Source: Halovivax asiaticus JCM 14624
Lineage (GTDB): Archaea > Halobacteriota > Halobacteria > Halobacteriales > Natrialbaceae
DNA length: 64,000 nucleotides
NCBI RefSeq assembly: GCF_000337515.1
Contig: NZ_AOIQ01000008.1
Coordinates: 39,948 to 103,947 of the forward strand
Reading direction: 5' to 3'
How positions within the stretch are numbered: position 1 is the first letter of the stretch; each line of letters begins with the position of its first letter. Both the position numbers and the translations under genes were made by a program. The notes under the pieces are model-generated. The model was given only the letters and a program-made list of their open reading frames with translations, did no database searches and was not told the DNA's origin. Below, piece after piece: positions 1 through 64,000 of the stretch.

Positions 1-413
1 CCGGCGCCCGAACTCACGCCGAGAACGAACGGGCTCGCCAGTTCGTTGCGCGTCACCGCCTGGAAGATCGCACCGGAAACCGCGAGCGTCGCCCCGGTGA
101 TGATCCCGACGAGGACGCGCGGCACCCGCTGATCCCAGACGACCAGGGTGCCGACATCGTCCATGTGGGCTGGAAGCTCGGACCCGAGCAGGAACGCCTG
201 CCAGACGTCGATGTCGAACCAGATGTCCGGATCGAACACCGCCGACAGTACTTCGAGGCGAGTCATCGAATAATCGCCGTACGTCGTCTGAACGTATCCG
301 GCGACCAGCGTGACTACCGCACCCGCTAGACAGAACGTGACGAGTGTGCCCGTTAGCCAGCCGTCGCGGTCAGGCATCGCGTCACGTTCCCCAACCGACT
401 GTGCCGCTGCCAT
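1..413 (-). CDS. Iron(III)-siderophore/cobalamin-type ABC transporter permease (FecCD family), N-terminal part
   Basis: This is the inner-membrane permease subunit of a BtuC/FecCD importer for iron-siderophore or related chelates. I translated the minus strand from the ATG at 413. It gives a cytoplasmic N-terminus, a first membrane segment (about residues 19-37), and then the family hallmark PRVLVGIITGATLAVSGAIF followed by QAVTRNELASPFVLGVSSGA, which is diagnostic of FecCD permeases. The rest runs off the window edge, so about 137 residues are visible. The start lies only 5 nt from an iron-box palindrome at 419-434, so iron-dependent repression is likely. The substrate cannot be read from this part. 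Confidence 0.9.
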   Translation of the reverse strand, partial: MAAAQSVGERDAMPDRDGWLTGTLVTFCLAGAVVTLVAGYVQTTYGDYSMTRLEVLSAVFDPDIWFDIDVWQAFLLGSELPAHMDDVGTLVVWDQRVPRVLVGIITGATLAVSGAIFQAVTRNELASPFVLGVSSGA

Positions 414-418
414 TATCG

Positions 419-434
419 TTTAGGATAGCCTAAA
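419..434. promoter_or_regulatory. Iron-box palindrome (DtxR/IdeR-type operator) for the FecCD permease
   Basis: TTTAGGATAGCCTAAA is a near-perfect palindrome matching the half-site TTAGG..CCTAA of DtxR/IdeR/SirR metal-dependent repressors. It sits 5 nt upstream of the permease start codon, where it would block a leaderless or short-leader transcript. A further half site (ACCTAAAGG) follows at 437-445. A second copy lies at 1623-1638. Confidence 0.75.
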
Positions 435-598
435 AGACCTAAAGGCGTTCCGATTCTTCCCTGTCGGCCCCGGAATCCAACGTATACGATCACAAGGACA
501 CGATCCAAGCACATTTCCCGGAGAAATCCCCTTGGATCAGTTCACTTCGAAATAGATTCCAGGAACGACAGATGACCGTGTGCGAGCACAGCCAGTTC

Positions 599-1540
599 TC
601 ATCGAGGGATCGGTGTGCTGAGCAATCCACTCGAATCCGCCACGGCCACCCCTCCTGTACGCAACTCGAACGTGAATTCCCAGTCGTCGTCGACCGGCTG
701 CACACGGATCGACGAGGGGACCCACGTTCGACCGTGGCGATACAGTTCGAGGGCGATCGGGAGTGTAGGGAGCCCACCACGACGTGGAGAGAGGGCGTAC
801 TCGCCGATTCGGACGACGACGGATCGTGTCCGGGCATCGGCATCGGCCGTCCCGAGTGACCGAACGTACCGCCCGAACAGCCCGCATTCGCGCAACGAGT
901 CGAACGTACACCGCAGTGGATCACCGGCCGTCTCGGGTTCCGGTAATCGAGTCGCAGCGCTCGCGAGTACGGTCCGCGTTTCCTCGGCCGACAGCCGCTC
1001 GTCGAGTTCGGTCGCCATGCTTTCGAGCAACCGGAGGCACAGTTCGTCAGGATCGACGACGGTCTCGGCGAGTCGAACGTACTCGTCCATGACGGCCGTT
1101 TCGACGGCATCGAACCCGCTGTCGCTGAGCGCCTCGAACACGGTCCCCGCAACCCGATGACAGAACTCCGCGAGGGCCCGGTGGTCGATCGCCGAGTGGG
1201 TTCGATTGATCACCGGTTCCGAAAGTGACCACGCCTCGGTGTCCGAGTCCGCGTCACCGGCGCTTGCGTCCGGCTGTACCGGTTGTGGCGAGTCGACCAA
1301 CGCACCTTGACAGACGATAATATCGGAGTACGGGAGCCGCGGATCGTACCGTCGAAGCGCCGACCGATAGCAGTCTGTTGCACGAGCCGCCCGTCTGGCG
1401 ATCGCTCGACTCTCGAATCGGTGACCGACCGCTGGAACCGGTCGGTCACCAGTTCGGCAACAGACGAGTGAAAAGTCACCCGCCTCGTTCGCGAGCGACT
1501 CGATGTACTGCCGTAACTCGACGAGCGTCGTTCCAACCAC
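599..1540 (-). CDS. Conserved haloarchaeal protein of unknown function, iron-linked
   Basis: A 313-residue soluble, acidic protein with a GTG start. I recognise no catalytic domain. The N-terminal part has a Cys-Cys pair (SLVCCRTGDRPVPAVGHRF, residues 25-43) and a further Cys near residue 77, then an acidic, Ala-rich helical middle and a C-terminal beta-rich segment (WEFTFELRTGGVAV). It carries no signal peptide or membrane segment. It sits between two iron boxes and next to a siderophore permease. The box at 1623-1638 lies upstream of its promoter region, so it is probably iron-regulated. A role in siderophore handling or regulation is inference from position only. Confidence 0.75.
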   Translation of the reverse strand: MVGTTLVELRQYIESLANEAGDFSLVCCRTGDRPVPAVGHRFESRAIARRAARATDCYRSALRRYDPRLPYSDIIVCQGALVDSPQPVQPDASAGDADSDTEAWSLSEPVINRTHSAIDHRALAEFCHRVAGTVFEALSDSGFDAVETAVMDEYVRLAETVVDPDELCLRLLESMATELDERLSAEETRTVLASAATRLPEPETAGDPLRCTFDSLRECGLFGRYVRSLGTADADARTRSVVVRIGEYALSPRRGGLPTLPIALELYRHGRTWVPSSIRVQPVDDDWEFTFELRTGGVAVADSSGLLSTPIPR

Positions 1541-1622
1541 GACTACCGCCCCCGGCTACAGCCGTCCGAACAATCGGTCTCTGGCCTCATCAGGCGGTCG
1601 TTCGCACGGCTCGACCATATAA

Positions 1623-1638
1623 TTTAGGTTAGCCTAAA
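1623..1638. promoter_or_regulatory. Second iron-box palindrome upstream of the 599-1540 gene
   Basis: TTTAGGTTAGCCTAAA matches the IdeR/DtxR consensus more closely than the copy at 419-434. An AT-rich TATA-like stretch (AATTATAT on the minus strand) follows it toward the gene starting at 1540, which fits an operator at the BRE/TATA region and a leader of roughly 50 nt. Confidence 0.75.
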
Positions 1639-1883
1639 ACCACCAGGCCGCGGTGGCGCGACGAATCAATGTATCAGCGCCACTCCACGAGCCGACGTGG
1701 AACTCCCATTCCAGAGAGGACCGGACAATCCTATACCAGAGGACAGTCTCACTGCCAGAAGCGAAATCACCCAGGCCCCTTGAACCGCTCGTTAGGGGCC
1801 GACAGTCCGATAGCGCTCCCAACGGTCGCGACGAATTCGATTGGTGAATCCTCCCTCGACCGGCCCAGCCACGTATCGATCCG

Positions 1884-2351
1884 TCAGACCCGCGCGCCCG
1901 CTCTGTCGGGCACGTCGGCCCGGCTGTTTGCGTAGGCGCTGTAAGCCGAAAGCGCCGCGACGGCGAGGCCGGAAACGATCGTACTCGTCGAGAGGGTCGA
2001 TCCACCCATGTCGATCAGGTACGGCGAGACGACCGCCCACAGGCCGAGCAGGATGGCCAGCGATGCCACGCCGACGCTCGCCAGGCGGTCTTTCGAGAGG
2101 CGGTAAAAGTTGTACCCCGCGAGCGCGAAGATACCGGTTCCGACGAGGGTGTTGTTCCAGTACGCCGCATCCGTCGCTTCGTACAGGAAGGGCGAGGCGA
2201 CGAGCCACAGGCCCACGATCGCGGCAAGCGCACTCACCCACTGCAGTACGTCCGTATTGAGGACGTTGCGTTCCGCGTCGCCACCGTATCCCGTGTCGCC
2301 ACCCGCTCGCTCCGCGCCGCCGTCCGCCCGTAGCATGTCAGTGTCTCCCAT
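1884..2351 (-). CDS. SPW repeat membrane protein
   Basis: The 155-residue protein has an acidic cytoplasmic N-terminus (about 35 residues) and then four hydrophobic segments in two repeats. Each repeat carries the short motif that names the SPW family: GLWLVASPFLY in the first and GLWAVVSPYLI in the second, with SPF/SPY in place of SPW. I start at the ATG at 2351 because the hydrophobic part follows naturally and the longer reading upstream has no coding character. Family members are small integral membrane proteins of unknown function. A further ATG at codon 6 is possible. Confidence 0.8.
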   Translation of the reverse strand: MGDTDMLRADGGAERAGGDTGYGGDAERNVLNTDVLQWVSALAAIVGLWLVASPFLYEATDAAYWNNTLVGTGIFALAGYNFYRLSKDRLASVGVASLAILLGLWAVVSPYLIDMGGSTLSTSTIVSGLAVAALSAYSAYANSRADVPDRAGARV

Positions 2352-2563
2352 AACGGGTGTCCTAACCCGTCGGTCGACAAAAGCCGCGTTGCTTGCATCT
2401 TCCTGAAACGTCACCTTACGGCGGGCAACGGTCCTGGCAAACAGTCCCCAGTGCGATTTGAGGGAACAGACGACCTGGCAGACTCGCACGTCCGAAAAAA
2501 TCGGATCGTGCGGGCGAGCGCGACCCGGGCATTCCCCAAATCGGGTCGACCGCACTCGCCGCT

Positions 2564-2800
2564 TCAGACCAGCCCATCGAGGCGCCGTCGCCGAAAGCGC
2601 GCCACGCTGTAGCTCGTGACCAGCCAGGCGTAGCCGACCAGCACGACGGCGAACGCGAGTGCGACCGTGTGGGACAGCCCCGTCACGACACTGCTTAGCA
2701 GTTGGACGACTGCAAGGGCCGCCGGTAATACGGTGTACAGTGCGCTTTCTACCGGGTGTGTTCGAAACATCGCCTCGAGCGTGGAGTGGTCGGCCGACAT
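2564..2800 (-). CDS. Small two-helix membrane protein
   Basis: A 78-residue protein with two predicted membrane segments (about residues 20-40 and 45-65), ending in a basic cytoplasmic tail (RFRRRRLDGLV). I recognise no family. It lies in the same direction as the SPW protein downstream, with about 210 nt between them, so a shared transcript is possible but not evident. The amino-acid composition is typical of haloarchaeal small membrane proteins. Confidence 0.6.
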   Translation of the reverse strand: MSADHSTLEAMFRTHPVESALYTVLPAALAVVQLLSSVVTGLSHTVALAFAVVLVGYAWLVTSYSVARFRRRRLDGLV

Positions 2801-3201
2801 TACTGGATCGTAACCGAGCGTTGGAGCGTCCGGGTGAAGAACGTTTTTCGGCTTCGACGCGACTGTCCTGGCGCCTGAATCGTCCGTGTTTCCTCAGGCG
2901 GCCACAACGCTCCACAGACTCCGCGATTGACGGGCACCGATCGCCCGTGAGACGGTCATCCCGATTCGATCAGAAGATGTCAAGGGGCTTTGAGGTTGGT
3001 GTGTCGTGTCGCGGCGTCGAAAAGACCCGAGAACGTGCCCCGCGACGATCGCACGAATTGACGACGTCACCCCCAAACTGGACAGCGACGATACTCGTTC
3101 GCTTTGTCGGTTAGTTCTAAGTAGACTATTCGCGTATGACCAATGGTGGACGGTACCATATGACGTTCATGTGAACCGGTCACCACTCGGGTGAGAAGAC
3201 G
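2801..3201. other. Intergenic region, promoter for the AhpD-like gene
   Basis: I see no gene in this 400-nt stretch; the open frames on both strands lack family motifs. The right end is AT-richer (around 3110-3165: AGTTCTAAGTAGACTATTCG) and probably holds the promoter of the gene starting at 3202. Confidence 0.4.
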
Positions 3202-3612
3202 ATGGCGACCAACACGACACCGTACGGCGAGACGAGAGCGGACATCGAGGAAACCCTGGGATTCGTTCCCGGCTTCCTCGACGGACTTCCGGAGCAGGCG
3301 CTCGTAAACGAGTGGCCGACGATGAAGCGGTTCCTCTTTGGCGAAAGCGCAATCGACCCGAAGGTCCGCGAGTTCGTGGGCCTCGCGGTTGCCGCCGCGA
3401 TCGGCTGCGAGTACTGCAGGCACTTCCACAAGGGCGTCGCGAAGCTCCACGGCGCCTCCGAGGCCGAACTATCGGAGCTCGCATTCCTCGCGAGCTACAC
3501 GCCGCGATACAGCGCCATGATCCAGGCGCAGGATTACGACGTCGACACGTTCTACGAGGAGGCCGAACAGATCGCGGACCACGTCCAGGCCGGCGCGGCC
3601 GCGGGGGACTAA
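3202..3612 (+). CDS. Carboxymuconolactone decarboxylase / AhpD-like protein
   Basis: A 136-residue all-helical protein of the CMD/AhpD family. The family signature is the redox pair in GCEYCRHFHKGVAKLHGAS (Cys about 74 and 77, His 81), typical of AhpD-like peroxidase partners rather than true decarboxylases, which lack the CxxC. It probably acts as a cytoplasmic thiol-disulfide or peroxide-reducing protein. A DUF1059 gene follows after 16 nt in the same direction, so the two probably form an operon. Confidence 0.85.
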   Translation: MATNTTPYGETRADIEETLGFVPGFLDGLPEQALVNEWPTMKRFLFGESAIDPKVREFVGLAVAAAIGCEYCRHFHKGVAKLHGASEAELSELAFLASYTPRYSAMIQAQDYDVDTFYEEAEQIADHVQAGAAAGD

Positions 3613-3628
3613 GGAAGAGAGAGAACTC

Positions 3629-3802
3629 ATGGCACAAGTACACAAACTCGACTGCGAAGCAGCGGTCAACGACTGCCACTTCATCATCCAATCAGAGGAC
3701 GAAGACGAAGCGCTCGAACTGGCACGGAACCACATGGAGAACGTCCACGGATCGGCGTTCTCGGACGACGAACTCCGAACGGAGTACTTACAGACGGTCT
3801 AA
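3629..3802 (+). CDS. DUF1059 small protein
   Basis: A 57-residue protein read from the ATG at 3629, with a GGAAGAGAGAG purine tract upstream that may serve as ribosome binding site. It has the DUF1059 pattern: two Cys separated by six residues near the N-terminus (LDCEAAVNDCHFII), an acidic helix, and H..NVHG followed by a C-terminal acidic helix. The function is unknown. It lies 16 nt after the AhpD-like gene, suggesting a shared job in redox or stress response. Confidence 0.75.
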   Translation: MAQVHKLDCEAAVNDCHFIIQSEDEDEALELARNHMENVHGSAFSDDELRTEYLQTV

Positions 3803-4101
3803 ACGGACCCGGAGCGGCCACCGCGCCACTCGGCGATCCGTGACGCGGCCGTCGTTCCGATCAGATCCGAAGCCCATTCGATCCGACGAACGAGACCGAC
3901 CATCGTGCGAGGGCGAGATCGGCCGATCGTCGACGCAGGCGAACCCACGACTGGTGGCGACGACGATTGCTGTGCGACGCGAACAGTCGACAGCAGGGTA
4001 AGCCACACGAGAGAGTCTCCATGCCTGTAGCGTGGTTCGACCTGACTCGGCGCGTGACGACGGGTTGGAAAAAATATTCGACGGTGATGGGAGTCGATTT
4101 G
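3803..4101. other. Intergenic region between convergent genes
   Basis: About 300 nt between the convergent DUF1059 and Cys-rich protein genes. I see no convincing gene, RNA or repeat; the open frames here lack motifs and are probably chance. Confidence 0.4.
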
Positions 4102-4545
4102 TTACCGCCGGAACGTGACGGTGTACGATTCGCACCCGCTCCACGTACACCCTTCGACGGTAACCGTCACTTCCGACAGGTCGGTGGCGGCGCACGCCTC
4201 CATACTGACGGAGTTACCGAAGAGACCGAGTTTCCAGCTCCGACAGAGGTTACCATCCTCCAGCGACACGCACTCTTTGACTGTCCCGTCGTTGAGGATC
4301 CCACAGACCTTGATCGTGTCTCCCTCGAACGTGACACAGACCTCGACAGAGATCGGGAGGAGTGGGATCGACTCACACTCCGTTCGAGCCGGCCCTACCT
4401 CCACGACGTGGGCCTCGTCACCGGCCGCTTTCGAATCTGGCGACGCAGCAGCCGCCTGTGACGCGCCAACGAGGCTGCCGCCGGCAACCATCGCACCTGT
4501 CGATTTCAAGACCATTCGCCGGGGGACGCGGTTGTCATCTGACAT
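4102..4545 (-). CDS. Tat-exported small cysteine-rich protein
   Basis: A 147-residue precursor. From the ATG at 4545 it begins with a twin-arginine signal (VPRRMVLKSTGAMVAGG, then an Ala-rich cleavage region near residue 34). The mature part, about 110 residues, is acidic and holds eight cysteines in short beta-like segments (for example EVCVTF, KVCGIL, KECVSL, EGCTWSGCESYTV), which suggests four disulfides. Haloarchaea make Tat-exported Cys-rich bacteriocins (halocin C8 type), but its Cys spacing does not look like halocin C8. No partner gene is adjacent. The function is unknown. The longer reading upstream of 4545 would overlap its own TATA box and is rejected. Confidence 0.7.
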   Translation of the reverse strand: MSDDNRVPRRMVLKSTGAMVAGGSLVGASQAAAASPDSKAAGDEAHVVEVGPARTECESIPLLPISVEVCVTFEGDTIKVCGILNDGTVKECVSLEDGNLCRSWKLGLFGNSVSMEACAATDLSEVTVTVEGCTWSGCESYTVTFRR

Positions 4546-4570
4546 TGCAAACGGCAATAGACAAGGGAGA

Positions 4571-4580
4571 TATAAATAAT
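4571..4580 (-). promoter_or_regulatory. TATA box of the Cys-rich Tat protein gene
   Basis: On the minus strand ATTATTTATA lies about 26-35 nt before the ATG at 4545. That is the spacing expected when transcription starts at or next to the start codon, so the mRNA is probably leaderless. The surrounding stretch (4560-4640) is markedly AT-rich. Confidence 0.55.
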
Positions 4581-4811
4581 TTCGTGACTTTCTCACATTT
4601 TTAGTATTGAGACTGGAAATGTGAATATTTTTCTGAGTGCTGCCAAAGTACCGTCTCGATTAATGACTTCGACAAAATTGACGGATGGAGGAACGGTTCC
4701 AAACCAACCCATCGAAATTCCAGAAATACCACGTCGAAGACTCGCCAGCATCACCAATCGCATAGTCGGCCGGGACCGCGGCAGCGCTAACAGCGTATAT
4801 GGCTCCGTTGT

Positions 4812-5477
4812 TCAGGCGATCGCTCCGATCTCGACGGCGACTTCGTTACGACGCATGAACGGCGGTGTCCACGGATCGTCGTAGCGCAACAGGAATGGGC
4901 CGTCGACAGGTTTGTAACCCGCTCGTTCGACCGCTCGCAACAGCGCTCGTTCAAGACTGTTGACACGCCAGGCCGATGCGTACCACGAGAAGCGTTTTAC
5001 GGCGACCGTCCGTGGTGGGTCGATCGCGAGCGAGACGGCAGGATCTATCGGTTCCGGCGCCGACTCTGGGTCGAGAGACGGAGGAAGGTAGAACGACATG
5101 CGCAGTTTGCCGTCGACAGGCGAGGCCGGTCCGTGCGTCTGCAGCTCGGCACCCACCTTCGTGTCCGTTCGAACGGGCGCAGTCATCCCGATCGAATCGC
5201 CGCGACGAGATTCGACGGGGCGGGTCATCGAAAGCGTCGAGGCGCCCTCGTTCGCCCCGGTAATGTACCGGTAGAGCCGGCGAAACGCGTCCCGCTGGTT
5301 CGACGCCGTCGTCTCGACACGAACCGTTTGCGGATAGGTTCGGATCTCCAGTCCGTCCACCGACCGGCGGTGTGCATACGGGATCGCCTCGGTCGACCGG
5401 GTGGTATAGATTCCCCAGGCGATCCAGCCGGAGAGCGCGGCGGCACCAACGAAGATGGCTTTCGAAAGCGATCGCAT
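4812..5477 (-). CDS. SOUL family heme-binding protein, membrane-anchored
   Basis: The 221-residue protein starts with a hydrophobic segment (residues 5-22, IFVGAAALSGWIAWGIY) that acts as an uncleaved anchor or signal. The SOUL domain follows: YRYITGANEG, the conserved SMTRPVE and IGMTAPVRT core, MSFYLPPSL, and the C-terminal LLRYDDPWTPPFMRRNEVAV. These are the hallmark motifs of the SOUL/HBP family, which binds heme or porphyrin-like ligands. I chose the ATG at 5477, just before the hydrophobic segment, over one 13 codons upstream. It appears to be a single-gene unit. Confidence 0.88.
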   Translation of the reverse strand: MRSLSKAIFVGAAALSGWIAWGIYTTRSTEAIPYAHRRSVDGLEIRTYPQTVRVETTASNQRDAFRRLYRYITGANEGASTLSMTRPVESRRGDSIGMTAPVRTDTKVGAELQTHGPASPVDGKLRMSFYLPPSLDPESAPEPIDPAVSLAIDPPRTVAVKRFSWYASAWRVNSLERALLRAVERAGYKPVDGPFLLRYDDPWTPPFMRRNEVAVEIGAIA

Positions 5478-5653
5478 AGTACTCGTTCGCGACCCAGCCC
5501 GATGAAGGGCGGGCACGAGTGAGGGGATTCGTCAGGCCCGCCCAGCCCGAGTACGTGCCGACCGGACTGCCAAATTCCGAAATACAACGCGAACCAAGCC
5601 GTCATGTCGGGTGTCGCCGGCGAGACCGTGGACGAACGCGCCCCGAGTCAGTC

Positions 5654-6382
5654 TCACCGCCGACCGTACGTCGCTTCGAGGTACGCCGCCAGTTCGGTGA
5701 CACGATCGGGGTCGTCCGTCCAGAACCCCCGGTACTGGCCGGGGTTGCGTTCCTCGGCGACGATCGCGGAGGCGTTCAGAGCGGTCTCACCGCCGTCGAA
5801 ACAGACGAACCAGAACGCGTCGATCTCGCCGCCAACCTCGTCGGCAAGGTCGATACCCGGCGGCGAGTCGTCGTCCCACTCGTCGGCGACGAGGACGCGA
5901 ACGGTCAGGTCCGTCTCCGTCGCGAACCGATCGTAGATGCGCAGTTGGTCGGCGAACGCCGCTGCCGTCTGGAAGCCGACGACCAGACGCCCCGCGCCGG
6001 TCCGCCACGCCCGCTCCTCGATCTCGCGAGTTACCGCGAGGAGCTGTCCCCGATTTGCAGACGTAAAGAGCGTGTTGTCGAGAAACGAGAAGATGGCCGC
6101 GGTATCGACGGATTCGTCGAGTTCCCACGGCGGGTGGTGTTCGGGGGAGAGAAGCGCGTCCAGCCGGTCGAGTCCGATCGCGCCGCGGAAGTCGCCCGCC
6201 GCATCCCGGACGAGCAGGAACCCCGGTTCGTCGCTCGCCGGCATCGGCCGGTGTCTGACCCGGACGTTCCGGGTCGAAAACTGCTCCGACAACGCCGTCG
6301 CGGTCGATTTCGACGCCGCGTAGACCGAGAGCGTACGCCGACGTGATTCGATCGATGCCACGGCATCGCTGAGTGACTCCAC
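5654..6382 (-). CDS. DICT sensory domain protein
   Basis: A 242-residue soluble protein of the haloarchaeal DICT family, a ligand-sensing domain also found with cyclases and two-component proteins. Its sequence has the expected layout: an N-terminal region (MESLSDAVASIESRRRTLSV), the central FLDNTLFTSANRGQLLAVTR and a C-terminal FWFVCFDGGETALNASAIV followed by GFWTDDP. It lacks an output domain. The gene upstream (6389-6751) encodes a probable winged helix protein only 6 nt away in the same direction, so the pair likely works as sensor plus DNA-binding partner. Confidence 0.8.
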   Translation of the reverse strand: MESLSDAVASIESRRRTLSVYAASKSTATALSEQFSTRNVRVRHRPMPASDEPGFLLVRDAAGDFRGAIGLDRLDALLSPEHHPPWELDESVDTAAIFSFLDNTLFTSANRGQLLAVTREIEERAWRTGAGRLVVGFQTAAAFADQLRIYDRFATETDLTVRVLVADEWDDDSPPGIDLADEVGGEIDAFWFVCFDGGETALNASAIVAEERNPGQYRGFWTDDPDRVTELAAYLEATYGRR

Positions 6383-6388
6383 GCCCGC

Positions 6389-6751
6389 TCACCCGCGGAG
6401 TCCGAGCGCCGCGTTCACCGTCTCCTGACGGGGTGCCGCCTCGATCGTCTGGTTCGACCGATCGTAGGTGACGTACCCGGTCGCGTCCAGTTTGGGTAAC
6501 ACGGCGTGGTGAAGGCGAATGCGCACGTTTTCGTGATCCGCGGGTGTCGCGATCGTTCCCGAGCGCATCGCGGTGAACCCGGCGACGAAGTCCGCGAGCT
6601 GTGAGAGGGTCCGGTTCGGGTCGTGTGCGAGCGCGTAGACGGCGTACCGGGCATCCTCGGTGGAGAGGATCTCGAACACGTCACTCGGCATCGACTCGTC
6701 TCCGGCGAGTTGTTGTCTCGCGATCGTCGTTTCGAATCGGTGCCAGTCCAT
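6389..6751 (-). CDS. Winged helix-turn-helix DNA-binding protein (DUF7344 type)
   Basis: A 120-residue protein starting at the ATG at 6751. The pattern VFEILSTEDARYAVYALAHD, then LSQLADFVAG and RIRLHHAVLPKLDATGYV with YDR near the end is the haloarchaeal DUF7344 winged-helix arrangement (helix, recognition helix, wing). It probably binds DNA as a transcription regulator. It lies 6 nt upstream of the DICT gene in one operon, a pairing that recurs in haloarchaea. The ligand and targets cannot be inferred. Confidence 0.8.
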   Translation of the reverse strand: MDWHRFETTIARQQLAGDESMPSDVFEILSTEDARYAVYALAHDPNRTLSQLADFVAGFTAMRSGTIATPADHENVRIRLHHAVLPKLDATGYVTYDRSNQTIEAAPRQETVNAALGLRG

Positions 6752-6863
6752 GCCGTGGTTCACGGTATCGAGGCGCAAAGTCGTATTCCCTGCACGCACG
6801 AGTATCACCAACCGCGACCGATCGGACCGATCCGGGCGGACATCATTCGATCGGCAACGAGCC

Positions 6864-7325
6864 TCACTGCTCGAACTCGCGTGTTCGGTCGCGCTCGTCG
6901 ACCTCGTCGGCGACGGCCGGCGGATGATCGGCGGTAATCGAACCGCCCGGCTCGTTCGTCGCGGACGGGGATTCGGTTCCCCAATCTGGCCCGTCGAACG
7001 AGTCGTCGGCGGCCACCAATCGGTCCAGTCGCCGCTCAAATTCGTCTTCGTCAATCTCGCCCGCGGCGTACCGGCGCTTGAGTTCCTCGTAGGCGTCGGA
7101 CTCACTGGAGTGTGAATCCGATACCCCTCGGTCGTCGAACAGCGAGGCGATTTCGTCGCCCCAGAAGAGGAAGATCGGCGTCAGGAGAAACCAGCCGACG
7201 ATCGATACCACCCCAGCGAGCGTACTGAAACCGGCGACACCGGCGAGGCTCACGAGCGCGAACGTCACGACACCGATCAACAACCAGCAGTCGTCGGCCA
7301 CGAACTCCCGAAGTCGCTCACCCAT
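6864..7325 (-). CDS. SHOCT domain membrane protein
   Basis: A 153-residue protein with two membrane segments near the N-terminus (about residues 13-32 and 36-55), followed by a short loop and a SHOCT motif (AYEELKRRYAAGEIDEDEFERR), the short helical oligomerisation module found at protein C-termini. An acidic disordered tail of about 50 residues follows. I start at the ATG at 7325, directly before the hydrophobic region. It is likely a small membrane protein that oligomerises; the function is unknown. Confidence 0.8.
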   Translation of the reverse strand: MGERLREFVADDCWLLIGVVTFALVSLAGVAGFSTLAGVVSIVGWFLLTPIFLFWGDEIASLFDDRGVSDSHSSESDAYEELKRRYAAGEIDEDEFERRLDRLVAADDSFDGPDWGTESPSATNEPGGSITADHPPAVADEVDERDRTREFEQ

Positions 7326-7466
7326 ACCAGCTGAACGAACACGTTCGAGACTACTGGATCTTCCGGACCACCAGCCGGCGTGGCAATAGGAGCCGGTGGC
7401 ACGCGGGTGCCGGCGACCGACCGCGTCGATCCAAAGAATAACTGCGCCACCCGCCAACTACCGCGT

Positions 7467-8648
7467 ATGCAAGATGCCTACATCGTCGACGCCGTCCGCA
7501 CGCCCTTCGGTAAGCGAGGTGGATCGTTTCGAGACATCCACGCCCAGGATCTCGCGGCGGCACCGCTCGAAGCCCTCGAGGATCGGAACGACTTCACACA
7601 GAGTGGCTACCCCGAGGACGTCGTCTACGGCTGCGTGACGCCGATCGGCGAACAGGGGATGAACGTCGGTCGGCTCGCACCGCTCGTCGCCGGATGGGGC
7701 GACGAAATTCCCGGCGTCCAACTGAACCGGATGTGTGGCTCCGGCCAGCAGGCGATCAACTTCGCCGCGGGGCAGATTCGCGGCGGACTGGCCGACGTCC
7801 TCGTCGCCGGCGGCGTCGAACACATGACCCGCGTCCCGATGGGAGCCGATTCGGCGGCCGACGCGGACACGTACGCCGCCGAAACGGGCGTGACGGAGAC
7901 GTACTTCGAGCACGTGGACGAACTCACGACGCAAGGTGAGGGAGCCGAACGCATCGCCGAGCAGTGGGACTGTCCACGCGACGAACTCGACGGACTCGCC
8001 GTCGACTCCCAGCGCCGATGGGGCCAGGCGGACGAGGCGGGCCGCTACGACGAGCAGCTGATTTCGGTCGAGGTCACGGTCGACGGCGAGGAGCGCGTCG
8101 TCGAACGCGACGAACACCCGCGCCCGGAGACCGACCGCGAGACGCTGGGTGAACTTCCGCTGGCCTTCCGCGAAGCGGGCGAGGGGGTCGTCCACGCCGG
8201 CAACGCCTCCGGAATCGTCGACGGCGCCGCGGCCACGCTGATCGCTTCCGGCGAGGCCTGCGAGCGCTACGGCTGGGACCCCCTCGCGCGCATCGTCGAC
8301 ACGCAGGTCGTCGGCGTCGATCCGATCACCATGCTCACGGGGCCGATCCCGGCGACGGCAGAACTCCTCGAACGCAACGACCTCTCGGTCGACGACATCG
8401 ACCGCTTCGAGGTCAACGAGGCCTTCGCCTCCGTCGTCGCTGCGTGGCTCGCCGAGACTGGCGCCGACTGGGAGCGGACGAACGTCTGGGGCGGCGCCAT
8501 CGCCCACGGCCACCCGCTCGGCGCGACCGGGGCGGCGCTGGTCGGCAAGCTTCCCTACCAGCTCGAGGCCTGCGACGGCCGGTACGGACTCTCGACGATG
8601 TGCATCGGCTTCGGACAGGGCATCGCGACGCTGATCGAACGGGTGTAG
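7467..8648 (+). CDS. Acetyl-CoA C-acyltransferase (thiolase)
   Basis: A 393-residue thiolase, the usual family length, condensing or cleaving acyl-CoA (acetoacetyl-CoA thiolase or beta-ketothiolase). Motifs: the nucleophile Cys90 in NRMCGSGQQAIN, the NEAFA motif (RFEVNEAFASVV), the His in GGAIAHGHPLGATGA, and the second active-site Cys in STMCIGFGQGIA. I start at the ATG at 7467 (MQDAYIVDAVRTPFGK), the conserved beginning of the family; the upstream extension lacks similarity. Whether it serves beta-oxidation or mevalonate and ketone synthesis is not evident, and no partner genes are adjacent. Confidence 0.93.
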   Translation: MQDAYIVDAVRTPFGKRGGSFRDIHAQDLAAAPLEALEDRNDFTQSGYPEDVVYGCVTPIGEQGMNVGRLAPLVAGWGDEIPGVQLNRMCGSGQQAINFAAGQIRGGLADVLVAGGVEHMTRVPMGADSAADADTYAAETGVTETYFEHVDELTTQGEGAERIAEQWDCPRDELDGLAVDSQRRWGQADEAGRYDEQLISVEVTVDGEERVVERDEHPRPETDRETLGELPLAFREAGEGVVHAGNASGIVDGAAATLIASGEACERYGWDPLARIVDTQVVGVDPITMLTGPIPATAELLERNDLSVDDIDRFEVNEAFASVVAAWLAETGADWERTNVWGGAIAHGHPLGATGAALVGKLPYQLEACDGRYGLSTMCIGFGQGIATLIERV

Positions 8649-8787
8649 GCGCCGTCGAGCCGGCTGCCACCGTCGGGCCAGATACCGATCGTCGGTCCGA
8701 TCCAACCGGATATTGTCAACTCACAAATATTGTAAGATTGTGTAGGGTATTACGTCCCTCCGACGCGTGCTCACTACTGGGAGAGTC

Positions 8788-9379
8788 ATGAGCACCATCA
8801 CACCAGGCACCGAAGAATCGATCGAGACGAACTGGCGCCCGCTCGCGGTTGCGGGCGGACTGATCGCCGTACTGGGACTGATCGCGGCCGCGCTGCCGTT
8901 CGGTACCGGTATCGCGCTCGCGTACGTCCTCGGCGCCGCGCTCCTCGTCGGCGGCGTCGTCCACGCCGGACACGCGTTCACGACCGACGGGTGGGCGGGG
9001 TCGCTCTGGCAAGCGGCACTCGCCGGGATCACGATCGTCGCCGGCCTCCTCATCCTGGGCAACCCGCTGATCGGTCTCGCGAGCCTGACGCTGCTGGCTA
9101 TTGCCTACCTTCTGGTCGACGGACTGGCGGAGCTCGTGGCGAGCCTCCGCATGGGAAGCGGCTCGGGCCGTGGCTGGGTCGCGGCCAGCGGCGTACTCTC
9201 GCTCGTCCTGGCCGGACTTCCTGTGGGCAGGGTTCCCCGTCGACGCTGTCTGGGTCGTCGGCGTGCTTGTGGGCGCGAGCCTGTTCGTGACCGGGGTCTC
9301 GATGATCGCCGTCGCGTACGGTACCCGCAGGATGGAGAGACACGTCCCAGAGCCGGGAGAGAAATCTCGCGGCGTGTGA
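8788..9379 (+). pseudogene. HdeD family membrane protein, frameshifted
   Basis: The HdeD family of small membrane proteins has about six membrane segments. From the ATG at 8788 the frame encodes typical segments (LAVAGGLIAVLGLIAAALPF, ALAYVLGAALLVGGVVHAGH, ITIVAGLLILGNPLIG). After GVLSLVLAG, near 9215-9222, the frame turns into Arg-rich nonsense. The expected continuation (LWAGFPVDAVWVVGVLVGAS, then FVTGVSMIAVAYGTRRM) is in the +1 frame, ending at the TGA at 9379. Removing one base from GGACTTCCTGTGG restores a continuous protein of about 196 residues. Either a real disruption or a base-call error. Confidence 0.8.
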
Positions 9380-9434
9380 AACCCTGTTCTTTCGCGACGG
9401 TAGATGTCCAGTGGGACCCTACGCTCGTCGTCCC

Positions 9435-10715
9435 TCAAACCCCCAGACCGAACGCCAGCCCCAGGATCCCGATTCCGAACGCGTACAACGGGATCACGTA
9501 GCGCCAGACGGTGTTCGGAACGACGCGGACGAGGTAGGGACCGACGATCGCCGCGAGAAACCCACCCGCGAAGATAGAGGGGAGGAGTTGCAGGTCTACC
9601 GGAACGCCGTAGTAGATGAGGCCCAGGAACGCGATCGAGCCGACGAACGAGGCGATACCCTCGGCGAGCGTGGTGATCGCGACCGCGCTCTTTTCGTACA
9701 CGCCGGAGAAGATCTGGCCGAGCGTCACGACTGGGCCGTAGCCGCCGCCACCGATGCCCTTGTTCACGCCGGCCAGCAGGGCGAATCCGACGAGCCGACG
9801 GGGGCGATACGTCATTCTCGTCCGTACCTTCACCCGCAGGAGTCCGACCAGGCCCATCAGCACGACCAGGATCGAGACGTACGTTCGGACGAACGAGTCC
9901 GGCAGTTCGAGCGCAAAGTACGTCAGGACGGTCGCGCCGGCCACGCCGACGAGGCTCGTCACCGCGAGCAGCGAGAGGAGCTTCGTCTCGTCGTTGGCGG
10001 GACACAGCGAAAACGTGACGTTGTCCACGTCGTGGTGGACGAGCCCGGCGACGAGTCCGGCGATCGTTTGCGCCATCACGAGGACGGGGACGACCTGCAG
10101 GGGCGTATACCCGAAGACGAACAACAGCGGCGCGATGGCGGTCCCGAATCCCATCCCCGCCGCGGAGTCCGTCGTCTGGAAGACGAACGCGACGACGACG
10201 ATAGACGGGACGAGCGGCGTTCGGCCCGCTCCGTCCCCGAAAGCGAGAATCAGCCCCGCCGTGAACAGAACGTACAGCACACCAAGCAGCGCGAGACGTC
10301 GAAGCACCGGTCGTGGCAACCGCAATCGATCGGCCACCGTCCGCGTCCGGTCCAGCGCCTCCGCCTGCACCCCGATCTGGCGCGGCGGTTCGTCCGAGGG
10401 AAGCTCTTCGGCGCGGGGCCCCGTGTCCGGTTCGTACGTCTCGACGCCGAGTCCCTCTGGGGTGACGCCCAGCTCGGCGGCACGCTCGCCCAGTTGCTCC
10501 CGCGAGACACCCAGTTCGGTCGCCCGTTCGCCGATCCCGCCGGTCACGCCGTTCGCAGAGCCGTCGTCCACGTCGCGCTCGTCGGTGCTCGCACCGGACT
10601 CGTCGAGGAGATGGTCGTCGGTAGCCGGGTCGGGTTCGTCCCTGTCCGTCGCAGAATCGTCTCCCGCTTCCCTCCCGCCGTCTTCGTCCGCTGGGCCGCC
10701 GTCGTCTCGGGTCAC
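9435..10715 (-). CDS. TauE/SafE family membrane exporter with long N-terminal extension
   Basis: A 426-residue protein. The last 280 residues form the TauE/SafE (DUF81) fold with eight or so membrane segments: the conserved GFGTAIAPLLFVFGY in the first half and ALLAGVNKGIGGGGYGPVV in the second. The family exports sulfite, sulfonates or other anions, and the substrate here is unknown. The first 140 residues are an acidic disordered region (DEDGGREAGDDSATDRDEP) followed by a helical motif (ERATELGVSREQLGERAAEL). I start at the GTG at 10715, 8 nt after the hydrolase stop codon, giving an operon of the two genes. Confidence 0.85.
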   Translation of the reverse strand: MTRDDGGPADEDGGREAGDDSATDRDEPDPATDDHLLDESGASTDERDVDDGSANGVTGGIGERATELGVSREQLGERAAELGVTPEGLGVETYEPDTGPRAEELPSDEPPRQIGVQAEALDRTRTVADRLRLPRPVLRRLALLGVLYVLFTAGLILAFGDGAGRTPLVPSIVVVAFVFQTTDSAAGMGFGTAIAPLLFVFGYTPLQVVPVLVMAQTIAGLVAGLVHHDVDNVTFSLCPANDETKLLSLLAVTSLVGVAGATVLTYFALELPDSFVRTYVSILVVLMGLVGLLRVKVRTRMTYRPRRLVGFALLAGVNKGIGGGGYGPVVTLGQIFSGVYEKSAVAITTLAEGIASFVGSIAFLGLIYYGVPVDLQLLPSIFAGGFLAAIVGPYLVRVVPNTVWRYVIPLYAFGIGILGLAFGLGV

Positions 10716-10722
10716 GGTCGCC

Positions 10723-11382
10723 TCAGGCGAGGTGCTCGGCGAACCAGTCGGCAGCGTGGTCCGCGACAGTCTCGAGTTGTCCTTCCCCCTCGAAGAGGTG
10801 TCCCGCGCCGGGGACCACTTCGAGTGAGCGGTCGCCGCCGAGTTGCTCGAAGGCCGCCTCGTTCCACTCGCGGACGGGGTGGTCGGCCCCGCCCACGACG
10901 AACAGCGTCGCCGCCGTGACGTCCCCGAGGACGGCCTCGGCCATGTCGACGCGACCGCCGCGCGAGACGACGGCGCCGACGTCCGTCTCCGGCCGGGCCG
11001 CCGCACGGAGAGCGGCCGCCGCCCCGGTGCTCGACCCGAAGTACCCCACGGCGAGGTCGCCGACGTCCGAGCGCTCGCGAACCCACTCGGTAGCGCCGAC
11101 CAGCCGTTCCGTGAGGAGGTCGATATCGAATCGCGCGTCGGGGTCGCGATCCTCCGCCTCCGTCAGCAGGTCGAACAGGAGCGTGCCGACGCCGCGCTCG
11201 CGCAGACGCTCGGCGACGAAGTTGTTCCGCGGGCTGTGCCGACTGCTGCCGCTGCCGTGGGCGAACAGCACGAGGCCGCTCGCCCCCTCGGGCACGCGGA
11301 GATCCCCTTCCAGTTCGACGTCGCCGACGTCGATCGCCTGGATCGATTCCGAACCGGTCGTCGACTGATTCGGCTCGTCCAT
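10723..11382 (-). CDS. Dienelactone-hydrolase-like alpha/beta hydrolase
   Basis: A 219-residue single-domain alpha/beta hydrolase. Oxyanion region: LVLFAHGSGSSRHSPRN. The nucleophile Ser is in GYFGSSTGAAAAL, the acid Asp in VVGGADHPVREWN, and the catalytic His in VPGAGHLFEGEG. The fold is right and the triad is complete. The substrate is unknown. It lies 8 nt ahead of the TauE-type exporter in the same direction, so they may be co-transcribed; the family often occurs beside phosphoribosyltransferase or transport genes. Confidence 0.85.
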   Translation of the reverse strand: MDEPNQSTTGSESIQAIDVGDVELEGDLRVPEGASGLVLFAHGSGSSRHSPRNNFVAERLRERGVGTLLFDLLTEAEDRDPDARFDIDLLTERLVGATEWVRERSDVGDLAVGYFGSSTGAAAALRAAARPETDVGAVVSRGGRVDMAEAVLGDVTAATLFVVGGADHPVREWNEAAFEQLGGDRSLEVVPGAGHLFEGEGQLETVADHAADWFAEHLA

Positions 11383-11540
11383 CGCCCGTCGTACACCGTC
11401 TGCCGGATTAAACGAGCGGGGTGGCCAAACGGTCCGAGGAAGGTCGTGGCTGCGATATCTGTGCTTCCGAATCCCGGGTCAGTGTCAGGTCACGGTTTCA
11501 GCCTCGGTGTGGAGAGACCACCGACAGCCGCCCGGTCGCC

Positions 11541-11975
11541 TCAAACCAGGTCGGTATAGATCGCGTCCATATCGACGCCGAAGGTGGACGAGAGGTACGC
11601 GAAGGCCTCGCTCCGTTGCGAAGGCGTACTCTGCTCGTCTAGCCGTTCGAAGAGCGCCGACAGGAACGGCTGCATCGCCCGGTGCAGGGTTTCGGTGTCA
11701 CCAGCGATCGTGATGTCCTCGGAGAAGACGCGACCACCGAGCTGGACGGTGTCGTCCGATTCGTGCAGTTCGTACGCCGCGAGTTCCCTAACATCAGCGT
11801 CGGACCCGTCTTCTGCAGCGAGATAGAGACCGAGCAGTGCCGTCAGTGAGTCCTGTTGCTGGATCGTCTGCTCATCGGTCCTGATGGTGTACTGGATCTC
11901 GTCGGGAGCCATCCCACCGGTCACCTCGTACCAGTCTGTACCGGAGGAGAGGTCCCGAAGCGTGAACTCGATCAT
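11541..11975 (-). CDS. Uncharacterised protein at the end of the immunity array
   Basis: A 144-residue acidic, soluble protein (MIEFTLRDLSSGTDWYEVTG) with mixed beta and helical character. I recognise no family. It lies 105 nt after the SUKH immunity gene in the same direction and is the last gene before the array ends, followed by about 160 nt of intergenic DNA. Its size, acidity and position match neighbouring immunity proteins, so it could be another immunity gene, but this is only inference from context. Confidence 0.7.
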   Translation of the reverse strand: MIEFTLRDLSSGTDWYEVTGGMAPDEIQYTIRTDEQTIQQQDSLTALLGLYLAAEDGSDADVRELAAYELHESDDTVQLGGRVFSEDITIAGDTETLHRAMQPFLSALFERLDEQSTPSQRSEAFAYLSSTFGVDMDAIYTDLV

Positions 11976-12080
11976 ACGCTATCGGACTGTCCTGTCATCG
12001 GACACGACTTTAGTTGACCGTTCGTTGGGTTCGGTTTCGGTTAGGCAGAGGGGTTTACAGAGCTTAGGGAGCCACAAAAT

Positions 12081-12557
12081 TTACTCGTCACCTGCGTTCG
12101 TCCCGCGCTTTCGGATTTCGTCGAACAACCATTCGGAGAAGGTATCCGACACCAGCTCGGGTTCCTCGTCTTCCATATATCGATAGACCGGCGGATCGGC
12201 TCCCGCCTCTGTGTCAAAGAACCAGAAGGCTGACCCCTGAAGACCCCGGAAGACGAAATCCGAGTGGTCGAACGAGAAGTCGAGGTGCTCCCACTCGTCG
12301 AGACTGTCTTCGGCGAACTGACGCTGATATTTCGGCGCCGGATACGTGAATTCGCTTCCGCGGAAAAAGCCGTTCGTGTCCGCTCTAATGTGACGCATGC
12401 ACGACCGGTATGCTGCCGGGAGTTCGAGATCGAACTGTTCTTCCAGGCTGTCCAGTTCCTCGTCAGTACAGCCACGAATCTCCGAGCGCGGGCCGTAACC
12501 GTGTTCGACGAGATGGGCGACTGCCTGCTCGCCAATGGACGAGTCAGTTGCTGTCAT
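12081..12557 (-). CDS. SUKH (SMI1/KNR4) family immunity protein
   Basis: A 158-residue protein. Near residue 28 it has the diagnostic SUKH start, GCTDEELDSLEEQFDLELPA followed by AYRSCMRH, and then a core with DEWEHLDFSFDHSDFVFRG, and WFFDTEAGADPP before a C-terminal helix SEWLFDEIRKR. SUKH proteins neutralise nuclease and other toxins in bacterial polymorphic toxin systems. It lies 29 nt after the colicin-D-type immunity gene in the same direction. That two unrelated immunity families stand in one array downstream of a putative toxin is the main reason for calling this a toxin locus. Confidence 0.85.
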   Translation of the reverse strand: MTATDSSIGEQAVAHLVEHGYGPRSEIRGCTDEELDSLEEQFDLELPAAYRSCMRHIRADTNGFFRGSEFTYPAPKYQRQFAEDSLDEWEHLDFSFDHSDFVFRGLQGSAFWFFDTEAGADPPVYRYMEDEEPELVSDTFSEWLFDEIRKRGTNAGDE

Positions 12558-12586
12558 GGATATCTAGCCCCCATCTGGAGCGAGGG

Positions 12587-12880
12587 TTACCTGTCGTTTT
12601 CGTCCAGGAGTTCGTTCAGTTCTTCTAATACTTCCGTTGCAGACGCTTCGAGTTCCGCTTCCCCGATGCCACCGATAACATCGTCTCTGAGTTCCGGCCC
12701 GCAATACGCATCAGCCTCCACAAAGAGATAGTCGAGAGATTCGAATACCTCATCGTCAGGTATCTCGTCGTCATCCAAGAATTCGTTCATGTATTTCGTA
12801 GAGAACTCCGTGGCAGTGACCTCTCCACGCACGAACTCTCTGATCAAGTCCGTATACTTTCGGACGTATTCTTCGTTCAT
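12587..12880 (-). CDS. Colicin-D-type immunity protein
   Basis: A 97-residue acidic helical protein matching the bacterial self-protective colicin-like immunity family (colicin D/E-type ImmD fold): LIREFVRGEVTATEFSTKY, then MNEFLDDDEI, VFESLDYLFVEADAYCG and PELRD. In bacteria this family blocks tRNase toxins. I start at the ATG at 12880; the longer ORF upstream overlaps the intergenic space and is basic, unlike the family. It sits 62 nt after the nearest small paralog and 29 nt before the SUKH gene, all in one direction. Confidence 0.75.
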   Translation of the reverse strand: MNEEYVRKYTDLIREFVRGEVTATEFSTKYMNEFLDDDEIPDDEVFESLDYLFVEADAYCGPELRDDVIGGIGEAELEASATEVLEELNELLDENDR

Positions 12881-12942
12881 CGGTTCTCCCCTAGTTCTCC
12901 TCCTACTCGACAGAAACACGAGTAGCAGGCTCACCTGTGTGG

Positions 12943-13281
12943 TTATTTCCCCGACCGGCCGAGGTCCGTCAGGGCACCCGTATCGAGATCTATTCTGTAT
13001 TCGTGTTTATTCCAACTCCACCCGATCGCTTCACCATCTCGGGCCCGTATTCCGGCGAACATGTGCCGGTCATCATTCTCGGGAATCTCTGACTCCCAGC
13101 ACTTCTCTCCGGTCGTGTCGAATGCGAGCACGTTTCTTCTATCGTGGTTCCCCTCACCGGGATACAGAAGCACGAGGATTTTGTCCCCGACCTCCAGCGT
13201 CTCCTCGATCCGGTGGCGGAGTGTGATAGTCGTCTCGCCGTCGATGCGGAGTTCGGTACCGCTGTAGTCTATCGTGGTCAT
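12943..13281 (-). CDS. Tandem immunity-like paralog, copy 3 of 3
   Basis: A 112-residue protein, third copy of the paralogous set. Shared core: ILVLLYPGEGNHDRRNVLAF, then GEKCWESEIPEN, HMFAGIRA and AIGWSWNKHEYRIDLDTGAL. This pattern resembles a large family of small beta-rich immunity proteins in bacterial toxin loci with a D..TG motif near the C-terminus. It is 38 nt after copy 2 and 62 nt before the colicin-D-type gene. A toxin-binding role is inference. Confidence 0.75.
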   Translation of the reverse strand: MTTIDYSGTELRIDGETTITLRHRIEETLEVGDKILVLLYPGEGNHDRRNVLAFDTTGEKCWESEIPENDDRHMFAGIRARDGEAIGWSWNKHEYRIDLDTGALTDLGRSGK

Positions 13282-13319
13282 TGGGTGGTGTTCAGGAGTG
13301 CGGCGAGGACAGTCGGTGT

Positions 13320-13658
13320 CTACTTTCCTCGAAAGCCTCGATCTTCCAGTTCGCCTGTCTCAGGGTCGATTCGATATTCGTGCTTGTTCCAACTCCAGCC
13401 GATGATATCGCCATCTTCCGTCGTCAAACTGCCAAACATATGTCTGTCTGATTTTTCAGGGATCCCCGACTTCCAAAGCAGGTCCCCATCGTACGAGAAG
13501 GCGAGGACGTTTTGCCGGTCTCGACCAGCGTCCTGACTGGGAGAGAGCAAGACGAGGACTCGGTCTTCCATCTCGAGCACCTGTCCAATAGGATGATCAA
13601 CTTCGATATCGGTGCCACCGATCGTCAGTACGTTCCCGTCGGACAGTACCGCTGGCAC
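13320..13658 (-). CDS. Tandem immunity-like paralog, copy 2 of 3
   Basis: A 112-residue protein aligning end to end with the flanking copies: VLVLLSPSQDAGRDRQNVLA, LLWKSGIPEKSDRHMF and IIGWSWNKHEYRIDPETGEL. It has the most diverged N-terminus (MPAVLSDGNVLTIGGTDIEV), although the start aligns with copy 1 codon by codon. It is 52 nt after copy 1. Diversified tandem copies are usual in immunity gene arrays that cover several toxin variants. Confidence 0.75.
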   Translation of the reverse strand: MPAVLSDGNVLTIGGTDIEVDHPIGQVLEMEDRVLVLLSPSQDAGRDRQNVLAFSYDGDLLWKSGIPEKSDRHMFGSLTTEDGDIIGWSWNKHEYRIDPETGELEDRGFRGK

Positions 13659-13710
13659 GGAACACTCACCTCGTACAGGCTCTATATCGGGAACAGTTCA
13701 TCGTGGAAGG

Positions 13711-14046
13711 TTATTTCCCACCGTAGCCGAGGTTCTCTAGTTCACCGGTGGTGGGATCGATTTTGTACTCGTTGTGGTTCCAGCTCCAACCGATCACGTC
13801 ATCGCCCTCCTTGTACAATTCTCCGAACATGTGCTTTTCCGAGTTTTCTGGTATTTTCGACTCCCAGAGTTTGTTTCCAGATTTGTCGAAACCAAGCACG
13901 TTCCGGCGATCTCGATTCCCTTCTTCCGGATACAATAAGACCAGAAGAGTACCCTCTGCCTCGATAACGTCGTCAATTTCGTGACGAAGCATCGTGCTTT
14001 GTTCCCCGATCGTTAACTCCCGGCCGTTGTAGTCTACTCGAGTCAT
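13711..14046 (-). CDS. Tandem immunity-like paralog, copy 1 of 3 (toxin-coupled)
   Basis: A 111-residue protein whose ATG (14046) overlaps the stop of the putative toxin gene by 4 nt (ATGA), so its translation is coupled to it. Core: LLVLLYPEEGNRDRRNVLGF (residues 34-53), KLWESKIPEN, HMFGELY and IGWSWNHNEYKIDPTTGEL. This one is the most likely cognate immunity protein because of the coupling. The family name is unknown to me; the aromatic W..N..Y.ID..TG pattern recurs in small immunity-type proteins. Confidence 0.8.
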   Translation of the reverse strand: MTRVDYNGRELTIGEQSTMLRHEIDDVIEAEGTLLVLLYPEEGNRDRRNVLGFDKSGNKLWESKIPENSEKHMFGELYKEGDDVIGWSWNHNEYKIDPTTGELENLGYGGK

Positions 14047-15014
14047 TGGTTTTCGTTTTGGACTTCTGAAAGTGGCCCGACCATGTTGAAACTGTCCTTC
14101 GGGAAGAAGTCGGTGAGCCAAAATTGCTCCTCGCCCCCCGGCCGTTCGACGGGCGCCGTTTCGCGTTCAACAACCGCCGGCGAGTCATCTTCCATCGGGG
14201 CAATAATGGTCGAGAGAATCGATGTGTTTTCGTCCCCCGTGATCGTGAGTTTCGCGACCATATCATACCCCGGTTCCCCATCCTCGTACTTGCTCCACTC
14301 CTCTTTCAGGCCGAGAGCGTTCAAAATGTCCTCCCGGCTGCTTTGAGATTGGATCGTTTCGAGTCGGGCGAAGAACGGACCGCGCTCTTTGCCTTCCTTG
14401 GTCATCCTGTATAGTTGATCCGCGTCACTCGGTTTGAACTCTAGCGCGATACAGCCAGGTTTGTGAGGAGCGTCGGCATCTTCGTTGGTTTCAAAGTACC
14501 ACTCGTTCGCTTCGTCGCCGGTCATGAACGCGACCGGTTCGTGGCCCTGCTGGACGATGTTCCGATGGTACCGGTCGAGCGCATCCTCGATCACGCCCCA
14601 CCCGTTGGCTTCGATTTCGCGCTGGATCACGTCGGACTCGATCGTCGACTGCCAGGAGGCCCACAGCTCGTCGTCCGCCCTGATCTGATCGAGCGCCTCG
14701 AGCCTGGACCCGTCGAGTGAGTCGTACAGCGACTCCAGCGAAGATCGTTCACCGGCCTCGCCGTCCAGCGATGCCTGCCCTGGTTCCTCGGATTGCGGGT
14801 GGCGCTGGATCGGCGCTCCTGGCATCCCCATATCGGGAACGCCCGCGTCCGGCATAGGCGAGTCGGGCATCGGGGAATCCGGGATCGGCGCGTCCGGCAT
14901 GCCCATCGGCGTCCCGAGGGCCGAGTCTGCGTCGCGCTCCGCCTCGTCGTCGGCGTTGTCGCGCTCGCTCGCGCGCTCCCGGTCCGCGCGCTTCCGGCGC
15001 TTCTTCCGGCCCAT
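14043..15014 (-). CDS. Putative polymorphic toxin / effector heading an immunity array
   Basis: A 323-residue protein. Residues 1-34 are extremely charged (MGRKKRRKRADRERASER). Residues 35-72 form a Met/Pro repeat (PMGMPDAPIPDSPMPDSPMP, then DAGVPDMGMPGAPIQRHPQ). Residues 90-323 are a globular, acidic domain with aromatic motifs (DEANEWYFETNEDADAPHK, GCIALEFKPSDADQLYRMTK, EEQFWLTDFFPKDSFNMVG). There is no signal peptide or known toxin domain, so export by Tat or Sec is not evident. The promoter side is AT-rich and a GGAGG stretch stands 9-10 nt before the ATG. The toxin call rests on position: its stop overlaps the first of five or six immunity-type genes. Confidence 0.55.
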   Translation of the reverse strand: MGRKKRRKRADRERASERDNADDEAERDADSALGTPMGMPDAPIPDSPMPDSPMPDAGVPDMGMPGAPIQRHPQSEEPGQASLDGEAGERSSLESLYDSLDGSRLEALDQIRADDELWASWQSTIESDVIQREIEANGWGVIEDALDRYHRNIVQQGHEPVAFMTGDEANEWYFETNEDADAPHKPGCIALEFKPSDADQLYRMTKEGKERGPFFARLETIQSQSSREDILNALGLKEEWSKYEDGEPGYDMVAKLTITGDENTSILSTIIAPMEDDSPAVVERETAPVERPGGEEQFWLTDFFPKDSFNMVGPLSEVQNENQ

Positions 15015-15392
15015 CTACTCGCCCTCCGTGGGGATAGTGCGGGTTTTGGGAAGGGGAGAATCCCTGAAAGTCATCGATATCCACGCCTTCAATTTAGTCC
15101 ACTATAATTGTTTTCTCTACAGGTTCGGGGGAGGAATGTAGGAGGGAGTACGGTTATCTGGGTGGTTGTTGCCACGGATCAATAGTGGACGGAAAAGAAA
15201 GTTCAGGAGATAGTGTGGACTTTGGAACGTGCTGGAATGGGCCGTGAACCACAGCACAGTGTGTGGCTACGGCCAAGATCCAAAACTAACCGTAGCGCCT
15301 CAGCACAGCTCCACCCCCAGTGGTGCGCGAAAATTTCGGAAGTTCCGAGACGGTTACTCCCACGCATATCCAGACCGCGCCAGTCTCCCTTG
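15015..15392. other. Divergent intergenic region with the array promoter
   Basis: About 380 nt between the putative toxin (leftward) and a small gene (rightward). On the minus strand a TATA-like AATTATAG (near 15103-15110) stands about 90 nt before the toxin ATG, leaving a leader of roughly 60-70 nt that contains a GGAGG ribosome binding site. A rightward open frame from 15213 exists but its first 60 codons look non-coding. No repeats seen. Confidence 0.5.
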
Positions 15393-15668
15393 ATGTGTGA
15401 AAGACAAATCCCACCTATCGCGATACAGTTCGAAAACGAGCGGTCGCGATACTACCGAGCGCTTCGAATCGAGTATCAGGATCACTTCGACCGCCTATTC
15501 GATCAGGCTCGGAATTTCGTCGGCGCCGGTAGAATTCTGAACCACTCTGATCCGTTGACGACACACCTCATTTCGATCTTACTGTCTCACGAGTTTCGAC
15601 TGACAGAGATCGAAAAGCAACTGGAAGACCTTGAGTCCCAGACCAACACTACCGTTCAAAGTAGCTAA
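15393..15668 (+). CDS. Small uncharacterised helical protein
   Basis: A 91-residue protein starting at the ATG at 15393 (MCERQIPPIAIQFENERSRY). It is mostly helical, with a C-terminal coiled-coil-like segment (LTEIEKQLEDLESQTNTT). No family recognised. It stands at the left end of the AT-rich island and precedes the DUF6414-like gene in the same direction by 80 nt, with a separate promoter between them. The open frame extends 60 codons upstream, but that part has basic, low-information sequence. Confidence 0.5.
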   Translation: MCERQIPPIAIQFENERSRYYRALRIEYQDHFDRLFDQARNFVGAGRILNHSDPLTTHLISILLSHEFRLTEIEKQLEDLESQTNTTVQSS

Positions 15669-15718
15669 GAAGATCTGGGAATTCATTATGTGCCGGACTT
15701 AAAACCCTCTCCAAGGGA

Positions 15719-15725
15719 TTATATA
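15719..15725 (+). promoter_or_regulatory. TATA box of the DUF6414-like gene
   Basis: TTATATA lies 23-29 nt before the ATG at 15748, the distance at which an archaeal transcript would begin at or close to the start codon. The mRNA is therefore probably leaderless or has a very short leader. Confidence 0.6.
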
Positions 15726-15747
15726 CGACAGGTGGTTTACCAAACAT

Positions 15748-16581
15748 ATGGTTGGTATCAACGAATTGCCTGATTTTGTCTACATCGATGAGGCGCGTGT
15801 CAAGCAGAAACTTCAGTTTGTGAACGAGGGACAGGTTGCTGAGCTGGTCGAAACCCATACTGAAAACGAATCAAAGACGAGTGGAGGAGGACTCAATTTA
15901 TACAAAATTTTAAAATATAATAGGCAGAAGTCATCGGGAGAGACTGAAGAGGTTGTTCGTACTATTCAGAGCACTCCTGTTGGTCAGCTAGCCGTATTCT
16001 TCGGTATGATGGATGATGAGATGGGAGTGGAGGAGCTTGAATCTTTGAGCAAGAAAAAGCGGGCACAATTAGATGACAATGACTATATTTCTGTTACTGG
16101 TAGAATCCGAGAGTCACCCGTTGCTAAACTTATGAGAATCAGTGACAAATATAATTTTGACATTTCTGATTATGTGGATTTCTCTGAGGAAGAAATTGAT
16201 CCAGTGGCGTTCAAGAATGAATTGGATGACGCTCGTGACTACTATGAGATTGAGATGTCCGGTGAAGTTGATGGCCGCTATGTCTTCAAACTTTCACAGA
16301 ATGACTTGACCGATGTTGCTGATGAATTTCCGAGTAAATACAGAGAGTATACTGTTTTCGGCCGTATTGAGCATATTTTTGAGGGCTCTGAAAGAGAGCA
16401 TCACTTTTCCATATTCGATGAGATGAATACTCGTGACAGAAGTGAGCGGCAAGAAAGAAGGCGAAAAATGAAAAAAATGGCAGATGAGATGTCTGGTTTA
16501 TACGACGAAGAAACCAACGAATCAATGTTCTACATTGAGTCTCCAGATATTCGACTCACACCAATCGCTATATTTTCGTAA
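15748..16581 (+). CDS. DUF6414-like protein in AT-rich island
   Basis: A 277-residue protein with low GC, unlike its surroundings. The N-terminus DFVYIDEARVKQKLQFVNEG followed by QVAELVETHTENESKTSGGG matches the DUF6414 pattern (a FVYLD start and a Gly-rich loop). A beta-rich domain follows (YYEIEMSGEVDGRYVFKLSQ; YTVFGRIEHIFEGSEREHHF) and a short basic helix (RSERQERRRKMKKMADEM). The function is unknown; such genes often lie in mobile or defence islands. Its end overlaps that of the convergent membrane gene by 14 nt. AT-rich codons suggest transfer from a lower-GC source. Confidence 0.7.
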   Translation: MVGINELPDFVYIDEARVKQKLQFVNEGQVAELVETHTENESKTSGGGLNLYKILKYNRQKSSGETEEVVRTIQSTPVGQLAVFFGMMDDEMGVEELESLSKKKRAQLDDNDYISVTGRIRESPVAKLMRISDKYNFDISDYVDFSEEEIDPVAFKNELDDARDYYEIEMSGEVDGRYVFKLSQNDLTDVADEFPSKYREYTVFGRIEHIFEGSEREHHFSIFDEMNTRDRSERQERRRKMKKMADEMSGLYDEETNESMFYIESPDIRLTPIAIFS

Positions 16582-17179
16582 ACAGCGTCGAAGCTATTTC
16601 CTGATATCGGCTTTTTGAGAGCCTATTTAACACAATGTCTGATATTAGAAGGACGGTGACAAATGCCACTCCATTCCCGATATCACCTTGAAAGTAATTC
16701 CACGGAACGATTTCTCCCGGTAGAGCATTTACTGCTGCAAAGATCTGGACTGTAAACCCAATTGTGAGGCCTACTACCCCAATATTTGTTTTCACAGATC
16801 GTTCTGCATTTAGTCGAATAGATTGTTGGAGGTCCCTAGACCGCTCGACTACCTCGCTGGTTAGTGATCCGGGCGTATGCAGCGCTGGCATGGCCAATAA
16901 AAGACTCCCATATGCGCTTATAGCTAAACCGTAAGCAAATGTTGGGAATAAAAACATAATGTCGTAGAAAAGCAGTATAATTCCTATTTTCAGTATCCCA
17001 TTTATGTGCCCATGTTCTACATACTCCTGAGCTAGTATTGATTTAGCAGCTTTAACGTCTTCATCGTGGAGATCGTCATAATCAGATAGATTATTCGGTA
17101 GAAGTTTCAGAATTACATCACGGGTCACCCTTTCCTTCCAATCTAACTCTGGTACTTCGAGTTTCGACATACCAAACAT
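16568..17179 (-). CDS. Four-helix membrane protein in AT-rich island
   Basis: A 203-residue protein with an acidic cytoplasmic N-terminus (about 55 residues: LDWKERVTRDVILKLLPNNL) and about four membrane segments (IILLFYDIMFLFPTFAYGL, AISAYGSLLLAMPA, VGLTIGFTVQIFAAVNA, GVAFVTVLLISDIVL). No family recognised. It is convergent with the DUF6414-like gene and the two genes share the same low GC, so they probably arrived together. In other systems a cytoplasmic sensor with a small membrane effector forms a defence module; this is speculative here. Confidence 0.7.
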   Translation of the reverse strand: MFGMSKLEVPELDWKERVTRDVILKLLPNNLSDYDDLHDEDVKAAKSILAQEYVEHGHINGILKIGIILLFYDIMFLFPTFAYGLAISAYGSLLLAMPALHTPGSLTSEVVERSRDLQQSIRLNAERSVKTNIGVVGLTIGFTVQIFAAVNALPGEIVPWNYFQGDIGNGVAFVTVLLISDIVLNRLSKSRYQEIASTLFTKI

Positions 17180-17487
17180 ACCATTTACAGGAAATTAAGA
17201 CTATTCCTAAAATTACCATTTCTCATTCAATTGCCTGACCCCCAGGAGTCACGCGCTAAGGAAATCCGGTTCCAATTATGCACACGCAACCAAGTTCATC
17301 GTGTTCACGGAAGACGGCAGGACACGCTACTCCCGAGGAAGAATCATGGAACTCCACTAGTCACAGAGGCGTCTCAAAAGTAATCGACCAACGGACAACA
17401 ACAGAAAACTCAGCTCAACCGCTCGTGTTCACGACTGTCGATGGAACGATACTAGATGGCTCCCCGCCCCAGCCGTCCCCGCTCTCC
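17180..17487. other. Intergenic region in the AT-rich island
   Basis: About 300 nt without a convincing gene. GC climbs back toward the chromosomal average from about 17440. The promoter of the membrane protein gene (leftward) must lie in the AT-rich part just right of 17180. Confidence 0.35.
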
Positions 17488-17715
17488 TTACACCGGTTCC
17501 GATCCACCTCCAGACACACCGTTCATCTCGAACTCCAGCATCCCCAGCGCTGCCAAACAGTCGACACAGACGCGCTTCTCCGACTCTCGATATCCGCTGG
17601 CGGACGGACCGTCGGGAATCGCTCGCAGTTTGGCCCAGTGCGTCTCCTCCAAATCTGCACAACACCGTTCACACGGCTCGTCCGGCACCGGCTCGTCGTA
17701 CTCGTAGCGACCCAT
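17488..17715 (-). CDS. Small zinc-ribbon protein
   Basis: A 75-residue acidic protein with two Cys pairs: CERCCADLEETHW near residue 15 and VCVDCLAALGMLEFEM near residue 50. The CxxC...CxxC arrangement makes a four-Cys zinc site. Such small zinc-finger proteins are common and mostly unassigned in haloarchaea. The start at 17715 lies one nucleotide after the stop of a 46-codon reading frame (17717-17857), which suggests translational coupling. Confidence 0.65.
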   Translation of the reverse strand: MGRYEYDEPVPDEPCERCCADLEETHWAKLRAIPDGPSASGYRESEKRVCVDCLAALGMLEFEMNGVSGGGSEPV

Positions 17716-17716
17716 C

Positions 17717-17857
17717 TCAGTTCACCTTCAGATTTCCGAGGCTGAGAATCAGATCCCTACCGAGTTTCGAATCCCAGACGAATTCGGGGTAGTGCTTCGG
17801 CTGTCGATGCCACTGCTGTGCGAGACCTTTTTGTCTCGATGGTGGATTTCGTAGCAT
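17717..17857 (-). CDS. Possible 46-residue small protein upstream of the zinc-ribbon gene
   Basis: The frame from the ATG at 17857 encodes 46 residues (starting MLRNPPSRQKGLAQQWHRQP, ending ILSLGNLKVN). TGA at 17717-17719 is followed after 1 nt by the ATG of the zinc-ribbon gene. The tight spacing supports translation, but the peptide is basic and unlike typical haloarchaeal proteins, and no homologous family is known to me. It could equally be a decayed fragment. Confidence 0.3.
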   Translation of the reverse strand: MLRNPPSRQKGLAQQWHRQPKHYPEFVWDSKLGRDLILSLGNLKVN

Positions 17858-17880
17858 GGTGACTAAACCCGGATGGGTTT

Positions 17881-17965
17881 GGAAGCCACGTCTCGGGTGC
17901 TACTATCACCCGGGACATTTCTGAGACGCATGTCCCCTGCGCAGTCAATGGAGAGCGTGGCTTCC
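17881..17965. repeat. 85-nt structured inverted-repeat element
   Basis: Perfect 10-bp terminal inverted repeats GGAAGCCACG (17881-17890) and CGTGGCTTCC (17956-17965) enclose a hairpin whose stem pairs 17890-17899 with 17907-17916 with one mismatch (core CGGGTG/CACCCG). A second possible pairing is GGGAC with GTCCC (17912-17916 with 17932-17936). The layout fits either a folded RNA or the decayed end of a mobile element. The plus-strand translation (for example SETHVPCAVNGERGFRSARR) faintly recalls the 3' part of haloarchaeal IS200/IS605-type TnpB genes, but I cannot confirm it. Confidence 0.5.
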
Positions 17966-18211
17966 GTTCAGCCCGTCGAAGCGAACCACCATATAATTAT
18001 CGACAACTAGTAGGAAAGGATCTCTGTTTCACCGGTGGCCGATTCGTGGAGCGACGAGTCGCGGGAAACAACTCCACCGACGCCACCCAGCACACCACGG
18101 AACGCAACGGCCCCGGTTTAGTGCTAATACGAAATTTGAGATGAAAACACCCCTAATTCCATTTTAATACACATCCACAATCACAAAGAGGATGTAGATG
18201 AGAGATAATCT

Positions 18212-18454
18212 ATGCGCTGGAGAGATCCGAAAGACTTCGCGATAATTATGGGTAAAATCCTTGGAGCATTAGCTGGAGCGATGCTCCTGACCGGTCTTCT
18301 GACAGAGATTCTTCCGTATAATGATTACGCTCCCAAAACCCCAGAGAGGGTTGTAGCCGTTAGCGTGTTTTATGCTACTTGGCTGCTTTTGATGTTCAAG
18401 CTTCTATTTGGGCAGTTTATTCCGCTAAAGGCATTCAAAATGAGCGAGTCGTAG
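18212..18454 (+). CDS. Small two-helix membrane protein
   Basis: An 80-residue protein with two membrane segments (IMGKILGALAGAMLLTGLLT and VAVSVFYATWLLLMFKLLFG) and a short acidic link between. The gene is AT-rich, as is its upstream region (18130-18200), which holds a TATA-like TTTTAATA near 18161-18168. No family recognised. It closes the AT-rich island on the right. Confidence 0.65.
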   Translation: MRWRDPKDFAIIMGKILGALAGAMLLTGLLTEILPYNDYAPKTPERVVAVSVFYATWLLLMFKLLFGQFIPLKAFKMSES

Positions 18455-18497
18455 TATTTAGTTAGTTAACTCATCCCGTATTGAGGGTCAAGACGCT

Positions 18498-18653
18498 CTA
18501 CTCACCAGTAGATGGTAGTCCACTGTCTACCGCTTCAAGCGCTTCAGTTGCGATATCACCGAGTTCACCGGCTTCAATGTGAGAATATCGTTCACGACTC
18601 AACTCTTCACTCTTGTCGAGGTATCGTGCGGCGACGGCCCCGCATTTATTCAT
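18498..18653 (-). CDS. Possible 51-residue protein divergent from the DUF7557-like gene
   Basis: From the ATG at 18653 the minus strand encodes a 51-residue acidic peptide (MNKCGAVAARYLDKSEELSR, then ERYSHIEAGELGDIATEALE). Its composition is protein-like and it is separated from the divergent gene at 18676 by only 22 nt. The open frame extends rightward over that gene, but there it is plainly antisense. No family recognised; it may be real. Confidence 0.4.
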   Translation of the reverse strand: MNKCGAVAARYLDKSEELSRERYSHIEAGELGDIATEALEAVDSGLPSTGE

Positions 18654-18675
18654 CTGGTTGGTGTAGGGGCCTCGA

Positions 18676-18819
18676 ATGCCCACGACGATCGAACTCGACG
18701 ACGACCTCGCCGCGCGGATCGAGGGCCACTTAGAGGAGGACGAGACGATCGAGGAGTTCCTCACCGAACTGGTGGCGATCTACGAGCAGGAGGGGCGATT
18801 CCTCCAGGAGGGAGCGTGA
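18676..18819 (+). CDS. DUF7557-like small antitoxin-type protein, copy 1
   Basis: A 47-residue protein read from the ATG at 18676: MPTTIELDDDLAARIEGHLE, then EDETIEEFLTELVAIYEQEG and RFLQEGA. The N-terminal beta strand plus two helices resembles ribbon-helix-helix antitoxins (VapB/RelB-like). Its stop overlaps the GTG start of the PEBP gene by 4 nt (GTGA), so the two are coupled. A paralog with the same layout lies at 20333-20482. No toxin-like PIN or RelE gene is adjacent, which argues against a classical toxin-antitoxin pair. Confidence 0.75.
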   Translation: MPTTIELDDDLAARIEGHLEEDETIEEFLTELVAIYEQEGRFLQEGA

Positions 18820-19313
18820 GCGACGCGTACAATCACGCGCTGTCGGTCGCCGACCAGCGGGGCGAGCTACGGGTGTCGAGTCCCGCCTTCGACGACGGGG
18901 ACCCGATTCCGGACACCCACGCCTACGAGGGCGGGAACGTCAACCCGCCGCTCGAGATTTCCGGCGTCCCCGACGACGCCACGTCGCTCGCCCTCGTCGT
19001 CGACGATCCCGACGCCGTCGACCCCGCCGGCAAGATCTGGGTCCACTGGCTGGTCTGGAACGTCGATCCCGAGCGGGACGACATCCCGCGAGCGTGGGAG
19101 CCGACCGACGCCGTCGAGGGCGAGAACGACTTCGGCGAGGTCGGCTACGGCGGCCCGAAGCCACCGGACGGCGAACACACCTACCGGTTCAAACTGTACG
19201 CACTCGACACCACCCTCGACCTGTCCGAAGGCGCGCTGGCCGAGACACTCGGGAACGCGATCGAGGACCACGTCGTCGCGCAGACCCAGGTGACGGGGAC
19301 CTACGCGCCGTGA
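18816..19313 (+). CDS. YbhB/YbcL (PEBP, Raf kinase inhibitor-like) protein
   Basis: A 165-residue cytoplasmic protein of the phosphatidylethanolamine-binding protein family. Motifs: IPDTHAYEGGNVNPPLEISG, the ligand-site DDPDAVDPAGKIWVHWLVWN, and YGGPKPPDGEHTYRFKLYAL. These are the family's conserved pocket residues, with Asp, His and the GxHxY-like stretch. The ligand in archaea is unknown. I chose the GTG start at 18816 because it overlaps the preceding stop by GTGA and fits the expected N-terminus (SPAFDDGDPIP follows at about residue 21). The longer frame is antisense to nothing but is not conserved. Confidence 0.9.
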   Translation: MSDAYNHALSVADQRGELRVSSPAFDDGDPIPDTHAYEGGNVNPPLEISGVPDDATSLALVVDDPDAVDPAGKIWVHWLVWNVDPERDDIPRAWEPTDAVEGENDFGEVGYGGPKPPDGEHTYRFKLYALDTTLDLSEGALAETLGNAIEDHVVAQTQVTGTYAP

Positions 19314-19417
19314 ATCACGACATCCAAAAGTCACGCACGGTGGGGCACGCAGACGGCGGGCGACGTCGCCGGTGGCGGCTTTAGGACGGTGGCCGACGTA
19401 GTCGCCGACGATCCCCC

Positions 19418-20188
19418 ATGGCGTCGTTCTTCATCGTCTACGGCAGCGAAACGGGACAGACCGCGAAGGTCGCGCGATTCGTCGAGCGCGTCCTCGCCGA
19501 ACGGGGCCACAGCGTCACCAGAACCGACGTCCGGGACGCGACGACCCTACCGGAGATCGACTACGACGGAATCGTCGTCGCCTCGCCAGTCGTCAACCGC
19601 GCGCACGTCCCGGAAATCGTTGACTTCGTCGGCGAACACGCGACGACGCTCCGCGAGAAGCCGACCGCGTTCGTCCAGCTCTCGTTCGCCTCGATCCTCC
19701 CCTCGGAGTGGGCCCAGAGCGGGGCGATCGAGTGGGTGGACGCCCTCGCCCAGGGGACGGACTGGGTCCCCGACCGAATCGGGCTGTTCCCCGGTGCCGT
19801 GACCTACACCGAGTACGACTGGCCGACCCGCGCGGCCTTCAGGCTCGTCTCGGCCGTGACGACCGGCGACACGGACACCTCGCGGGATTACGAGTATACC
19901 GACTGGGACGAGGTCGAATCCTTCGCGGCCGACTTCGCCGCGTTCGTCGAATCCGGCGCAGACGCCCAGGCAACCGAGAGCGACGCAGCCGTCGTCGAGA
20001 CGGCGGCGGGCGGCGGGTCGCGAACCGTCACAATCGGCACGCCAACCCGTGACGGTACCCCCGTCGAACCCGTGGTCGGCGAGGCGGCGGCCGGACGGGC
20101 TCGCCTGATCGCGACGATCGCCGGAGTGATCGGGCTCGCGGGGATCGGCTACTGGCTCGCCCGGCGTCGTCGACGGCCCGAGTCGTAA
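19418..20188 (+). CDS. Flavodoxin-domain protein with C-terminal membrane anchor
   Basis: A 256-residue protein. Residues 1-170 form a flavodoxin fold with the FMN phosphate loop YGSETGQTAKVARFVERVLA, VVASPVVNRAHVPEIVDFV, and PGAVTYTEYDWPTRAAFRLV, which resembles the HemG-type (menaquinone-dependent protoporphyrinogen oxidase) flavodoxins. After an acidic Ala-rich linker comes a C-terminal membrane segment (LIATIAGVIGLAGIGYWLA) with an Arg-rich tail. It probably acts in heme or electron transfer chemistry at the cytoplasmic face of the membrane; the HemG activity is not proven. Confidence 0.8.
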   Translation: MASFFIVYGSETGQTAKVARFVERVLAERGHSVTRTDVRDATTLPEIDYDGIVVASPVVNRAHVPEIVDFVGEHATTLREKPTAFVQLSFASILPSEWAQSGAIEWVDALAQGTDWVPDRIGLFPGAVTYTEYDWPTRAAFRLVSAVTTGDTDTSRDYEYTDWDEVESFAADFAAFVESGADAQATESDAAVVETAAGGGSRTVTIGTPTRDGTPVEPVVGEAAAGRARLIATIAGVIGLAGIGYWLARRRRRPES

Positions 20189-20332
20189 TCGAGTGCCGTC
20201 GTTTCGTGGCGGGTCTCGACACGGGCCGAAACGGCCGCACGACGAGCGGTCCGAAATCCTCCCAGCCCTCGCATCGGCGGCAGGGTATTTTATCGGTCGG
20301 CCGCATGACTCCCTCCACCGGAGCGCCCACCC

Positions 20333-20482
20333 ATGCCCCACACGATAGAGATCAGCGACGACCTCAGAGAACGACTCGACGAGCACACCGAGACGGACGA
20401 GACCTACGAGGAGTTCATCGCCGAGCTGGTGTCGATATACGAGACGGAGGGAACCTTTCTTCAGGAGGGATACTCGGAGTGA
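20333..20482 (+). CDS. DUF7557-like small antitoxin-type protein, copy 2
   Basis: A 49-residue protein read from the ATG at 20333: MPHTIEISDDLRERLDEHTE, then TDETYEEFIAELVSIYETEG and TFLQEGYSE. It aligns along its full length with the copy at 18676-18819 (about half of the residues identical). It is followed by the convergent CBS gene rather than by a toxin. Two such copies flank the PEBP/flavodoxin genes, so one may derive from a local duplication. Confidence 0.75.
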   Translation: MPHTIEISDDLRERLDEHTETDETYEEFIAELVSIYETEGTFLQEGYSE

Positions 20483-20500
20483 CGGTGTTCTCGGCGTGCC

Positions 20501-21715
20501 TCACTCCTCTAGTAACCAGCCGAATCGCTTCTCCCAGAACGCCTCGTCCGGCGGCTTCTTCGATCGGCCGCGGGTCTTCCGATCGCGGATCTGCCGCTCG
20601 AGGACGTCGCGCACTTCTTTCAGCGCCTGCGTCGCCCCGTAGCCCTCACCGGAGGCGATGTAGAGTCCGCGGTCAGTGTGCAGCCTGATCCGTGCGAGCA
20701 AAAGCGGGACGCCCCGACGCTTCTCGTCGTGTTCGTGCAGGTGGACCTTCGCGTCCAAGATCGACATGCCGTGATCCCGGTCGTCGAACCCGTCGACCAT
20801 CTGGACGATGTCCTCGTAGGTTGTGTCGTCGATCAGATCCGTCCCGTAGACCTGGACCGCCCGATTGCCCTCGGCTTCCCACGTCAACGAGTCGAGCACG
20901 TCCGTCGTCGTGACGATGCCGTGGGGCGACCCGTCGGTCGTGACGACGAGCGACGAGCCGCCGACGTCGAACATCTCGTCGACGGCGACCTCGAGCGTCT
21001 CGTCGGGGTGAATCGTCCGGACCGGCGACGCCATCACGTCTCGGACGGGCAAATCGAGCATCCGATCGCTCTCTCCCTCACGGGCGCCGAATCCGCCGTG
21101 GGTCCGACCGGTGCTGTCCGCGAGTTCGCCGCCGAACGGGTCGACGCCACCCGCGTCGCCACCCTGGCTCTGCACCTCGGCCCTGACCGTCAGGTCGGTC
21201 ACGTCGTAGAGGCTCAACACGCCGACAGCGGCGTCGTCCTCGACCACCGGAAGGTGTGTGATGTGCTCCTCGCGAAACAGGGAGAGCGCGTCGCCCAGCG
21301 TCGAGTCCGGGTCGAGCGTCACGAGGTCCGCCGAATACGCCTCCGCGACCGTCGCCGCGTCGAGAAACGGCTGGACCGCCCGCAGGATGTCGTCGGCGGT
21401 GACGACACCGGCCAGGTGCTGCCCGTCGAACACGGGGAGCAACTGCGAGTCGCTGTCGATCATCAACTGCGCCACGTGGCGGACGTCCTCGTCCGGTGTG
21501 AGTCGCGGGACGTGCCAGACGAGCGATCCGATCGTCTGTCCGGGCTGGACGTGCGAGCGAGCGAGTTGGCGTCTGGTGACGACGCCGTCGAACTCGTCGC
21601 CGTGCACGACGACCCCGGTGACCTCGGAGTCCGCGAACGCCCCGGCGAGCTTCGAGACGGGTGTCTTGGGGTCGAACTCGACGTACTCGGTCGAAACGAT
21701 AGCTTCGATGTCCAT
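20501..21715 (-). CDS. Four-CBS-domain protein with HPF/S30AE-like C-terminal domain
   Basis: A 404-residue cytoplasmic protein. Four CBS motifs are visible in two pairs (for example TGVVVHGDEFDGVVTRRQLA, LLPVFDGQHLAGVVTADDIL, THLPVVEDDAAVGVLSLYDV, SSLVVTTDGSPHGIVTTTDV), which typically bind AMP, ATP or similar nucleotides. After residue 310 comes a beta-alpha domain (KVHLHEHDEKRRGVPLLLAR, then RLHTDRGLYIASGEGYGATQ and ALKEVRDVLERQIRDR) of ribosome hibernation factor (HPF/YfiA, S30AE) type. This arrangement is known in haloarchaea. It suggests energy-sensing control of ribosome hibernation. Confidence 0.85.
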   Translation of the reverse strand: MDIEAIVSTEYVEFDPKTPVSKLAGAFADSEVTGVVVHGDEFDGVVTRRQLARSHVQPGQTIGSLVWHVPRLTPDEDVRHVAQLMIDSDSQLLPVFDGQHLAGVVTADDILRAVQPFLDAATVAEAYSADLVTLDPDSTLGDALSLFREEHITHLPVVEDDAAVGVLSLYDVTDLTVRAEVQSQGGDAGGVDPFGGELADSTGRTHGGFGAREGESDRMLDLPVRDVMASPVRTIHPDETLEVAVDEMFDVGGSSLVVTTDGSPHGIVTTTDVLDSLTWEAEGNRAVQVYGTDLIDDTTYEDIVQMVDGFDDRDHGMSILDAKVHLHEHDEKRRGVPLLLARIRLHTDRGLYIASGEGYGATQALKEVRDVLERQIRDRKTRGRSKKPPDEAFWEKRFGWLLEE

Positions 21716-22127
21716 GGATCTGTAAGCGGGTCGTTCGGAAGACGGTACACCGCTCGATCGCTCCCGGCAGCAATGGCACTGCCAGTCGCTCTCGACGACC
21801 GGACCGTGCGCGCAATCGAATCGATCTCACGTGAGCCGGCCTCGATCACGATCGACGGTCCGATACCCGTCGTAAGCGGGTTCTTTCGTCCGCCGTCGGA
21901 CTGATCGAACGATGTCGAGGAGCATATAACACGACCCCGTTCGTCCCGCTCTGGTAGTGCCACCCGAATTCGATCGCCGATTTTCCTCCGTGACACGTTC
22001 GGCGGTTTCTCCCCGTTACGAGCGGAACGGAGACAACAGAAATCGGTGCCCAACTCGGTCGCGAGACGTTCGTTCGGCCCAACACGTACCACTAGCAGTG
22101 ATGAGGGTGGTCGTGGGCGGTTTGCGT
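21716..22127. other. Divergent intergenic region, no gene seen
   Basis: About 410 nt between the divergent CBS and DUF2267 genes. No motif-bearing frame, RNA or repeat is evident, so promoters for both genes must lie here. The sequence right of 22090 (AGCAGTGATGAGGG) has a purine tract before the DUF2267 start. Confidence 0.35.
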
Positions 22128-22589
22128 ATGAACTTCAACGAGTTCACGGGCGAGGTACAGCACCGACTCGAACTCCCGGGAACCGGAGAAACCGTGCGAG
22201 CGATCCGGGCGACGCTGTACCCGCTCGGTCAGCGTATTCCCGCCGAGAACGCAGCCGATCTCGCCGCGTCGCTCCCGATGGAGATCAAGTGGTACCTGAC
22301 CGGTGCCGTCGACGAACACGGGCAGCGATTCGACTGGGCGGAGTTTCTGGACCGGGCCAGCGAGATCGAGGGGCGTGACAAGGCCACCGTCGCCTATCAC
22401 ACCAGAGTGATTATCGATCTGGTCCGCGAGCAGGTGCCCGGCTCGGACTTCGAACAGCTTCGAAACCAGCTTCCGGAGAGCGAGGACACGCAAAACTGGC
22501 GAAAGCTGTTCGAGGTCGTCGACGCCGGCGGGTGGAGCGACGCTCACGAGGCCCAGACAGGCGGCGGGCCCCAGCCGGAGCGGCAGTGA
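22128..22589 (+). CDS. DUF2267 family protein
   Basis: A 153-residue soluble protein with the DUF2267 signature: MNFNEFTGEVQHRLELPGTG, then ETVRAIRATLYPLGQRIPAE followed by NAADLAASLPMEIKWYLTG. The family is widespread in bacteria and archaea and is all helical, with unknown function; it is often stress-associated. Another part, FLDRASEIEGRDKATVAYHT, resembles the second repeat. I start at the ATG at 22128, which matches the conserved N-terminus. Confidence 0.88.
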   Translation: MNFNEFTGEVQHRLELPGTGETVRAIRATLYPLGQRIPAENAADLAASLPMEIKWYLTGAVDEHGQRFDWAEFLDRASEIEGRDKATVAYHTRVIIDLVREQVPGSDFEQLRNQLPESEDTQNWRKLFEVVDAGGWSDAHEAQTGGGPQPERQ

Positions 22590-22876
22590 GCGAACGTGCA
22601 ATGGTGGGTTTTCGACGTAGTTTCCCTGGGACCCGCGAATGACCGGAGACGCCGTCGACGCACGATCGGTTCGCCGCCGACAAGGACTCACGACTGTCGA
22701 GGGCCAACTCGACGTGAACGCGACGGGCCGAACGTTCTCCCGAAGGTGCGAGCGGGCTCGCGGCGGGCAGCACAATCGAGGGCTTCACGTATCCGTTAGT
22801 GAGTCGATCCGACGAATACGCGATCAGGCGATTATGCGACAGTACTCAACTAGCTGGACGAAGTAGGAGGGAAAAG

Positions 22877-23599
22877 ATGACCGAAGTACTGGTCCAGGCG
22901 GTTTCGTACACGATGCTGGCGGTCGTCGCCGCACTCGTCGGTGGCGTGATCGCAATCTACCGGTCGCCGTCGGCGCAGATGGAGAGCAACGTCCAGCACT
23001 TCGCTGCCGGCGTCGTGTTCGCCGCCGTCGCCGCCGAGCTCCTGCCAGATGTCCACACTCGCGCCCCGAGCGTGGTGGTCGTGGGGTTCGCGATCGGCGT
23101 CGTGACCATGCTCGGCGTCCACCGGCTCGGAACGTACGTCGAGAAGCGAGGCATCGGCGGGAAGATCGCGGGCGCGGCCAGCCTGCTCGTCACCGTCGCT
23201 ATCGACATGGTGATCGACGGCGTGCTCATCGGGGTGGCGTTCCTGACGGAACCGGCCACCGGCGTCCTCATCGCGGTCGCGCTCGCCATCGAGGTCCTGT
23301 TCCTCGGCGTCACCGGCGTCATCGCGTTGCCCGAGGAGATGGGGACGTTCAGGAAACTCGCCGTACCGGGAAGTTTCGGATTGTTGTTGCTCCTCGGCGT
23401 ACTCGTCGGTGTGTTCGCACTCAGCGGCGTGTCGGGAACGCCGATTGCGCTCGTGCTCGCGTTCGGGTCCGCCGCGCTCCTCTATCTGGTGACGGAGGAA
23501 CTCCTCGTGAAGGCCCAGAAGGTGCCGGAAACGCCGACATCGACGACGCTGTTTTTCGTCGGGTTTCTCCTCATCTTCCTCCTCGATATGGCACACTGA
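22877..23599 (+). CDS. ZIP family metal transporter
   Basis: A 240-residue membrane protein with about eight segments. Characteristic ZIP residues: FAAGVVFAAVAAELLPD (segment 2), and the metal-site helix IDMVIDGVLIGVAF in segment 4, where D, D and G positions replace the usual H-rich NH..E motif (canonical HNFxDGxAIG/ HExPEG). It likely moves divalent cations. The start at 22877 follows a purine-rich AGGAGGGAAAAG stretch, a good ribosome binding site. The lack of the usual His ligands suggests changed specificity or loss of transport. Confidence 0.8.
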   Translation: MTEVLVQAVSYTMLAVVAALVGGVIAIYRSPSAQMESNVQHFAAGVVFAAVAAELLPDVHTRAPSVVVVGFAIGVVTMLGVHRLGTYVEKRGIGGKIAGAASLLVTVAIDMVIDGVLIGVAFLTEPATGVLIAVALAIEVLFLGVTGVIALPEEMGTFRKLAVPGSFGLLLLLGVLVGVFALSGVSGTPIALVLAFGSAALLYLVTEELLVKAQKVPETPTSTTLFFVGFLLIFLLDMAH

Positions 23600-23858
23600 G
23601 AACGGCTGGAACGGACTCCTCAACGAGACGGACCGCGACAGTAGTTCGTTGCCATCGACGGCCACGCGGTTCGCCGCCCCCAACGATCCGTTTCGTATGC
23701 GCGGCCAGACGGAGACGCGCTTCCATCGTCGGCTCCGTTGGATTCCCTGTTGCCCGCCAGGTTCCGCCGGTGAACTGCCTCACGTATCTGGAGAGACGCC
23801 AGGGTGAGACGGTGCCGAGACCCAAAGGGTAAACAGGCCCCGGTCCGCCACTCGATCC

Positions 23859-25841
23859 ATGCCACGCGAGCTTCGAGACTATCTCTCCGCGCGGGAGACG
23901 AAGGCCCCGACCGTCGCGCCCGACGGCCGCCTCGCCTTCCTCGCCGACACGACCGGGACGATGCAGGTCTGGACGAGCGAGGAACCGGATGTCTGGCCAA
24001 CCCAGCGAACGTTCTACGAGGACCGGGTTTCCGTCGCAGACTGGTCGCCCGACGGCGGAACGATCGCGTTCGGAAAAGACAGCGGCGCCGACGAACACGA
24101 TCAACTCTTCGCGCTCGATCCCGAGACGAACGAGGTTACCCGCCTGACCGACCGACCCGACGCGATCCACCTGTGGGGCGGCTGGGGCCCCGCGGGCGAA
24201 AAGATCGCCTTCACCGCGAATCGACGAGACAGCGCCGCCTTCGACGTCTACGTGATGGACGTCGACGACATCGAGCCGGAGAAAACGGGAGCCGACGAGG
24301 AGACTGCGGCCGACGGCCCGGAGCCACGACTCGTCTGCGAGGGCGAGGGGTTCTACAGGATCGACGACTGGAGCCCGGACGGGGAACGACTGCTCGTGAG
24401 TACCGCGAATTCCAGTGCGGACACGGACCTCTTCGTCGTCGACGTCGAGACGGGCGAGCGCGACCACGTTACGCCCCACGACGGCGACGTTCGATACACA
24501 CACGCGACGTTCGGCCCGAGCGACGACGTCTACTGCCTGAGCGATGCGAACGCCGACACGATGGAGCTCGTCCGCATCGACGAAGCGGGCGGCGACATCG
24601 CGACCGTCGTCGGAAGTGACGACGACATTCTCGAGGCCGCCGCGGCTGGCGACGCCGCCCTCCCGGACGACGACACCGTCACGGCCGCCGCGCACGACCG
24701 CGACTGGAGCATCGACGGATTCGCCCTCGACGCCGACTCGGGCCGACTCGTCTACACGTGGAACGTCGAAGGCTACTCCGTGACGGCCGCCGGCCGACTG
24801 GCCAGCGCGACCGACGTGGCCGCCGTCCCGGTCGACCACCCCGCCGGCGTCGTCTCCGAACTGACGATCGGCGCCGACGGCGAACGCGCCGCGATGACGG
24901 TCTCGGCGACGAACCTGAACTACTCGATCTTCGAGATCGACCTCGCCGACGGCGGCGTCGCCGGACCCGAGGCCACGCAGTGGACGACGCCCTCGCCCGG
25001 CGGCGTCACGCTCGATCGGTACCACGAACCCGAACTGATCCGGTACGAGACGTTCGACGTCGACGGGCAACGCCCGTCTGCTCGCGAGATGGGGTCTCGC
25101 GTTGGAAGGGAAATTCCCGCGTTCCTCACACTCCCCGACGACTACGACCCCGGCGAGACGCCCGTCATCGTCGACATCCACGGCGGACCGAGCGCCCAGC
25201 GTCGCCCATCCTGGCGCAACCGGCCGATCCGGCAGTACTTCCTCGACGCCGGCTATGCGCTCTTCGAGCCAAACGTCCGCGGCTCGACGGGCTACGGCAC
25301 GACCTACGCCGCGCTCGACGACGTCGAAAAGCGGCTGGACTCGGTCCGGGATATCGACGCCGCTGTCGACTGGCTCACCGACCACCCGGCGATCGATCCC
25401 GACCGGATCGTCTGCTACGGCCGCTCCTATGGCGGGTTCATGGTCCTTTCATGTATCACCGAGTACCCCGAGCACTGGGCGGCCGCCGTCGACTTCGTCG
25501 GCATCGCCAACTGGATCACCTTCCTCGAGAACACCGGCGACTACCGTCGCTCCCACCGCGAAGCCGAGTACGGCTCGCTCGAAGCGGATCGGGAGTTCCT
25601 CGAATCCATCTCACCGATCCACGCGGTCGATCGGATCGAGTGTCCGCTCTTCGTCCAGCACGGCGAGAACGACCCACGCGTCCCGGTCGACGAAGCGCGA
25701 CAGATCGCCGACGCCGTCGAATCACAGGGGATCCCTGTCGAAACCTGCATCTTCCCCGACGAGGGTCACCACACCACCTCCCGTGAGAACCGCATCGAGC
25801 AGTTCGAGCGCATCGTCGGCTTCCTCGACGAGCACGTCTGA
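23859..25841 (+). CDS. S9 family serine peptidase (acylaminoacyl/dipeptidyl peptidase type)
   Basis: A 660-residue cytoplasmic peptidase with an N-terminal beta-propeller (residues about 15-400, WD/TolB-like repeats such as VADWSPDGGTIAFGKDSG and IDDWSPDGERLLVST) and a C-terminal alpha/beta hydrolase domain. Catalytic Ser in CYGRSYGGFMVLS, Asp in GENDPRVPVDEA, His in DEGHHTTSRENR. The VDIHGGPSAQ oxyanion motif and the FEPNVRGSTGYG motif are typical. It clears N-acylated or small peptides. The size and motif order match the family. Confidence 0.92.
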   Translation: MPRELRDYLSARETKAPTVAPDGRLAFLADTTGTMQVWTSEEPDVWPTQRTFYEDRVSVADWSPDGGTIAFGKDSGADEHDQLFALDPETNEVTRLTDRPDAIHLWGGWGPAGEKIAFTANRRDSAAFDVYVMDVDDIEPEKTGADEETAADGPEPRLVCEGEGFYRIDDWSPDGERLLVSTANSSADTDLFVVDVETGERDHVTPHDGDVRYTHATFGPSDDVYCLSDANADTMELVRIDEAGGDIATVVGSDDDILEAAAAGDAALPDDDTVTAAAHDRDWSIDGFALDADSGRLVYTWNVEGYSVTAAGRLASATDVAAVPVDHPAGVVSELTIGADGERAAMTVSATNLNYSIFEIDLADGGVAGPEATQWTTPSPGGVTLDRYHEPELIRYETFDVDGQRPSAREMGSRVGREIPAFLTLPDDYDPGETPVIVDIHGGPSAQRRPSWRNRPIRQYFLDAGYALFEPNVRGSTGYGTTYAALDDVEKRLDSVRDIDAAVDWLTDHPAIDPDRIVCYGRSYGGFMVLSCITEYPEHWAAAVDFVGIANWITFLENTGDYRRSHREAEYGSLEADREFLESISPIHAVDRIECPLFVQHGENDPRVPVDEARQIADAVESQGIPVETCIFPDEGHHTTSRENRIEQFERIVGFLDEHV

Positions 25842-25977
25842 ACGTGGCGAGGTGGCCACAGTCGGAGACAGCCGGTGACGACGGTCCGATTACTGGGCCG
25901 GTTCGGACGGGCACATCGAACGACGATCGATCAACTGGTCGGCGACCCTGACAACAAATTCACCGCGACCGTTTTCA

Positions 25978-27309
25978 ATGGTGAGTAAGAATGACCATCC
26001 AATGACCTGGGATCTGGAGGAGCTGGGAGACGAGGCGGTCACCCTCCGGCGGGAGGACGGTCTCGTCCTGACGGCCGTGCGCGAAGAGACACCGCCGGAC
26101 GAGGAAGAACGCGCCAGCGGTGCTGTGACGTGGCGATTTACCGTGGACGACGGACACGGCGAATGCCTCGCCGACCACGGCTGGGAGATCGTCGACGACG
26201 AACACCTCTGGGAGGTCCTGGACGGGTTCACCCACCGGTTCCGTCGGGATGCTGCGGACGAGGAAAACCAGACCGACGAGGCGGACGAGAAGCAGGACGA
26301 ACGGGCTGACGACAGCCAGGACGACAGGACTGCCGGCGATCGAGATGAGGAGTCCGACGACACCCAGGGAACCGACGAACCCGAGTCGGCGACCGTCGAT
26401 ACCGAATCTGGCGCTGGTGGCGAGGACTCCGACACCCCGCCGGATCACACACCGTCTCCCACGCACGCCGAGGAAGACGGGTCAGTCACGACAGACAGGG
26501 CTATCGCCGATGGGCCCGCCCCAGCCGGACAGGCATCCCAAGCCGGGACGGGCGAAGCGACCACTGGTCACGACGAAGGGAGACCGAATGCAGGCGCCGA
26601 ACGCGATGAGAACCGACGCGGCGGGAGCGTGTCCGAAGACAGCCATCGCGACGAGGCGACCGACACCGAAGACGTCACAGATCGTACTCACACCGAGGAG
26701 ACGACGAGCGACCAGGCCGACCCGACGGCCGACGAGCACGAGGCACCCGGCGATCCAGCGCGTGCTGACCCACCCGCCGAGACAGGTGGGGACGAAGACA
26801 CGGAACCGACCGATCGGGACGAGACGGGCGTTCGTGAGGCGAGTGTCCGGATTCGGCAGGCGCGGCCGGACGATGCGGACCGGCTCGCGGCCGTGTACCG
26901 GAGTGCGTACGCGCGGAACCGCGAACTCGGCTTCCCGGCGAAAGCCGAGTCGGTGACGCCGGCGATGCTCGGCGCGTGGATCGACGAGAACGGCGTCATC
27001 GTTGCGACGGTGGAAGACACAGTTGTCGGAGGCGTCCGACTCGAAGCGACCGCACCGGATCGTGTCAAGGTGAGTCGACTCGGTGTTCACGCCGACTGGA
27101 AAGCGCAGGGCGTTGGATCGAAACTGCTGGCGGCGGCTGAGGCAGCCGTCGACGCCGGAAACGCGGACACGATCTGGCTGACGACACCGCCAGCGCATCC
27201 GTTCCTTCCGGACTTCTATCGCGAGCGAGGATACGAACGAACCGACGAGTATCCGTTAGACGAGCGCGACTACGACGAGATCGTCATGGAGAAACGCGTC
27301 GGCGAGTGA
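25978..27309 (+). CDS. GNAT acetyltransferase with N-terminal small domain and long acidic linker
   Basis: A 443-residue protein. Residues 9-85 form a small domain (WDLEELGDEAVTLRREDGLV, then WRFTVDDGHGECLADHGWEI). Residues 90-290 are a highly acidic, disordered linker rich in Asp, Glu, Thr and Ala. Residues 290-443 are a GNAT fold: IRQARPDDADRLAAVYRSAY, then KVSRLGVHADWKAQGVGSKL with the acetyl-CoA loop QGVGSKL, and a C-terminal FYRERGYERTDEYP. The substrate is unknown. A downstream ATG (MTWDLEELG, 26002) is an alternative start. Confidence 0.85.
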   Translation: MVSKNDHPMTWDLEELGDEAVTLRREDGLVLTAVREETPPDEEERASGAVTWRFTVDDGHGECLADHGWEIVDDEHLWEVLDGFTHRFRRDAADEENQTDEADEKQDERADDSQDDRTAGDRDEESDDTQGTDEPESATVDTESGAGGEDSDTPPDHTPSPTHAEEDGSVTTDRAIADGPAPAGQASQAGTGEATTGHDEGRPNAGAERDENRRGGSVSEDSHRDEATDTEDVTDRTHTEETTSDQADPTADEHEAPGDPARADPPAETGGDEDTEPTDRDETGVREASVRIRQARPDDADRLAAVYRSAYARNRELGFPAKAESVTPAMLGAWIDENGVIVATVEDTVVGGVRLEATAPDRVKVSRLGVHADWKAQGVGSKLLAAAEAAVDAGNADTIWLTTPPAHPFLPDFYRERGYERTDEYPLDERDYDEIVMEKRVGE

Positions 27310-27313
27310 GGAG

Positions 27314-27463
27314 TCACGGGTCGACCGGCGCCGGGCAGACGGCGACGAACAGCGCGGTCTCACACAGCCGGCAGGTCTGTGGTGCTTCCAATCTGGCGTA
27401 CACCAGGCCACAGGTTTCACACGCGTAGAACTGGCGAACGGCTTCGGCTCCGGAATCGTCCAT
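27314..27463 (-). CDS. Rubredoxin-like small zinc-ribbon protein
   Basis: A 49-residue protein read on the minus strand from the ATG at 27463. It has two Cys pairs, YACETCGLVYA and TCRLCETALFVAV, the spacing of a small zinc ribbon or rubredoxin-like metal site. A further Cys (VAVCP) follows. The end lies 5 nt from the convergent GNAT gene. No family recognised. It may be a metal-binding regulator or an electron carrier. Confidence 0.65.
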   Translation of the reverse strand: MDDSGAEAVRQFYACETCGLVYARLEAPQTCRLCETALFVAVCPAPVDP

Positions 27464-27815
27464 GAGGCCCGTAGGTCCCCAGTGACGGAAGCCTCGTGCC
27501 GTCGGTCGCCTGCTCGAACGAATCGGACGCCGACGGACGGCTGGCGCTGATCGAGAGTCGGACAGCGAACCGACAGGCGTATCGAAGGCGAGCGGGTGTG
27601 TCGAAGCCAGCGGAAGTGGCTCTGCGCTCGCCGTGTGAAAAGGGCCGACGCCCGAGGGGGGACACGGGAATGGGATGCGAACCTGGGGCGTTGCGGCCGG
27701 GCTATAGTCGGTGGTAATTCCTCAAAAAGGTTCGGCAGACGGATGTCTGACGGTGCGGTATCGACAATTCGTTACGGTTCGAAACATATACGCCGGATCG
27801 GTCGAACCACCCAGC
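27464..27815. other. Intergenic region before the MFS gene
   Basis: About 350 nt with no convincing gene. The frames here are short and basic. An AT-richer stretch near 27765-27790 (ATTCGTTACGGTTCGAAACA, then TATACG) lies about 30-50 nt before the MFS start and is the likely promoter. Confidence 0.4.
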
Positions 27816-29096
27816 GTGGCCGAGTCCAGCACCCAGTTCCGCGCACTGTATCTCGCCAGGTTCGCCGAGGGCTTCGGCTTCATCACGCTGATCACGTTAC
27901 TACCGGCGTACATCAACCAGCTCGACCCGTCGGGGGTCTCCGTGCTGGGCCTCACGATCAGCGCCGGACTCGTCGTCGGCCTCTACACGACCGGGTTCAC
28001 CCTCGCACAAACGGTCGCGGTGATCCCGCTGGCCTGGGGCGGTGATCGATTCGACAAGCGATCCGTCCTGCTCGCCGTCCTCGGTGCCGGCGTCCTGGTC
28101 TACGCCGCGTTCCCATTCGTCGATTCCAGCGCGTCGTTCATCGCGGTACGGGCCCTGCAGGGGATCGCCGTCACCGGAGCCGGCCTCATGACCCTCTCAC
28201 TGGTCGGCCAGCTCGCTTCGGCCGAGACGCGGGGAAACCACATCGGGAAGGCCAACGCGGCGAGCTTCGCGGCCTCCATCGTCGGTGGTATGAGTGCCGG
28301 CGGGATCTACGATGCCGTCGGGTTCGGCCCCGTCTTCGCGATCATCGTCGTCATCATGGGCCTCGCCTGGCTCGTGGTCTATCACTTCCTCGAGCCCGAC
28401 GAAACCCGCATCGAGGGGTTTCCGTTCAGCGACCTCGCGGTCAACCGCCGAATCGTCACCCTCTCGACCTTCCGTCTTCAGTACGCGTTCGCGGTGACGC
28501 TCGTCCGAACGTGGATCCCGATCTTCGCCGGCGTCGCCGCGGCGCAGGGTGGACTCGGATACGGGGGCGGACTGGCCGTCGCGCTCACCGTAACGAGCGA
28601 GAAGTTCACCAACATGTGCTGTCAACCGTTTACGGGGCGCCTCTCGGATAGCCACGGGCGCGCACTGTTCGTCTTCGCCGGCGGAGCCGCCTACGGCCTC
28701 GTGGCGCTGATCGTCCCGTTTTCGCCGGCGATCGGCGCGGCACTTGGACTCCCGGGAGAGGTAGTGATCTTCGGCGACGTCTCGCCGGCGTTCGTCCCGC
28801 TCGTCTGCCTCTCCGCCCTCCTCGGCGTCGCGGACAGTTTCCGCGAACCCGCGAGTATGGCGCTGTTCGCCGACGAAGGCACCGAGGACGGCGGCGTCGC
28901 CTCCAGTTTCGGCATCCGCGAACTCGTCTGGCGCCCGGGCAGCGTGATCGCCCCGCTGCTCGGCGGCTGGCTCATGTACGAAGTGAGTATGGCCTCCGTC
29001 TTCTACGTCGGCAGCGCGTTCGCGCTGACCGGCGCAGGGACCTTCCTCGCCGTCCTCGTCTGGCTCCACGGCCCGCGGGCGCTGACAGCGTGGTAG
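27816..29096 (+). CDS. Major facilitator superfamily transporter
   Basis: A 426-residue polytopic protein with about 12 membrane segments. The N-terminal half shows the MFS loop motif WGGDRFDKRSVLLAVLGAG between segments 2 and 3; the second half shows GRLSDSHGRALFVFAGGAAY, the equivalent loop. I prefer the GTG start at 27816 (MAESSTQFRALYLARFAEGF); the 35 upstream codons look non-coding and cover the presumed promoter. The substrate is unknown. It is convergent with the MATE gene. Confidence 0.88.
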   Translation: MAESSTQFRALYLARFAEGFGFITLITLLPAYINQLDPSGVSVLGLTISAGLVVGLYTTGFTLAQTVAVIPLAWGGDRFDKRSVLLAVLGAGVLVYAAFPFVDSSASFIAVRALQGIAVTGAGLMTLSLVGQLASAETRGNHIGKANAASFAASIVGGMSAGGIYDAVGFGPVFAIIVVIMGLAWLVVYHFLEPDETRIEGFPFSDLAVNRRIVTLSTFRLQYAFAVTLVRTWIPIFAGVAAAQGGLGYGGGLAVALTVTSEKFTNMCCQPFTGRLSDSHGRALFVFAGGAAYGLVALIVPFSPAIGAALGLPGEVVIFGDVSPAFVPLVCLSALLGVADSFREPASMALFADEGTEDGGVASSFGIRELVWRPGSVIAPLLGGWLMYEVSMASVFYVGSAFALTGAGTFLAVLVWLHGPRALTAW

Positions 29097-29124
29097 GGTG
29101 GGAACGGATCAGCAGCCGAAGCAA

Positions 29125-30603
29125 TCAATCTCCTGCGACGGGCGTCGCCACGTCGTCCGTGACGACGTTGTCCGTCCAGGTCCCACGGAGGAACCACAGT
29201 CCCGTGACGATCGCCGAGGCGACGAACGAAATGGCGACGGCGTACCAGACGCCGACGACGCCCATCTCGAAGGCGACGACGGCGACGATCGCGATCGGGA
29301 TCCGCCAGACCCACAGCTCCTGGACGGAGAGGACCATCGCGGCCTTCGTCGACCCGCTCCCACGGAGTCCGCCCAGGAGGATCTGGAAGACGCCGAGGAA
29401 GACGTACGACGGGCCGGCGATGAAGACGTAGGCGGCGGCGTACTCGATCACCACGTCCGCGTTCTCGGCGTCGGGCGTGATGAAGACGCCTGCGATGGCC
29501 TCGGCGTAGGGATAGGCGATCGCGATGACCACGACGAAGACACTGACGATGACCACCGAACTCAACTTGACGGCTCGCTTCGCCCGGTCGACCTGATCGG
29601 CTCCGAGGTTCTGCCCGACGACAGTCTCTGTGCCGCGAGCGAGCCCCAATGCTGGCATGAACAGCAACGAGGACAGTCGCGTGACGATCCCGTACGCGGC
29701 GACCGCCTCGGTCCCGGCGAGAGCGATGATCGCCGTCAGAACGGTGATGCCGAACGCCCGAAAGCCCTGCTCGGTGGCGGTCGGCGCGCCGATATCGAGG
29801 ATTTTCCGGACGGTCTCGCGTTCGAGCCACAGATCGGACAGCGACGGATCGAGCCCGACGCGCCCCGAAAAGAGCAAGAACAAGCCGATGACCGCCGCGA
29901 CTGCCCGCGAGAAGATCGTCGCGATCGCCGCACCGTCGACGCCCCAGCCGGTGAAGCCCGTCGCGGCGTACAGCGACGACTCGAGATCGGTCAGCCCGAG
30001 CCAGGCGAACAGCGGGTTGCCGTCGAATCCGAGGATCAAGACGGGGTCGATCACGACGTTCAGGGCCACGCTGATCGCCATCAGGTACAGCGGCGTTCGG
30101 GTGTCGCCCCAGCCGCGCGAGAGCGCGTCGAAGATGAAAAACCAGAACATGAAGGCGATCCCGACGAACATGATCCGGGTGTAGCCGACCGCGAAGGCGT
30201 AGGCGTCGCCGCCCGGATCCGCACCCACCATCTGCATGAGCCACGGTGTCAGGAGGTAGCCCACCGTGGCGAACGCCAGCGCGACGACCGTCACGAACGC
30301 GAGTGTCTGGCCGGCGATGTGACTCGCGCGAGCCGTCTTGCCCGCACCTTTGTTTTGAGCGATGAGCACCGTCCCCGCGACGGTGAGTCCGCCGCCGACG
30401 CTGATCATCAAGAAGACGACCGCCCAGGAGTACGACAGCGCCGCGATGGCGTCGCCGCCGAGCCGGCCGACCCAGAACGTGTCGGCCATGTTGTAGCCGA
30501 CGTTCAGCACCTGCGAGCCGACGATGGGCGCCGACAGCACCATCAGGGGCTTGAACAGGTCGCCGTCGGTGACGTTGACTGACCGGTCCGTCTCCGAGCT
30601 CAT
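29125..30603 (-). CDS. MATE family multidrug efflux transporter
   Basis: A 492-residue, 12-segment MATE protein. Two MatE repeats are clear: VLSAPIVGSQVLNVGYNMAD, TFWVGRLGGDAIAALSYSW in the first, and IGAPTATEQGFRAFG, TRLSSLLFMPALGLARGTE in the second. It exports cationic drugs or metabolites in exchange for Na+ or H+. Its ATG (30603) overlaps the stop of the TetR-type gene by ATGA. Regulator and exporter are therefore co-transcribed, so the exporter is probably controlled by that TetR. Confidence 0.92.
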   Translation of the reverse strand: MSSETDRSVNVTDGDLFKPLMVLSAPIVGSQVLNVGYNMADTFWVGRLGGDAIAALSYSWAVVFLMISVGGGLTVAGTVLIAQNKGAGKTARASHIAGQTLAFVTVVALAFATVGYLLTPWLMQMVGADPGGDAYAFAVGYTRIMFVGIAFMFWFFIFDALSRGWGDTRTPLYLMAISVALNVVIDPVLILGFDGNPLFAWLGLTDLESSLYAATGFTGWGVDGAAIATIFSRAVAAVIGLFLLFSGRVGLDPSLSDLWLERETVRKILDIGAPTATEQGFRAFGITVLTAIIALAGTEAVAAYGIVTRLSSLLFMPALGLARGTETVVGQNLGADQVDRAKRAVKLSSVVIVSVFVVVIAIAYPYAEAIAGVFITPDAENADVVIEYAAAYVFIAGPSYVFLGVFQILLGGLRGSGSTKAAMVLSVQELWVWRIPIAIVAVVAFEMGVVGVWYAVAISFVASAIVTGLWFLRGTWTDNVVTDDVATPVAGD

Positions 30604-31334
30604 TCGGCGTCCTCGTGCTCACTTGCCGCGTCGGCCGTCGCGGCCTCGGTACGATCGTCCTGTCCAGCGCCATCCGGAGCATCTTGTTCGTCACCGGTAT
30701 CCGCGAACCGTTCGTCCGGCGGAAACGTAACCGCCGGTTCGTCGGGATACGTCGTCTCCGGTGCCAGGATTTCGGTCTCGATGTACTCCCTGGTCGCCAC
30801 GTAGGCGTGTTCGCTGTAAGTTGCTCGCCCCAGCGTGAAGTGACGTACCCGCGCCCCGACGAACGCGCCCAGGAGGAAGTCGGCCGCGGTCGACGGGTCG
30901 TGATCGACGAACGCGCCGGTCTCGATACCCGTCGTCAAGATATCGACCAGCGTGTCGCGTAACGCCTCGTCGCTCTCCCGTAACTTCTCCTGGAACAGTT
31001 CGTTGTACGGTGCCTGCGCGCGCAGTTCCAGCATCGCCGTGTGATGGCCGGTTCCCTCGGCCGTCGAGATGTCGAACCACCACTCGACGTACGCGGCGAG
31101 GCGCTCCTCCGGTGGGAAGCCGTCGAGCGCCTCGGCACGGTGCCCGTAGCCGGCGAGCAGATACTCGATGAACGATGCGAGCAAGTCGTCGACGGAGTCG
31201 TAGTGGTAGAACAGCGACCCCTTGCTCATCTCGGTCCGATCGGCGATCCGCTGGGCGGTGAGGTCACTGTAGCCCTCCGCACAGAGCGCCTCGTACGTCG
31301 CCTGCATGATCGCGTCGCGTGCGTCGTCAGTCAC
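30600..31334 (-). CDS. TetR/AcrR family regulator of the MATE operon
   Basis: A 244-residue regulator. The N-terminal HTH (YSDLTAQRIADRTEMSKGSL followed by FYHYDSVDDLLASF) is the classical TetR DNA-binding domain. A helical ligand-binding domain follows, and the last 50 residues are an acidic disordered tail. The GTG start at 31334 stands right after an imperfect palindrome (31338-31353) and about 25-30 nt after a TATA-like GTATAC, so the transcript is probably leaderless and self-repressed. The ligand is unknown, likely a MATE substrate. Confidence 0.9.
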   Translation of the reverse strand: MTDDARDAIMQATYEALCAEGYSDLTAQRIADRTEMSKGSLFYHYDSVDDLLASFIEYLLAGYGHRAEALDGFPPEERLAAYVEWWFDISTAEGTGHHTAMLELRAQAPYNELFQEKLRESDEALRDTLVDILTTGIETGAFVDHDPSTAADFLLGAFVGARVRHFTLGRATYSEHAYVATREYIETEILAPETTYPDEPAVTFPPDERFADTGDEQDAPDGAGQDDRTEAATADAASEHEDAE

Positions 31335-31337
31335 TGA

Positions 31338-31353
31338 CTGACTGGTTGGTCAG
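31338..31353. promoter_or_regulatory. Probable TetR operator between TATA box and start
   Basis: CTGACTGGTTGGTCAG is an imperfect palindrome (CTGAC-N6-GTCAG), the form typical of TetR operators. On the minus strand it lies between a TATA-like GTATAC (near 31360) and the GTG start at 31334. Bound protein would cover the transcription start, giving autorepression of the TetR-MATE operon. Confidence 0.6.
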
Positions 31354-31468
31354 GGACCGGTATACCCCTTTCGGCTCGAAACATTACCGTGTCGTGCGCA
31401 CACGGCACACGATCGAACGTTGGCCAGCCGATCGGCGAGGCTGGCCACTCACCGGACCCGACTGGGCG

Positions 31469-32356
31469 TCACTCCGCCTCGCCGGTCTCGATCGGAGCCC
31501 GGATGATGTTCCCCCACTCCGTCCAGGATCCGTCGTAGTTCTGCACGTCGTCGAACCCGAGCAGTTCGGCAAGGACGTACCACTCGATCGACGAGCGCTC
31601 GCCGACGCGGCAGTAGGTGACGACCTCCTGGTCGTCCTCGATTCCGACGTCTCGGTAGAGTTCGCGCAGTTCGTCGGGGTCTTTGAACGTACCGTCCTCG
31701 TTCAGCACCGAGGTCGTGGGGACGTTCTGCGCGCCGGGAATGTGCCCGCCGCGCTGGGCCGTCTCCTGCAGGCCCTCCGGCGCGATGACCTCACCGGTGA
31801 ACTCCTCGGGCGAGCGAACGTCGACCAGCGGGACGCCAGTGTCGACCGCCTGCTCGACGTCGTCCCGGTAGGCGCGGATGTCCTCGAACGGGCCGGACGC
31901 AGTGTACTCCTGGGGCGAGAACTCGGGGACGTCCGTGGTCAGCGGATAGTCGTTTGCGACCCAGTAGGGCTTGCCCCCGTCGATCACGCGAACGTCGTCG
32001 TGGCCGTAGTACTTGTACTCCCAGTAGGCGAAGAGCGCGAACCAATTGGGGACGCGCCCGCCGCCGTAGATGACGACCGTCGAGTCCTCGGTGATCCCCG
32101 CCTGGGCGTTCAGTTCCTCGAACGCCTCCTTCTCCAGGAGGTCTCGCTGGACCGGATCGCTCAGGTCCTCGTCCCAGTCGAAGAATGTCGCCCCCGGAAT
32201 GAGGCCCTCCTCGTAGGGTGTGTAGTCCGAATCCGCCGTTACCGTCGGGTTGTTGACTTCGAGCAGTCGGTACGCGGGATCGTCCGACTGAAAGTCATCG
32301 AGGTGATCCTCGACCCAGTCCGCCGTCACGAGTGCGGTCGTATCGTGGTCCGTCAT
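31469..32356 (-). CDS. Sulfurtransferase (two-rhodanese-domain type)
   Basis: A 295-residue protein with two rhodanese domains, the layout of thiosulfate or 3-mercaptopyruvate sulfurtransferases. The first, inactive, domain includes YEEGLIPGATFFDWDEDLSD. The second carries LVDVRSPEEFTGE, HIPGAQNVPTTSVLNEDG and the active-site loop TYCRVGERSS with the catalytic Cys (loop CRVGERS, thiosulfate-sulfurtransferase type). I start at the ATG at 32356 (MTDHDTTALVTADWVEDHLD), the family-like N-terminus. It acts in the cytoplasm on sulfur donors. Confidence 0.92.
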   Translation of the reverse strand: MTDHDTTALVTADWVEDHLDDFQSDDPAYRLLEVNNPTVTADSDYTPYEEGLIPGATFFDWDEDLSDPVQRDLLEKEAFEELNAQAGITEDSTVVIYGGGRVPNWFALFAYWEYKYYGHDDVRVIDGGKPYWVANDYPLTTDVPEFSPQEYTASGPFEDIRAYRDDVEQAVDTGVPLVDVRSPEEFTGEVIAPEGLQETAQRGGHIPGAQNVPTTSVLNEDGTFKDPDELRELYRDVGIEDDQEVVTYCRVGERSSIEWYVLAELLGFDDVQNYDGSWTEWGNIIRAPIETGEAE

Positions 32357-32559
32357 GCAGTCGGTCCTACGGAAGCCAGTCAAATAGTGCTGTCAGTGGG
32401 GTCCGGATTCACCGCGGGCGCTGACGCCGGCGAGAGCGAAATGTCGGACGGACGGGCGCGGACCGGACCGCACGGCCCATCAGCACCGATTCGGAGACGT
32501 CCGGCCTTCCGGAAAGTGTTGCCGAGTCCGGCCACACAGTCGGGCGGCCAACCGCACGA

Positions 32560-34029
32560 TCACTCTCGATCGAGGACGATCGATCGGCTGTAGGCGCTAA
32601 TCGAGCGAGCACCGGGCGTCGCGGTGAGTACGCTCACCCCGACGAAGATACCGTAGGCGACGAGGACGCCGACGAACCCGTAGTGCATCCCGAAGGTGTA
32701 GACCGGTGGGATGACCTCGAGGAAGAACAGGATCGTCACGCCCGGCCCGAGCACGAGCGACGCGACGCCACCGGCGACCGTCGCACCACGCCAGTAGGCA
32801 CCGAGGAAGACGGGGGCGGTCGTCGTCGCGAAGCCGACGACGGCGAACGCGATCAGGTCGAAGATCCCCGCCGGTTGGGCGAGGGCGAGCAGGACCGACA
32901 GGACCACGGTGGCGATCAGGAACCCCTGCGTCACCGCCACCTCGCGCTCGTCGCTCGCGGCCGGCTCGACGACGACCCGGTAGACGTCCCGGCTAAGCAT
33001 CGAACTCATCGTGAGTGCGACCGAGTCGGCCGTCGACATGATCGCCGCCGTCGCCGCTGCCATCGCGATCCCGAACACGACCGGGGACGAGATCGCCTCG
33101 ATGAACACCGGGATCACGTGGGTGGTCGGATCCGGGACCGAGACGACCCCCAGCGCCCACGCACCCAGCAGCGTCCCGAAGAGATAGATGGGGATCGCAA
33201 CCAGCGCGAACAGCACGCCCGACCGGCGCAGCGTCGTCTCGTCGGCGGCCGAGAAGTACCGCTGTATCGTGTGCGGGTAGCCAGGGACGCCGACCGTGAA
33301 GGCGAGGGCGGCGGTCGCGATCGCGAGCGGTGTCCAGGTCCCATCCGGGCCAGGGAGAGTGAAGAGCGACGGTTCGACCGTCGCCGCCTCGGCCGCGATG
33401 GACGCGCTGTCGAGGCCGATCATCACGTAGCCGACGACGCCGGCCAGGACGACGAAGAGGACCGTCGACTGGACGACGTCGGACCAGACGACGCCGCGGT
33501 AACCAGCCAGATGGACGTAGACGATCATGAACGCGGCCATGACCAGAATAGCGGCCGTGTACGGAATGTCGACCAGCGTATCGAGGGCGACACCCCCGCC
33601 GATGAGCTGGCCAGCCAGCATCGCGATCATGAAGATGCCCGTGACGGCGAGGTAGACGATGCCCAGGGCCGGACTCTCGTATCGGTCCCTGACGTACTCC
33701 GCGGGCGTGAGTACGTCACGTTCCCGACCGATGCGATAGAGCGTCACGCCGACCGACGCGAAGACGAACGTGTAGAAGACGGCCGCGAGGCCGAGAAACG
33801 AGAACGCGCCGAGCCCGGTCCCGACCGTCCGCGCACCGATGCCGAAGACGGTGAACGCACTCAGGACGGTCGCGACGAGCGTCAGCGCGAGTGCGAGCGG
33901 GCCGACCGTCCGGCCCGCGACGTAGAAATCGGCGGGCGTTCGCTCGGTAAACCGGCCGGCGTAGACGCCGATCACCAGCATCAGGGCGAGGTAGCCGGCG
34001 AAGGTCACCTGCGCGATCGACGCCGTCAC
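32560..34029 (-). CDS. Sodium:solute symporter (SSS) family protein
   Basis: A 489-residue polytopic protein with about 13 membrane segments. Conserved SSS stretches: DFYVAGRTVGPLALALTLVA, the core GGGVALDTLVDIPYTAAILV, AGYRGVVWSDVVQSTVLF, and GIAMAAATAAIMSTADSVAL followed by TMSSMLSRDVYR. The family imports sugars, amino acids, acetate or other solutes with Na+. The substrate is not evident. Its ATG (34029) overlaps the end of the small membrane gene upstream by ATGA, indicating co-translation. Confidence 0.9.
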   Translation of the reverse strand: MTASIAQVTFAGYLALMLVIGVYAGRFTERTPADFYVAGRTVGPLALALTLVATVLSAFTVFGIGARTVGTGLGAFSFLGLAAVFYTFVFASVGVTLYRIGRERDVLTPAEYVRDRYESPALGIVYLAVTGIFMIAMLAGQLIGGGVALDTLVDIPYTAAILVMAAFMIVYVHLAGYRGVVWSDVVQSTVLFVVLAGVVGYVMIGLDSASIAAEAATVEPSLFTLPGPDGTWTPLAIATAALAFTVGVPGYPHTIQRYFSAADETTLRRSGVLFALVAIPIYLFGTLLGAWALGVVSVPDPTTHVIPVFIEAISSPVVFGIAMAAATAAIMSTADSVALTMSSMLSRDVYRVVVEPAASDEREVAVTQGFLIATVVLSVLLALAQPAGIFDLIAFAVVGFATTTAPVFLGAYWRGATVAGGVASLVLGPGVTILFFLEVIPPVYTFGMHYGFVGVLVAYGIFVGVSVLTATPGARSISAYSRSIVLDRE

Positions 34030-34361
34030 GCGTCACCACCCGTCGTGGACGAGCCACCGTCCGACTCGGGCGAGGTACCAACCGACCCGGACGAGTTACC
34101 ATCCATCGGCGTCGACGCCGCGGACGCGTCCCCACCGGCGATCAGCGAGATCGCGAGCCAGGCCAGGGCGAGCAACCCACCCAGGACGGCGAGTTGAACC
34201 CACAACCAGCCGGGAATCCCCCAGTACAGTCCCGTCACCGATTGCACGACGAAGAGGTGGCCGATTCCCACTACGAGTACGACGATCCCCAACCCCCACC
34301 CGACCAGCCGCCTGCGCGACCGATCGGCCGACGATTCCACGTCCGTAGATGTGCCCCGCAT
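34026..34361 (-). CDS. Small membrane protein coupled to the SSS transporter
   Basis: A 111-residue protein with two membrane segments (LVGWGLGIVVLVVGIGHLFV; WLWVQLAVLGGLLALAWLAI) between acidic Ser/Gly-rich tails. Small two-helix partners of this kind accompany some symporters (DUF3311/DUF997 or SbtB-like partner roles), and its stop overlaps the SSS start by ATGA. I call it a putative accessory subunit. The ATG at 34361 is preferred over one 30 codons upstream. Confidence 0.7.
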   Translation of the reverse strand: MRGTSTDVESSADRSRRRLVGWGLGIVVLVVGIGHLFVVQSVTGLYWGIPGWLWVQLAVLGGLLALAWLAISLIAGGDASAASTPMDGNSSGSVGTSPESDGGSSTTGGDA

Positions 34362-34556
34362 CGAGCGTGTCTCGCGGGCCAGCCGAGAAAGGTGTTTCCA
34401 CCGGCGACTGACCGCGAAGGCGGCTGTAGCGCTCTCGTCGACGGGAGCCACGGCGAATCGCCAATCGGAGTCACCAGGCTACCGACGATCGGTCGGACCG
34501 GACCCAGCCGGGCACCGTGGCCGGCTCCGGCGATCACCTCATTCACACCCCGACGG

Positions 34557-34757
34557 TCACCCCGACCGGACCCCCTCGAGGGCCGCCGATCGGGATCGAT
34601 AGCCGAAGCCGACGGCGTCACACGCGAGACACGACCAGCGGTACTCGCCGTGGAAGCCCCGAATCGTCACGGTCGAATCACACGTCGGACAGCGCTTCGA
34701 CCGACGTCGGTCACGTACCCGTTCTAGCACCTCACCAACCGTCCGTCCGTTCGCCAT
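34557..34757 (-). CDS. HVO_2901-type small zinc-finger protein
   Basis: A 66-residue basic and acidic mixed protein with two Cys pairs: KRCPTCDSTVTIRGFHGEYR then WSCLACDAVGFGYRSR. The pattern CPxCDS...W.C..C is that of the haloarchaeal HVO_2901-like zinc-finger family. The start at 34757 begins MANGRTVGEVLERVRDRRRS. A longer frame upstream covers intergenic sequence and looks non-coding. Confidence 0.75.
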   Translation of the reverse strand: MANGRTVGEVLERVRDRRRSKRCPTCDSTVTIRGFHGEYRWSCLACDAVGFGYRSRSAALEGVRSG

Positions 34758-34860
34758 TTCACCAGTTTCAGGGACGCCCGCACCATATGCTTTCTCTCTC
34801 GGAGCCGCGAGTGGCCAGGAGCCACGCAGCCGGCTCTCGGCGGGACAGGACGGACGAGCC

Positions 34861-35193
34861 TCAGATCGAGAGCGTCGTCTCCGCCTCGCACGAACAGTTT
34901 GCCGCCGTGAGTTCACCGACGGCGGTGTACGATCCCGGCTGCGGGTCGTCCCACGTCACTTCGAACGTCCGGGTCTCGCCCGGGTCGAACTCCTCGCTGC
35001 CGAGCACCTGTGTGAACATTCGCCCGTCGGTGTAGCGCCAGATCTCCGTCCCGTCGTCCACGACGGCCACGTCCGCCCGGCACCCGTTACGAAACTGTGC
35101 CGTGACGGGATCGTCGCCCGTGTTTTCGACGGCGAGCGTGAACTGGACGGTCCCATCGGCCGACGCCGCGTCGAGCCTTCCTTCGAGTGTCAT
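34861..35193 (-). CDS. BsuPI-related proteinase-inhibitor-like domain protein
   Basis: A 110-residue protein made of one beta-sandwich domain. The BsuPI pattern is clear: VQFTLAVENTGDDPVTAQFR, then NGCRADVAVVDDGTEIWRYT, FTQVLGSEEFDPGETRTFEV, TWDDPQPGSYTAVGELTA. The family resembles an intracellular proteinase inhibitor of Bacillus, but its target in archaea is unknown. I start at the ATG at 35193, directly at the domain; no signal peptide is visible, so it is probably cytoplasmic. Confidence 0.8.
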   Translation of the reverse strand: MTLEGRLDAASADGTVQFTLAVENTGDDPVTAQFRNGCRADVAVVDDGTEIWRYTDGRMFTQVLGSEEFDPGETRTFEVTWDDPQPGSYTAVGELTAANCSCEAETTLSI

Positions 35194-35428
35194 ACGGGGG
35201 ATTTCCGGTACGTGTTCGTAAATCTTTGCCACAGTTGGGCCGAACCGCGGCGGATCTGTGGTCGACGGTTCCCCAGTGTAGAACGCAGTCGAACGGTCGG
35301 TCCACGACTCACCAGCGACGGAGCGGTGGGTCGGTAACTGCACCGACCGCCTCGGCGGCCACCGATCCTCGGGTGGCGGGGACGGCCTAAACGCCACGCC
35401 TATAGGAACCCGCGGCGTAGCGTTCGGC

Positions 35429-36193
35429 GTGCAGATCGTCGGCTACGAACGGTCGGGACGCGGATCCTCGCTGCTTGTGAGTGACGACGGCGACCTCTCT
35501 CGCACGGCGCTCGAGCGTGACGCGACCCTCGAGTTCGGCCTCGGTGATCGCCACTGTGCGGGGACCATCGATTACGAATCCGGCGACCACGTCCCGTGCG
35601 ATCGCGACGGGGCGCCGTACTGCGACGCGCACACATCGACGTGGGTCTGTGCGCGCTGCACGGGGACCTGTCTCAAAGACGAGATGGACTGTTACGCGGA
35701 CCACGCCGTCTATCTCGCCGCGTTCGCCCCGACGACGTTCAAGGTCGGCGTCACCCGGCTGGAGCGACTCGAAACCCGTCTCAGAGAACAGGGCGCCGAT
35801 CGGGCGGCCCACATCCACACGGTCTCAAACGGCCGGATCGCCCGGGAGCTCGAGGCCGAGATCGCGACCGATCTCACCGACCGGGTCCGGATCGAGCGCA
35901 AGATCGAAGGACTCGCCGCCGACATCGACGATGCGGCCTGGGAATCGGTGCTCGCGACGTTCGACCCGATCGAGTGCTTCTCGTTCGACTACGGCCTCTC
36001 GCTTTCGACACAGCCGGTCACCGAACTCGTGGGAACGGGTACCGTCGTCGGCCTGAAGGGGCGGCTCCTCGTCCTCGAACGGCGTGGAACGACCTACGCG
36101 GTCGACCTCCGGGAACTGGTCGGACACGAACTCGACGCGGACGATGCGACGGCCGACCGACAGTCCTCACTCGGCGCCTTTGCCGGTGACTGA
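35429..36193 (+). CDS. DUF2797 family protein (GIY-YIG-like fold)
   Basis: A 254-residue cytoplasmic protein of the DUF2797 family. N-terminal Cys-rich region (CDRDGAPYCDAHTSTWVCAR, CTGTCLKDEMDCYADHAVYL) forms a probable zinc site. Next comes VYLAAFAPTTFKVGVTRLER, resembling the GIY-YIG nuclease core (V.VG.T motif), then ARELEAEIATDLTDRVRIER. A role in DNA or RNA processing is plausible but unproven. The upstream gene is divergent. Confidence 0.8.
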   Translation: MQIVGYERSGRGSSLLVSDDGDLSRTALERDATLEFGLGDRHCAGTIDYESGDHVPCDRDGAPYCDAHTSTWVCARCTGTCLKDEMDCYADHAVYLAAFAPTTFKVGVTRLERLETRLREQGADRAAHIHTVSNGRIARELEAEIATDLTDRVRIERKIEGLAADIDDAAWESVLATFDPIECFSFDYGLSLSTQPVTELVGTGTVVGLKGRLLVLERRGTTYAVDLRELVGHELDADDATADRQSSLGAFAGD

Positions 36194-36265
36194 GTTCGAC
36201 CCGCGTCCACCGACCACTCCATAGCCATGACAACGTTTTTCCGACCCGCAGGTGAATTCGCGGGC

Positions 36266-36646
36266 ATGTCGGACGATCCTACCGAGGATGCGACGGACGA
36301 GGGAACGGGCGAGGACGACGGCGAAGAAAAGTCGTTCCGCGAGCGCGTCGAGGAGATCCGAGAGAAACGCGAGCAGGAAGGCGGCGACGACGCCCCCGAG
36401 AGTCCGTTCGGCGGCGGCGGCGGTGGCGGAATGGGCGGCGGTGGCATGGGCGGCGGTGGCATGGGCGGCGGCAACCCCTTCGCACAGATGATGGGCGGCA
36501 TGATGGGGGGCGGCCCGGGCGGCGGTGGCCCAGGTGGCGAGGCCGGCAACGAAGAACTCACCCGCGAAGTCCGTCAGCTCCGCGACGAGGTTCGCGACGC
36601 GACGCGACAGCTCCAGCGCATCGCTGACGCCCTCGAAGACGACTGA
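36266..36646 (+). CDS. Gly/Met-rich acidic protein with C-terminal coiled coil
   Basis: A 126-residue protein read from the ATG at 36266. Residues 1-50 are acidic (MSDDPTEDATDEGTGEDDGE). Residues 52-95 are a Gly/Met repeat (three perfect 15-nt DNA repeats at 36431-36475, giving MGGGG units). The C-terminal 35 residues form a charged helix (LTREVRQLRDEVRDATRQLQ RIAD pattern) likely to make a coiled coil. The layout suggests an assembly or membrane-tether protein. No family recognised. Confidence 0.7.
   Translation: MSDDPTEDATDEGTGEDDGEEKSFRERVEEIREKREQEGGDDAPESPFGGGGGGGMGGGGMGGGGMGGGNPFAQMMGGMMGGGPGGGGPGGEAGNEELTREVRQLRDEVRDATRQLQRIADALEDD
36431..36475 (+). repeat. Three tandem 15-nt repeats inside the Gly/Met-rich gene
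   Basis: ATGGGCGGCGGTGGC occurs at 36431-36445 and 36446-36460 exactly, and at 36461-36475 as ATGGGCGGCGGCAAC with two changes. In-frame slippage could change the number of MGGGG units without breaking the gene. Confidence 0.8.
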
Positions 36647-36798
36647 CGCGAACAGCCGTTTCGGTATTTTCCGGTCGATCGTGACCCAGTGCTCGCCGTC
36701 GAACGACGTGTGTGAGCGAGGCTGTGTACTGATCGGCTCCAGGCACGTTCTCGCGTCGATCGAAACCGGTCACCGACGGTCTACAGCCGCCGTAGCGG

Positions 36799-38538
36799 TT
36801 ACGAGCGAACGAGCAAGTTTCCGTCGTCGTCGTACCGGTGGCCGATCGACCTGAACTCGTTTCGCACGGCGTCCACGTCGAGTTCGCCGTCTTCGCCGAG
36901 GAACGGCGTCACCGGGTCGACCCCGTCCCATGCGAGCGAGTCGGGTTGCCAGGGTTCGCCGAGCGGCGACGCCACCGGTGTGGCCGCACCGGCGAAGACC
37001 GACTCGACGAGCGATGGCTTGTCGAGGAGACCGGCGATCGTCCGACGGAAATTCGGGTTCAACAGTGGGGCGTTGCGGGTGTTGTACCCGATATAGTAAA
37101 GCGACTGGCTGGGGCGTTCGTGCGTGACCAGGGGTGGCGCCGCGGTGTACGAACTCGCCATCACGGGATCGAGTGCCGACAGCGTCAGGTCGGCCTCACC
37201 GTCTTCGATCGCCGCTACCGCCGCCTCGGTGTCTTCCGTAACGGTCACTTCGAACGTGGTGATCGGCGTCTCCGGAAGCTCGGCAGTCGTCGTGAAGTGG
37301 TCACCGTTTCGGGAGAGGGTGAGGCGCTCGCCTTCCTCACGGTCGTCGAACGAGAAGAGGCCGCTCCCGATCGGGGGAACGTTATCCGTGACGACGGCGA
37401 CCGTCGCGCCACTCGGCGTCTCCACGTCGACGAACTCGGCCGACTCGGTCCGGTCCCGCCAGAGATGGGCCGGCAAGATCGGGATCGTGAACGCTTGCTC
37501 TGTGGCGGCCCTCCCGGCTTCAGGCGTGATCCGAACGCGGTGGTCATCGAGACGGGTGACGTCCGCAATCGCCGTCGCCAGGCCCCGGTAGAGTGGTGCG
37601 GGAATCGGCGCCTCGGCGGAATCCATCGACGTGTCCGCCAGAAAGTCGTACGTGAACGCGACGTCCTCGGCGGAAACCGGCTCACCGTCGTGCCACGACG
37701 TCTCGCGGAGTGTCAGCGTCGCAGTGCCGTCATTCCACGTCCAGGAGTCGGCCAACCACGGGCGTACGTCGCCGTCGACGGTCGTGGCGAGGGAGTCGTA
37801 GAGGAGATCGTCGATCGGCGAACGTGAGTGACGACCCCCGATTCCGAGCGGATTGAAGTGACGCGTCACGCGTTCGTCGGTCACGACGGCCCGAAGCGTC
37901 CCGTCGGCGGCGGTCGACTCGATGTCCACGAACGCGTACCGTTCGGAGAGTGGGTGGCGGTCGAAGCCGACGAATCGATCACCGTTCCAGACGTGACGCG
38001 ACGTCGGCCGACACAGCGGACTGAAGGGTTGGTTGGCGGCAAACGATTCGAGCGTGTCTTCGACGGCCCGTTCGCGAGCGGCTCCCGTTCGGCGTCGCTG
38101 TCGGTCGAGATTCGTATCGAACGAGACGTTCGAGAAACCGTAGGGATTCTGCCAGCCCCACTCCGCGTCGAACCGGGTGTGCAACAGTCCGTACAGTGCC
38201 GACGGATCGGCGAGTCGCGGCGTTCGATCGACGAAGAGATCGAACTCGTGATCGATCAGAATCCGGCGGAGAAAGCGCGATTGCGGAAGCGTCTCTCGCT
38301 CGACGTCGATGCCGGCGGTCTCGAGCGCTGACTCGAGCCGGTCCGCCACGGCGGCTGCCTGGCGGTCGTCGGCGGGACTGACGCTCGCGACCGAGAGCGA
38401 GAACTCGTCGGCCGGGTCGTCGCGAAAGAGGTTCCTGAGTCCGCGCATACAGCCGGACAGTCCGAGGAGGCCACCAGCCGTCGCCGTCCCGAGCACCGTT
38501 CGCCGAGAGAGGGGAGACTCGAGGGTAGTCGAATCCAT
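36799..38538 (-). CDS. Family-5 solute-binding lipoprotein with permuted lobe order, paralog A
   Basis: A 579-residue exported lipoprotein. The twin-arginine signal (LSRRTVLGTATAGG) ends in the lipobox LGLSGC, Cys30. It belongs to SBP_bac_5 (oligopeptide/nickel-type ABC binding proteins): NGTAT-like region LRETSWHDGEPVSAEDVAFT (the DGEP.TAEDV motif), PILPAHLWRD. The order is unusual: residues about 40-200 (LSVASVSPADDRQAAAVADR, FLRRILIDHEFDLFVDRTPR, GWQNPYGFSNVSFDTNLDRQ) match the usual C-terminal lobe, while the protein ends where canonical ones have the lobe junction. No permease or ATPase gene is near. Confidence 0.85.
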   Translation of the reverse strand: MDSTTLESPLSRRTVLGTATAGGLLGLSGCMRGLRNLFRDDPADEFSLSVASVSPADDRQAAAVADRLESALETAGIDVERETLPQSRFLRRILIDHEFDLFVDRTPRLADPSALYGLLHTRFDAEWGWQNPYGFSNVSFDTNLDRQRRRTGAARERAVEDTLESFAANQPFSPLCRPTSRHVWNGDRFVGFDRHPLSERYAFVDIESTAADGTLRAVVTDERVTRHFNPLGIGGRHSRSPIDDLLYDSLATTVDGDVRPWLADSWTWNDGTATLTLRETSWHDGEPVSAEDVAFTYDFLADTSMDSAEAPIPAPLYRGLATAIADVTRLDDHRVRITPEAGRAATEQAFTIPILPAHLWRDRTESAEFVDVETPSGATVAVVTDNVPPIGSGLFSFDDREEGERLTLSRNGDHFTTTAELPETPITTFEVTVTEDTEAAVAAIEDGEADLTLSALDPVMASSYTAAPPLVTHERPSQSLYYIGYNTRNAPLLNPNFRRTIAGLLDKPSLVESVFAGAATPVASPLGEPWQPDSLAWDGVDPVTPFLGEDGELDVDAVRNEFRSIGHRYDDDGNLLVRS

Positions 38539-38660
38539 TCAGTTCGTTCACCGTTCGACGGGCTGACTATAACAGTATTACGCCCGAGCACGACGTGTGG
38601 ACGATCACCCGACAATTCGGGGACTAATGGCCGTGCCAGCGCTTCGAAACTCGAGTGTCG

Positions 38661-39548
38661 CTACCGGTGCCTTCGTTCGTCAGCACTGTCACCGGTCGCT
38701 CTGACCCGATCGGCGACAGCGCCAAGACGGTCGTAGGCGGGCTGGAGGTGGCTGTCGACATCGTATCGGCCGATCAAGCGACACGAGAGCCAGACGCACG
38801 TCCCCGCCAGGAGCAGGCCTCCCAGGACGTCGATCGCCCAGTGAATGCCCAGATACATCGTCGAGAGCCAGACGCTCACGGCCAGGACGCTCGCCGCTGG
38901 GGTCCACGCGGGGAATTGCGATCGAGACCTGATCGCGAAGATCATGACGGTCGCAGAGAGCGACGTGTGAAGCGACGGAAACACGTTCGTGTAGTGGTTG
39001 ATCTCTCTGGTGAGGAGCTGATAGGACGGTTCGAACGTATAGAGCATCGTCTCGACGTCGCTCCCGAAGTATTGTCGTGGGCCAAAGGCGTGGAACAATA
39101 CGTACAGCGTGACGCCGATCGTATAGTTGAGTGCGTACGCACCGAGCAGACGCCGCAATTTCGTCGAGTCTTGCAGCGTGAAGTACATCACGACCGGGAA
39201 GATCAGCAAGAACACGTAGCCGTAGATGTAGATGAACGAGAAGTACTGTGTGAGCTGTGTCGAGGCGATCGTCTCGAAGACGAGAATGAACCGGCCCTCG
39301 ATGACGTAGAAGAGGTCACCGACCCGGAAGCCGTACTCCTGGGAGATGGTGACGAGATCCTGCCTGGCGAGTTTGTTCACGATCAACACGGGGACGAGCG
39401 CGAGCGTCACGGGCAACGCAGCACGGACACGCGGTCGCCAGTTGCGAAGCGCCTGGAAGAGGGTACCGAACCCGATAACCTGCCAGATTGCGATCGCCAG
39501 CAAGAGCGCGACGATGACGGTAACCCGACTCAGGATACTGACGAGCAT
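38661..39548 (-). CDS. PAP2/Aur1-like membrane phosphatase or phosphotransferase
   Basis: A 295-residue polytopic protein with about six membrane segments. The PAP2 motifs are FPSLHTSLSATVMIF and STMYLGIHWAIDVLGGLLLA, with His and Asp of the phosphatase site. The PSLHTS and YLG.H..ID variants are those of Aur1-type inositol phosphorylceramide synthases rather than classical PAP phosphatases. A role in polar lipid headgroup transfer or polyprenyl phosphate recycling is inferred. Its ATG overlaps the stop of the upstream solute-binding gene by one base (TGATG), so the pair is translated together. Confidence 0.85.
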   Translation of the reverse strand: MLVSILSRVTVIVALLLAIAIWQVIGFGTLFQALRNWRPRVRAALPVTLALVPVLIVNKLARQDLVTISQEYGFRVGDLFYVIEGRFILVFETIASTQLTQYFSFIYIYGYVFLLIFPVVMYFTLQDSTKLRRLLGAYALNYTIGVTLYVLFHAFGPRQYFGSDVETMLYTFEPSYQLLTREINHYTNVFPSLHTSLSATVMIFAIRSRSQFPAWTPAASVLAVSVWLSTMYLGIHWAIDVLGGLLLAGTCVWLSCRLIGRYDVDSHLQPAYDRLGAVADRVRATGDSADERRHR

Positions 39549-41290
39549 CAGTTGCCCACCACCAGTTCGTCCGAGTCGTTGTACTCGAAGCTCGCCTCGC
39601 GGAACAGATCCCGTGCGGCCTCGACGTCCACCTCACCGTCGGTGCCGACGAACGGCGTCTCCGGATCGGCACCCTCCCACGCGTAGTCATCCATCGCCGA
39701 CGTATCGACTTTTGGGACCGAGAGTGGTTGTGCGTGACCGTGGAAGACGGTCTCCGCGAGCCACTGTCGATCGATCAGGGAGGCGACGGCCCGGCGGAAT
39801 CGATGGTTGCTGAACGGGTGTTTCTGGGTGTTGAACCCGATCTGGTAATACGCCCACCCCGGATCGGTAATTCGGGTGGCCGTCTCCATCTCCTGGGTCT
39901 CGCCGATGACGTCGGCTTCGATCGGCGTAACGAGGGCCGAAGCGTCACCAGCGTCGACCATCTCGATCGCCACCGACCCGTTGGAGGCGTTTCTGAGGAC
40001 GAGCGACTCGACGGGAACGCCCGGAAGGTCCGGATCCTCGACCGAGAAGTGTTCGTCGAATCGACCGAGCGTGAGCTGGTCCCCCTGTACCCAGCTCTCG
40101 AACTGGTATGGACCGCTCCCAACGTGGCTGAGCGACTCGGCCATGAGTTCCTCACGGAGCCAAGTGGCCGTCGAGGCCGTCTCCTCGTCGAGTTCGTCGA
40201 CGAGCGGTCGCCAGACGTGCTCCGGGAGGATCGGAACGGTGAGGACGGACGTCGCCACCTCTCGGGAGGCGTCGACGGTACATTCGACCGTCTGGTCGTC
40301 GAGTGCCGTCGCTGAGGTGACCGCGGATGTCTCCCGGCGAAACCGGGGCGCCGGGACCGGGGAGTCCGCTCGCCCGAGCGAGAGGTCGGTGAGGAATTCG
40401 AACGTAAAGGCGACGTCTTCGGCAGTGAGCGGTTCGCCGTCGTGACACGTCAGGTCGGGCCGCATCGTCGCCGTGAGCCGTCCGTCCTGCCACTCCCAGT
40501 CGCGAGCCATCCAGGGAGACAGCCCGTCACCCGACTGGGTCGCCAGCGAGTCGTACAGAAGCGAAGTGATTGCACCCGTATGGCGGTAGTGAGTGGCGAG
40601 GGGATTCAGGTTCTGCGTCGGTCGGGCATCCGTGACGAGGCCGTCGAACTGATCGACGTCGGCGGCCGGATCGAGATCGACGTAGCCGAGTCGGGTCCGA
40701 AACGACTGACGATCCCAGCCGGTGAACTCCTCGTCGTTGACGGCGTAGTAGGCCGCAGGCGCACAGACCGGGACGAACGGCTTCGTGGCAAGGAAGCTAT
40801 CGAAGACGGACTCGATCGCGGTGGTCCGGTCGGTTCCGGTCGCGTGTCTGAGTTGTTCGAGTCGCTCGTCGAGATCGATGTTCGTCACCCCATAGGGGTT
40901 CTGCCACCCGGGCTCGTACGCGAACGTCGAGTGGAAGAGCTCGTACAGCCCGTCAGGTCGCGGTGTTCCGGGATACCGACCGACAAAGATGTCGAAGTCT
41001 TGGTCTATCAAGACCTTCTTTTCGAACTGGGCAGTCGTCCTGAGATCCGGAGTGACGTCGATACCGGCCGCCCGAAGTGACGATGCGAGGTGTTTGAAGA
41101 TCCCATTGCTCTGGCGATCGTCGTCGTCCGGAACCGTCGTGATCGTCACCGAAAGCTGATCGCCCCACGACGCGACCTCGGTGAACAGTTCCGTGCAACC
41201 GCTGGTCGAAAGGGTAACCCCGGTCCCGACGGTCGCGAGAAACGCCCGACGAGAGCGTCGACCGCTCGAATGCGGTCCGGTTCCGGTCAT
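39548..41290 (-). CDS. Family-5 solute-binding lipoprotein with permuted lobe order, paralog B
   Basis: A 580-residue exported lipoprotein. Tat signal (SSGRRSRRAFLATVGTG) ends in STSGC, Cys32. Residues 45-200 (QLSVTITTVPDDDDRQSNGI, DQDFDIFVGRYPGTPRPDGL, GWQNPYGVTNIDLDERLEQL, and KPFVPVC) resemble the canonical C-terminal lobe of SBP_bac_5. Residues 218-580 (LVTDARPTQNLNPLATHYRH, then TCHDGEPLTAEDVAFTFEFL, LTVPILPEHVWRPL) resemble the canonical N-terminal lobes. The protein stops after VDVEAARDLFREASFEYNDS. It is co-translated with the PAP2 gene. Ligand unknown. Confidence 0.85.
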   Translation of the reverse strand: MTGTGPHSSGRRSRRAFLATVGTGVTLSTSGCTELFTEVASWGDQLSVTITTVPDDDDRQSNGIFKHLASSLRAAGIDVTPDLRTTAQFEKKVLIDQDFDIFVGRYPGTPRPDGLYELFHSTFAYEPGWQNPYGVTNIDLDERLEQLRHATGTDRTTAIESVFDSFLATKPFVPVCAPAAYYAVNDEEFTGWDRQSFRTRLGYVDLDPAADVDQFDGLVTDARPTQNLNPLATHYRHTGAITSLLYDSLATQSGDGLSPWMARDWEWQDGRLTATMRPDLTCHDGEPLTAEDVAFTFEFLTDLSLGRADSPVPAPRFRRETSAVTSATALDDQTVECTVDASREVATSVLTVPILPEHVWRPLVDELDEETASTATWLREELMAESLSHVGSGPYQFESWVQGDQLTLGRFDEHFSVEDPDLPGVPVESLVLRNASNGSVAIEMVDAGDASALVTPIEADVIGETQEMETATRITDPGWAYYQIGFNTQKHPFSNHRFRRAVASLIDRQWLAETVFHGHAQPLSVPKVDTSAMDDYAWEGADPETPFVGTDGEVDVEAARDLFREASFEYNDSDELVVGN

Positions 41291-41689
41291 GCTGTCTTAC
41301 CTCGGTTGTGTCTTTCGGCCCATAACTACATTACGACAGGCAGATAGCCGTGCGAACAATTCACAGAGTCCGGCCAGTGAACGGCTATCAAGCCAATTTC
41401 CCCCCGCAGAACGACCACGTGGGCCACTCGGCCAGGAGGGGCCCGGTCCGACTCGCTCGCGCGGAGAGTTGCGGCCGAACGCGCGGGCCGGTCGTCGCCT
41501 GCGACCGGCTACCGGCCGAGATGTGCGCGGTGAGAGACGGTGGCGATGGCAACCGAACTGCATACTACCATCCCCGTACTCGTGTCGACCCTACCAGTCT
41601 TGTGGTTCGGCTCGCAACCCCAGACCCAGCGGGATCACACGGCCCCGGAGAACGAAACACCGATTTACGTGGCCCGTCGCGGTGTACGT
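41291..41689. other. Intergenic region between divergent genes, no gene seen
   Basis: About 400 nt between the solute-binding lipoprotein (leftward) and rnp4 (rightward). AT-rich stretches near 41310-41350 mark the leftward promoter. The rnp4 frame stays open over 50 further codons upstream of the chosen start, but they lack conservation. No RNA or repeats seen. Confidence 0.35.
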
Positions 41690-41965
41690 GTGAGTATTGC
41701 TGCGGAACGCCTAGAGCGGCTCGAAGCACTCGCAGCCGCGGCCGCAGCCGAAGGAAACGACGATCGGGCCCGTTCGTACGTCCGGCTGGCGAGGCGAATC
41801 GCAGAACGCAACCGGCTCGCACTGCCGCGATCGTTTACCCGGTTCACCTGCGACGCTTGCGACGCTTACCTCCGACCGGGCGCCAACGCCCGTGTCCGAC
41901 TTCGAGACGGACACGTCGTCGTCACCTGCGACTGTGGCGAACAGGCCAGATATCCGTACGAGTGA
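41690..41965 (+). CDS. rnp4: Ribonuclease P protein component 4 (Rpp21/Rpr2)
   Basis: A 91-residue zinc-binding subunit of the archaeal RNase P holoenzyme, which trims tRNA 5' leaders. N-terminal helices (AERLERLEALAAAAAAEGND, then DRARSYVRLARRIAERNRLA) are followed by a zinc ribbon, FTCDACDAYLRPGANARVRL and HVVVTCDCGEQARYPY, with four Cys. I choose the GTG at 41690 (start MSIAAERLERLEAL), which matches the archaeal N-terminus; the ATG further up gives an unconserved extension. A YhbY-like gene follows after 73 nt, the usual archaeal order. Confidence 0.9.
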   Translation: MSIAAERLERLEALAAAAAAEGNDDRARSYVRLARRIAERNRLALPRSFTRFTCDACDAYLRPGANARVRLRDGHVVVTCDCGEQARYPYE

Positions 41966-42038
41966 CGCCACACGACGGCTAATCGGCGCCGCGTCGCGAG
42001 ACGGGCCATTCAAACCCCGGCCGACCGTTCGTCCGGTC

Positions 42039-42287
42039 ATGGACGAGACAGAGCGCACGTCGCGCGCACACGATCTCGACGTGACCGTCTGGGTCGGGAA
42101 GCACGGCATCGAGTCAGTCGTCGACGAACTGAACGACCAGCTGGCAGATAACGACCTCGTGAAAGTGAAGTTCTTGCGCGCCGCTCGGGCCGGAACCGAG
42201 ACCGACACGCTGGCGGAGACGCTCGCGGACGAGGTGAACGCATCACTGCACGGGGTCCGCGGTCACACAGCTGTCTTCTATCGATAG
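42039..42287 (+). CDS. YhbY family RNA-binding protein
   Basis: An 82-residue protein with the CRM/YhbY fold: VTVWVGKHGIESVVDELNDQ, VKVKFLRAARAG and a C-terminal ETLADEVNASLHGVRGHTAV. The GKxG and VKV motifs form the RNA-binding surface. In bacteria YhbY binds the pre-50S ribosome; in archaea it sits next to RNase P component 4, consistent with a role in RNA or ribosome maturation. I start at the ATG at 42039. Confidence 0.9.
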   Translation: MDETERTSRAHDLDVTVWVGKHGIESVVDELNDQLADNDLVKVKFLRAARAGTETDTLAETLADEVNASLHGVRGHTAVFYR

Positions 42288-42312
42288 ATATCGCGCCGAC
42301 GAGAGACTGCTG

Positions 42313-43284
42313 CTAGTCCCCGGACGGATCGGTCTCGGTCCGCTCGGCGGTCGTTCGTGCTCCTGGCGACGAGGGGCGATCGGGCTGTCCCACCGACGTA
42401 AGGACGACACCCGCACCCATGACGATCGCCCCGACGACGAATCCGGGACCGAGTCGCTCACCGAGGAGCGTCGCTCCCAGCGCGGCGCCGACCACGGGCT
42501 GGGTGAAGAAGAACACCGAGACGACGCTCGCGTCGACGCCTTCCAACCCCTTGTACCAGAAATACCAGGCGCCGGCAGTCCCACCGACCCCGAGGTACGC
42601 GACGGCCGCCAGGACCGACGGCGTGACCGGCCCGATCGACGCCTCCGTCGCGAGGAGTTCGACGGGGACCGCAAGTCCCGTTATCGGGACGGCGACGGCG
42701 CAGGAATAGGTCGCCGTCTCCAGTGCCGAATACCGCTGAACGAGTGGTTTTCCCCAGACGGTGTACGCCGCCCAGGTCGCACTCGCTAGCAGGAGCATGC
42801 CGACGCCGCTTACCCCACCACTGCGGAGCGTCGATGCGTCGTGCTGGCCGTAGAGGACGATCCCGGTGCCAAGCGTCGCCAGCACGATCCCGAGGCCAAG
42901 GCGGCGGGAGAGTCGTTCACCCAGGACGGAGACGCCGAGGAGAATCGTAAACACTGGCGTGAGGACGGTAACGAGTGACCCCTGACTCGCCGTTGTCATC
43001 GCGGTCCCGAGAAACTGCGTCACGATCGACGCCGCGACTACGGTTCCGAGCGCGACGAAGCCGCGGACGTCCGCCCGCGAGAATCGCCGCTTCGGGGCGG
43101 CGTATCGAACGACGACGAGCAGCGTCGCCGCGCCGACGGCGATCCGACAGAACGCGAGCGTCACCGGCGGGACCGCGTCGAACCCCCACTTGCTCACGAC
43201 GTAGAGGCCGCCCCACAGCGCGGCGGCTGCCATCGGGGCCAGCGCGTAACCGACTCGCGAGTTACCATTCCGAACGCGCGCCAT
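42313..43284 (-). CDS. EamA-type (DMT superfamily) transporter
   Basis: A 323-residue protein with ten membrane segments in two EamA repeats. First repeat: MAAAALWGGLYVVSKWGFDA and VTQFLGTAMTTASQGSLVTV, then FTILLGVSVLGERLSRR. Second repeat: ATWAAYTVWGKPLVQRYSAL and FFTQPVVGAALGATLLGERL. The DMT family exports metabolites or amino acids. The substrate is unknown. I start at the ATG at 43284; the longer frame is high-GC and Arg-rich, without membrane character. It converges with yhbY. Confidence 0.9.
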   Translation of the reverse strand: MARVRNGNSRVGYALAPMAAAALWGGLYVVSKWGFDAVPPVTLAFCRIAVGAATLLVVVRYAAPKRRFSRADVRGFVALGTVVAASIVTQFLGTAMTTASQGSLVTVLTPVFTILLGVSVLGERLSRRLGLGIVLATLGTGIVLYGQHDASTLRSGGVSGVGMLLLASATWAAYTVWGKPLVQRYSALETATYSCAVAVPITGLAVPVELLATEASIGPVTPSVLAAVAYLGVGGTAGAWYFWYKGLEGVDASVVSVFFFTQPVVGAALGATLLGERLGPGFVVGAIVMGAGVVLTSVGQPDRPSSPGARTTAERTETDPSGD

Positions 43285-43399
43285 TGCGGAGACGAACCTG
43301 CGTGTCACGTCTCTATCGAGGGACCGGAGCCCGGTGGACGCTCTCGTTAGGATGTTAACCGGGTGGCGAACGCGGAACTGACCAGCGATCGGCAGTTCG

Positions 43400-44140
43400 T
43401 CACCACTCCGACTCCGGGCCGGCCGGCCGACCGCGGTCGGCGACGGACGCGAGTTCGGCGACCGTCGGCGCGAGTAATTTCCGTTCGGCCCGCCTGAGCG
43501 TCTTCGAGACTGCCGCATCGGAGATGTCGAATTCGACCGCGAGGTCGCCGAGCGTGACACCGCGTGGAACGTCGTAGTACCCGGCGTCGACGGCCCGATG
43601 GATCGTCTCCCGTTCGGTCGACGTCAGCCGACGGGCGCCCGACAGCACCGTCGTTCCGACCGACTCGGCCCGGAGGTTCTCCAGTGCCGTCGCCGGGTCC
43701 AGTCGGGTTCGCTCGCGGATCTCGTACTCGTCCGGTTGCTCGTCCAGTTCCGCGAGGGTCGACTCGGCGGCACGTTCGTCGTCGAACCCGATCGTCCAGC
43801 GCTCGCTGCCGCCTGCGTTCTCGAACGGGCCCGTGAGATAGCCGTCGTTCTCGCGGAGGGTCCCCATCACGTCCGTCGTCCCCATCGTCACCCGAGCGCG
43901 CGCCGCTGGCCCCTCCTTCGCGAGTAGGTCGAAGCTCAGCACCGCCTCGTGGTCGCGAACCACGGACAGTCCCCGTTCGACGTCGGTCCGACTGGCCCCT
44001 TCCGCCAGCACTCGCATCTCGAGCCGGCCCGTCCCGTGGTCGTAGTGCCAGTGCGGTGTGACGAACGCCACGTCGTGGGCCCCGCTCGCGGCGCTCAGCG
44101 GACAGTCACACTGGCGAACCGAGAGCGAGAGACCGATCAT
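43400..44140 (-). CDS. Bacterio-opsin activator HTH (HTH-10) domain regulator
   Basis: A 246-residue haloarchaeal regulator. Residues 1-165 form the sensory N-domain of this class (MIGLSLSVRQCDCPLSAASG, then HDVAFVTPHWHYDHGTGRLE and VERGLSVVRDHEAVLSFDL). The C-terminal HTH-10 is LTSTERETIHRAVDAGYYDV, PRGVTLGDLAVEFDISDAAV, SKTLRRAERKLL. This family includes Bat. It probably acts as a transcription activator sensing a signal unknown here. I start at the ATG at 44140; another ATG lies four codons upstream. Confidence 0.92.
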   Translation of the reverse strand: MIGLSLSVRQCDCPLSAASGAHDVAFVTPHWHYDHGTGRLEMRVLAEGASRTDVERGLSVVRDHEAVLSFDLLAKEGPAARARVTMGTTDVMGTLRENDGYLTGPFENAGGSERWTIGFDDERAAESTLAELDEQPDEYEIRERTRLDPATALENLRAESVGTTVLSGARRLTSTERETIHRAVDAGYYDVPRGVTLGDLAVEFDISDAAVSKTLRRAERKLLAPTVAELASVADRGRPAGPESEW

Positions 44141-44438
44141 ACCCGAACCCACGCGACGAACCCATAATCGAGTTGCGGTCGCGGCGACACCTGACGAGGC
44201 GACCGATCGAGCGTGTAGAATTTCCGAGAGGCAGTGCTCACGTACAATGGCAGTGGCGGCCCGGAGCGCGTGATCGCGCCAGCGATCCGCGCGACGACGG
44301 GGAAGGGCAGGCCGTCTATAGGGGAGTTACCGTGAGCGAGGGCGCTAGCCGAGCGAGCGGGCCGACAACTGACTCGGAGCGAACGAAGTGAGCGGAGAGG
44401 AAGGCGGAGTGCTTTTGATCGACCGTTTACCGAGTGAC

Positions 44439-44476
44439 GGCACGCTGTGCAGTAGCGGAGCTACTGTCAGCGTGCC
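44439..44476. terminator. Strong 17-bp hairpin just downstream of the SRP RNA
   Basis: GGCACGCTGTGCAGTAGC pairs with GCTACTGTCAGCGTGCC across the 3-nt loop GGA, with one short bulge. It lies 13-50 nt past the predicted 3' end of the minus-strand SRP RNA. No T-tract follows on the minus strand, so it is not a standard archaeal terminator. It could help stop transcription or 3' end processing. Confidence 0.45.
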
Positions 44477-44489
44477 AGAGCACAGCGTA

Positions 44490-44808
44490 AAAGGTCGGTA
44501 TGAATGCGGACGGCCACGCTTGCCCGGCGTTCCGGCCGGGGGAATCCCGGTTGCCTCCTCCACCCCGCAACCCGACGAGCGACAGGTGTCCGACGGTCCA
44601 CTGCTCGCTTCCGCGCCTGATGGGCTGTCGCCGGCTAACCGCGATGGGACGTCCCTGCGGACGATCATCGCGGACCGCTGTCCCCGATGGACGAGGCTTC
44701 CACGTTGGCTCCCGGGGCCCCGGTCGGGCTGACCGGACGCCCGCGGTGTTCGGTCCCCGCTAAAGGCCATATCGCGGGTGACGAGCAGGGCCTAGCTGCC
44801 CGACCTAG
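44490..44808 (-). ncRNA. ffs: Signal recognition particle RNA (7S RNA)
   Basis: The minus strand carries the SRP S-domain core: CAGGCGCGGAAGCGAGCAG (44605-44625 region), the GGAA tetraloop with AGCAG that matches the universal SRP motif TCAGG..CGGAAG..AGCAG. The 5' part CTAGGTCGGGCAGCTAGGC, then CCCGCGATATGGCCTTTAGC and GGGGACCGAA matches the archaeal Alu-domain pattern. The ends pair: AGGTCGG at the 5' end (44800-44806) with CCGACCT at the 3' end (44491-44497), followed by TTTT. The length, about 315 nt, fits the haloarchaeal 7S RNA (about 300-310). The RNA guides nascent membrane proteins to the translocon with SRP54 and SRP19. Confidence 0.85.
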
Positions 44809-44829
44809 TCCGGGCGATCCTAGGCAGGT

Positions 44830-44843
44830 CCGACTTAAGGACC
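44830..44843 (-). promoter_or_regulatory. Probable promoter (TATA-like box) of the SRP RNA
   Basis: On the minus strand GGTCCTTAAGTCGG is centred about 28 nt upstream of the inferred 5' end. The CTTAAG core resembles haloarchaeal stable-RNA box A elements, and GGTCC/GGACC also form an inverted repeat around it. Confidence 0.5.
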
Positions 44844-44879
44844 TTTCGCCTCTACGATCACCAGACTGCGGCGACGTTC

Positions 44880-44942
44880 CCACTCCCGAACGGAGTGGTA
44901 TCCGCGCAGGACATGCGGGCGTGTCACTCAGCGGCGACACGC
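44880..44942. other. Two GC-rich hairpins upstream of the SRP RNA promoter
   Basis: CCACTCC (44880-44886) pairs with GGAGTGG (44892-44898) over a 5-nt loop; GCGTGTC (44919-44925) pairs with GACACGC (44936-44942) over a 10-nt loop. They lie between the SRP RNA promoter (leftward) and the DUF5798 start at 45016 (rightward), so they may belong to a leader of the latter transcript or to a further small RNA. I cannot assign them. Confidence 0.35.
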
Positions 44943-45015
44943 AACCGACCCAACGCTGGTACCATCGGAAATCCGAGTGGAAAGAACCAACTGGCTGGAT
45001 CACACAGGTGGACGT

Positions 45016-45366
45016 ATGGGATTAGGCTCGACGGCGAAGAAGATCCAGCTCGTCTCCGAGAAGGCCGAGCAGATGTACAATCAGGTCCAGCAGCTCCAGC
45101 AGCGAATCATGAACCTGGAGGGCGAAGTCGACGAGACCCACGACACGGTCACCGATCTCGAAGCCGACGTCGCCGAACAGCGCGCGCTCCTCGAAGCGAT
45201 CGCGGAGGACCGCGGCCTCGACGTCGAGGCGATTCTGGCCGAAGTCGCGACCGACGATGGAACGGAACCGGCGGGTGAGGACGACACGGAGACGGCACAG
45301 ACCGACGGCGATGGAACGGCGGGAGACGGGACCGACGCCACGGCCGCGTCCGAACCGAACGCCTGA
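45016..45366 (+). CDS. DUF5798 family coiled-coil protein
   Basis: A 116-residue protein. The first 70 residues form a long coiled coil (MGLGSTAKKIQLVSEKAEQM, then YNQVQQLQQRIMNLEGEVDE), followed by an acidic Thr/Asp tail. The start motif MGLGSTAKKIQ is typical of DUF5798 proteins in haloarchaea. Function unknown. Its upstream region contains the hairpins at 44880-44942. Confidence 0.8.
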   Translation: MGLGSTAKKIQLVSEKAEQMYNQVQQLQQRIMNLEGEVDETHDTVTDLEADVAEQRALLEAIAEDRGLDVEAILAEVATDDGTEPAGEDDTETAQTDGDGTAGDGTDATAASEPNA

Positions 45367-45431
45367 TCGACCGCCGGGTGGGTTCCGCTCGATAATAACA
45401 GCTATCACCCGGGGCAAACGTTGCCTCGAAC

Positions 45432-46409
45432 ATGACCGAACACGATCGAGCGCTGTCGTCGGTGCTCGACACCGTGGGGAACACGCCGCTGGTCTGTGTG
45501 CAGGCCGGGCCAGCAGACGTCTCCATCTACGCGAAGCTCGAATCGTTCAACCCTGGCGCGAGCGTCAAGGATCGAATCGGCGCCTACATGCTAGAGCGAT
45601 TGCTCGAACGAGGCGACGTCGGCGAAGGCGGCACCGTCGTCGAACCCACTGCTGGGAACACGGGGATCGGGTTCGCCGTCGCCGCCCAGCAGCTGGGTCT
45701 CGACGCCGTTTTCGTGGTCCCCGAGCGATTCAGCCTCGAAAAACAGCAACTCATGCGGGCGCTGGGTGCCGAGGTCATCAACACGCCCACCGACGACGGC
45801 ATGGGTGGCGCGATCGAGCGCGCCCACGAACTCGCCGACGAGCTGGACGACGCGGTCGTCCCCCAGCAGTTCTCGAACCCGCTCAACACGGAGGCCCACT
45901 ACGAGACGACCGGGCCGGAGATCTACGACGCGCTGGACGAGGTCGGCGCCGTCGTCGCCGGCTGTGGAACGGCAGGGACGCTCATGGGAATCGCCCGCTA
46001 CGCGCGCGAACAGAACCCCGACACCTACGTCGCGGCGGTCGAACCCGAGGGCTCGCTCTACGGCGAATTCCTCGGCGAAGATCGATCGGAAGGCGAGTAC
46101 AAGATCGAGGGAATCGGTACCCACAATACCGACACGAACGAGCTATTCGAACCGGAACTCGTCGACGAGGTCTACCCGATCCCGGACGAGCGCGCACACG
46201 AGGAACTCAAACGACTCGCCGCCGAGGAGGGCCACCTCGTCGGGTCGAGCGCCGGTGCGGCGAGCGTCGCGGCCCGACACGTCGCGTCCCGAATCGCCGA
46301 CGGCGAGATCGACGCCCCGCACGACTCCGTCGTCACGGTCTTTCCCGATTCCAGCGAACGCTACCTCTCGAAGGGAATCTACGGCTCGTTCGAGGAGTGG
46401 AGCGGGTGA
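45432..46409 (+). CDS. cysK: Cysteine synthase family (PLP-dependent)
   Basis: A 325-residue fold-type II PLP enzyme that forms cysteine from O-acetylserine (or O-phosphoserine) and sulfide. The PLP Lys is in FNPGASVKDRIGAYMLERL; the substrate loop is PTAGNTGIGFAV; the phosphate-binding loop is GCGTAGTLMG; the C-terminal VGSSAGAASVAAR completes the site. Length and motif order fit CysK or CBS-like enzymes. The exact acceptor or donor cannot be read from sequence. A hypothetical protein gene follows after 84 nt. Confidence 0.9.
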   Translation: MTEHDRALSSVLDTVGNTPLVCVQAGPADVSIYAKLESFNPGASVKDRIGAYMLERLLERGDVGEGGTVVEPTAGNTGIGFAVAAQQLGLDAVFVVPERFSLEKQQLMRALGAEVINTPTDDGMGGAIERAHELADELDDAVVPQQFSNPLNTEAHYETTGPEIYDALDEVGAVVAGCGTAGTLMGIARYAREQNPDTYVAAVEPEGSLYGEFLGEDRSEGEYKIEGIGTHNTDTNELFEPELVDEVYPIPDERAHEELKRLAAEEGHLVGSSAGAASVAARHVASRIADGEIDAPHDSVVTVFPDSSERYLSKGIYGSFEEWSG

Positions 46410-46493
46410 GCCGCCCCGAATCAGCGCCTCGTCGGCTCGCCCGAATTGCAGGACATCTCTGACACGCCCGAACGGTTACGGCCATCGCGGACG

Positions 46494-46991
46494 ATGGACA
46501 CACATGCAACTTCCGGTGACCGACTCGTGACCGCCAGCGCAGACCCGGGTTCAGGACCGCGAACCGTCTACATCACGACCGGGATGGTCGAAGCGTTGCT
46601 CGAACTGGCGAGTGTCAACGATCCCGACCCGGTCTCGACCGGCATCTCGACCGTCCCGGCCGGCGAGCTCGACGGCGACCGCGTCGAATCGTTCGACCCG
46701 GCACAGCCCGTCTTCGCCGAGTATCTGCTCCCCGATCCGGGGAACTCGCTCACGCACGTCTTCGGCGTCGAACTCTCGACGCCGAACCGGAGTACGCAGG
46801 GCCGGTTCGTCTCGCATCCCGACGGCGTCCTGGACGTGACGCTCCGCGACGATCTCGGCGCGGTCGTTCTCGTAGCCGTCCCGCCGTGGGAACCCGACGA
46901 AACGTCCCTTCGTGCCTTCGATCGGTCGGGCGACCGGCTGACGCTCAAGGTACTCGACGCCGAACCACCGGAACGGCCGTTCGAGGACTGA
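46494..46991 (+). CDS. Conserved haloarchaeal protein of unknown function
   Basis: A 165-residue acidic soluble protein with mixed alpha-beta pattern. Conserved-looking stretches are TVYITTGMVEALLELASVND, AEYLLPDPGNSLTHVFGVEL and STPNRSTQGRFVSHPDGVLD. It resembles a JAB-like or MPN-type core (the FVSHPDG and motifs with a His), but metal ligands are not complete, so I make no claim. It follows cysK in the same direction. Confidence 0.7.
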   Translation: MDTHATSGDRLVTASADPGSGPRTVYITTGMVEALLELASVNDPDPVSTGISTVPAGELDGDRVESFDPAQPVFAEYLLPDPGNSLTHVFGVELSTPNRSTQGRFVSHPDGVLDVTLRDDLGAVVLVAVPPWEPDETSLRAFDRSGDRLTLKVLDAEPPERPFED

Positions 46992-47021
46992 ATCGACGCC
47001 GCCAGCCGCGAACCCACCGCC

Positions 47022-47231
47022 TTACTCCAGGTAGCCCAGGCCGCGGAGCTGTTCGGCGATCTCCTCGAACTCGGATTCGGTGAGTTTGCCGGAGCGCTGG
47101 TGCTGGATGACGATGCTCCGAAGCAAGAAGCGGACCAGATCGCTCGTCGACGTAAAACTCGTTCCCTCGATCGTCTCGTCGACGCGTTCGGCGAGCTCCT
47201 TCGGAATCGAGACCGTCGTGTACTCGGTCAT
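47022..47231 (-). CDS. Ribbon-helix-helix DNA-binding protein (CopG-like)
   Basis: A 69-residue protein starting at the ATG at 47231: MTEYTTVSIPKELAERVDET (beta strand and helix), then IEGTSFTSTSDLVRFLLRSI (second helix) and a C-terminal helix LTESEFEEIAEQLRGLGYLE. The RHH fold binds DNA as a dimer. It converges on the gene at 46494-46991. The target is unknown. Confidence 0.85.
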   Translation of the reverse strand: MTEYTTVSIPKELAERVDETIEGTSFTSTSDLVRFLLRSIVIQHQRSGKLTESEFEEIAEQLRGLGYLE

Positions 47232-47383
47232 GGCGGGATATCGCCGTGGATTCCCAAAGAGATGTCGACAACCGGCGTTCACAGACCGCCGCGGAATCCA
47301 CCCCGTCTGCCGACCGACGGGTCGCCGTCGACCGGCGTCGCGCAGCGTAGCGGTTTTTTGTGGGGAGTCCCCTACCTTCGACC

Positions 47384-47713
47384 ATGGGAGTTCGGCCGCC
47401 ACAGGGAGGCGACGATACGGAGCCCGAAACGATCGAATTCGGCATCGCCGCAGTCGACGCCCGATTGCGCGACGCCGACCTCGACTTTCCGGCCTCGGCC
47501 GACGCCGTCGACAGTGCGCTCGGCGACCGGCCGGTCCCGTACGACCCAGCCGGTTCGACGGTGTCGCTCTCGGAAGCGCTCGCCGAGGTGGACGCGAACT
47601 CGTTCGACTCCCGGCAGGAACTATTGAACGGACTGCATCCCGTGTTCGAGGCGTATCGAGCCAATCGTGGCGCGTCGCTGGTCGGCCGGCTTCGTGGTCT
47701 CTTGCCGTTTTGA
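47384..47713 (+). CDS. DUF5789-like small protein
   Basis: A 109-residue protein. The segment VSLSEALAEVDANSFDSRQE LLNGL region resembles DUF5789 (haloarchaeal small proteins with a VSL.E.L..VD...F.SR.EL motif), whereas the N-terminus (FGIAAVDARLRDADLDFPAS) carries a companion helix. The C-terminal RGASLVGRLRGLLPF is basic. Function unknown. I start at the ATG at 47384. Confidence 0.7.
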   Translation: MGVRPPQGGDDTEPETIEFGIAAVDARLRDADLDFPASADAVDSALGDRPVPYDPAGSTVSLSEALAEVDANSFDSRQELLNGLHPVFEAYRANRGASLVGRLRGLLPF

Positions 47714-47788
47714 GTGGAGGATCGGGTGGCCGCGTTGACGGATTGGGTAACTGCGTCGCCGGATCGGGCAACTACGCCGTCGGTTCAC

Positions 47789-48823
47789 TTACTCGTCGTC
47801 GCGATCGTGCTCCCCGTGAGCGGGTCGATCGGCCGAGTGCGTCCGTTCGACGCGACTGAGACGCTGGAGTTGCCGGCGCTGATCGCGGTGCAACGAGACG
47901 ATCATATCGGAGAGGACGCCGAACATGAGCAACTGCACGCCGAGCAATATTGCGGCCGCGCCGACGAGGGCGAGGATGTTGTGACCGACGTCGTTGACGA
48001 GCCACTGCGTGAGGACGAACAGCGCGACGGTCGCGCCGACGACGATGCTGGCGAGCCCGAGACTCCCGAAGAAAAAGAGCGGGTTGTTGGTCCGGGCCAG
48101 CGAGTACAGCGAGACGATGATCCGCCCGCCGTCGCGGACGGGGCGTAAGTTCGTCTCCGAATCGTCCGGCCGGGCGCCGTAGCTGATCGGGACGACCGTC
48201 GTATCGATTCCCTGCTTGACACACTCGACGGCCAGCTCGGTCTCGATCGTAAAGCCGTCCGCCGACGGCGAACAGCGTTCGAACGAGTCGACGGTGAATG
48301 CCCGGTAGCCCGAGAGGATGTCGGCGTACTCGGCGCCGTGGATCGTCGTGAACGAGCGGTTGATGAGTCGGTTGCCGACGCGATTGAGACGGGTCATCGC
48401 GTCCGGGTCGATGTCGGCGAATCGGTCGCCGATAACGTGTTCGTAGCCGCCGGCGAGCGGTTCGAGCATCCGTTCGGCGTCCGCGGGGTCGTACGTCCCG
48501 TCGCCGTCCAGCATGAGGACGTAGGCCACCTCGACGTACGCCATGGCTTCGCGAATCGCTTGCCCCTTTCCCTCACCCGATTGTTCGACCACGCGAGCGC
48601 CTGCCTCGCGGGCAATGTCTCTGGTCTGGTCGGTCGATCCACCGTCCATCACGAGGACGTTGTCGTACCCTCGCGCTCGAAAGTCGCTCACGATGTCGCC
48701 GATGGTCGCCGCTTCGTTCAACGTCGGGAGGAGAATGCAGACGGACGATTTCGGAACGCCGGGCGACTGCGTTGGCGCCGGCTGGTGGGCGCGCGTGCTC
48801 GCTCCGGCCGCCTCGGGGGACAT
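47789..48823 (-). CDS. aglJ: S-layer glycoprotein N-glycosyltransferase AglJ
   Basis: A 344-residue family 2 glycosyltransferase with a C-terminal membrane region. GT-A motifs: ILLPTLNEAATIGDIV, LVMDGGSTDQTRDIAREAG, VLMLDGDGTYDPADAERML (DGD metal site). Two membrane segments close the protein (LASIVVGATVALFVLTQWLV and LALVGAAAILLGVQLLMFGV). AglJ adds the first sugar to dolichol phosphate in haloarchaeal N-glycosylation. I start at the ATG at 48823. Other agl genes are not visible in this window. Confidence 0.88.
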   Translation of the reverse strand: MSPEAAGASTRAHQPAPTQSPGVPKSSVCILLPTLNEAATIGDIVSDFRARGYDNVLVMDGGSTDQTRDIAREAGARVVEQSGEGKGQAIREAMAYVEVAYVLMLDGDGTYDPADAERMLEPLAGGYEHVIGDRFADIDPDAMTRLNRVGNRLINRSFTTIHGAEYADILSGYRAFTVDSFERCSPSADGFTIETELAVECVKQGIDTTVVPISYGARPDDSETNLRPVRDGGRIIVSLYSLARTNNPLFFFGSLGLASIVVGATVALFVLTQWLVNDVGHNILALVGAAAILLGVQLLMFGVLSDMIVSLHRDQRRQLQRLSRVERTHSADRPAHGEHDRDDE

Positions 48824-48917
48824 TGGCGGGACCTCGGGCCGGCGACCCAAAAAGGCTACTGGTCGGTGGGTGCCCGCCGGGAACGGCGTCGTCCGCGGCC
48901 AGGACGACATTCGCCGA

Positions 48918-49256
48918 TCACGACTCCCGCCGGTCACTCGCGGGCTGTCGATCGAGACGCTCTTGTTCCGTCCCGCCGTCGTCCGCCTCGCCGACCGGCC
49001 GTGGCTCTTCCTTCGCGGCTGGCGCCCATCGAACGTCGATCCGGAGGCGCTCCTGATCCCCGCGGACCATCCCCGACCGTTCTAACACTTCGACCTCCGT
49101 CGTGACGTCGTCGGGCGGACGCAAGGCAACGGTCTTGTTTCCGACAGGGATCGACACCGTCTCGCCGCCCCGCTCGAACTCGTCCGCGAGTTCGCGAAAG
49201 AGCGCCGCGACGTCCGTGCGCCCGAGTTCCCGGCTGTCGTCGGTTCGTACGACCAT
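48918..49256 (-). CDS. Amphi-Trp domain protein
   Basis: A 112-residue small protein. Amphi-Trp features: RTDVAALFRELADEFERGGE, TVSIPVGNKTVALRPPDDVT and TEVEVLERSGMVRGDQERLR, DVRWAP (an amphipathic helix, beta strands and the conserved Trp). A Glu/Arg-rich tail follows. The domain is common in haloarchaea, with no known function. I start at the ATG at 49256. Confidence 0.85.
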   Translation of the reverse strand: MVVRTDDSRELGRTDVAALFRELADEFERGGETVSIPVGNKTVALRPPDDVTTEVEVLERSGMVRGDQERLRIDVRWAPAAKEEPRPVGEADDGGTEQERLDRQPASDRRES

Positions 49257-49385
49257 AGCCCCTAAAACGGGCTTCTCGGGTAAAATGGTACAGGGTGAGT
49301 GTGACGGGCAGTCGCCGGCACGCAACGGGGCAGGACAGTTCGCTCTCACCGACCCACTCGCGGCTTGTCCACCGACCGATGGGTG

Positions 49386-50684
49386 TCAGTTCTGCAACGC
49401 GTCGACAGTTGCCACGGCGAACGGAACGAGCATCTCGGCCCGGGTGAGCCCGCCGTGCATCCCGCGATTCGAGCGATCGTCGGCCCGCCAGCACAGGCCG
49501 CACTCGCGATGGATCGCGACGAGGTCACCGCACCGGCGTTCGAAGCGTTCGGTGGGCTCACCCACGCCGAACAGGCCCGAATCGACGGCCTCGGCGCACG
49601 TGTACACTCGTCCGTCGACGGCGTCTTCTAGTTCGGCGTGGGCTGCATCGAGCTCCTCGGGTTCGACGTGAAAGTGCGTGTTCCGTGGACTGCCCGTCGG
49701 GCGGCGAGGTCCTCCGGCCGCGTCGCGACGGAATCGGCCCTGAAGGGTATCCCAGTGTGACCACTCAGTCACGTCGACGTTTTCGGCGGGCGGCGTGTCG
49801 ACGAGGCCGTGGTCGGCCGAGACGACGAGGAGCGTGTCCGCGGCGGCCGACGGCGAGAGCGCATCGACGAGATCGGCCTGCAATCCGGTGAGGACGTCCG
49901 CCATCGTCTGTCGGGCCGACCGGCTCGTCAACCCTTCCTCGTGGGCGACCGCGTCGATCGACGGCTCGTAGCCGAAGACGAACGTCGGCCCGGACGCCGC
50001 CTCGACGCGGTCGCGAAGCCGAGTCGCGAACGTCTCCCGTTCCTCGTAGCCGGTCCGTCTCGCGCCGTCGAAGATCGCCCGGCTGTACGGCGAGTCGGCG
50101 ATCGACGCCGGGAGGACCGTCTCGAACGAGACGTCGGTCTCGACCGCGCGGGCCGAGAGCGGGTCGGCGTCGAAGAGGGCCGTCCCGTCTAGCGACGGGT
50201 CGACCTCGTCGATGGGCGTCCCGTCGAGCGTGGTAAACGGTAAGGTGACGACGTCGCGATCGATCGGCGCCAGATACTGGAACCAGCCGAGGAGTCCGTG
50301 TTCGACGGGGTTCGTCCCGGTAGCGATCGACGTGAACGCCGCAGCCGTCTCCGAAGGATAGATCGACGTGAGCGGACGGACCGCTCCCGACTCGGCGAAT
50401 CGACGGGCGAGCGTCCGGCGCGTTTCGAACCGCGTCCACTCGTCGTAGCCGAACCCGTCGAGCAAGACGAAGACCACCGTCTCGACGTCGGTCTCGGCGC
50501 CGCAAAACGCTTCGTCCGGCAGGGTACGCTCGAACGCCGGGTTCAGGAGAGCGAGTGCCGACTCGGCAGCGTTCGTCACGCAGTCGCCGCCGTAGGCCGG
50601 TTCGACGACTCCCTCCTCGCCCCTGGCACACAGCTCGTCGACCAGTTCGTGCCGACGCATGCCACAGTCGAACCCGTCCGACAT
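49386..50684 (-). CDS. Alkaline phosphatase superfamily protein (nucleotide pyrophosphatase type)
   Basis: A 432-residue cytoplasmic phosphodiesterase of the type I phosphodiesterase/nucleotide pyrophosphatase family. Metal and active-site residues: VVFVLLDGFGYDEWTRFETR (Asp), LTSIYPSETAAAFTSIATGT (nucleophile Thr/Ser region), GYEPSIDAVAHEEG (Asp and His) and VVSADHGLVDTPP (Asp-His), with a final His in RGMHGGLTRAEMLVPF. The substrate is unknown. Seven cysteines occur, mostly toward the ends. It lies near aroA in the same direction. Confidence 0.88.
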   Translation of the reverse strand: MSDGFDCGMRRHELVDELCARGEEGVVEPAYGGDCVTNAAESALALLNPAFERTLPDEAFCGAETDVETVVFVLLDGFGYDEWTRFETRRTLARRFAESGAVRPLTSIYPSETAAAFTSIATGTNPVEHGLLGWFQYLAPIDRDVVTLPFTTLDGTPIDEVDPSLDGTALFDADPLSARAVETDVSFETVLPASIADSPYSRAIFDGARRTGYEERETFATRLRDRVEAASGPTFVFGYEPSIDAVAHEEGLTSRSARQTMADVLTGLQADLVDALSPSAAADTLLVVSADHGLVDTPPAENVDVTEWSHWDTLQGRFRRDAAGGPRRPTGSPRNTHFHVEPEELDAAHAELEDAVDGRVYTCAEAVDSGLFGVGEPTERFERRCGDLVAIHRECGLCWRADDRSNRGMHGGLTRAEMLVPFAVATVDALQN

Positions 50685-50747
50685 CCTAACACTTTCGGCG
50701 ACGATAGCCGACCGGTTCCGCAGCCACTTCCAGCGTTCGCGAGACCC

Positions 50748-52073
50748 TCACTCGTGGCGATCGACCACGACACCGAGCGATTCGAACGCATCGAAGAAGT
50801 CCGGGAAGGAGACGTCGACGTGCTCGGCGCCCCGGATCGTCGTCTCACCGTCGGCAACCAGCGCGGCGACGGCAAGCGCCATGACGATGCGGTGATCGCC
50901 GTGGCCGTCGACCGTCGCCCCGGTGAGCGTCGACTCGTCGCCGTGGACGGTCAGCGAGTCACGCTCTTCGGTCGTCTCGACGCCGAGTTTCGCGAGTTCG
51001 CTCGCCATCGCATCGATCCGATCGGTCTCCTTGTACCGGACGTGCTCGGCATCGACGATGCTGGTCTCGCCGTCGGCGACCGCACCGAGGACGGCGAGCG
51101 TCGGGAGCAAGTCCGGAGTGTCGGCGACCGAGACCTCGATGCCAGACAGCGGCGCGGGGTCAATCGTCAGCGTGCCGTCGTCGCGATCCCACTCGACCGG
51201 CGCACCGAACTCGGCGACGTGTTCGACGATGGCGCTATCTCCCTGGGCACTGGGTCGTGCGCCCGTTATTTCGAGCGTCCCCTCCCCCGTTCCCGCAGTA
51301 GCACCGCTCGCGTCCCCGCCGGCCACGGCACCCGCCGCGAGGAGGTACGAGATCGAGGAGAAGTCACCGGGGACGGCGTACGTGTCGTCGGCCGGGTGGT
51401 ACGACTGGCCGCCTGCGACAGCGAAGCCGTCGGCCGTCTCACGCGTCTCGACGCCGAAGTCCGCGAGGAGTTCGCGCGTCACCTCGACGTACGGTGCGGA
51501 CTTCAGTTCGGTTTCGAGGCGAAGGTCGATGCCAGCGTCGGTGAGTGCGCCGGCGACGAGCAGCGCCGTCACGTACTGCGAGGAGACGTCGCCCGGAATC
51601 GAGACCGTCCCGCCCGCCATCGACCCGTCGACGATCAGCGGCGCCTGGCCGTTTCCGCGGGTGCTACGGGCCGTCGCACCGAGTTCCGAGAGCGCGTCGA
51701 GAAGCGGGCCCTGCGGCCGGGATCGGAGCGACTCGTCACCGGTCAGGACCGTCGTCCCGTCGGCGAGGGCGGCAATCGCCGTGACGAGACGCATCGTCGT
51801 GCCCGAGTTCGCACAGTCGATCACGTCAGCGGGAACTGCGGGTGTTCCTTCGAAGCCCTGAATCTCGAGCGCACCGTCCGTCCGTCGCTCGACGGCTCCG
51901 CCGAACGCCTCGACGGCGCGGGCTGTGGCCCGGGTGTCGGCGCTCCAGAGCGGGTCCGCGACGACGGCGCGCTGGCCACAGCCCGCGGCGAGGATCGCCC
52001 GGTGCGTGTAGCTCTTCGACGGCGGAGCGGGAACCGTGCCACCGACGGGACCTGGGGAGATCGTGACGTCCAT
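50748..52073 (-). CDS. aroA: 3-phosphoshikimate 1-carboxyvinyltransferase (EPSP synthase)
   Basis: A 441-residue enzyme of the shikimate pathway, transferring enolpyruvyl from PEP to shikimate-3-phosphate. Motifs: [17 protein letters not shown] (S3P site), [20 protein letters not shown] (PEP site), [34 protein letters not shown], and [20 protein letters not shown]. Length fits. I start at the ATG at 52073; the longer frame upstream is not conserved. A prephenate dehydrogenase lies about 2 kb away on the opposite strand, consistent with aromatic amino acid synthesis in this region. Confidence 0.96.
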
Positions 52074-52297
52074 ACAGACGGTGTCGGCCGGTTCGCCTAT
52101 CACGGTACCGGTCGCGACAACGGGGGGTCGCCACAGCCGAGCGGTGGCGAAGACGGGTCCGACGTCGGGCCGGCCCGATAGCCCCCTACGATTCGAACGG
52201 GACCGAATTCCGTCCAAATAGACCGTATCGACCCACGAACCGGCACGATTCCGCCGGGAAGCGGGGGATTAAGGTCGATCCCGCGAAACGGACGGGT

Positions 52298-53482
52298 ATG
52301 CCTAGTGAGCTTGCTGCCCTTCGATCGGCGCTCGCGACGACCGGCGTCGACGGCTACCTGATCGACGCGGCTGGCGACGAACCCGAACAGCGCTACGTCT
52401 CCGGATTCAGTGCACCTGACCCGTTCCAGACGCTCGTCACCGACGACGGCGTCCACCTCCTCGTCTCGGGCCTCGAATTCGGTCGGGCCCAAAGCGAGGC
52501 CGACGCGGATTCCGTCACCAACACGGCGGCGTACGACGCACAGGACCTGCGGGACGAGTACGGCCCTCGCGAGGGACGGCTCCGGACGATCGAGGCATTC
52601 CTCGCCGACCACGACGTCGCCTCGATCGCGGTCCCTCAGCACTGCCCCATCGGAACGGCCGACGGATTGCGCGACCTCGGCGTCGACGTCACGGTCGAAG
52701 CCGACGACGTCGTGGGCGAGATCCGCGCGACGAAGTCCGGCGCCGAAATCGACGCCATCCACGAGACGCAGGCGGCGAACCAGCGGGCGATGTCCGTCGC
52801 CGAGGGGCTGATCGCAGCCGCCGAGGTTCGCGACGGCGTCCTCTACCACGAGGACGAGCCACTGACGAGCGAGCGCGTCACGACCGAGATCGAGATCGCG
52901 CTCCTGCGCGAGGGCTGTGCGTTAGACGAGACGATCGTCGCCTGCGGCGCCGACGCCGCCGATCCCCACGACCGCGGGAGCGGCCCGCTCGAAGCCGGCG
53001 AGTCGATCGTGATCGACATCTTCCCACGCGACAAGGAGACTGGCTACTTCGGCGACATGACCCGGACGTTCGTCCGCGGCGAGCCAAGCGACGAACTCAG
53101 TCAGCGGTACGACGTGACCTACGAGGCGTTCGAGGCCGCCCTCGACGCCATCGAGCCGGGCGTCACCGGCGACGAGGTCCACGGGATCGTCTGTGACGTG
53201 ATCGAGGACGCGGGCTACGCAACCCTGCGGAGTGACCCGGAGACCGACACCGGCTACATCCACGGCACCGGCCACGGCGTCGGCCTCGACATCCACGAGG
53301 GACCGCGCCTCTCGTTCGGCGGCGAGGAGCTCGAACCCGGCCACGTGGTCACCGTCGAACCCGGGATCTACGACCCCGCGGTCGGCGGCGTCCGGATCGA
53401 GGACCTCGTCGTCGTCACCGAGGATGGTTACGAGAACCTCACGGACTACCCAATCGCCATCGAGCCCGAAGATCGACGCTGA
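52298..53482 (+). CDS. M24 family metallopeptidase (Xaa-Pro peptidase type)
   Basis: A 394-residue cytoplasmic enzyme with an N-terminal creatinase-like domain (residues 1-150) and a C-terminal pita-bread domain. Metal ligands: [20 protein letters not shown] (two Asp), [18 protein letters not shown] (His), VEPGIYD (Glu) and [12 protein letters not shown] (Glu). All five ligand motifs are present, so it is likely active on X-Pro peptides. The start at 52298 fits the family N-terminus. Confidence 0.92.
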
Positions 53483-53569
53483 TCGGACCCACGACCGACA
53501 GTCCAGTCACGGCGACGCCCACCCGGCCATCTCACAAACAGTAATGGCGGTTGCCAATCGAATGTACGT

Positions 53570-53992
53570 ATGCGCGATCGAATCGATCCAGCACTGTGGT
53601 TCCCCGAACGGGCGCCGAAACGGAGCGAGGCCCTCTCCGCAGGGAGCGGCGTCGCGCTCGGCCTCCTGTTTGTACCGATATTGGAGTCACCGTGGTGGCC
53701 GGGCATCGGCGCCGGGTTCGTCGCTGTCCTCCTTGCGCCCGGTCCGATTGCCAACACTGCACTCGGGGACACCATCGGTCGCTGGTTCCGGGCGATCGGG
53801 GTGGGTGGTCGGTTGACAGTCATCGCGCTGTATTGCTGTGTGATGGTCGTGACCGTGGTTCTCATGCCCGTTCCCTTCGCGGAGGTTACAAGCACGTTGC
53901 TCGGTGGACTCCTCGGAATTACGGTGTACGTCGCTTCGTTCTTCGTGTGGGCCAGATCGGGCCCCAAGACCCTGCAAGAAGGAACTCGCTGA
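53570..53992 (+). CDS. Four-helix membrane protein
   Basis: A 140-residue protein with about four membrane segments (SGVALGLLFVPILESPWWP, GAGFVAVLLAPGPIAN, LTVIALYCCVMVVTVVLM, LLGGLLGITVYVASFFVWA). The N-terminus (MRDRIDPALWFPERAPKRSE) is cytoplasmic. No family recognised. It lies 93 nt before tyrA in the same direction but a functional link is not evident. Confidence 0.7.
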   Translation: MRDRIDPALWFPERAPKRSEALSAGSGVALGLLFVPILESPWWPGIGAGFVAVLLAPGPIANTALGDTIGRWFRAIGVGGRLTVIALYCCVMVVTVVLMPVPFAEVTSTLLGGLLGITVYVASFFVWARSGPKTLQEGTR

Positions 53993-54084
53993 GCGGTGTC
54001 ACGGTTCGTGTGGCAGCGGAGCAGGGTACCGACACCCTGCATCGACCGAACTCCTTTTGCGGGGGCGCCGGATACCACCCGCCA

Positions 54085-54882
54085 ATGGACGTACTCGTCG
54101 TCGGCGCCGGCGCGATGGGACGCTGGATCGCCGACGTACTCGACGCGGACGTGGCCGTCGCCGACGTCGACGAGGCCGTGGCACGGAAGACGGCCGCGGC
54201 CGTCGACGCCCAGGTCGTGCCGCTCGACCCGGCCACGGGAACCGGCGAGGCCGACGGTGATGCGGATGGTCCGTCGGCCGAATTCGACGTGGTCTGTCTC
54301 GCCGTCCCGATGGCGCTCGTCGAGGAGGCGGTCGCGACTCACGCAAACCGTGCTCGCGGTGCAATCGTCGACGTCACTGGCGTGATGGAACCCGCGCTCG
54401 AAGCGATGGCCGAGCACGCCCCGGACCTGGAACACTGCAGCCTCCACCCGCTGTTCGCTCCCGAGCGAGCGCCGGGCTCCGTCGCCGTCGTAACCGAAGG
54501 CCGGGGGCCGCTAACCGACGGCATTCTGGCGGACCTCGAAGCCGCCGGCAACGACCTCGTCGAGACGACGGCCGCCGAGCACGACGCGGCGATGGAATCC
54601 GTCCAGGCTGCGACACACGCGGCCGTCCTCGCGTTCGGACTGGCCGCGGAACGCGTCCCGTCGACGTTCGAGACGCCTGTGTACGCCGCCCTTCGTGAGC
54701 AGGTCGAGCGGCTGACCGGTGGGACACCGCGCGTCTACGCGGACATTCAGGCGCGATTCGACGGCTCGACCAGCGTGGCCGCGGCCGCCGAGCGGGTGGC
54801 GAGCGCCGACCACGACGAACTCGAAGCGATCGTCGCCGAACTCGGTGACCGATGGGCCGGCGACGGAGGTGATGGCGCGTGA
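54085..54882 (+). CDS. tyrA: Prephenate dehydrogenase
   Basis: A 265-residue NAD(P)-dependent enzyme converting prephenate to 4-hydroxyphenylpyruvate in tyrosine synthesis. The Rossmann motif is VLVVGAGAMGRWIADVL (residues 3-19), followed by CLAVPMALVEEAVATHANRA, then VDVTGVMEPAL. The conserved substrate-binding SLHPLFAPERAPGSVAVV holds the His. Length fits archaeal one-domain TyrA. The stop overlaps the GTG of the methyltransferase downstream (GTGA). aroA lies nearby on the opposite strand. Confidence 0.92.
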   Translation: MDVLVVGAGAMGRWIADVLDADVAVADVDEAVARKTAAAVDAQVVPLDPATGTGEADGDADGPSAEFDVVCLAVPMALVEEAVATHANRARGAIVDVTGVMEPALEAMAEHAPDLEHCSLHPLFAPERAPGSVAVVTEGRGPLTDGILADLEAAGNDLVETTAAEHDAAMESVQAATHAAVLAFGLAAERVPSTFETPVYAALREQVERLTGGTPRVYADIQARFDGSTSVAAAAERVASADHDELEAIVAELGDRWAGDGGDGA

Positions 54883-56393
54883 CGGATCGGCGCGAAGCGG
54901 TCCGTCAGAACGCGTTGTACCTCCAGCACGTCCGCCCGATCGACCCCGAAGAGATCGCCGAGTACGTCGAGGGCCAGGCGCACCCGGCCGTGGTCCGCCA
55001 GCTCCTTCGCGAGGAGGCACCCGATCTCGGCCTGATCGAGCGCGACGACGGCACCTTCGTCCCCGTCTCCGACGAACCGGTTCCCCAGCGCACGGACGCG
55101 ATTCGCGAGTTCCCCCCTCGATACGTCCGGCGGCTGGACGACTGGCTGGCCGAGCGCTACGGGCCGAACTGGCATGAAGGAGCCTCGGGCGACCTTCTCC
55201 GCTCGACGCTCCGCCGGACGAAGGCGCAGTACCTGGAGGGTGGCCCCGTCACTTACGACGAGGACGTCGCGGCGAGTTACGCGATCTACCACCTCCCGGG
55301 CTACTACGCGGCGATCCAGTACGCGCTCGACGACCTCGCCGAGCGGGGTCTGTTCGAACGGCACCTCCGGGTGCTCGACGTGGGCGCCGGCGTCGGCGGG
55401 CCCGCCCTGGGCCTGTTCGACTACCTGCCAGACGACGCCCTGATCGAGTACCACGCCGTCGAGCCCAGCGCCGCCGCGGACGTCCTGGACGCGATGCTCG
55501 AAGAGACCGGCCGCAACGTCCACGCGACGGTCCACCGGACGACGGCTGAGGACTTCGAGCCGACCGACGGCACCGACGACGGGACGTACGACCTGGTCCT
55601 GGCGTGTAATGTTCTCAGCGAACTCGACGAACCGGTCGCGGTCGCCCGGCGGTACATAGACGCCCTCGCCGAGGACGGCTCGCTGCTCGCGATGGCGCCA
55701 GCCGACCGCGAGACGGCCATCGGCCTGCGCGAGATCGAGCGCGCCCTGGAAGACGGGAGTTCGGGAGGGAGAGCCGACGACATCGACGCCGACGAACACC
55801 GAAGCGTCACCGTCTACGGCCCCATGGTCCGGCTGTGGCCGGGTGAGCACCCGACCGATCGCGGCTGGTCGTTCGACGTCCGCCCCGACCTCGCCGTTCC
55901 CTCGGTACAGTCACGGCTCGACGACGCCGCGGACGACCCCGATCACGCGCCTGGCGAGTTCGAGAACGTCGACGTGCAGTTCGCCTACAGCATCTTGCGG
56001 ACGGACGGAACGCGACACACCGACGTCTCGCTCGATACGGGCCAGTGGGCGAAGATGGCCGAGATGGACCGCCACGTCTCGAACCGCATCGACCTCGTCG
56101 CGGCCAAGGTGAGTCGGTCACTGAGCGAGGGCGGAGCGTTGTCGGAGGAAAACGCGACCCAGCGCGGTGGTCAGGCCGACGACCCGAATCCGCTCTTCAA
56201 GATCACGGACGGCAGTGAGTCGCGCGACCACTACGCCGTCGTGACGAAAGAGACGGCGCTCAACCGACCCCTTATCGAGGCCGACTACGGCGACCTGCTC
56301 GCGTTCGAGTCCGTCCTGGCGCTGTGGAACGACGACGAGGCGGCGTACAACCTCGTCGTCGACGAGGAGACGATCGTCGACCCGCTCGCGTGA
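54879..56393 (+). CDS. Rsm22-like class I SAM-dependent methyltransferase
   Basis: A 504-residue protein beginning at a GTG that overlaps the tyrA stop by GTGA. Residues 60-165 form a helical region (RYVRRLDDWLAERYGPNWHE and AQYLEGGPVTYDEDVAASYA). Motif I of the SAM fold is LRVLDVGAGVGGPALGLFDY; YDLVLACNVLSELDEPVAVA is a typical post-II stretch. This arrangement is that of small-subunit Rsm22-like proteins, mitochondrial ribosome assembly factors. Only one cysteine occurs, so the Fe-S cluster of eukaryotic Rsm22 is absent. Substrate unknown. Confidence 0.82.
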   Translation: MTDRREAVRQNALYLQHVRPIDPEEIAEYVEGQAHPAVVRQLLREEAPDLGLIERDDGTFVPVSDEPVPQRTDAIREFPPRYVRRLDDWLAERYGPNWHEGASGDLLRSTLRRTKAQYLEGGPVTYDEDVAASYAIYHLPGYYAAIQYALDDLAERGLFERHLRVLDVGAGVGGPALGLFDYLPDDALIEYHAVEPSAAADVLDAMLEETGRNVHATVHRTTAEDFEPTDGTDDGTYDLVLACNVLSELDEPVAVARRYIDALAEDGSLLAMAPADRETAIGLREIERALEDGSSGGRADDIDADEHRSVTVYGPMVRLWPGEHPTDRGWSFDVRPDLAVPSVQSRLDDAADDPDHAPGEFENVDVQFAYSILRTDGTRHTDVSLDTGQWAKMAEMDRHVSNRIDLVAAKVSRSLSEGGALSEENATQRGGQADDPNPLFKITDGSESRDHYAVVTKETALNRPLIEADYGDLLAFESVLALWNDDEAAYNLVVDEETIVDPLA

Positions 56394-56567
56394 CCGGATC
56401 AGGCGGCCGATGGGCCGTCCGGCGACCGGCCGACTACCTCGGGCCCACCCGCGACCGGTCACCGACTCGGGCACGCCAGCGACAGGTGGACCGGTTGGGC
56501 GACCGGAAAGCGCCAAGCGAGTCGAGACTCCGACGCGCTTTTCGCAGTCCGCGTGAACGACACCTGT

Positions 56568-57350
56568 ATGGACGACGAGCTGGAGATCCTGGTGACGAAC
56601 GACGACGGCATCGACGCGCCGGGAATCCAGGCCATGGCGGACGGGCTCGCGGCCGTCGGCGACGTCACGGTCGTCGCGCCGGCGGACGACCAGAGTGCCG
56701 TGGGGCGGCGCCTCTCGGAGGAGGTGACGGTCGAAGAACGGTCGGACGGCTACGCCGTGAGCGGGACGCCCGCAGACTGTGTCGTCGCCGGTTTCTCCGA
56801 ACTGGTCCCGGATCCGGATCTGGTCGTCGCGGGCTGTAACGAGGGGGCGAATCTCGGCGCGTACGTCCTCGGGCGCTCCGGGACGATCAGCGCCGCCGTC
56901 GAAGCCGCCTTCTTCGGCGCGCCGGCGATCGCCACCTCGATGTACGTCCCCGTGGGCGAGGGGACGCTCGACGACGTTCAGACGACGCCAGACGACTTCG
57001 CCGAACCGGCGCGAGCGACGCGGCACCTGGTCGAGCAGTCGATAGCAGGCGGCGTCTTCGAGGAGGCCTCGTATCTGAACGTCAACGTCCCGATGGACGC
57101 CGGCGCGGACCTCCCGATGGACGTCACGTACCCCTCGACGCGCTACGAGATGACCGCCGAGCGCGACGGGACGACGATCACGGTCGAGGATCGCGTCTGG
57201 GAGTCGATGGATCCGGAGACCATTCCGGACCCGCCGGGAACCGATCGGCGCGCAGTCGCGGAGGGGCGGATCAGCGTCTCCCCGCTGGTCGCACCCCACA
57301 CCTCGGGGTCGCTCGACGCACTGGAGTCGATCGTCGCCGCGTATCCGTGA
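56568..57350 (+). CDS. surE: SurE 5'/3'-nucleotidase
   Basis: A 260-residue phosphatase. Metal site: EILVTNDDGIDAPGIQAM (Asp-Asp), then VVAPADDQSAVGRRLS and SGTPADCVVAGFSELV, the conserved SurE motifs. The loop AGCNEGANLGAYVLGRSGTI matches the family SGIN.G.N.G, but with Cys in place of the usual Ile. It acts on nucleotide monophosphates in stress or cleanup. I start at the ATG at 56568. Confidence 0.92.
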   Translation: MDDELEILVTNDDGIDAPGIQAMADGLAAVGDVTVVAPADDQSAVGRRLSEEVTVEERSDGYAVSGTPADCVVAGFSELVPDPDLVVAGCNEGANLGAYVLGRSGTISAAVEAAFFGAPAIATSMYVPVGEGTLDDVQTTPDDFAEPARATRHLVEQSIAGGVFEEASYLNVNVPMDAGADLPMDVTYPSTRYEMTAERDGTTITVEDRVWESMDPETIPDPPGTDRRAVAEGRISVSPLVAPHTSGSLDALESIVAAYP

Positions 57351-57441
57351 CGCAGGTGACGAAGAACGTCCGAGCGACCGCCACCAGTGGTCGCGACGTG
57401 ATCTGTCGGCCGAGTCCCGGACTGGAAAACCGCGTGGCACC

Positions 57442-57463
57442 GCCCTGCCCCCGCAAGCAGGGC
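57442..57463. terminator. GC hairpin between surE and the HTH gene
   Basis: GCCCTGC (57442-57448) pairs with GCAGGGC (57457-57463) over an 8-nt loop. It lies 91 nt after the surE stop, in the otherwise featureless stretch 57351-57589, with no T-tract. It may act in termination, or may be incidental at this GC content. Confidence 0.3.
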
Positions 57464-57589
57464 GTTGAATCCGGCCACCGGCGTCGTGTATATCGACTGG
57501 TGACACCCGCCACCGATATGTGAGTCCGGGCACAAGGGAAAGGTAGGAGGGCGTCGAAGGACGACCAATTGCGAACGGTGATCTCATAC

Positions 57590-57967
57590 ATGGGACTCAA
57601 GAACATCTGGTCACAGTTGTCCGCCCGATTCGCCGGCGACTCCATCGACGAGAGCGAGTCACGGCCGGCGAATCGCGAGGCGGACGACGAGGAGACGTTG
57701 AGCTACGCCGAACAGGTCGAGTACGGCGTTGACGAGAACGACCTCGCCGACGAGGATCGCGTCCTGCGGCTCCTGGTCAAGCGCGGCGGGCGGGTCGATC
57801 GCGAGACCGTCATCGAGCAGACCGGGTGGACGTCGGAGCGACTCGAGAGCGTCGTCTCCGAGATGGAAGACGACGACCAGATCAGTGCGATCACCGTCGG
57901 TCGACAGCGCATCATCTGCCGACGCGGTTTCGAACCCAAAGGCTATCGCTCGCATCTGAACGAGTGA
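57590..57967 (+). CDS. MarR-like winged helix-turn-helix protein
   Basis: A 125-residue protein. The N-terminal 50 residues are acidic and flexible (MGLKNIWSQLSARFAGDSID). The C-terminal winged helix reads DEDRVLRLLVKRGGRVDRET, VIEQTGWTSERLESVVSEME, DDDQISAITVGRQRIICRRG. This MarR-type small HTH is widespread in haloarchaea. The target is unknown. I start at the ATG at 57590, just before the conserved N-terminus. Confidence 0.8.
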   Translation: MGLKNIWSQLSARFAGDSIDESESRPANREADDEETLSYAEQVEYGVDENDLADEDRVLRLLVKRGGRVDRETVIEQTGWTSERLESVVSEMEDDDQISAITVGRQRIICRRGFEPKGYRSHLNE

Positions 57968-58075
57968 ACCATCCGAAGCGACCACCAACGCCGAGGACCC
58001 GACCGACGCAACGCCGGGCCACTTCTGCACCTGGTGTCGATAGACTTATTTCACACATTTCGTATAACTATCATC

Positions 58076-58882
58076 ATGGGAGGAATACGCGTTCGGACGG
58101 TAGTCGGAGTACTCGCACTGTGTCTGCTCACAGCCGGGTGCCTCGGCCCACTAAGCGATACGAGCCCCGAGGAGACGGAATCTGAACTGACCGGCGATTA
58201 CTCGACGGAGGAGTTCGATGCCCTCCTCTCGGCTGCGACGACGGCAAACGAGGAACTGGACAGCTTCTCGTTCGATATAGCGATGGAGATGAGCGGTGCG
58301 GGTGAGCAGGTCACGATGGACGCATCCGGCGCCACAGACCTCGCAGCCGAGGAGATGAGGATGGACTTCGATACGAGTGGGATGGGGATGGTCGGCCCCA
58401 GCGAATTCGTCATGTACATCGACGGGCAAGACGCGTTCGTCGACGCCGACGGTGAGTGGATGCAAATGCCAGCCGACCAGGCAAATCAGAACGTCTGGGA
58501 CGTCGAGGGACAGCTCGCTATCGCCGAAGCTCAGTACGAACACGGTGACGTGCACGTCGATGAAGGACCGGACATCATCGAGGTCACGACGACGCTCGAC
58601 AGCGACGAGATGGCCGCGTTCATCGACGAGGCCGAATCGGCCGACCCATCCGTCGCCAACGCCGGATCCGTCGAGTGGCGAGACGTCGAGATCGTCGAGC
58701 GCTTCGACGCCGAGAGTAACCGCCTCCGATCGACCGAGATGACGGCCGAGCTGATCCAGGGTGAACAGACTCTCAAGTACGCATTCGAAATGCAGATCGA
58801 CGACACCAACGAAGAACTCGATACGGCCGTCCCCGACGAGGGACGCGAGGAAGCCGAGTCGGCGAGCGGTTCGACGGTCTGA
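58076..58882 (+). CDS. Exported lipoprotein, LolA/DUF6612-like beta-rich protein
   Basis: A 268-residue lipoprotein. A Sec-type signal (VRTVVGVLALCLLTAGCLGP) ends in the lipobox LTAGC. The mature domain has repeated beta strands (SFSFDIAMEMSGAGEQVTMD; MGMVGPSEFVMYIDGQDAFV; SNRLRSTEMTAELIQGEQTL), as in LolA/LppX or DUF6612 proteins that bind lipids or act in the envelope. The C-terminal tail is acidic. An AT-rich stretch near 58045-58065 is a likely promoter. Confidence 0.75.
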   Translation: MGGIRVRTVVGVLALCLLTAGCLGPLSDTSPEETESELTGDYSTEEFDALLSAATTANEELDSFSFDIAMEMSGAGEQVTMDASGATDLAAEEMRMDFDTSGMGMVGPSEFVMYIDGQDAFVDADGEWMQMPADQANQNVWDVEGQLAIAEAQYEHGDVHVDEGPDIIEVTTTLDSDEMAAFIDEAESADPSVANAGSVEWRDVEIVERFDAESNRLRSTEMTAELIQGEQTLKYAFEMQIDDTNEELDTAVPDEGREEAESASGSTV

Positions 58883-59035
58883 GCACTCGAGTTTCGAGAC
58901 AGCCTGCGTTTTTCGATCGACGTGAGCACACGTCGGTACAGCGAGCAACACATCGACTCACAGTCCAACCGGCAGCAATCGACGTTAGTTACCACAACCC
59001 TCTTTGTTAGCCCCGTCTAATTCCGTCCCGTTCAA

Positions 59036-59125
59036 ATGGACGAGACTGGGGCAGCGATGCGACGAGCGTGGGCTGGTCTCCAGCGACGGACCCAACCCGA
59101 GCGAACGAGGGGGCGTCGACGATGA
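59036..59125 (+). CDS. Possible 29-residue upstream peptide coupled to the GDT1 gene
   Basis: ATG at 59036 opens a frame (MDETGAAMRRAWAGLQRRTQ and on) that ends in TGA overlapping the GDT1 start codon (ATGA at 59122). An AT-rich stretch at 59000-59012 lies about 27-35 nt upstream, so this ATG, not the one at 59122, may be the first codon of a leaderless mRNA. The peptide itself is basic and probably not conserved; the coupling may regulate translation. Confidence 0.35.
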   Translation: MDETGAAMRRAWAGLQRRTQPERTRGRRR

Positions 59126-59832
59126 GCGGCTTCGTCGACATCGTCTGGATCGCGTTCGTCGCCCAGCTCCTCGCGCTCCCCGGTGAGAAGGGGCAACTCG
59201 TCATCGCCAGTCTCGCAACCAAGTACAATCCGTACATGGTCGTCGCCGGCGCGGCGACGGCGTTCGGCGGCTGGACCGCGATCGAGATCCTTCTCGGAAG
59301 TGCCCTCGAAGGGGCCCTTCCCGCCGGCTATCTCGACGCCATCACCGCCGGCCTGTTCGTCGTCTTCGCCGTCTGGATCCTGTACGCCTCGAACGGGAAC
59401 GAGACCAGCGACGCGCAAGCCGACGGGGCAGACGCGGCCAGCGACTTCGCCACGACCGACGGTGGCGTCCAGGCCGGTGCGAATCCACACACCGATGGTG
59501 GCCACGCCGGCTCACGGCTCGAATCGGTTGTCCCTAAGGGGTACCGCGGATTCGGTCCGGCGTTCTCCCTGATGGTCGTCGGCGAGTTCGGCGACAAGAC
59601 CCAGCTCGTCACCATCGGGCTGGCCGCCCAGTACGGCGTGACGTCCGCGATCTGGATCGGCGAGATGCTCGCGATCGTCCCGGTGAGCCTGGCGACGGCG
59701 CTGCTCATCGACCGGAGCGCCCACCGGGTCGATCGGACGTGGCTCCACCGGATCGCGGCCGGGATCTTCCTCCTCTTCGCCCTCGACATCGTCGCCAGTT
59801 ACACGATCGGGGTCTCGTTCTTGCCGCTGTGA
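59122..59832 (+). CDS. TMEM165/GDT1 family cation exporter
   Basis: A 236-residue membrane protein with six membrane segments in two repeats. The family motif E.GDK(T/S) is present in the second repeat (LMVVGEFGDKTQLVTIGLA), but the first has LLALPGEKGQLVIAS, where the acidic position moved to E in PGEKG. The central acidic loop (residues 95-140) is Asp/Ala-rich. The family moves Ca2+, Mn2+ or H+ across membranes. The ion here is unknown. I start at the ATG at 59122; the overlap with an upstream 29-codon frame suggests coupling. Confidence 0.82.
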   Translation: MSGFVDIVWIAFVAQLLALPGEKGQLVIASLATKYNPYMVVAGAATAFGGWTAIEILLGSALEGALPAGYLDAITAGLFVVFAVWILYASNGNETSDAQADGADAASDFATTDGGVQAGANPHTDGGHAGSRLESVVPKGYRGFGPAFSLMVVGEFGDKTQLVTIGLAAQYGVTSAIWIGEMLAIVPVSLATALLIDRSAHRVDRTWLHRIAAGIFLLFALDIVASYTIGVSFLPL

Positions 59833-59980
59833 GTTATCGGGGTGGTCACGCGTCCCTCCAGCGGGCATCCTTCAGGGGAATCGTCCGCGGGTGAAAGAGC
59901 AGTCGAAAGTGCGTCGAGTGATGGCAGTCACCGACACAAGCGGCACTCATCGGGACCCGATTCAGACCGTCGCGACGACG

Positions 59981-62017
59981 TCACACGCCCCAGATGGCGA
60001 CGATACCGATCGACGTGACGACCGAGAGCAACAGCTGGAGCGGGCCGCCGACCCGAAGGAAGTCGGTGAACTCGTACTGCCCAGGACCGTACACCATCAG
60101 GTTGGTCTGGTAGCCGACCGGTGTCGAGAACGACGTCGCCGCGGCGAACGTCACCGCGAGCAAGAACGGGTACGGTGCGGCGCCGAGGCTCGTCGCGGTA
60201 TCCACGGCGATCGGCGCCATCAAAACGATCGTCGCGACGGGCGTGATGACGTTCGCGAGCACCCCGGTCGCGAGATAACACAGGAACAGGATCCCCGCGT
60301 GCGGGAGGTACGATGCCGTCCCGCCGAGCGCACCCGCGATGACCGCCGACCCGCCCGTCGCCTCGAGTGCGATCCCCAGCGGTAAGACGCCGGCGAGGAG
60401 GAACACCACGTTCCACGAGACCGCGTCGTAGGCATCGCTCGTCGAGAGACAGCCGGTGACGACCATGCAGAAGACGCCGGCCAGCGCCGAGATCACGATC
60501 GGGACCAGTCCCAGTGCGGCCGCGCCGATCACGCCCGCCATGATCGCCACCGCGACCGGCGTCTTCGGCGAGAGGGACGCCCGTTCAGTCGAGTCGTCTT
60601 CGAGCAATCGGTCGAGGACGTCCTCGTCGACGACGACCAGGTCCGCCCCGTCGCCGAAGTAATCGACGGTCTCGGGAACGGTCTGGACCAGGAGTAGATC
60701 ACCGGGCTGCAGCCGCTGTTCGCCCAGGCCAGTGCGGAGCAACTCGCCGTCGCGGCGGATCGCGAGCACCGTCGTCCGGTAGACCTCTCGGAGGTGTGAA
60801 TCGGCCAGGCGCTCGCCGGCGAACGACGATTCCGGTGGGACGACGGCCTTCGCGAGCACGTCGTCGCTCGCGGCCGCCTCGAACGTCTCTTCCGTAACCG
60901 ATCGACGGACCAGTTGCGATAGTCCCTGATTACCGACGAAGCGATTGACCGCTTGCAACGTTCCATGGACGGTGAGGACGTCGTCCGCCTCGATCCGTGT
61001 GTCCGGGCTGACCGACGCGAACGAGACCGCGTCGTCGGCACCCGAACCGGCCGAAGCCGGCGGCGAATCGGAGTGTTCCGCGATGGCCCCGGCGTGTCCG
61101 GGACGATCGGTCGTGTGGGTGTCACCGGTCGCATCGGCCGCCGTCAGTGGGTGTTCGGTCGGTGGCTCGCTGGCGGCCGTCCCGCTCGACACCGCCTCAT
61201 CGTACGTCAGTTCGGGGCCGTCCTCGCGTCGCAACTGGAGGATGCGTATCTTCGCCTCCGATCGCGATTCGAGCTCGCCGACGGTCGACCCGATGGCGGA
61301 TGCGTCCGGGCGCACACGAACCTGGGTGAGGTGGTCCTGGAGGTCGAACTCGTCGACGAGGTCCCCCTCGATGGGCGCTCGTCCGGGTGTCAACCAGCGG
61401 CCGACCGTCATGAGGTACGCGAGTCCGACCACGAGGATCACGACGCCCAGCGCGCTGAACTCGAACAACCCGATGGGGTCGCGGCCGACGAGTTCCACGG
61501 CGAACTCGCTCGCGAGCAGGTTCGTCGACGTCCCGATGAGCGTCAGCGTGCCCCCGAGGATGGCCGCGTACGAAAGCGGTAGGAGGAGTTTCGAGGGCGA
61601 CATTCTTGTCTTCTGCGCGAGTTCCGAGATCATCGGGATGAAGACGGCCACGATCGGCGTGTTGTTGACGAACCCCGCGAGGGGACCGGTGGTCACGATC
61701 GTGGCCGCGAGCGCACGCGTCTCGCTGCCGCGGGCGAAGCGCGCGAGCGAGAGGCCCAGTCGCTGGACGAGACCCGTTTGTTGGATGCCCGCGCTCAACA
61801 TGTACATCGCGACGATGGTGATCGTCGCCGTGCTGGCGAAGCCGGAGATGGCGTCGCCAGCCGACACACCGGTCAGCGGTTCGAGGACGGCGAGTGAGAC
61901 CAGCACGCCGATCGCAGTCACGTCGGTCGGGATGGCCTCCGTGACGAACAGGACCAGCGTGACAGCGATCAGGGCAAAGACGACGAGGGCACCGGTCGAG
62001 AGGACGGGATCGGTCAT
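59981..62017 (-). CDS. SLC13-family anion transporter with two TrkA-C domains
   Basis: A 678-residue transporter. N-terminal membrane half: ATITIVAMYMLSAGIQQTGL, AGFVNNTPIVAVFIPM (the SLC13 hairpin) and GTLTLIGTSTNLLASEFAV. Two cytoplasmic TrkA-C (RCK_C) domains follow (VRVRPDASAIGSTVGELESR and VVPPESSFAGERLADSHLRE), with a Ser/Asp-rich loop in the first. The C-terminal membrane half has VSWNVVFLLAGVLPLGIALE and SFSTPVGYQTNLMVYGPGQY. The layout is that of DASS/SLC13 permeases of the YbiR/SdcS type. Substrate unknown, perhaps sulfate or dicarboxylate. The start is ambiguous (ATGs at 62017, 62035, 62059). Confidence 0.88.
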   Translation of the reverse strand: MTDPVLSTGALVVFALIAVTLVLFVTEAIPTDVTAIGVLVSLAVLEPLTGVSAGDAISGFASTATITIVAMYMLSAGIQQTGLVQRLGLSLARFARGSETRALAATIVTTGPLAGFVNNTPIVAVFIPMISELAQKTRMSPSKLLLPLSYAAILGGTLTLIGTSTNLLASEFAVELVGRDPIGLFEFSALGVVILVVGLAYLMTVGRWLTPGRAPIEGDLVDEFDLQDHLTQVRVRPDASAIGSTVGELESRSEAKIRILQLRREDGPELTYDEAVSSGTAASEPPTEHPLTAADATGDTHTTDRPGHAGAIAEHSDSPPASAGSGADDAVSFASVSPDTRIEADDVLTVHGTLQAVNRFVGNQGLSQLVRRSVTEETFEAAASDDVLAKAVVPPESSFAGERLADSHLREVYRTTVLAIRRDGELLRTGLGEQRLQPGDLLLVQTVPETVDYFGDGADLVVVDEDVLDRLLEDDSTERASLSPKTPVAVAIMAGVIGAAALGLVPIVISALAGVFCMVVTGCLSTSDAYDAVSWNVVFLLAGVLPLGIALEATGGSAVIAGALGGTASYLPHAGILFLCYLATGVLANVITPVATIVLMAPIAVDTATSLGAAPYPFLLAVTFAAATSFSTPVGYQTNLMVYGPGQYEFTDFLRVGGPLQLLLSVVTSIGIVAIWGV

Positions 62018-62595
62018 CGATCCGAACCCGGCCATCGACACCGCTGCCCAGCCCGGCACGGCGTCCGGAGCGGACGGGGTTGCAGGCTCAACGATTCGGC
62101 GTGACGAGCGAACGAACGCACAGGAGACGGTGCGCGCGGGCCCCCAAAACAGTTTGGGTGCACGACTGTCGCCGAACCCGACCCGTGTGCGGGGCTCCGA
62201 TTGTTCCCCTCACAACTGACGACTCCGGTCGATGATGTTCCCCCTCACGACTGACGTTCCACTCCCCACGTATCTTCACGCGTAACGATCCCGTGGCCGC
62301 TCTACCAGCCTGGCCGCACCTCCCGGCCGGGTCGGCCCTCGCACTGCTGTCCTGCGATCCAGCGGATGTGTGGACCAGCTATCCCGGCGGTAGGCATCCG
62401 ATACGGGCGCGGACGATCAGCTGGAGCGGTTCCGCGATCCCTCAGCGACAGACTCTCCCGTCAGCGACGGAATCCACCCGTATTTCGACCGGACGAAACC
62501 GTCATTACTGACGGCTGGCGAGCGGAAAACCTGGGTTTCGCGTGGAACGATATCGTCCATTTATAGACACGACTCACCCGGGAAGTGAGGGAGAC
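62018..62595. other. Long divergent intergenic region
   Basis: About 580 nt between the SLC13 gene (leftward) and the sugar dehydrogenase gene (rightward). I see no gene. It contains a 20-nt direct repeat (62202-62221 and 62236-62256). A TATA-like TTTATAGA near 62561-62568 lies 28-35 nt before the ATG at 62596 and probably drives it, leaderless or nearly so. Confidence 0.5.
62202..62256 (+). repeat. Imperfect 20-nt direct repeat
   Basis: TGTTCCCCTCACAACTGACG (62202-62221) recurs as TGTTCCCCCTCACGACTGACG (62236-62256), with one extra C and one A/G change. The pair lies in the divergent region and could be a binding site for a shared regulator; the spacing centre to centre is about 34-35 nt. 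Confidence 0.45.
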
Positions 62596-64000
62596 ATGAC
62601 CCACTCATCATCCGGGCGAGACGGACAGCGAAGGCGCAGGAATTCGTCGCGACGGCGCTTCCTGCAAGTGACTGCCGCAACCGGAGCGGTCGCGAGTATC
62701 TCAGGCGTCAGCGTCGCGCAAGACGACGACAACGAGACGGACGACAGCGACGCGAGCGACGCGCAGGCCGACGAGATCGTGACCGACGGCCCGACGATCG
62801 GTCTTGAACTCGTCGGCGAGGGCTTCACCTCGCCGGTCGGATTCGAGGTCGCACCGGACGACGAGGACCGATACTTCGTCGTCGATCAACTCGGCCAGAT
62901 CCACGTACTGGAAGGGGCCTCGAACGGCGATGGCGGCCCGCTCCAGCTTCGGGACGAACCGTTCCTCGACGTGAGCGACCGGATAGTGGAAGTAAGCGGC
63001 GGCACGGGCGAGTTCGACGAGCGAGGGTTGCTCGGACTCGCGTTCCACCCGGACTTCCAGGAGAACGGGCGGTTCTTCGTCCGCTACAGCGCGCCACCGG
63101 ATGAGGACACGCCTGACGACTACGACCACACGGCAATCCTCTCGGAGTTCACCACCGCTGACGACGAGCACTCGACCGCGGACCCCGAGTCCGAAGAGAT
63201 ACTGCTCGAAGTGCCGGAGCCACAGTTCAACCACAACGCCGGCGCCGTGCTCTTCGGGCCGGACGGCTACCTCTACGTCCCCCTCGGCGACGGTGGAGAC
63301 GCCGACGACACCGGTCTCGGCCACGTCGAAGACTGGTACGACGAGAACGCAGGCGGCAACGGCCAGAACACGACTGACACCCTCCTCGGCGGGATCCATC
63401 GGATCGATGTCGACGCCGATGGCGACGGTGACCGGCCGTACGGCATCCCCGACGACAACCCGTTCGTCGATAGCGACGAGGGGTTCGACGAGTACTACGC
63501 GTGGGGGCTTCGCAACCCGTGGCGCGCTTCGTTCGACAGCGACGGGAACTTCTACGTCGCCGACGTGGGGCAGAACCTCTTCGAGGAAGTCAACATCGTC
63601 GAGAACGGCGGCAACTACGGGTGGAACGTCAAGGAGGGGATCGAGTGCTTCAGCACCGAGAACCCGGGCGAACCCGGCGACGAGTGTCCGAGTTCGACCC
63701 CCGAAGACGTCCGCGGCGGCGAGCCGTTACTCGACCCGGTGATCCAGTATCCGCACCTGGTGGGCGACGAGGTCCTCGGCATCTCGATCACCGGCGGCTA
63801 CGTCTACGAGGGCGGCGCGGTCTCCGAACTCGAGGGGATGTACGTCTACGGCGACTGGAGCCGTTCGTTCGGGACGCCGAACGGCTCGCTGTTCGCCTCG
63901 CCGGTCGAGGAGTACGAACCTTCGTCCGACCGAACCGAGGACGAGCTCTGGGAGATCCAGGAACTCTCGGTCAGCGATTCGGCGAACGATCGGATCAACC
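62596..64000 (+). CDS. Tat-exported PQQ-dependent sugar dehydrogenase (GluSorbDH family), N-terminal part
   Basis: The visible 468 residues start with a twin-arginine signal (RNSSRRRFLQVTAATGAV, then ASISGVSVAQ). An acidic stretch follows, then the beta-propeller of soluble aldose/glucose dehydrogenases: LVGEGFTSPVGFEVAPDDED, RGLLGLAFHPDFQENGRFFV, FNHNAGAVLFGPDGYLYVPL, GDGGDADDTGLGHVEDW, EYYAWGLRNPWRASFDSDGN and VADVGQNLFEEVNIVENGGN. His and Asn ligand positions (HNAG, GLRNPWR) fit a PQQ site. It acts extracellularly on sugars. The gene continues past the window edge. Confidence 0.9.
   Translation, partial: MTHSSSGRDGQRRRRNSSRRRFLQVTAATGAVASISGVSVAQDDDNETDDSDASDAQADEIVTDGPTIGLELVGEGFTSPVGFEVAPDDEDRYFVVDQLGQIHVLEGASNGDGGPLQLRDEPFLDVSDRIVEVSGGTGEFDERGLLGLAFHPDFQENGRFFVRYSAPPDEDTPDDYDHTAILSEFTTADDEHSTADPESEEILLEVPEPQFNHNAGAVLFGPDGYLYVPLGDGGDADDTGLGHVEDWYDENAGGNGQNTTDTLLGGIHRIDVDADGDGDRPYGIPDDNPFVDSDEGFDEYYAWGLRNPWRASFDSDGNFYVADVGQNLFEEVNIVENGGNYGWNVKEGIECFSTENPGEPGDECPSSTPEDVRGGEPLLDPVIQYPHLVGDEVLGISITGGYVYEGGAVSELEGMYVYGDWSRSFGTPNGSLFASPVEEYEPSSDRTEDELWEIQELSVSDSANDRIN

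Follow-up and report, generated by a model that had tools for sequence, protein, structure and literature searches.

Cluster C solute-binding proteins, grouped in Pfam as SBP_bac_5 (PF00496) and represented by AppA (1xoc), DppA (1dpp), OppA and NikZ, are built in the canonical order of an N-terminal and middle module, M1, followed by a C-terminal module, M2. Natural circular permutations are uncommon among proteins. A permuted binding protein was nevertheless described in 2016, when TpMglB-2 (Tp0684) of Treponema pallidum was found to be a permuted Type I binding protein and was named 'Type Ic / Cluster Bc' (PMC4990184). That paper covers one family and no repeated origins (PMC4990184).

The window studied here is the whole stretch of 64,000 nucleotides from Halovivax asiaticus that was analysed. 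It encodes two paralogous proteins, P0001 and P0002, which are almost certainly DppA/OppA-like members of cluster C (Pfam SBP_bac_5) with a circularly permuted chain.

Swapped modules in the two window proteins

P0002 is a family-5 solute-binding lipoprotein of 580 aa (39548-41290, minus strand) and P0001 a second one of 579 aa (36799-38538, minus strand), the two sharing 36% identity. Both carry a Tat signal and a lipobox; in P0002 these were read from the sequence and the lipobox pattern as SRRAFLA and TSGC with Cys32 (41195-41290, minus strand). In the same protein, module M2 takes up residues 43-200 (40691-41164, minus strand) and is the counterpart of the segment that ends canonical proteins (canonical HMM positions ~339-492). 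Residues 201-213 (40652-40690, minus strand) are the last part of the new junction that links the canonical C-terminus to the canonical N-terminus, and module M1 follows at residues 213-578 (39557-40654, minus strand), corresponding to the canonical N-terminal and middle segment (canonical HMM ~12-334). P0001 is laid out likewise, with M2 at residues 41-203 (37930-38418) and M1 at 213-576 (36811-37902), both on the minus strand. Such an order, with M2 before M1, makes the window proteins a permuted variant, not ordinary members of SBP_bac_5.

The two proteins match PF00496 at 143.9 and 154.5 bits, above the gathering cut-off of 32.4, while NCBIfam gave sub-cut-off Opp/Nik matches and nothing above. 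The Pfam match starts late, at residues 257-258, and stops at profile position 259 or 285 of 368 beside the protein C-terminus, so that the C-terminal lobe segment is absent from its usual place. A first-pass annotation had proposed that the lobe order is reversed in both paralogues, and an HMM built from canonical bacterial C-terminal segments alone bore this out, placing M2 in P0002 at residues 44-216 with 66 bits (E 2e-18) and in P0001 at 41-214 with 53 bits (E 2e-14). The resemblance of the N-terminal part to the canonical C-terminal lobe was thus kept under profile searches, and hhalign agreed. With an alignment of 31 haloarchaeal relatives as input, in which P0001 was one row, residues 43-212 were aligned to canonical columns 361-515 (probability 99.3, P 6e-21) and residues 213-580 to columns 26-357 (P 7e-62). 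The two halves abut on the canonical columns at a single cut, and all segments of the fold are thus covered.

Comparison with AppA (1xoc) gave three blocks in swapped order, in which window profile positions 209-270 matched chain residues 44-108 and positions 357-504 matched 178-317, while the start of the profile (14-164) matched the chain end (357-503). Even a single query sequence matched dozens of canonical bacterial proteins twice, with the two matches reversed in order, as in L006 (query 228-538 to 63-368 and query 35-192 to 376-529), and a profile search of whole genomes agreed. Profiles were required for solved structures, because single-sequence phmmer against the PDB matched the swapped half weakly.

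Predicted structure of the permuted chain

The AlphaFold model of mature P0002 reached a pLDDT of 87.5 and a pTM of 0.88, and its top 50 matches in the PDB were all family-5 type binding proteins. A sequential aligner superposed 392 columns of the model on AppA (TM 0.48-0.52) and 386-389 columns on DppA (1dpe, 1dpp; TM 0.40-0.50). As a control, L192, a canonical paralogue from the host genome, was modelled at a pLDDT of 87.6 and aligned with DppA over 522-530 columns at TM 0.77-0.83. The first nine elements of P0002 (E15 H27 E46 H54 E69 H82 H106 H120 E140) are the last nine of the control (E342 H359 E375 H384 E398 H411 H449 H464 E484). After these, E182 H201 ... H524 of P0002 correspond to E16 H36 ... 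H326 of the control, H524 and H326 being the respective last helix before the cut, and the linker at the joint spans approximately residues 186-213 in the model. The P0002 model therefore has neither a canonical topology nor an unrelated fold, but family-5 elements in circularly shifted order. The natural permutation with a shared cut that had been proposed for the pair is backed by the profiles, by this confident model with its cyclic element shift, and by the modelled canonical control.

According to the model, the two-lobed cluster C fold and its cleft are retained in the permuted chain. The permutation would alter how the chain is connected and which lobe bears the membrane anchor, and nothing else. 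No permuted chain was present among the 60 best profile matches in the PDB.

One could argue that a domain that is unrelated, or no more than similar, makes up the N-terminal 170 residues in front of a C-terminally truncated binding protein, with no permutation involved, and Pfam indeed leaves residues 40-215 unrecognised. This is very improbable in view of the scores of the canonical-only M2 HMM and hhalign, the matched AppA block 357-503, the identical order of secondary-structure elements, and a cut that is contiguous to within a few residues. Fusion of an unrelated domain is refuted already at the sequence level by the canonical-only HMM, hhalign and the AppA block. That the swapped order is an artefact of assembly or gene prediction, for which the draft state of the assembly speaks and nothing more, has a negligible probability, because the identical M2-M1 order stands in uninterrupted reading frames in many further genomes, of which several consist of a single contig.

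Distribution of the permuted order

A search for homologues of either order found 102 permuted and 110 canonical open reading frames, duplicates included in both counts. The permutation thus stands for the two paralogues in which it had been noticed, but it is a peculiarity neither of these two nor of archaea: the permuted order is widespread in archaea, in several subfamilies, and is present in some bacteria. Many genomes of the host's order contain window-type relatives that are collinear over their full length, and one window-type reading frame (G106:C1:1384577-1386301) has a single in-frame TGA and is possibly a decaying gene. The permuted groups comprise several haloarchaeal subfamilies, an Archaeoglobus-like lineage, Thermoproteota, Actinomycetes, Clostridia and one betaproteobacterium. 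A broader profile added further permuted subfamilies, one in the host genome (contig C6, L004/L114) and others across the haloarchaea. Three of the six family-5 binding proteins detected in the host genome are permuted, the order of the one on C6 being assigned from its homology to L186/L191 and a full-length profile match.

Permuted proteins were also met in another family of the host's phylum (G520, G461, G453 and G500) and in the phylum to which a Thermoproteota MAG belongs (L005, L138 and L139). The bacterial cases are sparse and comprise a betaproteobacterial MAG (L013), two actinomycete genomes and one genome of the clostridial class. The class of the betaproteobacterial MAG yielded at least 1 of 369 genomes (its own source), the actinomycete class at least 2 of 198 and the clostridial class at least 1 of 291; these counts are lower bounds because strict cut-offs were applied. 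Nearly all permuted proteins are membrane-tethered through a lipobox or a C-terminal helix, which may say little, since archaeal binding proteins are usually tethered.

Gene neighbourhood and possible function

Most of the permuted binding proteins examined outside the window type lie in dppBCDF operons, which were found at L173-L182, L184-L186, L189, L191 and L225-L227 and, verified with Pfam, around L114 in the host genome. At L183, L187, L188 and L190 the sets are incomplete or lie further away, and L172 has no dppBCDF nearby. The association spans haloarchaeal, Archaeoglobus-like, Thermoproteota, betaproteobacterial and actinomycete genomes. Since most of these proteins sit in such operons, it is very likely that the permuted form serves ABC importers as their binding protein. 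L114 itself (2953-14667 on host contig C6) is located between two Dpp permease/ATPase gene sets, of which the downstream one is a complete DppBCDF and the upstream one is partly inverted.

The neighbourhood of the window type is different. No relative of DppB or DppC is adjacent to the window genes or to 19 window-type relatives (L115-L133). Instead, a PAP2_3 superfamily membrane phosphatase gene (38661-39548, minus strand), which scores above the Pfam cut-off for PAP2_3 (PF14378) and is a conserved neighbour of the window subfamily, lies between the two genes; its start overlaps the P0002 stop by 1 nt, and P0001 comes after it. A PAP2_3 gene is directly downstream in 18 of the 19 relatives, across several families, and no other neighbour is conserved to that degree around them. 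The PAP2_3 superfamily includes IPC-synthase-like enzymes.

The ligand of the window type may differ as well. In DppA, Asp408 binds the peptide amine. The corresponding motif, GW.aD.gDP, is present in L176/L177, while the window type reads VGR.PG..DP, with the Asp seemingly replaced, so that peptide binding by this subfamily is doubtful. From the gene order, a low-confidence proposal that falls somewhat short of an even chance is that the window subfamily binds a ligand other than a peptide with a free N-terminus and presents or senses it for the PAP2_3 enzyme. A less favoured but still plausible alternative is that the window proteins are ordinary orphan binding proteins of an ABC importer whose permease is encoded elsewhere, the PAP2 gene being an incidental neighbour. 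Binding proteins can share permeases, and the host genome has five Dpp/Opp ATPase pairs; against this, PAP2_3 is the sole well-conserved neighbour, immediately downstream in nearly all relatives and joined to P0002 by the stop/start overlap in the window.

Cut point and number of origins

The profiles and the model show that the canonical chain is opened within the C-terminal lobe, at the loop that leads from the helix of the A..lL.eAGy motif to the following strand. A linker of ~28 residues connects the old C-terminus with the old N-terminus, and the new N-terminus bears the Tat lipoprotein signal. The cut falls at canonical HMM ~335-338 in nearly all permuted lineages. In L185 (7633-9300), whose sister L202 is canonical, it lies ~20-30 HMM positions upstream, with the C-terminal part ending at 306 and the N-terminal part starting at 325. 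A likely route is tandem duplication of the binding-protein part, after which the first M1 and the last M2 would have been lost while the signal peptide and any C-terminal anchor stayed put. Related archaeal proteins have the architectures SP-M2-M1-TM and SP-M1-M2-TM. Duplication with loss of the outer halves fits because L005 and L020 have the signal peptide and the C-terminal membrane anchor at the same places with the inner order swapped. In four archaeal permuted proteins, L005 (5644-7479), L138, L139 and L176, a C-terminal membrane anchor ends the chain and follows the other module than in canonical relatives.

Trees were built on the un-permuted concatenation of the modules, and topologies were tested under LG+G4. 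These trees need 6-7 order changes, 4-5 of them forced by well-supported branches, with the caveats of long branches, quick trees and groups named after the tree had been inspected. The permutation probably arose more than once; one clade of all permuted sequences was rejected (dlnL 253, p 1e-18). It is likely that the module order was switched at least three times, mostly at one loop. The opposing model, one ancient permutation with later reversions in place of several independent permutations, is improbable. In its favour, a large group A, containing the window type, several dpp-linked haloarchaeal types and the betaproteobacterial and actinomycete sequences, lies on one side of a branch with support 77-86, and joining it with the Archaeoglobus-like lineage (p 0.099) or L139 (p 0.396) was not rejected. 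Nor was the joining of L185 with L186/L191. Against the model of a single origin, besides the failure of the single clade, stand the rejection of group A joined with the Thermoproteota pair (A+B, p 0.007) or with L186/L191/L185 (A+D+E, p 1e-7), the displaced cut of L185, and two pairs of sisters that differ in module order, L185/L202, whose halves are 45% and 34% identical, and L005/L020, for which these values are 40% and 36%. Furthermore, any reversion would be a second permutation in itself.

Several independent switches, taken together with the gene neighbourhood, lead to a combined model that is possible but rather unlikely as a whole, in which the loop after the A..lL.eAGy helix is a permutation hot spot, used at least three times with function kept, and the window-like subfamily has left ABC transport to become the ligand-presenting partner of a PAP2_3 enzyme.

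Comparison with known binding proteins

Searches of the open-access literature turned up neither a permuted binding protein of cluster C nor a pairing of PAP2_3 with such proteins. The earlier statement that no such permutation had been reported therefore holds, within that literature, for the cluster C class but fails for binding proteins generally, given TpMglB-2 in 2016 (PMC4990184). The permuted class is invisible to Pfam's one-piece model, which leaves the swapped half unannotated. The opposite-order sisters L185/L202 and L005/L020 allow the effects of connectivity and anchor on folding, closing and DppBC docking to be tested, while the pairing with PAP2 hints at a possible use of binding proteins outside ABC import.

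TpMglB-2, an ABC binding protein, resembles the window proteins in being tethered and naturally permuted (PMC4990184), but it is a member of the Type I/cluster B sugar-binding class, which is unrelated to cluster C, and its permutation differs. The window proteins do not have that fold, as their best solved relatives are of cluster C. With canonical cluster C proteins they share the modules, the predicted fold and lipoprotein anchoring, whereas their order is M2-M1 and their anchor would be on a different lobe. The window subfamily furthermore differs from canonical cluster C in having neither an adjacent permease nor the peptide-amine Asp, and the DppBCDF/OppBCDF company of cluster C, absent at the window type, is present at most other permuted loci examined. 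In conclusion, a permuted Type I binding protein was already known (PMC4990184), while the permutation of cluster C appears to be new, its probable recurrence and the PAP2 linkage of the window subfamily being the aspects that most merit attention.

Follow-up and report, generated by a model that had tools for sequence, protein, structure and literature searches.

Conserved pairing of an orphan, circularly permuted binding lipoprotein with a predicted Aur1-like PAP2 membrane protein in haloarchaea

In mycobacteria, the orphan lipoproteins LpqZ and FecB, which resemble substrate-binding proteins (SBPs), interact with AftA and AftB, and FecB also interacts with a third protein (PMC12802301). LpqW, a further mycobacterial lipoprotein, is reported to act in PIM/lipomannan synthesis by channeling a lipid-linked intermediate (PMC3229680). 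Circular permutation has been reported for the membrane-tethered binding protein TpMglB-2 (Tp0684), a 'Cluster Bc' lipoprotein that binds D-glucose and is a proposed chemoreceptor (PMC4990184). The locus described here, from Halovivax asiaticus JCM 14624, encodes a permuted SBP lipoprotein (paralog B) and a PAP2 membrane protein whose top structural matches are Aur1 and inositol phosphorylceramide (IPC) synthase (9ivc, 9vj4; PF14378). Literature searches on this SBP-PAP2 pair found no paper; the titles and abstract openings of the circular-permutation literature yielded TpMglB-2 and no permuted SBP_bac_5 protein; and a term search did not find 'PAP2' in the main text of a review of archaeal glycerophospholipid synthesis (PMC9385802).

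Paralog B resembles LpqZ and FecB as an SBP-fold lipoprotein without a transporter, those proteins working with an envelope-building membrane enzyme (PMC12802301). An SBP with no associated transporter that is constantly accompanied by a membrane enzyme was likewise found here, a likeness of working mode and not of homology family. In contrast to B, LpqZ and FecB belong to ProX-like and FecB-like subfamilies, their partners are arabinosyltransferases rather than PAP2 proteins, and contact with those partners was shown by co-immunoprecipitation, whereas contact between B and PAP2 is putative; the passages on LpqZ and FecB make no mention of permutation (PMC12802301). LpqW (2grv) has the SBP fold of B (Z 19.2, rmsd 4.1, 323 residues). 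Its residues 25-386 match the C-terminal part of B, as canonical SBPs do, so LpqW is not permuted like B, and it is not known to have a PAP2 partner. TpMglB-2 shares with B the membrane tether and the permutation and differs in its glucose ligand and proposed chemoreceptor role; its fold is Type I (cluster B), and thus its permutation is independent of that in B. The PAP2 protein shares FPSLH and STMYLxxHxxxD with Aur1 and IPC synthase, at about 15-19% identity; neither sphingolipid substrates nor a Kei1 subunit is implied for it.

The features of the locus are listed below, where the window denotes the whole analyzed stretch of 64 kb.

36799..38538, minus strand: paralog A, the other permuted SBP lipoprotein, not followed by a PAP2 of its own (579 aa; PF00496)
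38661..39548, minus strand: Aur1-like PAP2 membrane protein, as predicted from PF14378, PF01569, model and fold (295 aa)
38829..38864, minus strand: PAP2 motif STMYLGIHWAID, residues 229-240, with H236 and D240 (conservation; AUR1/PgpB alignment)
38961..38981, minus strand: PAP2 motif FPSLHTS, residues 190-196, with H194 (conservation; AUR1 alignment)
39546..39550, minus strand: TGATG junction of the B stop and the PAP2 start (sequence)
39548..41290, minus strand: paralog B, Tat-type lipoprotein, circularly permuted SBP_bac_5 (580 aa; ORF)
39566..40639, minus strand: B residues 218-575, counterpart of the N-terminal and middle part of a canonical SBP (A3 profile against AppA; VIA-align with 1xoc)
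40691..41161, minus strand: B residues 44-200, counterpart of the C-terminal part of canonical SBP_bac_5 (A3 profile against AppA; test with N-part and C-part HMMs)
41195..41290, minus strand: Tat signal with twin arginine R14 R15 and a lipobox that ends in C32, as read from conserved residues (B residues 1-32)

The genes follow one another on the minus strand in the order B, PAP2, A. As the original prediction had stated, the stop codon of B (TGA, 39548-39550) and the start codon of PAP2 (ATG, 39546-39548) share one base, 39548, and a second binding paralog adjoins the pair, namely A, which lies on the same strand and is 36% identical to B. The absence of permease and ATPase genes nearby, also claimed there, agrees with a motif scan of the window: no ORF contained Walker A and LSGGQ together, and the sole permease-like pattern match (56553-57347) had no predicted TM helix. 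A DppBCDF-type importer is thus not encoded with A and B, given the lack of an ABC motif pair in the window.

Both lipoproteins match PF00496 above the family cut-off (B, 5.5e-45; A, 9.2e-42), and in both the canonical domain order is absent, making them circular permutants of the SBP_bac_5 fold. Residues 224-512 of B align to 18-289 of a canonical SBP and residues 126-195 to 439-510, the latter alignment being weak alone (i-Evalue 240). A profile of 26 homologs (alignment A3) matches AppA 45-311 with its positions 234-524 (8e-25) and AppA 352-501 with its positions 34-187 (8e-7). At the N-terminus, R14, R15, L18, G31 and C32 are invariant in the sequences of alignments A3 (26/26) and A1 (15/15), a pattern that we take to be a Tat signal with a lipobox. 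The AlphaFold2 model of B (mean pLDDT 86.6) superimposes on 1xoc over 329 residues of model range 207-580 (VIA-align Z 22.2, rmsd 2.9); because this aligner preserves sequence order, its rows cover mainly residues 209-580 and the N-terminal segment is barely compared.

The PAP2 protein matches PF14378 (4.7e-16; 59.6 bits against a cut-off of 27) and PF01569 (1.5e-11), and its motifs and predicted fold are Aur1-like. FPSLH is invariant in the family (18/18 and 24/24 sequences) and corresponds to FPSLHS in AUR1, while the second motif aligns with STMYLTHHYFVD in AUR1 and SRLLLGMHWPRD in PgpB. Within it, T230, H236 and D240 are invariant in 24/24 family members, T230 being replaced by Arg in PgpB, so that the PAP2 protein and AUR1 have in common both FPSLH and the Thr of STMYLxxHxxxD. 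It therefore carries the Aur1-type catalytic motifs, with SLH instead of SGH and no Arg before HxxxD, presumably the mark of a transferase. For the model (pLDDT 85.7), Foldseek placed Aur1-Kei1 (9ivc, E 6.8e-4) and IPC synthase (9vj4, E 1.5e-3) at ranks 1 and 2, with VIA Z 17.5-17.6 and rmsd 3.4-3.5 over 216-221 residues, ahead by Z of LpxE (15.5), SMSr (14.6) and PgpB-type proteins (10.2-13.5). The family sequence profile differs from this fold ranking in placing PgpB-type phosphatases first (6e-6) and AUR1 at 0.01. The H194 and H236 loops are predicted from loop charges to lie outside the cell; against this topology, the C-terminal tail (net -1.3) does not follow the positive-inside rule, and the charge of one inner loop is near neutral.

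The link between SBP and PAP2 is wider than one window reveals. Among 117 haloarchaeal genomes, some of them incomplete, 64 encode both proteins, 52 neither, none PAP2 alone and one SBP alone, so that the two are jointly present or absent in 116/117 (Fisher 9e-33, phylogeny ignored); in the lone exception, the gene runs off the contig end. The cut-offs for strong matches were set by us where the E-values leave a clear gap, between 1e-72 and 1e-44 for PAP2 and between 2e-71 and 7e-41 for the best SBP per genome. Of the 64 genomes, 58, from 13 family codes, have the genes side by side, and in the other six (genera g49 and g59 of family f7, genus g51 of f10) both are present yet unlinked; genera g45, g52, g55 and g47 each include genomes with both and genomes with neither. 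A survey of neighborhoods in other haloarchaea, proposed with the original prediction, found PAP2 conserved directly downstream of the SBP gene in 60/61 loci chosen from strong matches and 12/12 annotated haloarchaeal plasmid matches. Among laboratory haloarchaea, Natrinema has the pair, and so does Haloferax gibbonsii, there on a plasmid. Of 68 pairs drawn from eight family codes and named genera, with start codons picked by rule, 62 overlap or are spaced by at most 10 nt (25 at -1, 12 at -4 and 25 at +1 to +9). Overlap is not universal, however, since only 5/12 annotated plasmid copies overlap, the other seven pairs being about 20 to 210 nt apart. Over 67 pairs, the distances among SBPs correlate with those among PAP2 proteins (Mantel r 0.87, 0/999 permutations), a value that common descent alone would also raise.

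The pairing has looser members as well. An SBP gene directly upstream is absent in 27 of 94 strong PAP2 rows, one of them in H. asiaticus JCM 14624, so relatives of PAP2 are able to work from a separate locus, and by our reading of the rows the clade includes 16 SBP genes that have no PAP2 of their own. Weak SBP matches only were obtained in 6 of 125 genomes of the same family, and the module is therefore dispensable. In a 246-genome sample of the phylum, all PAP2 matches at E <= 1e-70 belong to the same order, the best other match being 6e-45.

Phyletic profiling identified a further candidate component, MPX, an unannotated family of membrane proteins of about 420-490 aa encoded elsewhere in the genome, outside the window. 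Over the 117 genomes, 58 have both MPX and SBP, seven SBP only, two MPX only and 50 neither, and MPX is probably part of the SBP-PAP2 system. MPX has no PDB sequence match and no NCBIfam match above cut-off. An assignment to LssY_C (PF14067) was not supported, as five MPX members gave no PF14067 match up to E 10; PF14067 members for comparison were found in 0/10 genomes searched. ASST and GT-C genes, present at 15 and 20 of 73 compared loci (17 of these being PAP2 loci without SBP), adjoin the pair in many loci outside the Natrialbaceae. Both were discarded as core components, being independent of the pair over 117 genomes (Fisher 0.36 and 0.66).

The triad in H. asiaticus is most simply explained by tandem duplication of an SBP-PAP2 unit followed by loss of the second PAP2. 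In the tree, A groups with the second SBP of a genome of the same genus (L146), where it is still followed by PAP2, and SBP-PAP2-SBP-PAP2 arrays exist in other genomes. As proof of joint duplication of SBP and PAP2, these double arrays were set aside as only loosely supportive: within-locus identities are 0.40-0.65 for SBP and 0.42-0.67 for PAP2, and the nearest partner by SBP is also the nearest by PAP2 in only 7/16 units.

We consider it probable that the pair is a two-part extracytoplasmic module in which an orphan permuted SBP has been repurposed as the dedicated partner of an Aur1-like PAP2 phospho-transferase. The computed features of this module are the permutation, the Tat/lipobox signature, the Aur1-type motifs and predicted fold, the conserved adjacency and the phyletic co-occurrence; from these we infer physical contact, transferase rather than phosphatase chemistry, an outward active site and a lipid or glycan substrate. 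An SBP without an importer that is paired with an Aur1-type enzyme suggests a role in building the cell surface and not in feeding. The permuted SBP would be exported by the Tat route and held by a lipid anchor on the external side of the membrane, where the catalytic histidines of PAP2 are also predicted to lie. Rather than delivering a solute to an ABC importer, it would most likely present substrate to PAP2, or hold or regulate it, and PAP2 would then transfer a group linked through phosphate from one surface lipid or glycoconjugate to another, with MPX as the probable third member of the same system. A more elaborate form of this scheme can be proposed only tentatively: a hitherto undescribed three-part extracytoplasmic complex in haloarchaea, composed of permuted SBP, Aur1-like PAP2 and MPX, which would either produce a phospho-glycoconjugate of the surface or remodel the headgroups of polar lipids on the outside, with the SBP as its obligate substrate-presenting subunit. 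By placing the lipid anchor on the other lobe, the permutation might in such a complex keep the cleft held against the enzyme.

That the SBPs are instead ordinary orphan solute receptors for a Dpp/Opp-type importer encoded elsewhere, with PAP2 merely co-transcribed, appears distinctly unlikely. Their fold is that of peptide, nickel and sugar SBPs, two weak SBP matches occur elsewhere in the H. asiaticus genome (C21, C6), and distant permuted SBPs, in bacteria and some haloarchaea, do adjoin permease and ATPase genes, so that permutation alone is no mark of a non-transport role. These relatives, from Aliihoeflea, Halomonas socia, Pararhodobacter, Nitratireductor, Halogeometricum limi and other haloarchaea, have the permuted domain order of B, but they are 24-27% identical to it where reported, lie in a separate part of the tree and lack PAP2. 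Permeases and ATPases are both present at 7 of 13 importer-side loci (L056, L057, L061, L063, L164, L166 and L199, the permuted order in L199 resting on one collinear tblastn piece), and part of an importer set was found among the genes picked or printed at the other six (L055, L058, L162, L163, L165 and L167). In contrast, the SBPs of haloarchaeal pairs and their unlinked kin form one clade, which a long stem (100*, 1.02) separates from the permuted SBPs linked to importers; PAP2 is present in 64 of 65 genomes with the SBP; and adjacency extends over 13 family codes. The same tree, built by a quick method, does not give a single origin of the permutation, with 4/12 canonical rows on the permuted side and a support of 2 for the split joining all 12 importer-linked rows. 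Canonical DppBCDF genes were sought beside the orthologs by ATPase motifs at 61 loci and by annotation at 12 plasmid copies, and none were found next to the pair: the motif scan gave no ABC motif-pair ORF at 53/61 loci and only ones apart from the pair at the other eight, and no Dpp permease is annotated beside the 12 plasmid copies in a gene table that is itself incomplete. Two Haladaptatus plasmids carry an ABC ATPase of another type near the pair. The original proposal that the lipoprotein acts with a membrane enzyme and not an importer is upheld in part, in that the SBP belongs with PAP2 (116/117 genomes, 60/61 loci), and qualified in that distant permuted relatives adjoin importers. The lipid or sugar phosphate that it named as an example, bound by the SBP and transferred by PAP2, is a hypothetical ligand.

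PAP2 might also be a phosphatase in a scavenging pair, dephosphorylating outside the cell a phosphorylated solute or lipid headgroup captured by the SBP, with an unlinked transporter importing the product. This arrangement is unlikely: the PAP2 family profile, the conserved His-His-Asp set, the ranking of PgpB-type phosphatases by sequence profile and the binding of sugar-2-phosphates by some SBP-fold proteins (AccA, from structure entry titles) fit it, but where the PgpB motif SRxxxxxH has Arg, 24/24 family members have Thr, as does AUR1, and Aur1/IPC synthase comes first in the fold ranking. We regard it as improbable that the SBP binds no enzyme substrate and acts as a ligand-gated sensor of, or assembly factor for, a complex of surface enzymes made up of PAP2 and MPX; LpqZ and FecB conserve their enzyme-contact surfaces and not the ligand cleft (PMC12802301), and LpqW, which shares the fold (2grv, Z 19.2), reportedly channels a lipid intermediate (PMC3229680), yet the present data fit the dedicated-partner module equally. 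Short gene overlaps are common in archaeal operons, as a neutral operon accident of haloarchaea would have it, but such an accident is very hard to reconcile with adjacency across 13 family codes (58 genomes) and in 12/12 plasmid matches, and with presence and absence that are coupled even in the six unlinked genomes.

The plasmid copies are annotated as 'ABC transporter substrate-binding protein' and 'phosphatase PAP2 family protein', with 'inositol phosphorylceramide synthase' in one strain. The SBP name is probably misleading, and perhaps the PAP2 name as well. If the two proteins do form a dedicated module, archaea and mycobacteria would have recruited orphan SBPs to surface-building enzymes in separate events, pointing to a general non-transport use of the binding-protein fold. 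For haloarchaea, the pair would then be a concrete candidate system of lipid or glycan phospho-transfer on the extracytoplasmic side, and MPX offers a testable new gene from the phyletic profile.

In haloarchaea, one kind of lipid-anchored, permuted SBP_bac_5 binding protein (SBP) without an importer nearly always has an Aur1-like membrane enzyme (PAP2) alongside and usually co-occurs with a third family, the membrane protein MPX. In the window, such a triad of two permuted lipoprotein paralogs, B and A, and PAP2 is encoded in the order B, PAP2, A (L and G numbers denote loci and genomes, C contigs, and f and g families and genera; G000 is the own genome):

41290-39548, minus strand: B, 580 aa ORF
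39548-38661, minus strand: PAP2, 295 aa ORF
38538-36799, minus strand: A, 579 aa ORF
41540-41965, near the triad: RNase P component 4-like gene (PF04032)
35429-36193, near the triad: DUF2797 gene

As originally predicted, the B stop and the PAP2 start have one base in common (39548), a second binding paralog (A) lies beside them on the same strand, and ATPase genes are absent nearby, with no ORF combining Walker A and LSGGQ found in a motif scan of the whole 64-kb window. A twin-arginine signal and a lipobox-type cysteine are found in both B and A, and are conserved in every one of the 26 sequences aligned. The annotated row of Natronorubrum bangense reads YhbY, RNase P component 4, SBP, PAP2, SBP, PAP2, hypothetical, DUF2797. 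Adjoining A, a 139-aa ORF rich in glycine and methionine (36227-36646, plus strand) has no Pfam family over the cut-off.

The permutation of B is genuine. Compared alone with a canonical SBP, residues 224-512 match the N-terminal part and 126-195 the C-terminal part (the second piece being weak alone), while a 26-sequence profile matched canonical AppA (1xoc) in two pieces of swapped order, both significant (8e-25 and 8e-7). The AlphaFold2 model of B (pLDDT 86.6) aligned with the AppA structure at Z 22.2 and rmsd 2.9 over 329 residues, placing model 207-580 onto chain 18-357. In a scan of named genomes, L034-L053, all haloarchaeal, were permuted; L054 has a split frame, and its two pieces follow that order too. 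Bacteria and some haloarchaea also have permuted SBP_bac_5 proteins without PAP2, encoded next to permease genes, ABC ATPase genes, or both (L055-L058, L061, L063, L162-L167, L199), with a full importer set seen in 7 of these 13 loci; permutation thus occurs outside the PAP2 link as well.

The PAP2 protein resembles Aur1. Foldseek placed Aur1-Kei1 and IPC synthase at the top for its model, and VIA-align gave Z scores of 17.5 and 17.6 for these two, 15.5 for LpxE, 14.6 for SMSr, and 10.2-13.5 for PgpB-type proteins. Motif 1 reads FPSLHTS in PAP2, FPSLHS in AUR1, and FPSGHT in PgpB; motif 2 reads STMYLGIHWAID, STMYLTHHYFVD, and SRLLLGMHWPRD, respectively. In contrast, the sequence profile ranks PgpB-type phosphatases (6e-6) above AUR1 (0.01). 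Mean net charges were +3.7, +0.2, and +1.3 for loops presumed inside and -1.6, -1.1, and 0 for those presumed outside, on the side with the catalytic residues; the C-terminal tail (-1.3) is the exception to this pattern.

The neighborhood check in other haloarchaea, proposed with the original prediction, found the PAP2 neighbor kept. PAP2 directly follows the SBP, in the same orientation, in 60 of 61 loci (strong SBP matches from the order, taken from the best matches; the exception is L115), and an annotated PAP2 gene is the immediate downstream neighbor in 12 of 12 haloarchaeal plasmid matches. A thirteenth match, bacterial and 27% identical, has two permeases and two ATPases in place of PAP2. 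The genes overlap or lie within 10 nt in 62 of 68 pairs, and 5 of the 12 plasmid pairs overlap. ORFs with both ABC-ATPase motifs are absent from 53 of the 61 loci and stand apart from the pair in the other 8; another type of ABC ATPase lies near the pair on two Haladaptatus plasmids.

Within the own family, 119 of 125 genomes have SBP matches at 1e-68 or better, and 6 have weak matches only (best E 1.5e-8 to 4e-15). Across a 117-genome sample of the order, 64 genomes have both SBP and PAP2, 1 SBP only, none PAP2 only, and 52 neither; in the sole SBP-only genome, G138, the SBP gene runs off the end of a contig. Genera g45, g52, g55, and g47 each include genomes with both genes and others with neither. 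Those 64 genomes account for all 94 strong PAP2 rows (E <= 1e-70), 67 of which have an SBP directly upstream (58 genomes, 13 family codes). One of the remaining 27 is a second PAP2 copy in the own genome (G000:C9:165116-165901, L168), whose neighbors we take to be rps7 and RNA polymerase A subunits; in the own and related genomes, SBP-less paralogs stand beside genes that seem to encode ribosomal proteins and RNA polymerase (L168, L169, L184, L185, L187). By reading of rows, 16 SBP genes lack their own PAP2: 7 triad second genes, 1 truncated at a contig end, and a further 8 (G162, G191, four f7 and two f10 genomes).

A tree was built by a quick method, with long rows included, from 86 rows: 43 of 68 PAP2-linked, each of the 19 that lack an adjacent PAP2, 12 importer-linked, and 12 of 23 canonical. 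It placed the 62 haloarchaeal SBPs of this kind together in a single clade (SH-aLRT 100*, with a stem of 1.02). Of the 12 importer-linked permuted SBPs, 11 cluster with support 87 and L063 is on its own, and 4 canonical rows sit on the side of the permuted ones; the tree therefore does not establish a single origin of the permutation. Because A groups (99*) with the second SBPs of G032, G029, and G030, and that of G030 (L146) retains its PAP2, the simplest account of the triad is that the SBP-PAP2 unit was copied in tandem and its second PAP2 was then lost.

MPX proteins have a conserved, presumably extracytoplasmic N-terminal region (alignment A5). The own-genome member, of unannotated family, lies outside the window (G000:C17:286863-288101, minus strand); others occur at L205 (8855-10108), L213, L214, L047, L049-L053, L171, L173, L176, L197, and L198. 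MPX has no PDB match, nothing over the NCBIfam cut-off, and, among five members, no Pfam match better than 0.0097. At a match cut-off of 1e-20, 58 of the 117 genomes have both SBP and MPX, 7 SBP only, 2 MPX only, and 50 neither (Fisher 8e-23, not phylogeny-corrected). By hand comparison of rows, MPX immediately precedes the SBP, in the same orientation, in 10 of these 58 genomes (G128, G144, G145, G155, G164, G166, G172, G185, G186, G227); 3 further genomes (G146, G174, G188) have it about 1 kb or less from a PAP2 that has no SBP.

Arylsulfotransferase and glycosyltransferase-type (GT-C/PMT-like) membrane genes adjoin the pair in non-Natrialbaceae loci (L115, L119, L131, L133, L137, L139, L141, L160, L193, L195-L198, L200, L201, L204), matching PF05935 in 4 of 4 and PF13231 in 2 of 4 loci tested, respectively; glmM/glmS are also near on some plasmids. 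This neighborhood is possibly a surface-glycan island. Though often near, the two genes showed no tie to the pair across the 117 genomes. The SBP of a Salinigranum rubrum plasmid (L193, 6658-7771) is annotated as two shorter genes, and the arylsulfotransferase match on a Haladaptatus halobius plasmid (L202, 5115-5495) is only short, suggesting that the island may decay in places. Haloarcula and Haladaptatus plasmids carry a YdjM-like membrane 'metal-dependent hydrolase' gene close to the pair (L196, 5229-5804, where PF04307 was tested; L201, 11729-12277).

No published description of the permuted SBP_bac_5 clade, its PAP2 partner, or MPX was found in open-licence papers. A permuted binding lipoprotein of type I fold is already known (PMC4990184). 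Orphan SBPs are likewise already known as envelope-enzyme partners in mycobacteria: LpqZ-AftA and FecB-AftB-MMAR_1667 (PMC12802301) share with the present pair a binding lipoprotein, no importer, and an accompanying membrane enzyme. LpqW has the same SBP fold as B and also resembles the pair. Based on these likenesses, we propose that the SBP may present substrate to the PAP2 enzyme, or hold that enzyme, at the outer membrane face.
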